Of a DNA stretch of 29,545 bases, positions 1 through 29,545 are shown piece after piece. The position numbers were made by a program, and so were the translations under genes. Below the pieces are notes generated by a model that was given only the letters and a program-made list of their open reading frames with translations, ran no database searches and was not told where the DNA came from. The stretch spans positions 1-29,545 of IMG/VR virus record IMGVR_UViG_3300047311_000682. One strand, written 5' to 3'. The first letter of the stretch is position 1; every line of letters begins with the position of its first letter. This DNA is from a virus.

Positions 1-99
1 GAGGATCACGTCGGGATCGGTGTGGCCTTCGTCGACCTTCGCGCTCGCCATGCGACGCAGGATCGCCTTGAGTTTGTCAGTGGCGTCGCAGCCGTTCAC
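1..99 (-). CDS. Start of an unknown gene, cut by the left window edge
   Basis: A GTG codon (complement of 97-99) overlaps the TGA stop of the giant polyvalent gene in a GTGA arrangement and opens a frame that stays open to position 1 (33 codons). The SD-like AAGGAG lies 8 nt upstream. The visible protein begins MNGCDATDKLKAILRRMASA and continues with charged residues (KVDEGHTDPDVIL). It looks soluble and partly helical. I do not recognise a family. The coupling suggests it is co-translated with the polyvalent protein, perhaps as another virion or ejection component. The start is supported by the SD and the overlap. An alternative is that it is a C-terminal piece of the polyvalent protein separated by a frame change; the good SD argues against that. 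Confidence 0.6.
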   Translation of the reverse strand, partial: MNGCDATDKLKAILRRMASAKVDEGHTDPDVIL

Positions 100-3000
100 A
101 GGTAGCACTCCTTGGTCATCATCTCTTCGCGCTTCAGTTTCTTGAAGTCCTCGAGCGCATCGGCGAATTTTTTCTTCGCGTTGTTGACCACCATCTCGGG
201 CTTCTCCTTGAGACCCGGCGATGCGAGTTTATCCTTGAGCCGCTTGCGCTCGTCGGCGTCCTTCTTGATCTCGGCGCGCTCGGTCTCGGAGAGGTCGCGA
301 CCGGCCTTGACCTTGCGCGCGGCGAGCAACCCGCCGTACGACTCATCCGAATTCACCAGCAGTCTGCGCGCGAGACCGGAATTCGACCACTCGGTTCCGG
401 CGTGGACGGCTGCCTTCTCGTTCGTGTCGCGCTCTGCCTCGTGGAGCTTCATCATCGCGAGCGCGACCTGCGTGGCGTCGTGGTCTTTCAGATCCATCGC
501 ATCGGACGCGCGCTTGGTCGCGTCGTCGTGCGCACGCACGATGCGCTGCCGGTCGACGGCGAGGATCGCCGCCTCGACGTCGCTGATGTTGCGCGGGGTA
601 TTTGCGACTTCGTTCGCGATCTCGCGCCCGCGGTTCGGGTTCTTGCGCAACTCCTCGTGCGCAGCGGCGTGGAGTTCCTCGCCGGTCTTGCCGCGGATCT
701 TCTCGATCATCTCCTTGCCGCGGGCCAAGCGCGCCGCCTCGGTGTCGACATTCGCAATCGACGACGCCTCGTGCTCCGCGGTCAGCCCCTGATGTGAAGT
801 CTGCCCCTTCTGCTCATCGGGAACGCGAACGCCTTCATCTTTGACGGTGCCTTCGCCGGTTGTTTCGTCGCCTTTGGTCTCAGCAGCGCGTGCTGTAGTT
901 TCGCCTTCACGAACGGGTGCATTGTCGCGCCCGGCATTTTCCCCGGCGACGCCGGTGATGCGTCCTGCACCAGACTCGGTGCGTTCGGTAGCCAGCCCAT
1001 GTCCCACCTCCGTTGTCTTCGCGCGCGTCGGCACCTTCGCGCCGAGCACGGTTGCCTGACCATCAGGCGTCTTGTAGCCATCGAAGCCGTGCGAGATAAC
1101 GAGCCTCTCGAACTCGTTCATTATGTGCGGCAGATCCACGGGCAACGAGTGCGCGTCGAGGTTGTCGCGCGCGATGTCGAACAGGCCGCGCGGATCTGCT
1201 TTCGCGTCGTAGAGATTGCGCAGCACGGTCTCGTGCTTGCCGCCGCCGCCCTCGGCCGACGTGAACTGCGTGCGCGAAGCGATGCCCTTCACCGCGTTCG
1301 GCAGATCCAGACGGCCATGCTCGTTCGCGGTGCGCTCCGGCAGCGCCCGGTCGGTGACCGCGTGCATCGCGACGGCGTCGGGTTGCTGGCCGCGGATGTT
1401 CGCGCGCGGCACGGCCGGATCCACCTTGCCGACCTGCGCCTGCTCGCGGCCGGTCGTGCGCGCCCACTCCTTGAACTGCGCCGGGGTGAACTGCTCGACC
1501 TGCCCCATGCGGTCCCAGCCCTTCGGGTATTCGGACAGGTACGCACGCTCGGCATCACGCTGATTCTTCGCGCCGACGACAACCTTGTGCTCGTCGAATC
1601 CACCGGCGGCGTTCTTCTGGTGGATCACGAACACCGGGCGCGATGGATCCGCGGCTTCGCCCGCGACCAGCACGTCCATGGATCCGCCGTCGCGGCCGGG
1701 CACGCCCTCGACGTAGCCGTAGGGGTGCTTCATCACGGTCGAGAAAGGCTTGCCCTCCTCGGTCGTGCCGGTGCGCGTCTGCCCCTTGTCGGTCTCGATG
1801 TGGAGGTTGCCGATCGAGGACTTGATCGTCCTGACCGGCTCGCCGTCTTCGGTCTTGTCGGAGTGCGGCGGAACATTTTCTTCCGCCGCGAGGCTCAACT
1901 CCGGTGCTTCGGTTACGCCTTCGGCTCGGCCTTTGTCCCAGCCGTAGCGTTTGGCGAAGTCTTGGTTGACGGCGTCAACGCGGGGACGGAGGTCTTTCTC
2001 AATCCAGTCTTGTATATCGGATCGTCCGGCCCAGCTACGTGGTCGAGCTTCTTCAATCGCTCGAGACGCCGCTTCGATTCTTCCTCGGTAATTTGCTGGT
2101 CCATTTGCTGCCTCGCTGCTGATGTATTCGCCGTCACTCTGGAAGCGAGTGTAGTCGGACACCTCATTGTGCCATGGTTGATCATGTATAGCCATCTGGA
2201 CGGCTGAATGAAAATCGTCATTCGCCTTCCTCGTGACCGACACGAGCTTGCCTTGGGTGAGACCCTTGGGAATCGCGGGGAAGTTGAGGACGCGCACGCC
2301 CTGCCCGTCGACAGTCGGGATCGGTGGTGCTTCGCTGTGCCCGAGGTGCTTGGCGAGGGCGGTGTAAAACGCCGCGTTTTCCTCCTCGGTCAGGTGCCGC
2401 CCGAGGTTGATCTCGGCCCCGTTCTGGACGTACTTCGAGCCGTCGTAGATCGGGTAGTGCCACGCCATCGCTTTCTGGTTCAGCAGTTGCCCGCGGATCG
2501 ACTGCGAGAGCTCGATCAGCCGACGCGAGTTCTCGCTGACCTTGCCGTCCTTCGTGTAGATCGGCTGCGCGTGCTGCGTGCCGACGGTCGACTTGCCTTC
2601 CCATCCGGAGAAGCCCTCGACGCCGGGACCAGCGAACGGGCCCACCTCGGTGTCGATTGCGTCGCGGCCATCCTCGTTCTTCAGCGCGTCCTGAATCGCG
2701 CGGTGATACTCGATCTTCTGCTCCATCGGCGCATCGTGGATCCCCGGCAGCACGCCAGACTCCACCGACGGGATCGACTCGTGGCTCAGTTGCGCGGCGC
2801 GATCGTTCAGCGCGTTGCCGAAATCGTACGACGCCGCGCGCGTGTCTTCGGCCGACACGTCGAGCGCCATCGCATGCTTGAGCCAGACCCCGCGATGCTT
2901 GCCTTCGTCGAGGACGTTGCGAACCTCCTCGCCTTTCGGGTTCGTGTCGTAGCGCATGTAGCCTTTCTTCGTCGACTCGGCTTCGGTGCGCTCCTTCACG

Positions 3001-6000
3001 CCCTTGTTTTCGGTGCGCGCTTTCATCGCGACCCAGATCGCGGCCTGCACTTCCTCGGGGCTCCAGCCCATCTCTTGCGCGACGCGGTTCACTTCGTTTT
3101 CGACGAAGCGGTAGGCCGCATCCGTTGGCGAGTCGGTGTGATATCCGGCTGCGCGCATCATCCACAGATCGATGGTCGCGCCCTGCTTCGCGTGCGACGC
3201 CGGATCCACATGGCGCATGAGGTTGTTGTAGAAGTTGTTGGTCTTCTCGCCGCCCTCGAACACGCCGTCGCCGTACAGCACGCGAGAGGCGTACGCATCC
3301 TGCACGCCGGTCTTCGCGTTGATCGGCTGGCCCGCCTTGTACTGCTCCCACGCATGCAGGGCCATCGTGGTGTTGGCGTCGACCTTCGCTTGCGGCGAGT
3401 AGATCGCGAGCACCTTGGCGAGCTTGCGCGCTTCCTCGACGCTGCCCGCGTGCTGCAGGATCCATGCGCCCGAATCCCTGTACCAGTACCTGCCGCTCTC
3501 GCCTTCTTGCGTCAGTTGGCGGAACAGTCGGCGCAGGCCACCGATCTTCGCGGGCGTGTTGTACTTCGCCGGTGCGCCGATGTATTGCCCGGCTCGAGCG
3601 CCGCCCTGATACCGCGCGTTGTCCGCAACTTCGCCGCCGCGGCCGAAGCCGCCAAGCTGCTCCGGCGAGGTTGTCCTCTCGGCCTTGCCCGCGGCTGCAG
3701 CGACCGCTTGCTCCTCCTCGTCGTCCGGAGCCTTGCGGAGTGATGGCGCGCCGACGCGACGCATCGTGCCCGATTTGATCCCGGCGTCGAACGCGTGCGT
3801 GTGCATCACCGCCGACAGCACCTGCCGGTACGCGTCGACATCTTTCACGTACCGATTGGTGCCGTAGTCGGAAACCTTTCCGAGGAACGTGTCGAGGTAC
3901 TTGCCGAAGGACGATGCGAGCTTGCCGAACGCGGTCGGGTTTTCCTTCGCCATGCGCTCCATGAATGCGCGATCGCCGAGCGCGTCGCCGTTGGTGTCGG
4001 CCGTCAATTCCTCGGCGTGTTTCTCCGGCCTGTAGCCGCGGCCTACCGCGCTCTGGCCGAACGCCTCGACGCCGCCCTGACGCTTGATCTCGTTCTCGAG
4101 GATCTGGTAGAGCGGCGGCGCTGTGCGCTTGAGTTGGTGCGTCCATTCGTGCGCCAAGGTGTGAACGATCGGATGCTGCGAACTCTCGTTGACGAAGAGA
4201 TGGCCGTTGTACATCGCGCCGTTGAAACGCACGCGGCCTTCCCAGCCCGGCGTGTTGTCGCGGATGACGTGAACTTGTGTACCTGTGAACTTCTCCACTT
4301 CGTTGATCGCGGTCTGCACTTCCGGCGGCAGGTGATCGCGGTGGATCTCCTCGAGGTCGATCTTCGCGCCGGTCGGATCCGGAGCGTGCTCGTTGAGCGC
4401 CGCTGAGAGTTTGTCGGTCTGCTCGGTCTTCGCCGACGGCAGATCCTTCGGGATCCCGGTGTCGCCCGCGGGTGCGCCCAGCGCCTGCTTCAACTCCGGC
4501 TCCTCGCCCTCGGGTGCCGCCAGACGCAGATCCGGAGCCTCGGTTTTCACCTCCGGCCCTTTTGTCAGTGCCTTCTCGGAAAGCTGAAACTCGGGACTCG
4601 TCGGCGGCGAGGGCCGATGCCCTTCGATCGTTTGCTCGCCCTCGCGGACCGGCGTCGGCGCTTCGCCGCCGGTGACCGTGCCTTCTGTCAGTTTTGGCGG
4701 CTCCGGCTTCGGCTTGGGTGGAACCCGCTTGGCCGTCTCCATGGCCGCGGCCAGCGTGGTCGGGATCGGCGGGCCTTGGCCGCGCGCAGCAGCCTCGCGC
4801 GCTGCGTCTTCGCTCGCTGCGATTGAGGCCGCGGTCTGGACGTCCCCAGACTGCCGCTCGTGCTCGATCTCAGCCTCTTGCCGTGCGCGGTCGGCCTCTG
4901 CCTGCGCGTGCGCCGCCTCGGTGGCCTGCACGTCGGTCACGCGCACCGCGGGCGCGCCCACCGGCGCTACAGGCGGCTGCAGGCGCTCCTTGGCGACCGC
5001 CTCGAGGCCCGTGGCAGGGATCGGCTCGCCCTCCGGCGCTGGCGGCACCTGTGCGCCGGGATGCTCGTCCGGCGGCAGCGGTGGCAGGACGTGGATCGCC
5101 GTGGTGTCGAGCGCGCCCGGCGAGCCGATGGGCGGCGGCGTGACGTTGAGCGGCTGGCCCGGCGCGCCGACGAGATCCTCGGCTGCCTGCAGCGTCGTCT
5201 GCCCTTCGCCCGGCGCTTGCTCTGCGGCGGTCGGTTCGGTGACCGCCTTCGCCGCCTTCCACTCTTGGTACGCGGCCTCGTCGCGCGTCTCGCCCTTGAC
5301 CGTGATGTTGTGCAGTTCGGCGGTCGCCCAGAGCCCTCCGGCCGCACCCTTGTCCTTCATCGTCTCGGCGACCCACGTCAGGCGCGACATGTTCTCCGGA
5401 TCGTGCTCGAGCGCCGACATCGCGTTCGCGAACTTCGGCAGCAGGATCTTCTGCTGCTCTTGGTGCATCTGGCCCATGGCCGCGCCGACGGCCATCGATG
5501 CGATGATGCTCGCCGGTGTGATCGGCTGGCCTGCTGCTGCCGACGCCGCGATGTCCTGCGCGGTGAACGCACTGCCACCGCTGATCGCCTTCTCCCACCA
5601 CGCGCCGCCGCGCGCCATCGGCATCGACATCTGCACCGTGCCTGTCGCGAGCTCCTCCGCGGTGCCGAGCGCGGTCGCCGCTGCCGACCCGCCCTTCTCC
5701 GCGATCTGCTGCCCGCGCTCGATTGCGCCCGGCAGGGAACCGACCGCACCGGCAGGCATCTGCTGCACCGTAGTCTCGACCGCCTGCTGCCAGACCTGCC
5801 GCCACAACGGCATGCTGAAGAGCTCTGTCGCTGGCGTCAGGAGCATCTCGGGGTTGTAGGTCGCGGCCATCGCAACGAGGCCGGGGATCATCTTCGCAAC
5901 CTTGTCGACGGCCTGCTCGCCGATGCCTACCGGGAGCGGCTTGTTCGCTTCGGCCATCGCGACCATGTCGTCTTGCGGCTTGACGCCGTACTTGAACAGG

Positions 6001-6920
6001 AAATCGCGCGCAGCCTCCGCATGGTCGCCGAAGATCGACAGCACCCCGGCGGCGGTGAGCGCCGGGAGTTTCGCGAATTCCTCGGTGCCCTCGAGGACGT
6101 CGTAGGCAACGATCTGGCCGTAGCGCCCCGCCGTCGTTCGACCGAACGCCGCGAGCTCCTCTTTTGAGACTTTCCCGGTGCCGAAATCGGGTGCGGTCTC
6201 GGACGCGTAGCCCGGCTCGACCGCAGAGAGTTCTGCTTGCGGTGTCGGCGGTGCGGGCGGGTTGTAGTTCTTGTCGAACGCGGTCGCCTTCGGCGCGCCC
6301 ATGAGATCCGAAAAAATGCTGTCCGACATGTACGGGATGAAGTGCGCGTCGTTGGCGACGACGTTCTTCGCGTACGCGTGCGCGTCATCGGCACCGAGCA
6401 CCGGGCTGGCCGCGTCGTACGCCTGCTGGTAGCGATCGCTCGCCATCAGCTTCTCGTGCGGGAGCGCATCGATGATGTCGCCGGGCTTCTGCACGCCGGT
6501 GGCGAGCTCGCCGGTTGGCGTGCCCATGGTGCCGAGGACGTGGTCGATTTTCGCGAGGCGCTGCGCCGCGAGCTTCGCCTGCGCTCTCGTCTCGCCGTCG
6601 GTGTTCGGATCCGCGCCGTCGAAGATCTGCTGCTGCAGCGCCGTGCGCTTGTCGAGGAGATCCTTCGCCGTGATCGGATCCGTCTCAGGCATTGAGACGG
6701 GCTTGCCGTCGAGCGAGTTGTTGTACGCCCGCGAGGCGTGATCTTTCAGGTGGCCCCAGTAGTCGCCCCACCAGTCGTCGGGTGCGGGCTGCGCAGGTGG
6801 CGGCGTTGGTGCCGCGGGCGAGTCGGCCAACAGCCCGGTGTTTGGATCGAACTGGAAGCCCTGCTGACCGCTGTCAGCCAGCAGGCCAGTTTCGGGATCG
6901 AACTGGAATTCGCCTGCCAT
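96..6920 (-). CDS. Giant polyvalent virion protein (2274 aa): zincin metallopeptidase, pyrophosphatase-like and other domains
   Basis: Large phage polyvalent proteins are string-of-domain proteins thought to be packaged and ejected into the host with the DNA. Seen here: two copies of FQFDP(E/N)TGLLADS at residues 5-17 and 22-34; a helical region with hydrophobic stretches at about 330-490; a Pro/Ala/Glu-rich linker at about 560-840; a zincin motif HEWTH at 924-928, with a possible third zinc ligand in AEELTAD about 50 residues later; a conserved-looking segment at about 1090-1350 (YSPQAKVDANTTMALHAW); an inorganic-pyrophosphatase-like (InPase) polyvalent domain at about 1690-1832 (HPYGYV at 1732, then GFDEHKV and FKEW); a possible ADP-ribosyltransferase-like segment at about 1850-1965 ending near SHGFDGYKTPDG; and a charged helical tail from about 2050. 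The start is ATG after a weak SD, 4 nt past the upstream stop. Domain names are from memory of these families; the protease and pyrophosphatase-like calls are the firmest. Confidence 0.85.
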   Translation of the reverse strand: MAGEFQFDPETGLLADSGQQGFQFDPNTGLLADSPAAPTPPPAQPAPDDWWGDYWGHLKDHASRAYNNSLDGKPVSMPETDPITAKDLLDKRTALQQQIFDGADPNTDGETRAQAKLAAQRLAKIDHVLGTMGTPTGELATGVQKPGDIIDALPHEKLMASDRYQQAYDAASPVLGADDAHAYAKNVVANDAHFIPYMSDSIFSDLMGAPKATAFDKNYNPPAPPTPQAELSAVEPGYASETAPDFGTGKVSKEELAAFGRTTAGRYGQIVAYDVLEGTEEFAKLPALTAAGVLSIFGDHAEAARDFLFKYGVKPQDDMVAMAEANKPLPVGIGEQAVDKVAKMIPGLVAMAATYNPEMLLTPATELFSMPLWRQVWQQAVETTVQQMPAGAVGSLPGAIERGQQIAEKGGSAAATALGTAEELATGTVQMSMPMARGGAWWEKAISGGSAFTAQDIAASAAAGQPITPASIIASMAVGAAMGQMHQEQQKILLPKFANAMSALEHDPENMSRLTWVAETMKDKGAAGGLWATAELHNITVKGETRDEAAYQEWKAAKAVTEPTAAEQAPGEGQTTLQAAEDLVGAPGQPLNVTPPPIGSPGALDTTAIHVLPPLPPDEHPGAQVPPAPEGEPIPATGLEAVAKERLQPPVAPVGAPAVRVTDVQATEAAHAQAEADRARQEAEIEHERQSGDVQTAASIAASEDAAREAAARGQGPPIPTTLAAAMETAKRVPPKPKPEPPKLTEGTVTGGEAPTPVREGEQTIEGHRPSPPTSPEFQLSEKALTKGPEVKTEAPDLRLAAPEGEEPELKQALGAPAGDTGIPKDLPSAKTEQTDKLSAALNEHAPDPTGAKIDLEEIHRDHLPPEVQTAINEVEKFTGTQVHVIRDNTPGWEGRVRFNGAMYNGHLFVNESSQHPIVHTLAHEWTHQLKRTAPPLYQILENEIKRQGGVEAFGQSAVGRGYRPEKHAEELTADTNGDALGDRAFMERMAKENPTAFGKLASSFGKYLDTFLGKVSDYGTNRYVKDVDAYRQVLSAVMHTHAFDAGIKSGTMRRVGAPSLRKAPDDEEEQAVAAAAGKAERTTSPEQLGGFGRGGEVADNARYQGGARAGQYIGAPAKYNTPAKIGGLRRLFRQLTQEGESGRYWYRDSGAWILQHAGSVEEARKLAKVLAIYSPQAKVDANTTMALHAWEQYKAGQPINAKTGVQDAYASRVLYGDGVFEGGEKTNNFYNNLMRHVDPASHAKQGATIDLWMMRAAGYHTDSPTDAAYRFVENEVNRVAQEMGWSPEEVQAAIWVAMKARTENKGVKERTEAESTKKGYMRYDTNPKGEEVRNVLDEGKHRGVWLKHAMALDVSAEDTRAASYDFGNALNDRAAQLSHESIPSVESGVLPGIHDAPMEQKIEYHRAIQDALKNEDGRDAIDTEVGPFAGPGVEGFSGWEGKSTVGTQHAQPIYTKDGKVSENSRRLIELSQSIRGQLLNQKAMAWHYPIYDGSKYVQNGAEINLGRHLTEEENAAFYTALAKHLGHSEAPPIPTVDGQGVRVLNFPAIPKGLTQGKLVSVTRKANDDFHSAVQMAIHDQPWHNEVSDYTRFQSDGEYISSEAANGPANYRGRIEAASRAIEEARPRSWAGRSDIQDWIEKDLRPRVDAVNQDFAKRYGWDKGRAEGVTEAPELSLAAEENVPPHSDKTEDGEPVRTIKSSIGNLHIETDKGQTRTGTTEEGKPFSTVMKHPYGYVEGVPGRDGGSMDVLVAGEAADPSRPVFVIHQKNAAGGFDEHKVVVGAKNQRDAERAYLSEYPKGWDRMGQVEQFTPAQFKEWARTTGREQAQVGKVDPAVPRANIRGQQPDAVAMHAVTDRALPERTANEHGRLDLPNAVKGIASRTQFTSAEGGGGKHETVLRNLYDAKADPRGLFDIARDNLDAHSLPVDLPHIMNEFERLVISHGFDGYKTPDGQATVLGAKVPTRAKTTEVGHGLATERTESGAGRITGVAGENAGRDNAPVREGETTARAAETKGDETTGEGTVKDEGVRVPDEQKGQTSHQGLTAEHEASSIANVDTEAARLARGKEMIEKIRGKTGEELHAAAHEELRKNPNRGREIANEVANTPRNISDVEAAILAVDRQRIVRAHDDATKRASDAMDLKDHDATQVALAMMKLHEAERDTNEKAAVHAGTEWSNSGLARRLLVNSDESYGGLLAARKVKAGRDLSETERAEIKKDADERKRLKDKLASPGLKEKPEMVVNNAKKKFADALEDFKKLKREEMMTKECYL
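6819..6908 (-). repeat. Duplicated 13-residue peptide at the N-terminus of the giant protein
   Basis: Two near-identical peptides, FQFDPETGLLADS (residues 5-17) and FQFDPNTGLLADS (22-34), are separated by GQQG and differ at one residue. The DNA of the two copies is similar but not identical, so the peptide seems to be what is conserved. A short duplicated N-terminal motif could be a docking or packaging tag for the virion; that is inference. Confidence 0.8.
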
Positions 6921-6924
6921 TCAT

Positions 6925-8355
6925 TCACGCCACTTGCTGCTGCGAGTTCTGGTCGAGGAAGTAGTCGATGAAGCCGCCGTTATCTTGGTCAGGATACTGG
7001 TTGTCGAGTTGGATCTCCGCGGCGCGGCGCATCTTGTCGGCGACCGGTCCCTGCTTGGCGTCGGCGAGGCGAGAGAGCGTGGCGAGCACACCCTGACCGT
7101 CCGGCGACTGCGGCAACTCCTGCGCGGTCTGCTCCCACTTCGAGGTTTGGTCGTCCGGCGGCGCAGCAGCGGCGTCAGGCGCTGCTATAGCAGTGCCGGA
7201 AGGTGCTATAGCAGCATCTGGAGGCGGACTTGTGGTAGAGGCGACCTGCGCCGCGTTCGGATCCATGGCCGTCGGCGTCGGCGGCGCGTTCGGATCCGCC
7301 ACGCCGGTCGGTGACACGAAGCTTGTGCTCGTCGCGCCCGGCGCGGCTGGTGCAGGTGCAGGTGCTGCGGGCGCGGGCTTGGCGAGCAAGGGAGGCGGGG
7401 CCGGGGCAGCATCCGCTGCCGCGGGTGCCGGTGTCGGCGTCGTGACCGCCTTCTTGATCATGTCCGGCGTCAGGCTTGGATCCTGCGCCGCCTTCGCGAT
7501 CTCCTCGCGCGACTTGCCCGGCGTGGCCTGTGCTTGCCTGTCCGCCCACGCTCTCCGGTCCGGCGAGAGCGTCTCGAACGGGTCGGGTGGCTTCGGCCCG
7601 TAGCCGAGATTTGATGTGATCTTGTCGCGGATTTCCTTCTGCGTGTCGACGACGCCGGAGTACGCCGAGGTCGCCGCTTCGAGCTTGTCCTTCGCCGCTT
7701 TCTGCAGCGGATCACTGGCGTCGGCGCGACCGCCTGCGGTGAGGTTTTCGTACTCCTTGCGCGCGTTGTCCACCGCGATCTTGTACGGGTTCACCTGAGA
7801 GTCGAGAACGCTGATCATTTCCTTCGCGTCACCGCGCTTGGCGGCGGCATCGAGCGAGTCCTGTTGCTTCGCACGCAGCTTCGCGGATTCCTCCCGATCC
7901 TTCGCCATGGCCTCGCGCTCTGTCGTGAGGCTCGCTGTCGCTGCCGCTTGATTCGCCGCTTCGGCTCCGCGGATCCTCAACTCGCCCGCTTGAAACCTCC
8001 CGGTCTGCTCCATTTGTGCGATTTCGCGGTTGTAGTTCAGCGCAGCTTCTTGTACGCGCAGCAGATTTGACTTGTCAGAACGCTCCGTCTCGCCGGTCTG
8101 TCGCGTCGCCTCGCGCTCGGCCTCTGCCGTGTTGCGCCAGCGTTCGATGTTCTCGCGCGATGCACGCTCGGCGAGCGCACGCGCATCTTCACGCGAGCCA
8201 CGCTTCTCCTCGAGCTCGCTTGCTGCACGCGACTTCGCCCACTCGCCCAGCCCTTCGCCGAGACCGAGGAACATCGCCGACAGACCGCCCGGCTGCTGAC
8301 CGACGACTCCACCGCGACCGCCGCCACCGAATGACTTGAAGGAACCGAATGCCAT
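6925..8355 (-). CDS. Putative internal virion protein, coiled-coil N-half and Ala/Pro-rich C-half (476 aa)
   Basis: I do not recognise a named family. Residues 1-30 are glycine-rich (FGGGGRGG). Residues about 35-260 are highly charged and alanine-rich with long predicted helix or coiled coil (ASELEEKRGSREDARALAER and similar). Residues about 300-410 are a Pro/Ala low-complexity linker, and the last 60 residues are a compact acidic segment ending in YFLDQNSQQQVA. A GTG (8356-8358) directly precedes the ATG; I chose the ATG at 8355 because GGAGG lies 6 nt before it and it overlaps the previous stop as TGATG. Its position just before the giant protein, among other long helical proteins, suggests an ejection or internal-core role. 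An unusual inverted repeat with two ATA codons lies inside the linker (7181-7215). Confidence 0.75.
   Translation of the reverse strand: MAFGSFKSFGGGGRGGVVGQQPGGLSAMFLGLGEGLGEWAKSRAASELEEKRGSREDARALAERASRENIERWRNTAEAEREATRQTGETERSDKSNLLRVQEAALNYNREIAQMEQTGRFQAGELRIRGAEAANQAAATASLTTEREAMAKDREESAKLRAKQQDSLDAAAKRGDAKEMISVLDSQVNPYKIAVDNARKEYENLTAGGRADASDPLQKAAKDKLEAATSAYSGVVDTQKEIRDKITSNLGYGPKPPDPFETLSPDRRAWADRQAQATPGKSREEIAKAAQDPSLTPDMIKKAVTTPTPAPAAADAAPAPPPLLAKPAPAAPAPAPAAPGATSTSFVSPTGVADPNAPPTPTAMDPNAAQVASTTSPPPDAAIAPSGTAIAAPDAAAAPPDDQTSKWEQTAQELPQSPDGQGVLATLSRLADAKQGPVADKMRRAAEIQLDNQYPDQDNGGFIDYFLDQNSQQQVA
7181..7215. repeat. 12-bp perfect inverted repeat, each arm containing a palindrome
   Basis: Arms 7181-7192 (gctgctatagca) and 7204-7215 (tgctatagcagc) are perfect reverse complements, separated by 11 bp. 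Each arm also contains the palindrome tgctatagca, and the two palindrome centres are 21 bp apart, about two helical turns. The site is AT-rich against a GC-rich gene and forces two ATA isoleucine codons. It could be a protein-binding site or an mRNA hairpin; function is unknown. Confidence 0.6.
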
Positions 8356-9380
8356 CACTGACCTCCCGCCGCTGCGGCGGCTTGCGGCGGCGCGCCCTGA
8401 TCAGGCGGTGGTGCCGCGCCTTGGTCCGGCGGTGGCGCACCCTGCGCGCCCTGATCGGGCGGCGGACCTTGGTCGCTGCCGTCGGTGGGAACGAGTTGCG
8501 GTCGACCGGCTGCCGCGAAGTCGGCGATCGAGCTCGGCATCGGCCGACCCTTGATCTGCGCGTCGCCCTTCGCGGCCTTCGACAGGAACCCTGACAACTG
8601 CGCGGGCGTGAACTGCTTCGAAGGATCCCAGTTGTCGAGCTCGCCGCTCTCGCCCTCGCGCTGGATCTGTGCGAGGTAGTACTGCTGCGCTTCCTGCTGA
8701 TTCGCCTGCCCGGTGTCGATCAGGTTCTGGCCGAAGAATTTGCACGCGACGAGCTTCGCCATGCCGAGCAGGTGCTGCTCCTCCACCGAGCCGTCCGGCG
8801 GCGGGTTCTTGATCACCTTGGCGGCGACGCCGACCTGATACAGGTCAGACATGATCTCGTCGGCACCGTGGTAGAGCACGTCGGGCGTGTACGGGTAGCC
8901 CTGACGCTTGGCGTTCATGTACATGATCCAGCACACCTGCGCGGTCGTGCGGCCGACCGCATCGGCTGCCGACATGCCCTTGACGTTGAGGTGATCGATG
9001 ATCACGTCGCGCGGCGCTTTTCCGTTCGGCCGGATGCCGCCCTTCTTGTCCTTCGGCACGCGCGCGTCGTGGATGAAGAGCTTCGCGCGCGTCACGAAAT
9101 CCTCGTACTGCTTCTGCTCTTCCGGCGTGACCTGCGTGTCGTCGGCAGCCTCGGGCTGCTCGCTCATCGGGTGATCGCCGGGCGGGCCCGCGGTCTGCGC
9201 GCCCGACGGGATGAACGACTCGCCGCCGGTGAACGAATTCGGATCCGCGGGCGGTGCGGCCCCAGCGTCAGGCGCGCCAGCATCCGGCGCTGCGGCTGCG
9301 GCATCAGGCGGTGCGGCTCCGGCGTCCGGTGGTGGCGCGCCAGCATCCGGCGGCAGTGCTTGATCAGGCGTTGCTTGCAT
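8355..9380 (-). CDS. Putative virion protein with Pro/Asp/Gly/Ala repeat tails (341 aa)
   Basis: The protein has a globular core flanked by low-complexity arms. Residues 1-50 are PPDAGA-type repeats, residues about 75-290 form the folded core, and the last 45 residues are PPPDQGA repeats. The core has helical, aromatic-rich stretches (CWIMYMNAKRQGYPYTPD and LVACKFFGQNLIDTGQANQQ) and no catalytic motif I recognise. The start is ATG at 9380 with CGAGGAA upstream. It overlaps the stop of the preceding gene by 17 nt and its own stop overlaps the next start, so it is translationally coupled on both sides. The core lies between the membrane-segment protein and the coiled-coil protein, which suggests an ejection-complex or internal virion component. 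That role is inferred from position only. Confidence 0.75.
   Translation of the reverse strand: MQATPDQALPPDAGAPPPDAGAAPPDAAAAAPDAGAPDAGAAPPADPNSFTGGESFIPSGAQTAGPPGDHPMSEQPEAADDTQVTPEEQKQYEDFVTRAKLFIHDARVPKDKKGGIRPNGKAPRDVIIDHLNVKGMSAADAVGRTTAQVCWIMYMNAKRQGYPYTPDVLYHGADEIMSDLYQVGVAAKVIKNPPPDGSVEEQHLLGMAKLVACKFFGQNLIDTGQANQQEAQQYYLAQIQREGESGELDNWDPSKQFTPAQLSGFLSKAAKGDAQIKGRPMPSSIADFAAAGRPQLVPTDGSDQGPPPDQGAQGAPPPDQGAAPPPDQGAPPQAAAAAGGQ
8370..8475 (-). repeat. PPPDQGA tandem peptide repeats
   Basis: The C-terminus of the 341-aa protein reads as repeated (P)PPDQGA(x) units, about four copies with imperfect DNA repetition. Similar PDQG units occur in the 173-aa proline-rich protein near 19080-19225. 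Such tracts are usually flexible linkers. Confidence 0.7.
9235..9370 (-). repeat. PPDAGA-type tandem peptide repeats
   Basis: The N-terminus of the 341-aa protein has repeats of (A)PPDAGA and APDAGA. In the DNA, segments such as gcgccagcatccggcg recur. Expansion and contraction by slippage or recombination is plausible here. Confidence 0.7.
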
Positions 9381-10482
9381 TGCGGTTCCTCGGGTCGAGG
9401 CGCGCCATCGTCTGCTGGATGAAATCAGCGTTCGCCGCGCCTGCTCTCTGCAGCGAGTCTTCCTGCGTCTGCGTCGCCTGCTGCGCGGTCGCCGCGCCGG
9501 TGCCTGCCGTCGGCAGGAACGAGGATCCTGTTTGCGCCGACGCCGCGGGCGAGGGCTGCTGCGGTTGCGCCTGCGACGTGTCGCCACCGGCAGCGAGCGC
9601 CGGGGTCGGTGCGGGCGCTGCGCCCGTGAGCGGTGTCGACGCGGAGGCTTCGGCGTCGCCGCCCTCGCCAGAGGAGGTCGACGTCGCCGTCTTCACCGGC
9701 GCAGCCTGCGCGTTCGCGTACGTCTGGCCGAGGTCGACGCCCTTGCCCTTCTCGTCCATGCCGAAGAACGCGCCGCCCGGCCACAAGCCTTGCTGCGCTT
9801 TCGTCGGTCCCGGCGCGAGCAGGCCCGAGATGCCCTTGAACACGGTCGCGCCGAACATCGCTTTGTCCGACGAGCTCATGCCGCTCCAGAAATTCTTCGC
9901 GGTGTTGAGGAAGCCGCCCGCCTCGGCGGGGCTGTTGGTGATCGCTCCTGTCGCCGCCGCGTTGAGGACCGACGGCGCGGTGTCCGCGAGCATCACGCCC
10001 GCGCCGGGAGCCAACGTGCTCGCGCCACCCGCAGCGGCTTCTCCTGCGCCCCAAGTGGAAAGGCCCGCGGTGCCGGTTCCTTCAGCGCCCAGACCGCCGA
10101 GCGGAGCCCCGACCGAGACGGCCGAAGAGAGCCCGGTCTCAGCCGCGATGGGCGCTTCAGCGCCGACCGCGAGCGCGGTCGTGCCCGCAGCCGCAGCACC
10201 TGCAGCACCTACAGCGTTGCCGAAAATGCCGTACCCGGCCGCGACGTTCGCCGCGCCTTCAGCACCACCGAAACCGATCGCCGTCGCCGCGCTCGAGAAA
10301 ATTCCGGTCGCACCGAATCCCGGCATCGCTGCCGCGAAGCTTGCCGTCGCGGGCATGGCCGCGAGCGCGATGCCCGCCGTGAAGTAGATCGCCGCCGCGA
10401 TCAGGATCGGCTTCCAGTACTTCTTGACGAAGCCGCCGACGGCCTTGAAGACCTTCTTCACGCCTTTGACTAAGCCGCCCAT
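9364..10482 (-). CDS. Putative membrane-active virion or ejection protein with one transmembrane stretch (372 aa)
   Basis: The basic N-terminus (MGGLVKGVKKVFKAVGGFVKKYWK) is followed by one hydrophobic segment at about residues 25-45 (PILIAAAIYFTAGIALAAM). Residues about 50-190 are a glycine/alanine-rich, weakly hydrophobic stretch of the kind seen in membrane-inserting proteins. After about residue 270 a Pro/Ala/Ser/Gln-rich linker leads to a short helical end (DFIQQTMARLDPRNRN). This architecture resembles phage proteins that help the genome cross the host envelope, but no specific family was recognised. The start at 10482 has a strong SD (GAGGAG) and overlaps the acetyltransferase stop by 13 nt; the longer in-frame extension is noise. 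A lysis or holin role is less likely given the length and the virion context. Confidence 0.75.
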   Translation of the reverse strand: MGGLVKGVKKVFKAVGGFVKKYWKPILIAAAIYFTAGIALAAMPATASFAAAMPGFGATGIFSSAATAIGFGGAEGAANVAAGYGIFGNAVGAAGAAAAGTTALAVGAEAPIAAETGLSSAVSVGAPLGGLGAEGTGTAGLSTWGAGEAAAGGASTLAPGAGVMLADTAPSVLNAAATGAITNSPAEAGGFLNTAKNFWSGMSSSDKAMFGATVFKGISGLLAPGPTKAQQGLWPGGAFFGMDEKGKGVDLGQTYANAQAAPVKTATSTSSGEGGDAEASASTPLTGAAPAPTPALAAGGDTSQAQPQQPSPAASAQTGSSFLPTAGTGAATAQQATQTQEDSLQRAGAANADFIQQTMARLDPRNRNASNA

Positions 10483-10943
10483 TTCACTCTCCTCACCCTC
10501 GTGCCGGGATCCATCGAGATCACGAGTCCGCGCTCGACGAAACCGGACTTCGCCATGAGGGCCATCGCACTGCGCGCGTTGTGGAATCGCGACGTGAACG
10601 ACACGAGGAACTCCTTCGCTCCATGGATCGCGACCCACTCGGATCCGGCTTGAACGAGCTTGCGGCCGAGGCCCGGCTGCACGCAGAACAGGCCATCGTC
10701 GAGCGCGTACTTTTCGGTGGAGCTCCACCAGTACGGCACCAGCACGATGATCAGGAAGCCGACAATTTTCCCTTTGTATACCGCGACGCCGAGCCACTCG
10801 TTCTTCGAGCGGATCGCGCGCAACAGCCGGTCGACGCATGCCTTGTACGAGATCGTCGTGTGCTTGTACGCGCTGCGTCCGACCAGCACCGTGCCGAGCG
10901 CGATGATCGCGTCGATGTCGTCGAAGGTGGCGCGGCGGATCAT
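10470..10943 (-). CDS. GNAT-family N-acetyltransferase-like protein (157 aa)
   Basis: The size and pattern match a single GNAT (Gcn5-related N-acetyltransferase) domain, which transfers an acetyl group from acetyl-CoA to an amine. It opens with IRRATFDDIDAIIALG, typical of the first strand and helix. Strands follow in WLGVAVYKGKIVGFLIIVLVP. The acetyl-CoA pyrophosphate loop appears as VQPGLGRKLVQ, near residues 88-98, a variant of the usual Q/R-x-x-G-x-G/A. The late part ...NARSAMALMAKSGFVERG resembles the usual final helix and strand. The ATG overlaps the previous stop as ATGA and has GGGAGG upstream. The substrate is unknown. It lies among virion genes, so it may modify a phage structural protein or be packaged; both are inference. 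Confidence 0.75.
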   Translation of the reverse strand: MIRRATFDDIDAIIALGTVLVGRSAYKHTTISYKACVDRLLRAIRSKNEWLGVAVYKGKIVGFLIIVLVPYWWSSTEKYALDDGLFCVQPGLGRKLVQAGSEWVAIHGAKEFLVSFTSRFHNARSAMALMAKSGFVERGLVISMDPGTRVRRVKWAA

Positions 10944-12712
10944 GGCACGAACCTCCCGGTGCCCGTTGGCTGCGCCGTCTGATTCTGCTCGCCGACGTTG
11001 CTCATCGCGCCGCCGATCTCCGGTGCCGGGCTGATGTCGTAGCCGGGGTAGACCATGTAGTTGCCGTAGACCCCGTACGGGTTGCTCGCCGTTGCCCCGG
11101 CCGGTGCGCCGGGCAGCGGGTTGTTCGGATCGATTGCGCCCGCGAGCGTGCCGTCCTGCGCGCCGTGCGTGATCGTGTCCCAGCTTGCGTCCTTCAGCGC
11201 CTGATCGGTCTTGTGCCAACTGGTGGCGGTCTCGACGGCGTTCGCCTGCTGCTGCGGTGTCAGGCCCGGCATCGTGCTGATCGCCGTCAGGTTCGCCTCG
11301 AGTTGGTTCAGGCCCGTCGACATGTCCGACTGCCGCGCCAGCGTCGCCTGCTTGACGAACGTGTCGGCGTTGATCGCGATCGTCGCGCCGGTCTGCGCAC
11401 CGATCCTCTGGAGCTCGCCCGCGGTTTGCTCCTGTCCCAGCGACCACGCCGACTTGAAGTTGAGGTCGATCGCGTCGAGCGTGGTCTTGCGCTGCAGATC
11501 CGCTTCCGACAGCGACGTTGCCGCAGCGAGCTTCGCGTTCTCCATCGACGCCTCGGCCGAGATCGACGACGAGGAGATCTGCGCGCCCGCCATCTCGCCC
11601 GCCGCCTCGACCTGCGCCGCCGCCGACACGCGCGTGGATTCCAGTTGCCCGGCCACCTGCCGATCGACCGAATCGAGGTTGCCCTTGATCTGCTCCGACT
11701 GCAGCACCTGCGACTGCTTGTAGTTCTGGTCGGACAGCAGCGCCGTGTGCATGAATTGCTGCGTCGCGAGGCTGAACTGATTCTTCATCGTCGCGTTGAA
11801 TTCGGCGCTCTTCGCGAACGTCGCGGCGTCGGCGCTGGCGACGTTGAACGCCAGCCCGATGACCTTGTCGTAGGCCGCGGTCTCGGCCATCAGGCTGTTG
11901 CCGCCACCGGCGGCTGCACTGGCGCGCTTCACCGCCGAGGCGAGTGACTGGTAGACCGGATTGGTCTGCAGGTCGGTCGTCAGTTGCTTCATCTGCCCTT
12001 GCACGGTCTGCTCGGGCGTGACGTCCCACGGGGTGGCCGTCGGCTCGTCGTCCGGCACCTTCGGGATGAAACTCTTGTCCGGAGCCTGATAATCTTCGGC
12101 CTTCGCCGGGGGCGGCGCGGTGTAGCCAGCCGCGAACCCAGTTGACGAACTCGAGCTCGCGGTGGATGTGCCCAGCGCCGCACCCTTGCCCGCCGCTTCC
12201 GGCGAATTCGGATGCGCCGCGATGTACGCCTGCCGCTGGTCGGCCGACATCGAGGCCCACAGGTTCTGGCTGACCGGCGGATCCGAGAATCCTTGGGCCG
12301 CTGAAGCGGCGGCAGCCTTCTTCCTGTCGTACGCCTTCTGGTCGGCCGGAGACAGCGCCTTGTACTGCGCGTTGGTCAGCCGTTGGAACGTCTGCGTCGG
12401 TGCGCCACCGGCGACCGCGGCTCGAGTTGCCGCAACTCCCGTTGCCCCTGTGGCCCCCGTAGCGGGCGCAGGAGCCGCGCCGGTCGCACCCGGTGCCGTC
12501 GTAGCGGCCCCGGTGGCCCCCGTAGCGCCTGCAGCCGCTGCGGCGTCAGTCGTGCCCGTTGCGCCGGTCGTCGTCGCCGCGGTGGTGGTGCTGGGCATCG
12601 CGCCGGTGTCGCCCGGCTGCCACGGGCGTGGCGGCGCAGGCAGTGCCAGCGCCGACGGGTCCATCGTGGCTCCCGCCTCGTTGAGGAAATCAGCCGCGGT
12701 TTTGTCGACCAT
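10940..12712 (-). CDS. Putative internal virion protein with Gly-Ala-Thr triplet repeats and long helical core (590 aa)
   Basis: No family was recognised. Residues about 40-105 are low-complexity with GATGATG triplets interspersed with Ala/Pro, collagen-like in spacing but lacking regular proline. Residues about 110-170 contain two short similar helical motifs (LTNAQYKALSPADQKAYDRK and LWASMSADQRQAYIAAHP). Residues about 230-520 form a long Ala/Gln/Ser-rich helical region with few prolines, likely coiled coil, as expected of an internal-core or ejection protein. The C-terminus is tyrosine- and glycine-rich (NPYGVYGNYMVYPGYDISP). The chosen ATG (12712) lies 6 nt after the previous stop but has a weak SD. 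The ATG at 12664 (residue 17) has a better GGGAG and is a real alternative. The stop overlaps the acetyltransferase start. Confidence 0.75.
   Translation of the reverse strand: MVDKTAADFLNEAGATMDPSALALPAPPRPWQPGDTGAMPSTTTAATTTGATGTTDAAAAAGATGATGAATTAPGATGAAPAPATGATGATGVAATRAAVAGGAPTQTFQRLTNAQYKALSPADQKAYDRKKAAAASAAQGFSDPPVSQNLWASMSADQRQAYIAAHPNSPEAAGKGAALGTSTASSSSSTGFAAGYTAPPPAKAEDYQAPDKSFIPKVPDDEPTATPWDVTPEQTVQGQMKQLTTDLQTNPVYQSLASAVKRASAAAGGGNSLMAETAAYDKVIGLAFNVASADAATFAKSAEFNATMKNQFSLATQQFMHTALLSDQNYKQSQVLQSEQIKGNLDSVDRQVAGQLESTRVSAAAQVEAAGEMAGAQISSSSISAEASMENAKLAAATSLSEADLQRKTTLDAIDLNFKSAWSLGQEQTAGELQRIGAQTGATIAINADTFVKQATLARQSDMSTGLNQLEANLTAISTMPGLTPQQQANAVETATSWHKTDQALKDASWDTITHGAQDGTLAGAIDPNNPLPGAPAGATASNPYGVYGNYMVYPGYDISPAPEIGGAMSNVGEQNQTAQPTGTGRFVP
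12395..12592 (-). repeat. Collagen-like GAT/GAA triplet repeat tract
   Basis: Within the 590-aa protein the DNA encodes repeated glycine-alanine-threonine triplets (GATGATG, APGATGAAP). Short units such as gtggcccccgtagc recur. Gly-X-Y-like stretches occur in phage structural proteins, but the lack of Pro at fixed positions makes a true collagen helix doubtful. Confidence 0.65.
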
Positions 12713-12718
12713 GGCCGG

Positions 12719-13528
12719 TCACCGGACGACCGGCGCGGCGATGGGCCGGGGCTGCGCAGCGACAGGCGGTGCCGCGACGGGTGCTGGCTGGGCCTTGTTC
12801 GCGCGGCCTGCGATGAAGTTCTGCGCGGCCTGCGCGGGCGTGACGGGCCCGGCCTTCTTGCCCGGCACGGGCTGGCCCGGCGCTTGCCCTGCGCCGATGC
12901 CGCGGCGCTGCATCGAGCTCGTGCGGCCCTTGTTCGGGGTGACCGCCGCCGGTGCCGTCGGGCGTGCGCGTGGCTTCGGCTGGCCGCTGCCCATCGTGCC
13001 GATCGGCGTGGCCCCGCGCGCGGCCATGTACGCCTTCGGGTCGCCGCCGGATCCCAAGATCGCCTCGGCCGCGGCCTGTCCCGCCGTCGGCTGCATGCCC
13101 ATCTTCGTGCGCAGGGCAGTCAGCCCGCTGGCGTTGTCGCGCGCCTGTCGTGCGGCCACGCTGAGACGAGGCTGCGGCTGCGTCGGAGGCGGCGGCTTGA
13201 ACGATGATCCGAACCCCTGCGCCTTCATCGCGTCGATGCTGGCCTGCAACGGCAGAGTGCCGGGGATCTCTTGCCCGGCCTTCATCGGCGTGAACGAACC
13301 GGGCGCGCTCGGGCCCGGTGCCGCCGTCGCTGCGGTCGGCTTCCAAGGCGCTACGGTCAGGCCCGCTGCTGGCTGCGGCGCGGGTTGCGGGGTGCGCGGT
13401 GCCGCCGTCACGGTGTTGTTGACGACCGGCTGCGGCGTGGGGGCCGGGGCGGGACGCGCAACAGGCGCTGCAGGAGCAGCAGTAGCGGGACGCGCAGCGG
13501 GTGCTGCAGGATTGAGTGCGGTAGGCAT
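12719..13528 (-). CDS. Ala/Pro-rich protein of unknown function (269 aa)
   Basis: Residues 1-80 are almost entirely Ala, Pro, Thr and Val and are probably disordered. The middle (about 90-180) holds the only segment likely to fold (GTLPLQASIDAMKAQGFGSS and LSVAARQARDNASGLTALRTK). The remainder is again basic and Pro/Ala-rich. No motif was recognised. The ATG has AGGAGG 7 nt upstream, which supports this start. The gene sits at the head of the ejection-type block, after a 46-nt gap from the small beta-rich protein, and 6 nt before the next start. The real frame is supported by this SD and by chained spacing. Possible roles are flexible linker or minor virion protein. Confidence 0.65.
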   Translation of the reverse strand: MPTALNPAAPAARPATAAPAAPVARPAPAPTPQPVVNNTVTAAPRTPQPAPQPAAGLTVAPWKPTAATAAPGPSAPGSFTPMKAGQEIPGTLPLQASIDAMKAQGFGSSFKPPPPTQPQPRLSVAARQARDNASGLTALRTKMGMQPTAGQAAAEAILGSGGDPKAYMAARGATPIGTMGSGQPKPRARPTAPAAVTPNKGRTSSMQRRGIGAGQAPGQPVPGKKAGPVTPAQAAQNFIAGRANKAQPAPVAAPPVAAQPRPIAAPVVR

Positions 13529-13574
13529 GGCGCGCCTCCTGTGGCTGCGGCTGGATACTACTGCTGAAAGACGT

Positions 13575-13955
13575 TCAACCGATAATTGTCGAGTTCACCA
13601 CGAAGCCGATGCCCGGCGACGTGCCCGTGATCGGCGCGCTGACAATCAGCGCGAACGCATCGAAAAAACCCGCGACTTCGAACTGCAGGCAGGTCGCTGT
13701 CGCAATGTTCACATTTTCAATTTCAATCTTCGTGAAGCCGGTCGTGCCGAGATCCACACCAACGCCCGCCGGTTCGCCGCGGATGCTGAAGCTGCCCGCG
13801 CTCGAGCCGGGCGTGAGCAGCACCGTGATGTAGTGCTTGTTGCAGAACCCCATGCTCGGATTCGAGATCGAGTACGTGCCGACCGCGGTCTTGCCTTTCG
13901 GCCCCGGCGTCGTGACTCGTTTGCGAACTCGCTGGTCGCCCGGCTGCTCGGCCAT
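13575..13955 (-). CDS. Small beta-rich structural protein, possibly tail-associated (126 aa)
   Basis: The sequence is rich in beta-branched residues and glycine, with alternating patterns such as HYITVLLTPGSSAGSFSIRG and KIEIENVNIATATCLQFEVAG, after a basic N-terminal tail (residues 1-22, RKRVTTPGPKGK). This fits a compact beta-sandwich virion protein. The start overlaps the upstream stop by one base (TGATG) and has GAGGTGG upstream. It directly follows two tandem paralogous beta-rich proteins and is probably part of the same tail-tip or decoration assembly. I see no clear homology to them. The function is inferred from composition and neighbours only. Confidence 0.7.
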   Translation of the reverse strand: MAEQPGDQRVRKRVTTPGPKGKTAVGTYSISNPSMGFCNKHYITVLLTPGSSAGSFSIRGEPAGVGVDLGTTGFTKIEIENVNIATATCLQFEVAGFFDAFALIVSAPITGTSPGIGFVVNSTIIG

Positions 13956-14755
13956 CACGCCACCTCGAACGTCTTGACGTCGGTCAGCGTGAACAGGTGC
14001 TCGACGTAGACGTCGCTGATCACGAAGGGACCGGGCGCGCCGTTGAACGTGTAGCTCGAGTCGCCGAGCGTGATGATGCCGCCAACGCTCGTCATCGCGA
14101 ACCACTGGCCGGGCATCGTGATGCCGTCGAGCGGATACACCGCGCCACTCGTGAGGATCGACTTCTGCCACGGGCCGGGGAACGCCGCGCGCGCGGGCGC
14201 GGTGAACGGCACGTTCGGATTCACCACCGTGCCGAGCAGCAGGAACGTGCGCCAGCCGACGACCGGGCCGAGGTAACGGCACACGGCGCGATCGCCGGGG
14301 TTGTACAGCGCGACGCGGTTGTAGCCGGTCACGTTGTCCGGCACGACGCCGTTGATCAGCGACTGGTCGACATCGGTCGTCGAGATCACCACCGCCGTCT
14401 CAAGATGTGAGCCTGCCGTGTGGTAGCCGCTTTTCTGCACCTCGATGATGCACGGCGGATCCCCGATGCCCGGCCCTTCCGGCAGGAAGACCTCCACCGC
14501 GCCGTCGCTGTTGATTGCCGCCGACAGGTCGACGAGCACGTTGCGCGCGTTCCACTGCAGCGCGATCTGGCTCGCACCACCGGCGGCGGCGACCGGGAGA
14601 GCGGACAGCGAATCGAACGCCGCCGCGATCGCGCGGAGCTCGGCGTTGAACAGGTCCGGCGCTTCCGGCGCGTCGACCGGCGCTTCCGGCTTGATCATCG
14701 ACAGCACGGCAACGCCGATCGGCGTGTAGCGCGGATGGTTGACGACTTGTGTCAT
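13955..14755 (-). CDS. Tail-associated beta-rich protein, paralogue of its neighbour (266 aa)
   Basis: It shares clear blocks with the adjacent 250-aa protein: an early helix (FNAELRAIAAAFDSLSAL here, NTNLSLIRDAFNNLSAVD there), then NVLVDLSA, IGDPPCIIEV (VGDPPVTVTV there), DGITMPGQWFA (DGINVPGLWTA) and a late HLFT. The two are therefore likely tandem duplicates. The alternating hydrophobic pattern suggests beta-sheet. A position right after the nozzle-like gene fits a tail-tip, fibre-anchor or receptor-binding role. The ATG overlaps the upstream stop as ATGA, with no good SD of its own, so translation is probably coupled. I could not name a family. Confidence 0.75.
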   Translation of the reverse strand: MTQVVNHPRYTPIGVAVLSMIKPEAPVDAPEAPDLFNAELRAIAAAFDSLSALPVAAAGGASQIALQWNARNVLVDLSAAINSDGAVEVFLPEGPGIGDPPCIIEVQKSGYHTAGSHLETAVVISTTDVDQSLINGVVPDNVTGYNRVALYNPGDRAVCRYLGPVVGWRTFLLLGTVVNPNVPFTAPARAAFPGPWQKSILTSGAVYPLDGITMPGQWFAMTSVGGIITLGDSSYTFNGAPGPFVISDVYVEHLFTLTDVKTFEVA

Positions 14756-15504
14756 GTCGTGCGCACGAAGTTGTTCGTCGCGATGCAGGTGAACAGGTGG
14801 CGGATGTTCGGTGTGACCGGGATCACGTAGCCCGCCGCGCCGTTGATCGTGCCCGCCACGTTGAGCGTCTTCGGCAAGGATCCCGGTGCTTGCGTGAACG
14901 CGGTCCACAGCCCCGGCACGTTGATGCCGTCGAGCAGCAACCCGGTGTACGCCAGCGCGGTCGTGTCGACGACCTGCTCGAGGCGATGGAACGCGACGAG
15001 GTTGATGGCGTTCCATCCCTGCACCGTCGTGACGCCGAGCGGCGTGGCGAGCGCCGACAGGCTGCTGTTGGTGATCGCCCAGCCGCAGGTGCCACCGACG
15101 TACTGGAACGTCAGGCTGTCGCCGCTCGCGGTCAGGAACGGCTGGCCGTTGGCCGACACGATGCCCATGATCGGCGTGCCGCCGCCGAGGACTTGGCAAC
15201 TCGACACCACCGTGCCGACGGTGGATCCCTGCCCGACGGTAACCGTCACCGGCGGATCGCCGACGGCAGCGAATGCCGGGAGCGTGACGCTGACGTAGTT
15301 GAAGCCGCTGTAGCCGACCGCCGACAGGTCAACAAGCACGTTGCTCACGCCGCCGGTCGAGACGAACGTGTAGCCGCCGCCGGTCGAGTCGACCGCGCTC
15401 AAGTTGTTGAACGCATCGCGGATCAGCGACAGGTTCGTGTTGACGTCGGAGTTCTTGACGCTGCCGAACGCCTGCACGAACTGCGGTGTATACAATTTGC
15501 CCAT
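14752..15504 (-). CDS. Tail-associated beta-rich protein, paralogue of its neighbour (250 aa)
   Basis: This is the upstream member of the tandem pair. After the N-terminus MGKLYTPQFVQAFGSVKNSD comes the shared helix (residues about 22-40), then NVLVDLSAVGYSG, VGDPPVTVTVGQGSTVG, a central beta-rich block with GWAITNSSLSAL, LLLDGINVPGLWTAF and, near the end, HLFTCIATNN. The SD GGAGG lies 6 nt before the ATG, and the gene begins 2 nt after the nozzle stop. Being immediately downstream of the nozzle suggests attachment at the tail tip. Receptor binding, fibre anchoring and decoration are all possible. Confidence 0.75.
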   Translation of the reverse strand: MGKLYTPQFVQAFGSVKNSDVNTNLSLIRDAFNNLSAVDSTGGGYTFVSTGGVSNVLVDLSAVGYSGFNYVSVTLPAFAAVGDPPVTVTVGQGSTVGTVVSSCQVLGGGTPIMGIVSANGQPFLTASGDSLTFQYVGGTCGWAITNSSLSALATPLGVTTVQGWNAINLVAFHRLEQVVDTTALAYTGLLLDGINVPGLWTAFTQAPGSLPKTLNVAGTINGAAGYVIPVTPNIRHLFTCIATNNFVRTT

Positions 15505-15506
15505 CG

Positions 15507-18101
15507 CTACCTCCAGCCCTGCCGCGTGCGCGTGGCGTAGTTCAACTTTACCGCCTGCAGCGTGTGCGGGAATGCGATGTCGGACTCGCCGAACGCGAGG
15601 ATCGAGATGCCCACGCCCTGCCCGTGCAGCATCTTGCGGATCACGTTCTTGCCCGCGCCGCCGTAGAAGCCGGTGCCGTACAGCGCCATCTGGTCGAAGA
15701 ACGACAGCGTCATCGCGCGCGTCACCACTTCCGGTTTTTCCGGCGAGCGGTAGCCGTAGCCGTCGTCGTACTCCGCGGCGATGGACAGGTTCGTGAACGC
15801 ATCGGCACCGATCACGTCGAAGTCGCCGCGCCGGTAGTACTTCATCTTGTCGATGTTTTGCTGGCCGCAGTAGAACTGGTTCTGCAGCGAGAACGCGATC
15901 GGCGTGCCGAGGCAGCCGAAGGATCCGCCGACGTCGTCCTCGTACAGGTAGCCGTCGTCGCCGCAAAAGTATATTTTTTCGCCCGGCGCAAGGTTGTAGT
16001 TGCCGTTCGTGACCGTGCTCGCGGCCGACCAGAAGTTGCGCGCGCTGTTGACGGCGGCGCTCTGCACGGTGCCGACGACGACATTGTCGGCGTAGACGTT
16101 GGATCCGACCGGCCACTTCGCCGGGTCGATCGTCTGGTTGACCGTGTGGATCGACAGGCTCTGCGCGCCGACCGGTCGCACGACATGGTTGCGCACGACG
16201 AACGAGGCGGTGCTGTCGAAGTTGGTGTGCAGGCTGCCGCTGTAGTCGGTGCCCGCCGTCGTCTCCAAGATCACGATGTTCGAGCCGAGGTCCATGTCGC
16301 ACTTGCCGATGCCCTTGAGCTCCTTGCCGACGATGCAGAACGAGAAGAACGTGCCGCCGTCGAAGTACAGCCGGTACAGGCTGTGGTCGCGCTGTTGCGT
16401 CGCCTCGAGCGGGCCGTCGCCGGTCGACATGTACGACTTGAGCAGCGTGTTGATGTCCTGCGAAAGGCTGATGCCGCCGAAGTTGCCGAACTCGGTCTGC
16501 TGGTCGTAGAAGTTCACGCCCTCGTCGGAGAGGAGCGCGACGCCGCCGATCGGCACGGCGGTGAAGGCGTACGCGCCCGCCTCGGTGTTGAGGTCGCGCA
16601 ACTGGTACTGCTCGGTGACGTCGCCGTACAGCATCCGCGTGCGGTTGCGCGTCGTGATGAGCACCGTGTTGTTGATGTTCTCGATGATGTTGGTAATGTC
16701 CTCGCCGAGGTAGCGTTGGTTGGCTCCCTCGACGAACTGCCAATCCGCCGGGGTCTGGTAGCCGGAGTACGACAGGTTGCCGCCGGGGTAGCCGACGAAC
16801 AACTGGTCGTGCGCGATCGCGATGATGTTCGGCGTGTCCAGCACCGGCGCGTTGTTGAACGTCGCGACGTCGAGACCTTGGCCGGTGATCAGCGGCGTGA
16901 AGACGGCCGTCGACCACACCGCGTTCGCGGGCAGCCAGATCTCGAACGCCGTGTCGAGTCCACTGATGCCGTACATGCGCGTGTCGTACGCATTGCCGCC
17001 GAAGTTCCAGCGGCGGAAGCGGTAGTTGCCGCCCGCCGGGAGGCGGTTCGCCCTGACCACAGGCCCGGCCGCGGGTGTCGTCGCGACCGTGACGCCGCCG
17101 ACTTGGATCGCGACGCCGTTGCCGACCGCGCCGCCGGTGATGCCCGCCGGGCCGGTCGAGAAGTAGCCGCACGCATCGCCGCCGCCGACCGTGCCAAATT
17201 GCGTGTTGATCCGCTTGGCGATCATGCTCGTCGCGCCGATCGTGACGGTCGCCCCTTCGACGAGGGCCGGGTTGTTGTTGTTGACAAAGTATACAATGCT
17301 ACCGAGCGCGAGCTGGTTCCAGCCGATCAGCGGCGAACCCGTGCCATCGCCCGGCCCCTTCGCCACGAACAGGCCCGCGTCGGCCACCGGATTGATGAGG
17401 CCGCGGATGCCGAACACACGACCGTTGAGGTCGAACCCGCCCAGCGCACGGCCGATGCCCTGAAAATTCCCGATGCCTTGGATCAGATCCCGTGCGACCT
17501 TGCGCGCGAGGCGGATGTAGAGCGCCGCCCTGCTGACGTCCCCGAAGAAGGCCGCAGGTCCGGTGACGGTGCCGAAGTTTTGCGCGATCGACGCCGGGCC
17601 GGTCCACAACGTCGTGCCGACGGGGAACATGACGACGTCGAGAAACTTCTCGCGGTAGTCGCGTCCGGAGACGAGGTTGTGGTCGTAGCTGCTGGTGATC
17701 AGCGAGCGGATCGTGTGCGTGAGCACGATGTACTTCTGCCCGCCGATCGTTTCCCAGCCGAGGAAGAACGGGCCCACGTCGCGCAAGCCGTCGGCCATGT
17801 GGACATTCGCGCCGATGGAGCCCGGCACGTTCGCCGGATTCGTGATCGTCACCGGGTACAGGATGTATACAAATGCACTCGGCTGCCGGTGGCCGTCGAC
17901 CGGCTCGCAGCCGCCCTTGCTGCGGTAGCCGCCCGCGTAGTTCGGTTCGTAGTTCTTGCAGAAGAGCAGTTTCGCCGGATCGCCGATCGCGGCGACCTGC
18001 TCGATCGACAACCCACCGCCGAGCGCGAATCGCTCCGAGGCGTTGTTGTCTTCCTGCGGATATCCGATGGCGGCGCGGAACTGGGTGAGAGACTTGCTCA
18101 C
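15507..18101 (-). CDS. Tail nozzle-like protein (tail tubular protein B type), 864 aa
   Basis: In short-tailed phages the nozzle forms the distal tube below the adaptor ring and is large and beta-rich. Here the sequence is long and beta-rich throughout. It has a propeller-like middle (IIAIAHDQLFVGYPGGNLSY, then FVEGANQRYLGEDITNIIEN and TVLITTRNRTRMLYGD) and a later RDHSLYRLYFDGG that recalls nozzle proteins of the T7 gp12 type. It directly follows the adaptor gene, as expected. The start is GTG at 18101: it overlaps the adaptor stop (GTGA), has GGAG 5 nt before, and the protein then reads SKSLTQFRAAIGYPQEDN; the longer open frame upstream lies inside the adaptor gene. The nozzle call rests on size, position and pattern rather than a signature. 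Confidence 0.7.
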   Translation of the reverse strand: MSKSLTQFRAAIGYPQEDNNASERFALGGGLSIEQVAAIGDPAKLLFCKNYEPNYAGGYRSKGGCEPVDGHRQPSAFVYILYPVTITNPANVPGSIGANVHMADGLRDVGPFFLGWETIGGQKYIVLTHTIRSLITSSYDHNLVSGRDYREKFLDVVMFPVGTTLWTGPASIAQNFGTVTGPAAFFGDVSRAALYIRLARKVARDLIQGIGNFQGIGRALGGFDLNGRVFGIRGLINPVADAGLFVAKGPGDGTGSPLIGWNQLALGSIVYFVNNNNPALVEGATVTIGATSMIAKRINTQFGTVGGGDACGYFSTGPAGITGGAVGNGVAIQVGGVTVATTPAAGPVVRANRLPAGGNYRFRRWNFGGNAYDTRMYGISGLDTAFEIWLPANAVWSTAVFTPLITGQGLDVATFNNAPVLDTPNIIAIAHDQLFVGYPGGNLSYSGYQTPADWQFVEGANQRYLGEDITNIIENINNTVLITTRNRTRMLYGDVTEQYQLRDLNTEAGAYAFTAVPIGGVALLSDEGVNFYDQQTEFGNFGGISLSQDINTLLKSYMSTGDGPLEATQQRDHSLYRLYFDGGTFFSFCIVGKELKGIGKCDMDLGSNIVILETTAGTDYSGSLHTNFDSTASFVVRNHVVRPVGAQSLSIHTVNQTIDPAKWPVGSNVYADNVVVGTVQSAAVNSARNFWSAASTVTNGNYNLAPGEKIYFCGDDGYLYEDDVGGSFGCLGTPIAFSLQNQFYCGQQNIDKMKYYRRGDFDVIGADAFTNLSIAAEYDDGYGYRSPEKPEVVTRAMTLSFFDQMALYGTGFYGGAGKNVIRKMLHGQGVGISILAFGESDIAFPHTLQAVKLNYATRTRQGWR

Positions 18102-18979
18102 ACCGTCTCCACCGTCATCTCGATGTCGTTCTCCGAGACGCGATCGTGCTCCATGCCCGGCAACTGGTCCGCGCGGAGCTCCTCGAGGAGATCCTGATAC
18201 TCCGCGAGCGCGGCCTGCATGATCTCGGTCGCGCCCTCGGCCGTCGCGTACAGCACCTGCGCGCGCGCGATGATGATGCGGCACGACTCGAGCCGCTGCG
18301 GTGCGGTCGGCGTCGGCAACACGCCCTTCGTCGGCACGATGCCGTCGTTCGATGGGTACGGCTGATTCTGCAGCCGCGGCGGCACCATGTTCGCGCCAGA
18401 GTCGTTGAGCGCGACGGCGAGCGTGAGCGGCGAGACATCGCCGTCGTCCTTCAGCCGCATCGGCCGACCCCAGCACTCGTAGCGGTACGGCGTCGCCGAG
18501 GCCATCAGCGTCGACACGATGATCTGACCGCCGGGCGACTGCGAGAAGTACGGCGGCGAGTTGCTCACCGACTTCGGCCCGCGGTTCTGGTTCATGTACT
18601 CGAACTTGCGCCAGTCCTGAAAGACCGGCCGGTTCGCGATCGAGGCGTCGCTGTAGTTGAAGACGAGCGATTTCCGGTCGATCTTGCGGAACTGGTACAC
18701 CGACATGTTCGCGCTCAACGGCGGGTTGCCGCTGATGTTGCCGTAGGTCGGCGAAGCGAGCGTGTCGTAGCCCGGCTGGAGCGTCCCGGCGAATTGCCGC
18801 CAGAGGAATTTCCAGTTGTGGTGAAGCGACTGGATCTCGTAATCCGCGTCTGCGATGAAGCCACAGATGCGGATCGACTCGAGGCTGTTTGTTCCTGAAG
18901 AGACGCTCGCCAGCGTGTTCCCGCCGTTGATTCCCAACTCGACGATGAAAGCATTGACGAGGTCGAGGTAGGTTTGCAC
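18098..18979 (-). CDS. Head-to-tail adaptor (connector) protein, 293 aa
   Basis: The N-terminus MQTYLDLVNAFIVELGINGG, followed by IRICGFIADADYEIQSLHHN and WKFLW, is the helical pattern of podovirus adaptor proteins (SU10 adaptor or P22 gp4-like), which bind beneath the portal and carry the nozzle. The middle (about 60-190) is a beta-rich insertion (VYQFRKIDRKSLVFNYSDAS, RYECWGRP). The C-terminal part returns to helix (ESCRIIIARAQVLYATAEGA, then AALAEYQDLLEELRAD), typical of these proteins. The start is GTG with GAGGTT upstream. The stop overlaps the nozzle-like gene start (GTGA), and adaptor-then-nozzle is a common order. The family assignment is from recall of the pattern. Confidence 0.7.
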   Translation of the reverse strand: MQTYLDLVNAFIVELGINGGNTLASVSSGTNSLESIRICGFIADADYEIQSLHHNWKFLWRQFAGTLQPGYDTLASPTYGNISGNPPLSANMSVYQFRKIDRKSLVFNYSDASIANRPVFQDWRKFEYMNQNRGPKSVSNSPPYFSQSPGGQIIVSTLMASATPYRYECWGRPMRLKDDGDVSPLTLAVALNDSGANMVPPRLQNQPYPSNDGIVPTKGVLPTPTAPQRLESCRIIIARAQVLYATAEGATEIMQAALAEYQDLLEELRADQLPGMEHDRVSENDIEMTVETV

Positions 18980-19000
18980 GGCGGGAACCTCGCTACGGTG

Positions 19001-19522
19001 TTATCGCCTCTGCTGCGGTTTCGCCACCGGCTGCTGCGGCGGCTGCGGAACAGGCTGGTGACTCGGCCTGCCCGGCGAACCCGCCACGGGCGGCAGCCCT
19101 TGATCCGGCGCGGGCGGCAGATCCTGATTCGGCTCGCCCGGTGCGCCCGCAATCGGATGCGTCGGCGTGCCCGGCGCGCCCGGCAGACCCTGATCCGGCT
19201 CACCCGGTGGCAACGCAATCGGATGCGTCGGCTTCACGTCCGGATACTCCGTCGGTGGCCGCGCCGGACCATCGCTCGGCAGATGGGTCGGGTACGGCGG
19301 AACCGGCGAGAGCGTGTACGGCGCGGGCACCGCCTCGGGCGGCAACACCGGCGTCATGTCGAGCACCTCGTAGTCCGGCTTGAGCGGCATGTCGACCGCC
19401 TTGCGTGCCTCGTCGGTCATCAGCACGTCCTGCGGGATGAGCGCACCGTACGACGTGTACGTGTTGCTTTCCCAGACCCAGCGACCGCGATGCTCACCAA
19501 TGATTTCGTTTGCCTTGTCCAC
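19001..19522 (-). CDS. Proline-rich repeat protein (173 aa)
   Basis: Residues 1-60 look folded and contain aromatic and acidic residues (GRWVWESNTYTSYGALIPQD, EARKAVDMPLKPDYEVLDM). From about residue 60 to the end it is Pro/Gly-rich. Two 22-residue tandem units start at THPIALPPGEPDQG and THPIAGAPGEPNQD, and a Gln/Pro/basic tail follows. The start is GTG with a strong GGAGG 6 nt upstream, 2 nt after the previous stop. The function is unknown; it sits between the 88-aa protein and the adaptor, so a minor virion or assembly role is possible. The short PDQG motif also occurs in the 341-aa protein about 10 kb away. Confidence 0.7.
   Translation of the reverse strand: MDKANEIIGEHRGRWVWESNTYTSYGALIPQDVLMTDEARKAVDMPLKPDYEVLDMTPVLPPEAVPAPYTLSPVPPYPTHLPSDGPARPPTEYPDVKPTHPIALPPGEPDQGLPGAPGTPTHPIAGAPGEPNQDLPPAPDQGLPPVAGSPGRPSHQPVPQPPQQPVAKPQQRR
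19148..19232 (-). repeat. 19-bp direct repeat within a 22-residue peptide repeat
   Basis: The 19-nt string cgcaatcggatgcgtcggc occurs at 19148-19166 and again at 19214-19232, exactly 66 bp (22 codons) apart. It lies in the tandem THPIA...PGEP(D/N)Q units of the 173-aa protein, so it marks a recent internal duplication. Confidence 0.85.
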
Positions 19523-19524
19523 GA

Positions 19525-19791
19525 TTACCTCCGCTTGAATGAGAGGCGATCTTCGGCGTCGAGTTGATCAGCCATCGCCTGCCTCGACGCGACGCCTTCG
19601 CCAATTTCCGGATCACGAATCTTGCCGGGCGCTTTGAAACCGACGCACGCAACATCCGCACCGGGCAACGGACTGGCGTTGTCACCCGCGAGACCGTCGT
19701 TGGTCTTCTGCGTGTAGTCGCGGCCCTTCTCGGAATCGCCTTCGCTGCCTTCGCCGAGAGCGAAGCCCAGAGTGAGTGTGTTGCGCGCCAT
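19525..19791 (-). CDS. Small hypothetical protein opening the tail block (88 aa)
   Basis: The protein (MARNTLTLGFALGEGSEGDS..., ending DQLDAEDRLSFKRR) is charged and probably partly disordered, with no motif I recognise. Its ribosome binding site is exceptional: the 12 nt directly before the ATG match the full anti-SD complement (AGGAGGTGATCC). It follows a strong terminator, so it is the first gene after the apparent end of the head transcript. The strong site could give high translation of a limited read-through mRNA; that is inference. It could be a minor head, connector or assembly protein. Confidence 0.7.
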   Translation of the reverse strand: MARNTLTLGFALGEGSEGDSEKGRDYTQKTNDGLAGDNASPLPGADVACVGFKAPGKIRDPEIGEGVASRQAMADQLDAEDRLSFKRR

Positions 19792-19803
19792 GGATCACCT
19801 CCT
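19792..19803 (-). promoter_or_regulatory. Maximal-length Shine-Dalgarno site
   Basis: The minus strand reads AGGAGGTGATCC immediately before the ATG at 19791, an unbroken 12-nt complement to the standard 16S rRNA 3' end (ggatcacctcct on the plus strand). The GGAGG core is 6 nt from the start codon. Most other genes in the window show only 4-6 nt matches. Confidence 0.85.
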
Positions 19804-19804
19804 G

Positions 19805-19843
19805 AAAAAAAGACCGGGCCGCACGAAGGCTGTCGCCCGGTCT
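19805..19843 (-). terminator. Rho-independent terminator between head and tail blocks
   Basis: On the minus strand a 9-bp perfect stem, AGACCGGGC (19843-19835) pairing with GCCCGGTCT (19819-19811), encloses a 15-nt loop and ends in a run of seven T (19811-19805, the first T shared with the stem). It follows the 86-aa gene by about 26 nt and lies directly before the SD of the 88-aa gene. Confidence 0.9.
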
Positions 19844-19869
19844 GCCCTTCCTCACTCTGCGGTTATTCC

Positions 19870-20130
19870 TCAACCCCAACGGGTGCCGCGACCGGCGCTC
19901 GTCTTCGGGTGCTGCATGTGGATCTGACCCGCGCCCTCGGTGTCCGCGCCGATGTCTTCGGGCGTGACCGAATGGATCTCTTCGCGGCAGGAAACGCCGT
20001 CCTCGAGACTCGCGCCGGTGCTCGAGCCGCGATCGGGTGTCTTGATGCGCGTGCCCGGCAGCGCCGGTTCGACGTTGGTGGTTTCAGTGTCACCGGCGTT
20101 GTTGCCGCCGGGGTAGCTCATCTTGCCCAT
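19870..20130 (-). CDS. Small hydrophilic protein, last gene of the head block (86 aa)
   Basis: A short polar protein starting MGKMSYPGGNNAGDTETTNV and containing an acidic middle (CREEIHSVTPEDIGADTEGA). It has no recognised motif and no membrane segment. A strong SD (GAGGAG) lies 6 nt before the ATG at 20130. An alternative ATG three codons later lacks the ideal spacing. It lies 54 nt after the 154-aa gene and just before the terminator, so it is probably co-expressed with the capsid protein. It could be a minor head or completion protein; that is not established. Confidence 0.65.
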   Translation of the reverse strand: MGKMSYPGGNNAGDTETTNVEPALPGTRIKTPDRGSSTGASLEDGVSCREEIHSVTPEDIGADTEGAGQIHMQHPKTSAGRGTRWG

Positions 20131-20151
20131 GGTGCTCTCCTCGGTAGGGCG

Positions 20152-20171
20152 ACCCGCTTTGTCGTGCGGGT
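20152..20171 (-). other. Short GC-rich hairpin between two head genes
   Basis: A 6-bp stem (acccgc / gcgggt) with an 8-nt loop lies in the 54-nt gap between the 154-aa and 86-aa genes. No T run follows, so it is not a convincing terminator. It could affect mRNA stability; the evidence is weak. Confidence 0.35.
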
Positions 20172-20184
20172 GGCCCCGATTGTA

Positions 20185-20649
20185 TTACCAGAAGCGGACG
20201 GTGATGGTGACGTTGTACGTGCCCGCAGGCGTGCCTGTGGCCGCAGCATTGGACACACGCAACGCTGTCTGCAGCACGCCCGGCGTGTCGCCATCCTGCA
20301 TCAGGTCGATGCGCCCCTTCTGCGTTGCCGATGGAGCGAGGCCGGGGTTGTAGGCCGCGACACGTCCATCGAGATCTTGACTGCCGTACGCTGAACCGAC
20401 GTTGGGCAATCCGGTCAGCGGGCCGACAGCCTGCGCGGCGTACTTGGCGATCGTCGCAACTGTGCCGATCTGGATGAGACCGGCAGCCGTCGTGCCGACA
20501 ATTGCCGCGGCGACGCCAGCCGAGATGTCATCGATGGCAGCGAAGCGGCAGCCCGCCGGGACGCGAATCGCGCCAAGCGCCGCCGAGGCGGCGTTGTTGA
20601 CGCCGGAGAAGTTGTAGACGTTGCGGATGCCGGAGGTGTCGTAGCTCAT
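20185..20649 (-). CDS. Putative capsid-associated (decoration-like) protein (154 aa)
   Basis: It follows the major capsid gene with an ATGA overlap (ATG 20647-20649), and GGGAGAG lies upstream, supporting the start at MSYDTSGIRNVYNFSG rather than five codons earlier. The sequence is rich in Ala, Gly and Thr with beta-like patterns (AAIDDISAGVAAAIVGTTAA, LIQIGTVATIAKYA) and ends in TYNVTITVRFW. Length, composition and position suit a capsid decoration, head-stabilising or cement protein, as phages often place these next to the capsid gene. No signature motif was recognised, so the role is positional inference. Confidence 0.7.
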   Translation of the reverse strand: MSYDTSGIRNVYNFSGVNNAASAALGAIRVPAGCRFAAIDDISAGVAAAIVGTTAAGLIQIGTVATIAKYAAQAVGPLTGLPNVGSAYGSQDLDGRVAAYNPGLAPSATQKGRIDLMQDGDTPGVLQTALRVSNAAATGTPAGTYNVTITVRFW

Positions 20650-21686
20650 GTCTGGCTCTCCCACTTCAGAATGCGGGAGTTCGGGAAATCGTCCGCAGTC
20701 TTGTCACCCTGCGTCCTCCCGTACCCCAGCAAAGCGTACCACGCGATGCCCTTGCTCCGACCGTAGTCGGTGGGGATCTTGCCGCGGATCTCCTCGGGAA
20801 TCGCGATGGCCTCGGCGACAGTGTCTTCGCCGAAGAAGAAGATCCAGTCCGACTTGTTGTTCGACCACGGCTGTGGTGTGTCGGTCTGCGGGTTGAACGT
20901 CGTGAAGTTTTCCGCACCGCCTTTCGGGATGTGCGTCTGCTCCACGAAGCGCATGTTGTAGAAGCGGCCGATCTCGCCGTTCATAATCATGCCGAAGCCC
21001 GTCTCGGTGTACTGATACGTCTGCTCCAACTGCGGGTTGGCCGGGTCCGAACCCTTGATGTACGTGAAGGTCGTCGGCCGCGCGATGCAGTAGTAGTCAT
21101 CGCCGATGAAGGCCGGGATGTTGCGCTCCTTCATGTTGTCGACGATCAACCGCAGGTGGCCCTTGGCGAACGGGCAGTTGTTGACGACGCCGATCGAGCC
21201 GGTGCCGGGCGACGAACTGATCACGATCGACGCGCCCGCGCTCGCCGCAGCATCCGAACTGTTGACCTTCAGTCCGGTCGAGTTGAACTGCGCCCACGCT
21301 TGGATGTCGAGCGCCTGCTTGCAGTCGTGCTTCAGCACGCGGTGGATGATCTCCTGCACCGGGTGCTGCGACAGGTTGTCGAGCTTCTGGGTGAAGGGAA
21401 CGGAGTTGCCGTACTCCGTCATCGTCACGCTCTTCTGCGTGATGATGAAGTTGGTCTCGGGCATGGCGTTCGTTTCGTTCAGCGGCGCGCCCTTGGTTTG
21501 CGCGCGTGAGTAGACGTTGAACGAGTACGTGTCGCCGCGCTGCAGACCCTTGTCGGTGGCGTCCTTCGCATCGCAGAACTGCCGGAATTTCACGACCGGC
21601 AGCACGGACATGCGGAGTACGTTCGACAACTCGGGGGCGAACATGAAGCCGCCGAGCGCGTTCACACTCCAAATTTGACCCGCCAT
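20646..21686 (-). CDS. Major capsid protein (346 aa)
   Basis: The protein has the expected size of a major head protein and lies right after a scaffold-like gene. Features that recall the N4 gp56-type major capsid family (HK97 fold) are FIITQKSVTMTEYGNSVPFTQ near residues 83-103, then a helical segment with HRVLKHDCKQALDIQAWAQF, a later CIARPTTFTYIKGS and YTETGFGMIMNGEIGRFYNM. The C-terminal GIAWYALLGYGRTQGDKTAD is also consistent. The ATG follows GAGGAG. A 9-bp hairpin sits about 40 nt before the start, over the scaffold stop. The shell polymerises from this subunit. Major capsid is a firm call from context; the exact family is moderate. Confidence 0.85.
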   Translation of the reverse strand: MAGQIWSVNALGGFMFAPELSNVLRMSVLPVVKFRQFCDAKDATDKGLQRGDTYSFNVYSRAQTKGAPLNETNAMPETNFIITQKSVTMTEYGNSVPFTQKLDNLSQHPVQEIIHRVLKHDCKQALDIQAWAQFNSTGLKVNSSDAAASAGASIVISSSPGTGSIGVVNNCPFAKGHLRLIVDNMKERNIPAFIGDDYYCIARPTTFTYIKGSDPANPQLEQTYQYTETGFGMIMNGEIGRFYNMRFVEQTHIPKGGAENFTTFNPQTDTPQPWSNNKSDWIFFFGEDTVAEAIAIPEEIRGKIPTDYGRSKGIAWYALLGYGRTQGDKTADDFPNSRILKWESQT

Positions 21687-21724
21687 GGGGGTGACTCCTC
21701 ATCAGGCCCGCCCCCGCCGACCCT

Positions 21725-21749
21725 CGTGTACTGCGTTTGTCAGTACACG
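21725..21749 (-). promoter_or_regulatory. Hairpin covering the scaffold stop codon before the capsid gene
   Basis: A perfect 9-bp inverted repeat, cgtgtactg (21725-21733) and cagtacacg (21741-21749), has a 7-nt loop. The stop codon of the scaffold gene (21740-21742) lies in the loop-stem border, and the capsid ATG is about 40 nt downstream. No T run follows, so a terminator is unlikely. It may be an mRNA processing, stability or coupling element. Confidence 0.6.
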
Positions 21750-23002
21750 GGCTGATGTCGCGAGGCGCGGTACATTTTGACCACGTCTGCCGGTGAGGTT
21801 GGGTAGTCGGGCACGACCTCTTGCGCGGGAACCCGGTCCGATGCCGTCGAAGGCTGCGGGATGCGCCGCTTGAAGTTGGTGCGTGTGTGGACCGCTGCCG
21901 TGACATCGGCATTCGGTGCATCGACGATACCTGCTCGACCCAGCACTCGCTTTGCAACTTCGTCAGCGATGACGACCCATGGCCTGCCGCGGTTCTTCGC
22001 GTCCGCCACTTCGGCGTTGTACAGGTGGGCGCAATCTTTGCGCAGCGTCGGATCGTCGAGGATGACCTTGTACCGATCCTGCATCAGCCCATTGACCGCG
22101 TCGACCTGCGACTTCGTCGCAGCGGCAGATTCCCTCTCTGCCCACTCCTTCTCGAACCTCGCCTGCTCCAGTGCAATCAGCTTGTCGACGTCCACACCCG
22201 GTGAACGATGAGTCGCTTCAAGCACTTCCGCCATGGCCGCTACGGCACGGTCGGGATCTCCCGCGTAGAGCTCGGTCACCAAATTTTCAATCTTGGTGCG
22301 GTCTACTGGTCCCTTGGGTGCCGGGGTCTCGGCACTTGCGGGTTGGCGCGCCGGGGAGCCGGTGGCCGTTGCTGAAGCCGGTTCAGTGGGTCTGCTGTCG
22401 GCGTTCAGTTCTTTCTTCAGCTTCTCGAAAGCGCGGCGCTTGTCTGCCGCGACCTGCGAGAGCTCTTGTGCTCTGTGAGCATCGCGCTCGGCTTGGGCGA
22501 TGTTGAGATCGCCCTGCTCCAGCTTGTGCTCGGCGGCGAGTTGGATCTGTCGAGCCTCGACGCCGCCTGCAGCTTCAACTGCGGCGCGCGACTCTTGGAT
22601 CTCCTTGCCGTAAACCTTGAGCGTGACAAGTTCGTCGCCGCTCGCGCCGGAATCTACACCCGGCGTCGGCTCTTCCGCAACCACATTGCGCGGCGTCTGC
22701 ATCGCGCTGTCGCCCGCCGTCGCGACGTCAGCAACCACGGCATCGCCACCCTCCTCGTACCCGGCCTGCAGTTCGGCCGCGCCGGGAACCTCCGCAAGAT
22801 CCTGCTCGCGTTCGGCCTGATGGAGCGCGTTGTAGCGCCCGATGATCGCCTTGCGCGACGCGTTCGGATCGAGGTTGCGCTCGATGATGTCGCGCTGCGG
22901 GCGCTCCAGATCAACCTCGCGAGGATCGCCCCCGCCCCTGATCTTCAACGTGTCGGTGCCGGTGCCCTTCGTGGTGCTCGATGCTGTCTCTCTGATTGCC
23001 AT
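21740..23002 (-). CDS. Putative scaffolding protein (420 aa)
   Basis: It lies just before the major capsid gene, the common place for a scaffold. The sequence is charged and helical: a long coiled-coil-like stretch at about residues 145-205 (ARQIQLAAEHKLEQGDLNIA, KRRAFEKLKKELNAD), Pro/Ala/Thr-rich linkers on either side, a helical region at about 235-320 (LVTELYAGDPDRAVAAMAEV, LEQARFEKEWAERESA), and a short basic C-terminus (SPADVVKMYRASRHQPVY) like the capsid-binding tail of many scaffolds. No protease motif was seen. The ATG has GAGAGG upstream. Scaffold is inferred from position and composition; a minor head protein is possible. Confidence 0.7.
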   Translation of the reverse strand: MAIRETASSTTKGTGTDTLKIRGGGDPREVDLERPQRDIIERNLDPNASRKAIIGRYNALHQAEREQDLAEVPGAAELQAGYEEGGDAVVADVATAGDSAMQTPRNVVAEEPTPGVDSGASGDELVTLKVYGKEIQESRAAVEAAGGVEARQIQLAAEHKLEQGDLNIAQAERDAHRAQELSQVAADKRRAFEKLKKELNADSRPTEPASATATGSPARQPASAETPAPKGPVDRTKIENLVTELYAGDPDRAVAAMAEVLEATHRSPGVDVDKLIALEQARFEKEWAERESAAATKSQVDAVNGLMQDRYKVILDDPTLRKDCAHLYNAEVADAKNRGRPWVVIADEVAKRVLGRAGIVDAPNADVTAAVHTRTNFKRRIPQPSTASDRVPAQEVVPDYPTSPADVVKMYRASRHQPVY

Positions 23003-23014
23003 GGCCGCAGCCTC

Positions 23015-23284
23015 TCATCCGCCGTTCGGTTCAATTGGGTGATCGCGTTTCGTGAAGAGGGTGAAGGAATTCTCGCCGCGCACAACGGAGTCGCGCACGG
23101 TCAGCAGCAGCTTGTCGAGCTCGAGCGCCTGCTCGCCGCCGACGCCACCGGCCCAGCCGCCCTGCTTGTTGACGAGCAGCACGACGACGCAGCCGAAGCC
23201 CTCGCCGTCTTTCTCCATCGCGTGCGCCGTGCGCGCGAGATGCTCGAGGACGTCGCCGACCGGAATCATTGCCTCTTCAGTCAT
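23015..23284 (-). CDS. Small hypothetical protein (89 aa)
   Basis: The start is ATG at 23284, overlapping the previous stop by 8 nt and preceded by GAGGGA; the much longer open frame upstream is noise. The protein has an N-terminal helix (VGDVLEHLARTAHAMEKDG), a hydrophobic core strand (GCVVVLLVNK), then glycine-rich GGWAGGVGG and a basic/aromatic end (SFTLFTKRDHPIEP). It is short and probably soluble. No family was recognised. It is in the chain of small genes between portal and scaffold, a place where head-completion or assembly helpers are common. Confidence 0.65.
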   Translation of the reverse strand: MTEEAMIPVGDVLEHLARTAHAMEKDGEGFGCVVVLLVNKQGGWAGGVGGEQALELDKLLLTVRDSVVRGENSFTLFTKRDHPIEPNGG

Positions 23285-23663
23285 TGCCGACTTCCCTCTG
23301 GATGCGCTCGAGATCGTTCTGCGCTTCCTTGCTTTCGAGGAGAACTTCGTCGAGCGCGAAGATCGCCATGTGCGCGGCCTGCGCACGCCGGTGCGCCTTG
23401 ACCACTTCCGGATCCAGCGGATCATCCGCGAGCAGCCACGCCTCTTGCGCGTCGGTGATCGTGCGGACCAATCGGTCGACGACATGCTTGCCGGTGCGCG
23501 ACTCGAGGAATTTTTCGCAGTGCAGGCCATCCTTGACCTTTTTCCACACTTCCACAAGTCCACGATTCTGCAAATGCTCGAGCAGGTCCGCCTCGGCGGC
23601 ATGCGCGGCGGCGATGCGTTCGTCGGCGGCACGTTGCAATTCGTCGAGGTCTTGTTCAGCCAT
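23277..23663 (-). CDS. Helical hypothetical protein (128 aa)
   Basis: Nearly all helix, with heptad-like patterns at both ends (AEQDLDELQRAADERIAAAH and LLESKEAQNDLERIQREVGN) and a middle of KVKDGLHCEKFLESRTGKHV. No catalytic motif is visible. The start at 23663 (MAEQDLDE) was chosen because AGGA lies upstream and the gene overlaps the previous stop by 8 nt; the extension to 23765 is low-quality sequence from another frame. Its neighbours suggest a structural or assembly accessory role, unproven. Confidence 0.65.
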   Translation of the reverse strand: MAEQDLDELQRAADERIAAAHAAEADLLEHLQNRGLVEVWKKVKDGLHCEKFLESRTGKHVVDRLVRTITDAQEAWLLADDPLDPEVVKAHRRAQAAHMAIFALDEVLLESKEAQNDLERIQREVGND

Positions 23664-23853
23664 GCTTGCGCTTCCTGTGCTTCGGCGTGCGGCGCTTGTA
23701 GACGGGCCGGTACTTGCGCTGCCACGCCACGAGGTAGAGGAGATTTCCGCGGTGCAGTGTGCCAATCGGAAACGGCTCGCACAAGCGCATGCCGAACTCG
23801 CTGTCGACGAACGACTGCGCGAGCGCGACCGAGATGCCGAACGATTCGGTCAT
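23656..23853 (-). CDS. Small basic-tailed hypothetical protein (65 aa)
   Basis: The ATG overlaps the previous stop (ATGA), so translation is probably coupled; its own SD is weak. The N-terminal part is mixed (SFGISVALAQSFVDSEFGMR, with LCEPFPIGTLHRGNLLYLV) and the last 20 residues are strongly basic (YRPVYKRRTPKHRKRKHG), as in nucleic-acid- or capsid-interior-binding peptides. No family was recognised. It could be a packaged minor head protein; that is inference. Confidence 0.6.
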   Translation of the reverse strand: MTESFGISVALAQSFVDSEFGMRLCEPFPIGTLHRGNLLYLVAWQRKYRPVYKRRTPKHRKRKHG

Positions 23854-24035
23854 GCAAACCGCGGCGGCTTCGTCTTGCGCTGGGGCAGCGCGTTGACGTA
23901 CCGCTTGCCCTTGGCCTTGTCCGCTGCGGTGAATTTTGCCGCGACCTCGGGCGACGGTCCGCCGCCGCCGGGCTTCTTCCAGCCGTGCTCCGTCGCCAGC
24001 ATCAACTTGCGCTGCGCCTTGCTGACGTCGGGCAC
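23850..24035 (-). CDS. Small basic hypothetical protein (61 aa)
   Basis: The start is GTG at 24035, preceded by GGAG and lying one nucleotide after the previous stop (TGACGTG), the same spacing as the portal start. The sequence begins MPDVSKAQRKLMLATEHGWK and is basic and glycine/proline-containing in the middle (KPGGGGPSPEVAAKFTAADK). Small SKAQ-type basic proteins occur in many phages, with unknown function. No motif allows a firm call. Confidence 0.6.
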   Translation of the reverse strand: MPDVSKAQRKLMLATEHGWKKPGGGGPSPEVAAKFTAADKAKGKRYVNALPQRKTKPPRFA

Positions 24036-24036
24036 G

Positions 24037-24309
24037 TCAGTACTCCGCGGTCGGCTTCGCGCGGCCCGTGCCGTACTTCGCCTTCGGGATGATGTGCTTG
24101 CCCTTGTTCGTCTTGCCCTTCGCGAACAAGCTCGAGCGATGGTGCGGCGTCTTGCCGGTGGGCGCTGACAGCGTCGGATCCGGCGGCATCGGCTTGCCGA
24201 AGCGTGGTCCCGGCAGCGACGCGCGATTGCCGCCCGCGGGCTGCGACGGCGGCGTCGGATTCGTCGGCGACACCGGCGTCGGCGTGATGTTGAACGGCTG
24301 TGGAGGCAT
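24037..24309 (-). CDS. Proline-rich small protein after the portal (90 aa)
   Basis: The start ATG at 24309 is well supported by AAAGGAGA 6-8 nt upstream and by lying just after the portal stop; the longer frame to 24396 is inside the portal gene. The N-terminal half is Pro/Thr/Asn-rich (PPQPFNITPTPVSPTNPTPP), the C-terminal half is basic (RSSLFAKGKTNKGKHIIPKA). It is probably disordered. The function is unknown; a minor head protein is possible. Confidence 0.6.
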   Translation of the reverse strand: MPPQPFNITPTPVSPTNPTPPSQPAGGNRASLPGPRFGKPMPPDPTLSAPTGKTPHHRSSLFAKGKTNKGKHIIPKAKYGTGRAKPTAEY

Positions 24310-24326
24310 TTTTAATCTCCTTTTGC

Positions 24327-24355
24327 GAATTACTAATTCACCCGGCCGCGCCGGG
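24327..24355 (-). promoter_or_regulatory. AT-rich dyad and GC hairpin at the portal stop
   Basis: The plus strand reads gaattactaattc (24327-24339), a perfect odd-length palindrome around one base. It is next to a GC hairpin cccggc / gccggg (24341-24346 and 24350-24355, 3-nt loop) that codes for the portal C-terminus. The AT-rich stretch before the next SD is unusual in this GC-rich DNA. It may simply keep the ribosome binding site open; a regulatory role is speculative. Confidence 0.4.
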
Positions 24356-26803
24356 CAGTTGGCCGAACTTGCCGCGCTCGATCGTGCCCGCGGCACCGGG
24401 CACCATGGGCCCGCCGCCGTTGGAACGCAACGACTGGATGAACGGCTGGTCTTGCGAGAGCTCCGGCGTCTCGGTCGGCAGCGTCGCCTGCTGCGGCGAC
24501 GGGATGGACGTCGCGATCTTCAACTGGAATTCGCGATCGGCCTGCATGATCGAGTTCGACAGCGCCTCGCGCTCGAGCAGCAACTGGCCCTGCTTGATCA
24601 CGTTGCCCTCGCGCAGGATCTGCGTGTCGAGTTGCGCGATCTGGTGCTTGAGGTCGGCGACGTAGTGCTTCGCGGCCTGCGTGCCGAGCGCGACGTTGGC
24701 CTGCACCTGCGCCTTGATCGTCGCGATCTTTTCCGCGGACGACGCCCTGATCTGCGCAATCTTTTCCGCCGACGCGTGCTTCGCCGCTTCCTGTTGCGCC
24801 GCGGCCTGCAGATCCGCCACCTGCTTCTTGAGGTTGGTGACCTGCGGATCTTCCTGCCCCTGCTGCTTGACCGACGGGAAGAAGCGCGAGCCGTCCTTGT
24901 AGCCGAGGATGCCCATCACCTCGCGCACGACCTCGGGACCGCTGACCTCCGCGGCCATCTGCGGTGCCATCTGGCCGATCGTCGAAAAGCCGATCGCGAG
25001 GCGCTGGATCCGCTGCAGCGGGTCGGTGTTGCCGAAGCCGACGCTGACCTGCAGGTTGACCGGCTGCTGCATCGCGCGGAACGCGGTCTGCCAGTCGGAC
25101 TGCGAGGTTTCGCCTGCGGCGATCTCGAGCACGGTCTGGTCGTTCTCGAACTCGCGCTCGAGCTCCACGCACTGCGCCAGCACCGGCTGCACCCATGTCT
25201 CGACGTACGTGCGCAGGCCCAGTTCGGTGACGAGGTCCGCGCCTTGGCCGAGGAGCTCGGTGTTGCGCACCTTCTGGTCGCGCTGGCTGACCGCGCCGAT
25301 GGTCGACTGGCTCATCGTGCCGGTGACGTCGCCGAAGTCCAGATCAATGCGGTCCTGCTCGGTGTACGCCGCCGACGTGACGTCCTTCGTCTCGAGTTGC
25401 TTCACGTCGGAAGTCGGCTCGGTCGTCATCGTGATCGAGCCGGGCACGTTGCGCATCAGCGAGCGCATGTCGGTCATCTGCCCGCGCTTGACGATGTAGC
25501 GGTTGTTCAACGCGAGGCGGATGTTGTCGTTGCGCTGATTGAGAATATCGTTGCCGAATTCCTGCAGCGACTTGCTGACCTCGACCGGGCCCGACGGGTA
25601 GATCCGGTGCGGCTCGATCATGCAGTTGCCCATCACGTACGGGCGACGCGAGATGCCGAACACTTCCTCGAGCGGCACCGGGTCGGAAAGCTGGCGCACG
25701 GTGCCGAGCGTTTCGTAGACGTAGTCGAGGCCGTCGACGCGCACGATGTTCCGATGCACCCACACGATGCGGTTGTGCTGGCCCTGCTGCACCTGCGAGT
25801 AGCGGTCGAGTCGTGCGCCGGTCTCGCGCGCTTGGCGAATGACCTGCGCGGTCGCGCTCTGGTCGGAGCCGCCGGAGAGCAACTCCTGCTCGTTGAAGTC
25901 CTTGAGGTACGGCACCTGCGAGCCGTACGAGCGCGCGTTCTTGATGTGGTAGACGAGGTCGTCGACGAACCACGGGATCTGCTCGATCACGTACGGGCTC
26001 GAGTTGATCGGATCGGCCCAGTCGCTCGACGGGTGGATGCGCACGTTCTCCACCGGGATCAGCCGCACCCACGGCGTGTCGCGCGTGATCTTCGTCTTCT
26101 TGCGTTCGACGCCGGTCGCCTTGCCGGTGGCGTCGTATTCGTCCTCGATGATCGTGGCCTCTTGGTAGCGCCACTCCTGACACGAGAGCACCACGCCCTG
26201 CGACATCGCGTCGAAGAAACCCGCGAGCGCGATCTTGAACCACGGCACCGTTTGCTTGAGCCGGTGATTGAGCACCGCCGTGTGGACTTTCGCCGCCGTG
26301 ACCTGCGCCGGATCCGACTGGTTCAATGCTTCGCAGTTCGTCACCTCCGCGGTCGAGAACAGCGCGAGCGCGAGCGCCGCCTCGAGCTTGCGCATCATCG
26401 TGCGCGTCTTCGGCCGGAAGTACTTGCTGCGCTTGTCGTAGTCCGGCGAGTAGTACTTGCTGCCGCTCGCGTGCCGACCGTACGCGTGCGCGAGGTTGTC
26501 CTCGATGCGCCTGCGCACCGAGATGTCGAACCAGTTCTGCGAGATCTGGAAATTCTCGCGCGCGAGCACCATCCAGTCCGCGCCGGGTGGCTTCTCTTCG
26601 ACGGCGTCGTCGTCGCCCTCGAGCGGCACGTTGCTGCGCATGCCGCTGTCGGTCGATGAACCCTTCATCGTCTGGCCGGGACCAAATCCACTGGTGTCTT
26701 TCGGCGCGCCACCCCCGGCCGACAGGTTGCTCATCGCGCGCGAGCCCACCGGCCCCTTGATCGGCACGCCGTTTTTGCTGTAGTCCTCGATGACGTTTGC
26801 CAC
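24338..26803 (-). CDS. Portal protein (821 aa)
   Basis: The portal is the dodecameric channel at one vertex of the head through which DNA is packaged and released. This protein has the large size and order of podovirus portals. Seen: an acidic N-terminal linker, a helical region with FQISQNWFDISVRRRIEDNL (residues about 88-107), a conserved-looking DTPWVRLIPVENVRIHPSSD, VIEQIPWFVDDLVYHIKNAR, and a stem-crown region RIDLDFGDVTGTMSQSTIGA followed by long helices with Gln/Ala-rich coiled coil (about residues 640-760). The start is GTG (complement of 26801-26803) one nucleotide past the previous stop, with only a weak SD. An internal ATG (residue 24) is possible. The identity rests on size, position and sequence pattern. 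Confidence 0.85.
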   Translation of the reverse strand: MANVIEDYSKNGVPIKGPVGSRAMSNLSAGGGAPKDTSGFGPGQTMKGSSTDSGMRSNVPLEGDDDAVEEKPPGADWMVLARENFQISQNWFDISVRRRIEDNLAHAYGRHASGSKYYSPDYDKRSKYFRPKTRTMMRKLEAALALALFSTAEVTNCEALNQSDPAQVTAAKVHTAVLNHRLKQTVPWFKIALAGFFDAMSQGVVLSCQEWRYQEATIIEDEYDATGKATGVERKKTKITRDTPWVRLIPVENVRIHPSSDWADPINSSPYVIEQIPWFVDDLVYHIKNARSYGSQVPYLKDFNEQELLSGGSDQSATAQVIRQARETGARLDRYSQVQQGQHNRIVWVHRNIVRVDGLDYVYETLGTVRQLSDPVPLEEVFGISRRPYVMGNCMIEPHRIYPSGPVEVSKSLQEFGNDILNQRNDNIRLALNNRYIVKRGQMTDMRSLMRNVPGSITMTTEPTSDVKQLETKDVTSAAYTEQDRIDLDFGDVTGTMSQSTIGAVSQRDQKVRNTELLGQGADLVTELGLRTYVETWVQPVLAQCVELEREFENDQTVLEIAAGETSQSDWQTAFRAMQQPVNLQVSVGFGNTDPLQRIQRLAIGFSTIGQMAPQMAAEVSGPEVVREVMGILGYKDGSRFFPSVKQQGQEDPQVTNLKKQVADLQAAAQQEAAKHASAEKIAQIRASSAEKIATIKAQVQANVALGTQAAKHYVADLKHQIAQLDTQILREGNVIKQGQLLLEREALSNSIMQADREFQLKIATSIPSPQQATLPTETPELSQDQPFIQSLRSNGGGPMVPGAAGTIERGKFGQLPGAAG

Positions 26804-26804
26804 G

Positions 26805-27332
26805 TCAGTGCTTCACGCCAACGATCACGCGGCCCTGCTCATCGATGAACGTGCGCCCGGCGTCGATCGCTTCATCGAGTGCGCGCTTGCGCAGTTCCTT
26901 TTTCGCCGCCGCGGTCTCGAGGCCGCTCAAGATCGGGAAGCAGTTGCCGCGCGGATCCTTCGGCAGCGCGTTGTACGCCTCCATGTCGAGCATGCCGCGC
27001 TTCAGGCCGAACCGCTCGAGGATCTCGCCACCGGCGAGCACGGCCTTCTCGCGCCGCGGGTCGTCCATGATGTCGGACGCGCGGATCGTGTAGCCCCACA
27101 CCGGATGCAGCAGCGTGTTGAAGATGTTCAGCATGCGGCCGAACTCGTTGATCTGCACCGCCCATGCGTGGCCGGGGTAGTGCCGGTGCAACAGATCCAT
27201 CACGTCCTTGGCGAGGATCACCAACGAGGCGTGGTTGTCGAACATGTCCGGATGGAAGATCAGCCCCTCCGGCTCACCGGCAGGACCGTCCGGCCGCACC
27301 GGCGCGTTCCACTTCAGTTCGGGAAAGCTCAT
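26805..27332 (-). CDS. Conserved-looking hypothetical protein before the portal (175 aa)
   Basis: A mostly helical soluble protein (LVILAKDVMDLLHRHYPGHA, WAVQINEFGRMLNIFNTLLH) with a charged C-terminus (AAAKKELRKRALDEAIDAGR) and a final strand-like FIDEQGRVIVGVKH. No nuclease or other motif I can name. The ATG overlaps the previous stop (ATGA) and has GGGAG upstream. It sits between the glycine-rich adhesin-like gene and the portal. It may be a packaging- or portal-related accessory, or a virion protein; position only. Confidence 0.65.
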   Translation of the reverse strand: MSFPELKWNAPVRPDGPAGEPEGLIFHPDMFDNHASLVILAKDVMDLLHRHYPGHAWAVQINEFGRMLNIFNTLLHPVWGYTIRASDIMDDPRREKAVLAGGEILERFGLKRGMLDMEAYNALPKDPRGNCFPILSGLETAAAKKELRKRALDEAIDAGRTFIDEQGRVIVGVKH

Positions 27333-28150
27333 GCGTACTCCCGCAGGATGATCATGCCAGCAGAACCTGCGCCACCGGCGAACGAGGAGGCCGAGAAACT
27401 CAGCGCGCCGCCGCCGCCGCCGAGATCTCCCGCGATGCCAGCGCCCGCAGCGATGAGCCCGCGACCGCCCGCGCCGTAGGTCGAGTTGCCGCCCCGGCCG
27501 GACGCCGCGACCGTGCCGCTCAATCGCGTGCCGATGCCGCCGCCCTCGCCGATCAGGTTGACGTCGAACGCGCCGCCGCCACCGCCCGGCTGCCAGCCGC
27601 CGTCGACGAACCCGAGCGCCACGCCCGAGGCAAGCGTCGGACCGCCCTTGCCCGCGAACGCATCGATCTCACTCGCCGTGCCGGTCGCGAAACTGGTGGT
27701 CACGCCGGTGTTGCCTTGCGCGCCCGCCACGCCCGCGCCGCCCGCGCCGACCACGTAGTTGTAGTTCGTGGCAGGCGTCACCACCATCAGCTTGGCCGCG
27801 TAGCTGCCCGCCTGCCCGCCGCCGCCGATGGCCGCGTTGGCTGCTGCCGCGACCGCGCCGCCGCCCGCTCCGGAGCCGCCCACGAGCTCTGCGTAGATCG
27901 CCGTCGTGATCGGCCCGGTGAGGAACACCCCGGCCCCGGCCACGGTCAGGAACGTCACCTTGAGCAACCGACCGGGCGCGCCGCTCTTGATGTTGCCTGC
28001 GGCGTCGAGGAGGGGGATGCCGTTGGGCTGGCCGAGCACGAAGCGCGCGTCGACGCCCAAGTTGTTCGTGCCCATGACCGTGCCCCCGGCCATGGCAGCA
28101 ACGACGCCGACGTCCTTGAAAATGCGCGTGACAAACGGCGGCGTCGGCAT
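27329..28150 (-). CDS. Glycine-rich adhesin-like (tail fibre-type) protein (273 aa)
   Basis: A short folded N-terminus (residues about 1-90) with VFLTGPITTAIYAELVGGSG leads to a domain of glycine-rich tracts (GGSGAGGGAVAA, GGGGQAGSYAA, VGAGGAGVAGAQG, QPGGGGGAFD, GGGGGALSF). It ends in AGSAGMIILREYA, a characteristic closing strand of glycine-rich phage tail-fibre and receptor-binding domains. In such domains glycine tracts pack as polyglycine-II-like sheets and variable loops between them contact the host. The ATG overlaps the upstream stop (ATGA); there is no strong SD. A position away from the tail genes, between terminase and portal, is uncommon and weakens the assignment, but the composition is distinctive. 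Confidence 0.65.
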   Translation of the reverse strand: MPTPPFVTRIFKDVGVVAAMAGGTVMGTNNLGVDARFVLGQPNGIPLLDAAGNIKSGAPGRLLKVTFLTVAGAGVFLTGPITTAIYAELVGGSGAGGGAVAAAANAAIGGGGQAGSYAAKLMVVTPATNYNYVVGAGGAGVAGAQGNTGVTTSFATGTASEIDAFAGKGGPTLASGVALGFVDGGWQPGGGGGAFDVNLIGEGGGIGTRLSGTVAASGRGGNSTYGAGGRGLIAAGAGIAGDLGGGGGALSFSASSFAGGAGSAGMIILREYA

Positions 28151-28404
28151 CAGGGAATCGTCCCGTACAGGATCATCTGCGAGGTCGAGGCTTGGTAGAA
28201 GCCCTTGCCGTCACTCGTCGCGTACACCGTGCCGAGCCACAGCGGCTCGGTCGCCGGAGGCGCGCCTTGCGGTTCGGTGAACTTGCGGCCGTTGGGGAAC
28301 AAGTATACTTCTGCCGGATCGCGCCATGCCGGATCGAGCGACGCCACCAAGGTGCGCATGTCGATTCGTTTGGCAGTCGGGGCGCGCGGCGGCGTATACG
28401 GCAT
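28150..28404 (-). CDS. Small hypothetical protein coupled to the glycine-rich protein (84 aa)
   Basis: The ATG has GGAGAG upstream and the stop overlaps the next start (ATGA). The sequence MPYTPPRAPTAKRIDMRTLV continues with DPAWRDPAEVYLFPNGRKFT and a probable beta-rich end (LWLGTVYATSDGKGFYQAST). No motif was recognised. Coupling with the glycine-rich protein suggests a chaperone, linker or subunit for it; this is positional inference. Confidence 0.6.
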   Translation of the reverse strand: MPYTPPRAPTAKRIDMRTLVASLDPAWRDPAEVYLFPNGRKFTEPQGAPPATEPLWLGTVYATSDGKGFYQASTSQMILYGTIP

Positions 28405-28425
28405 GGCTCTCTCCCGTGCGCCGCG

Positions 28426-28839
28426 TTATACCACGTTACCGCGACGCCAACGACGTCTGATGTGAGAGATCATCCCGAATGTCACGCCGAACTTTTCAGC
28501 CAGCGTTACAAGGGTCTCGCGTGAATCTCGGATCTCTAAAACCTGCGTCGCATTGAGTTTCTTGCAGCGCGATCTTCCTTTCCTGCCCATGTCAGCCATG
28601 TTCTCAAGATGCGTGCCGAGCCAAAGATGCGCTGGGTTGACGCACGCTGGCGTGTCGCATCTGTGCAAAACGCACAACCCCGCCGGGATGGGGCCAACGT
28701 GCATCGCGTAGGAAATCCTGTGGGCGCGACCGCCAATCATTTTCCCGTACCCGTTTTCATCCCAAGTACCAGTCCAAAGCCAACAGCCCGTCTCGGGAAT
28801 CGGCATGTAACGCTCATCGAATGACAGCTTTCGGCCCAT
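28426..28839 (-). CDS. HNH endonuclease (137 aa)
   Basis: HNH nucleases cut DNA with one metal ion. The domain covers residues about 19-84: GCWLWTG, GYGKM, AHRISYAMHVGPIPAGLCVL, then HRCDTPACVNPAHLWLGT with H59, N68 and H71 as the likely HNH residues. After about residue 94 a helix-turn-helix-like tail (LNATQVLEIRDSRETLVTLA, then EKFGVTFGMISHIRRRW) probably binds DNA. This layout matches freestanding HNH_3-type homing-like nucleases. The ATG has AAGGAG upstream and the gene begins 11 nt after the terminase stop. It is less GC-rich than its neighbours (two counted 60-nt blocks at 28441-28560 gave 33 and 30 G+C), which suggests it moved in separately. A role in packaging alongside the terminase is an alternative. 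Confidence 0.85.
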   Translation of the reverse strand: MGRKLSFDERYMPIPETGCWLWTGTWDENGYGKMIGGRAHRISYAMHVGPIPAGLCVLHRCDTPACVNPAHLWLGTHLENMADMGRKGRSRCKKLNATQVLEIRDSRETLVTLAEKFGVTFGMISHIRRRWRRGNVV

Positions 28840-28850
28840 CTTTGGCTCCT

Positions 28851-29545
28851 TCAGACCACATCAGGCTCGAGCGAGACCTCCTCGTCCTGCATCTTCACCG
28901 GCACCGCCTGCGCGAAAGTCACCGCCAGCGCGTCGCCGTAATCGGGCGACTGTCCGCCGCGCTTGCGGATCTCGTCCTTCGACTCGAGCTTCAGGCGCTC
29001 GGTCTTGCGCTCGTAGCCGTAGCCGGGCGTCTCGAGCGCGGTGCGCAGTTCCGGATCGTTCGGCAACACCGCCTCGTCGCGGATCCAGTCACGACAGCGC
29101 GACCAGATCTCGGCGCGCTTGTTCACGAATTTTTTCGGCAGGTCCGCCTTCGCACCGAACTGCACCTCGACGACCGGGAAGCCCAGTTGCCGCAGGCGAT
29201 CGATCACGCCCGCACCGTAGCCGCCGCTGCCGTCGATGAAGACGATGTCGGGGCGGTGCTCGCGGATCTTCTCGGCGACCATCGAGGCCAGCCGCATCGT
29301 GTCGGGGATCCGGTACGGGTAGATCGTCGGCAGCAGGTAGCGGCCCTTGCGCAGCACGATGACGCTCTGGTCTTCGCCCTGCCGCGCGACGTCGACGCCC
29401 ATCAGCAGCGGAATCGCACGCGGGATCTGCAGCGGGTCGAAGACCAGCGCGCGCGCGATCGCCATCGAGATCCAGCCCGACGGGATGAAGGCGAGGCTGC
29501 CGTGGATCGGGAACAGGCCCAGCACGCGCACGCGCACGTAGTCCG
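28851..29545 (-). CDS. terL: Terminase large subunit, C-terminal part (cut by the right window edge)
   Basis: The terminase large subunit pumps DNA into the head and cuts it. The visible part is the RNase H-like nuclease domain: GVDVARQGEDQSVIVLRKGR (first Asp), DIVFIDGSGGYGAGVIDRL (second Asp), KKFVNKRAEIWSRCRDWI, and SPDYGDALAVTFAQ (third acidic cluster). The frame stays open to the window edge: upstream of the apparent GTG start (29537) it reads Asp-Tyr then VRVRVLGLFP, which matches the conserved DYVRVR.GEFP region of terminases. So the GTG is internal and the gene extends beyond 29545. The ATPase domain is outside the window. The C-terminus ends QDEEVSLEPDVV. Confidence 0.9.
   Translation of the reverse strand, partial: DYVRVRVLGLFPIHGSLAFIPSGWISMAIARALVFDPLQIPRAIPLLMGVDVARQGEDQSVIVLRKGRYLLPTIYPYRIPDTMRLASMVAEKIREHRPDIVFIDGSGGYGAGVIDRLRQLGFPVVEVQFGAKADLPKKFVNKRAEIWSRCRDWIRDEAVLPNDPELRTALETPGYGYERKTERLKLESKDEIRKRGGQSPDYGDALAVTFAQAVPVKMQDEEVSLEPDVV

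Follow-up and report, generated by a model that had tools for sequence, protein, structure and literature searches.

A giant polyvalent phage protein containing a zincin, a DUF7178 domain and an unnamed companion domain

Gene content and organization of the window

The analyzed window comprises 29,545 nt and corresponds to the IMG/VR record IMGVR_UViG_3300047311_000682. All features described below lie on its minus strand and are given with their positions in the window. A single ATG open reading frame, reading from position 6920 to 96 (96..6920), encodes a giant polyvalent protein of 2274 aa, here called P0001. This reading frame, already called in the initial annotation, is real: the same protein occurs at 100% identity in two other IMG/VR contigs, and a homologue of 2507 aa is encoded on contig G003 (61.6 kb). 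The first 157 residues of P0001 are also present on a third additional contig. As a short direct repeat is found near both of its ends, G003 is probably complete.

P0001 and the G003 homologue align in three BLAST blocks, covering residues 67-832 (45% identity), 820-1065 (55%) and 1670-2274 (54%) of P0001, while residues 1066-1669 gave no BLAST alignment to this homologue. The first block falls in the alanine-rich N-terminal region (residues about 1-820; 4461..6920), which matched no family and contains no hydrophobic stretch of transmembrane strength (Kyte-Doolittle > 1.6). The C-terminal region (residues about 2050-2274; 99..773) is helical and charged and is conserved with G003.

The gene for P0001 is encoded among the virion genes of a portal-terminase phage, a setting shared with known polyvalent proteins. 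Upstream of it lie, in this order, the large terminase, which is cut by the contig end (28851..29545; phrog_2, E=7e-17), a portal protein of the SU10 type (24338..26803; Pfam SU10_portal, E=7.5e-33), the major capsid protein (20646..21686; phrog_1357, E=5e-18) and tail adaptor/nozzle-type proteins (15507..18979). The latter were recognized by tblastn to relatives and are kept in several phages with giant proteins; one relative's copy matches a Vibrio phage 'head-closure protein'. They are followed by a block of low-complexity, coiled and hydrophobic proteins, presumed to be internal virion proteins (6925..12712; judged from the translations and partly syntenic in G003). The initial annotation had described P0001 as closing such a block. 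The translations confirm the block and its position behind the virion genes, and P0001 does follow it, but it is not strictly the last gene, as a 708-aa gene, seen on a longer contig and kept in G003, overlaps its stop codon. The idea that this downstream gene represents the split-off LPD38 tail of longer giant proteins was supported by neither Pfam search nor hhalign.

G003 is syntenic with the window. The more distant phage G015 encodes homologues of terminase, portal, capsid and tail proteins in the same order, with a giant gene of 4180 aa farther downstream. Elsewhere among the relatives, small proteins whose hydrophobic starts are rich in glycine or in lysine/valine often come before the giant gene; the small protein upstream of one relative's giant gene had no sequence match in deposited phages.

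A giant protein at a comparable position has been found in virions: gp69 of podovirus JC1 (4515 aa), whose gene closes the virion module, was detected with 51 unique peptides in CsCl-purified particles (PMC9144972). Together with the domain content and the gene order in the virion block, this finding makes packaging of P0001 likely, and we infer that the protein is probably virion-borne, packaged alongside the internal proteins and ejected together with the DNA. Adjoining virion genes do not prove packaging, and P0001 could instead be a late protein that works inside the cell making the virions, for instance in assembly or in protecting the genome. We regard this as improbable in view of the gene's place at the far end of the block of internal proteins, of the virion finding for JC1 and of the fact that the InPase domain, which P0001 carries, is also known fused to portal proteins.

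Zincin domain

A zincin-like metallopeptidase domain is placed at residues about 835-1048 (3777..4418) by alignment A3, by AF2 topology and by weak profile matches. It contains the zinc motif HEWTH at residues 924-928 (4137..4151) and, on a predicted helix downstream, Glu971 within EELTAD (4008..4010) as the probable third zinc ligand. His924, Glu925, His928 and Glu971 are invariant in all 17 aligned full-length giant phage proteins, so HEWTH is not a chance motif. Two of the 17 have HExxxH instead of HExxH, a variant known in polyvalent proteins (PMC5512222). In an AlphaFold model of residues 830-1335, a first helix leads into three strands, after which come the helix with HExxH and the one bearing Glu971; this is the zincin core topology as given by Iyer et al. 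(PMC5512222).

Database matches to this region are faint. Profile matches to the zinc hydrolases 9urd and 3c37 are weak (E 0.03 and 0.08), Pfam Peptidase_M91 was reached at E=0.026, below the cut-off, and the best 50 Foldseek matches of the 830-1335 model contain no solved zincin structure. On the basis of motif, conservation and predicted topology, the zinc-protease call of the initial annotation is well supported.

DUF7178 and its companion domain

Residues 1090-1350, which the initial annotation had left without assignment, hold the best-conserved part of this class of proteins. They match DUF7178 (PF23802) over residues 1138-1301 with E=2.3e-14 and 54.2 bits against a curated cut-off of 27. 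The whole domain spans residues about 1120-1320 (2961..3563) and resembles HhH-GPD DNA glycosylases according to AF2, Foldseek and hhalign. It is followed at residues about 1430-1660 (1941..2633) by an unnamed domain, 'U', which is conserved alongside DUF7178 and predicted by AF2 with high confidence as an alpha/beta fold.

When viral contigs were scanned with a nine-member alignment, about 45 giant phage ORFs were recovered that carry DUF7178 with 30-62% identity to the query, and in nearly all of them U follows. A 33-row alignment of such proteins (A2) has 14 invariant positions, every one inside DUF7178; they include Trp-Tyr, Ser, Asn, Lys1226, Phe, Asp1251, Trp, Met and Arg. All 33 members give a Pfam match to DUF7178, and there is no consistent Pfam match for U among them. 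In most core-bearing giant ORFs an HExxH motif lies 120-480 residues upstream of the core, and in P0001 the linker between zincin and core is predicted to be disordered.

The accessory domains assigned by Pfam vary, with LPD38 present in 9 and InPase in 3 of the 17 giants; the relatives of P0001 carry LPD38, LPD37 and ART-PolyVal. The constant unit of the giant class is zincin plus DUF7178 plus U, and the other domains come and go. G003 has a diverged relative of DUF7178 at the equivalent place (hhalign probability 96%, E=3.4e-9), of a type common to Limnohabitans phage DC33 and a Manatee Spring podovirus. The core also occurs on genome contigs, including one of Halomonas sp. NO4, which is listed as an isolate and not as a MAG and in which a prophage is predicted, and no plasmid relatives were found at E<=1e-3. 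When deposited phage genomes were searched with the core by tblastn, the DUF7178 part alone gave matches. BFVD contains many structural relatives in large proteins of uncultured phages, some of them named polyvalent. For U, the best PDB match of the larger of two structural models by probability was a phage SAM lyase-like domain; with E=1.3 and a probability of 0.30, this match was not accepted and serves as a lead only.

Relationship of DUF7178 to DNA glycosylases

DUF7178 shows a helix, a hairpin, a helix beginning with Lys-Thr and then an Asp that opens the next helix, which is the pattern of HhH-GPD glycosylases. The proposed catalytic residues are Lys1226 of the helix-hairpin-helix (3243..3245) and Asp1251 (3168..3170), both invariant in alignment A4 as well as in A2. 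They are 25 residues apart in P0001 and 23 to 26 in the giants, owing to a short insert; in many solo copies of DUF7178 the spacing is 18, as in the endonuclease III sequences retrieved. Depositors have labeled several of these solo copies glycosylase, N-glycosylase or N-glycosylase/DNA lyase, and none of the open-access papers searched names a role for DUF7178.

Comparison of profiles and structures gave signals of low strength. The hhalign probability between DUF7178 and HhH-GPD is 5% or less, with the motifs aligned in register; in two sets of 60 shuffled controls, none and one, respectively, reached the score. Neither P0001 nor any A2 member has a Pfam HhH-GPD match, and PDB profile searches with DUF7178 alignments returned only spurious repeat-protein and designed-protein matches. 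With the second structural model (residues 830-1335) the top five Foldseek matches are four entries of human OGG1 and AGOG, at E=0.12 to 0.7 (best OGG1 match: prob 0.91, E 0.12); endonuclease III (EndoIII-3) follows at rank 20, and the glycosylase matches as a whole range from E 0.12 to 1.9. The first, larger and better model has no glycosylase among its best 50 Foldseek matches.

Overall, DUF7178 likely belongs to the HhH-GPD superfamily; whether it also has actual glycosylase activity appears to us an evenly balanced question. The weak Foldseek scores, the missing glycosylases among the best matches of the larger model, the low profile probability and the listing of the family by Pfam as of unknown function would also agree with a helical domain of DNA-binding or structural function that merely resembles HhH-GPD proteins and holds or pulls the genome during ejection. 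This non-enzymatic reading is rather unlikely, as the invariant Trp-Tyr, Ser, Asn, Lys, Asp, Trp and Arg look catalytic in proteins that are otherwise only about 30-45% identical, and as solo copies of about 180-200 aa occur in many unrelated phages, outside virion proteins.

Accessory domains

Downstream of U, residues about 1696-1830 (1431..1835) form an InPase-family domain, with a Pfam match (PF18823) over residues 1705-1820 at E=9.3e-32. Its closest solved relative is 9b41, a domain that occurs as a fusion to the portal protein of a phage, and it also matches a PHROG named DarB-like antirestriction. The active-site stretch reads DGGSMD in P0001 and G003 versus D-x-D-x-x-D in 11 other aligned sequences, Gly1746 (1683..1685) standing in both proteins at the place of the second active-site Asp. 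P0001 retains D1744, D1749 and the FDEHK motif but not the full acidic set. The loss of the middle Asp makes catalysis doubtful, and the InPase domain of P0001 may be inactive or altered. The earlier assignment to the family is sound, whereas its reading as a pyrophosphatase is weakened.

Residues about 1840-1975 (996..1403) correspond to a shortened copy of a mobile ART-like domain that has no assigned family and match the C-terminal half of the domain in relatives. Elsewhere in the giants the intact domain is located either behind the zincin and ahead of DUF7178 or downstream of U, and its copies share an H and the stretches YGxGLRG, R..FY and PExGVG. Most of the shared stretches are missing from the copies in P0001 and G003; P0001 lacks YGxGLRG, FY and PExGVG. 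Pfam searches at E<=10 gave no match for the P0001 segment or for three intact relatives, and a profile built from five intact copies found none in the PDB. The ADP-ribosyltransferase identity that had been suggested for residues 1850-1965 was rejected as unproven. InPase and the ART-like segment look like mobile additions that have undergone decay in P0001.

These observations bear on the overall role first proposed for P0001, that of an injected takeover protein with proteolysis, pyrophosphate hydrolysis and ADP-ribosylation as its main activities. The strong InPase family match and the retained FDEHK motif speak for this role, but the Asp to Gly exchange in both P0001 and G003, the ART-like segment without the motifs of its relatives and the rarity of InPase among the giants render it very improbable.

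Proposed role

As the somewhat more probable reading we propose that P0001 is an ejected polyvalent virion protein whose zincin releases the DUF7178 and U core, which would then act on DNA in a glycosylase-like manner. P0001 would be packed with the internal proteins of a short-tailed phage having an SU10-type portal and would enter the host together with the phage DNA. The zincin just upstream of the core would cut its own polypeptide, either during assembly or after entry, and so free the core. The freed core might attack DNA as a glycosylase of the HhH-GPD type, possibly also as an AP lyase, by means of Lys1226 and Asp1251. Its targets could be damaged or modified bases, in the incoming phage DNA or in the host DNA.

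Alternatively, the zincin could be an effector directed against host proteins, which it would cleave once injected. Both roles are listed as possible by Iyer et al. (PMC5512222), and the zincin is kept while the accessory domains change. Two features make self-processing the preferred reading: in P0001 the zincin adjoins a linker that is predicted to be disordered, directly ahead of the core, and in nearly all cases the zincin lies just upstream of the core, as would be expected for domain release. Processing of P1 DdrB is reported in PMC5512222. We therefore hold the effector role to be unlikely, if still of appreciable weight.

The proposed role provides a testable function for DUF7178. Should the core prove to be a base-excision enzyme that is injected, a DNA-lesion chemistry would join the known early takeover activities of phages, and the solo DUF7178 proteins of Mycobacterium and Gordonia phages would be easy laboratory systems. 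The broadest form of the proposal is that widespread, mostly uncultured giant ejection proteins bring an active DNA glycosylase/AP lyase (DUF7178 plus U), set free by their own zincin, into the host just as infection occurs, as a weapon or a repair tool; this we put forward as a tentative and rather doubtful possibility.

Comparison with known systems

Kuravirus SU10 (PMC9509320) shares the SU10-type portal with the phage described here, and the giant gene follows the head and tail genes as gp20-24 do in SU10. The ejection proteins of SU10 were identified by mass spectrometry (PMC9509320). JC1 gp69, from a Bcep22-like podovirus, is DarB-like with a helicase-type region (PMC9144972); it is a positional analogue of P0001 and not a homologue of DUF7178.

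With the HhH-GPD glycosylases OGG1, AGOG and endonuclease III, to which one of the two models gave weak helical fold matches, DUF7178 shares the helix-hairpin-helix Lys followed by an Asp opening the next helix, and many of its solo copies have the same Lys-Asp spacing as endonuclease III. It differs from these enzymes in having no Pfam HhH-GPD match, in being, by inspection, more compact than endonuclease III and in being embedded in an ejection-type protein beside U. The solo DUF7178 proteins, such as gp115 of Mycobacterium phage Kumao, gp9 of Roseobacter phage SIO1 and the protein of Synechococcus phage S-CBP42, belong to the same domain family but are single-domain proteins of 180-200 aa encoded outside giant virion proteins.

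A further comparison is with the phage polyvalent proteins, among whose known domains are zincin and InPase (Iyer 2017, PMC5512222). P0001 shares with them the very large size, the multidomain organization, the zincin, the InPase-family domain and the virion gene context, and it unites domains of unrelated activities, namely zincin, DUF7178 and the InPase family, in 2274 aa. The DUF7178 and U core is matched by no Pfam LPD model and is absent under a glycosylase name from the paper of Iyer et al., in which the word 'glycosylase' occurs 0 times (PMC5512222). The initial annotation had considered that the domain combination might be new. This does not hold for zincin and InPase, both of which are known in polyvalent proteins; the module of zincin, DUF7178 and U, which that annotation had not seen, appears to be so far undescribed, within the known kind of polyvalent proteins.

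Genes near the giant genes

In two of the relatives, genes with further polyvalent-type or effector-type domains lie close to the giant gene, i.e. the open reading frame with the DUF7178 core. A short way past the giant gene of L106 lies a gene (L106:12122-15952) whose 1277-aa product carries a Zeta toxin domain (E=1.2e-14) and is possibly another injected effector. In L110 the gene that comes next after the giant gene (L110:3020-6490, minus strand) encodes an ART-PolyVal domain (E=7e-11) together with a weak match to LPD38, so that in some of these phages the polyvalent domains may be divided between two genes.

Other genes and record identities

The window carries an HNH endonuclease gene at 28426-28839 on the minus strand (phrog_1872, E=1.6e-29), immediately downstream of the terminase gene. 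The enzyme is possibly a homing endonuclease. The 61.6-kb contig G003 (L013) encodes a collagen-like protein with Gly-X-Y repeats, about 1140 aa long (C1:24372-27794, minus strand), which is probably a tail fibre.

The single-domain DUF7178 protein of Tunturiibacter phage Tunturi_3 (L023:3902-4498) bears the annotation 'portal protein', which is probably wrong; the protein's gene adjoins a small ORF annotated as ATP-dependent DNA ligase. The taxonomy line of Limnohabitans phage DC33 (L145, PQ492659.1) reads Inoviridae. Because the record is 39 kb long and encodes a 3125-aa polyvalent-type protein, DC33 looks like a podovirus under the wrong lineage. The giants of IMG/VR contig G013 (L120) and of the Halomonas sp. 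NO4 contig (L140) have the same open-frame length, 3606, and the two contigs are probably one prophage.

Domain U

Domain U, the unnamed domain following DUF7178 in the window giant (1941-2633, minus strand), has a confident alpha/beta structure prediction. The top PDB match of the U-containing model by Foldseek probability, the phage SAM lyase 6zm9, is not significant (probability 0.30, E 1.3) but offers a lead towards a putative antirestriction role for U.
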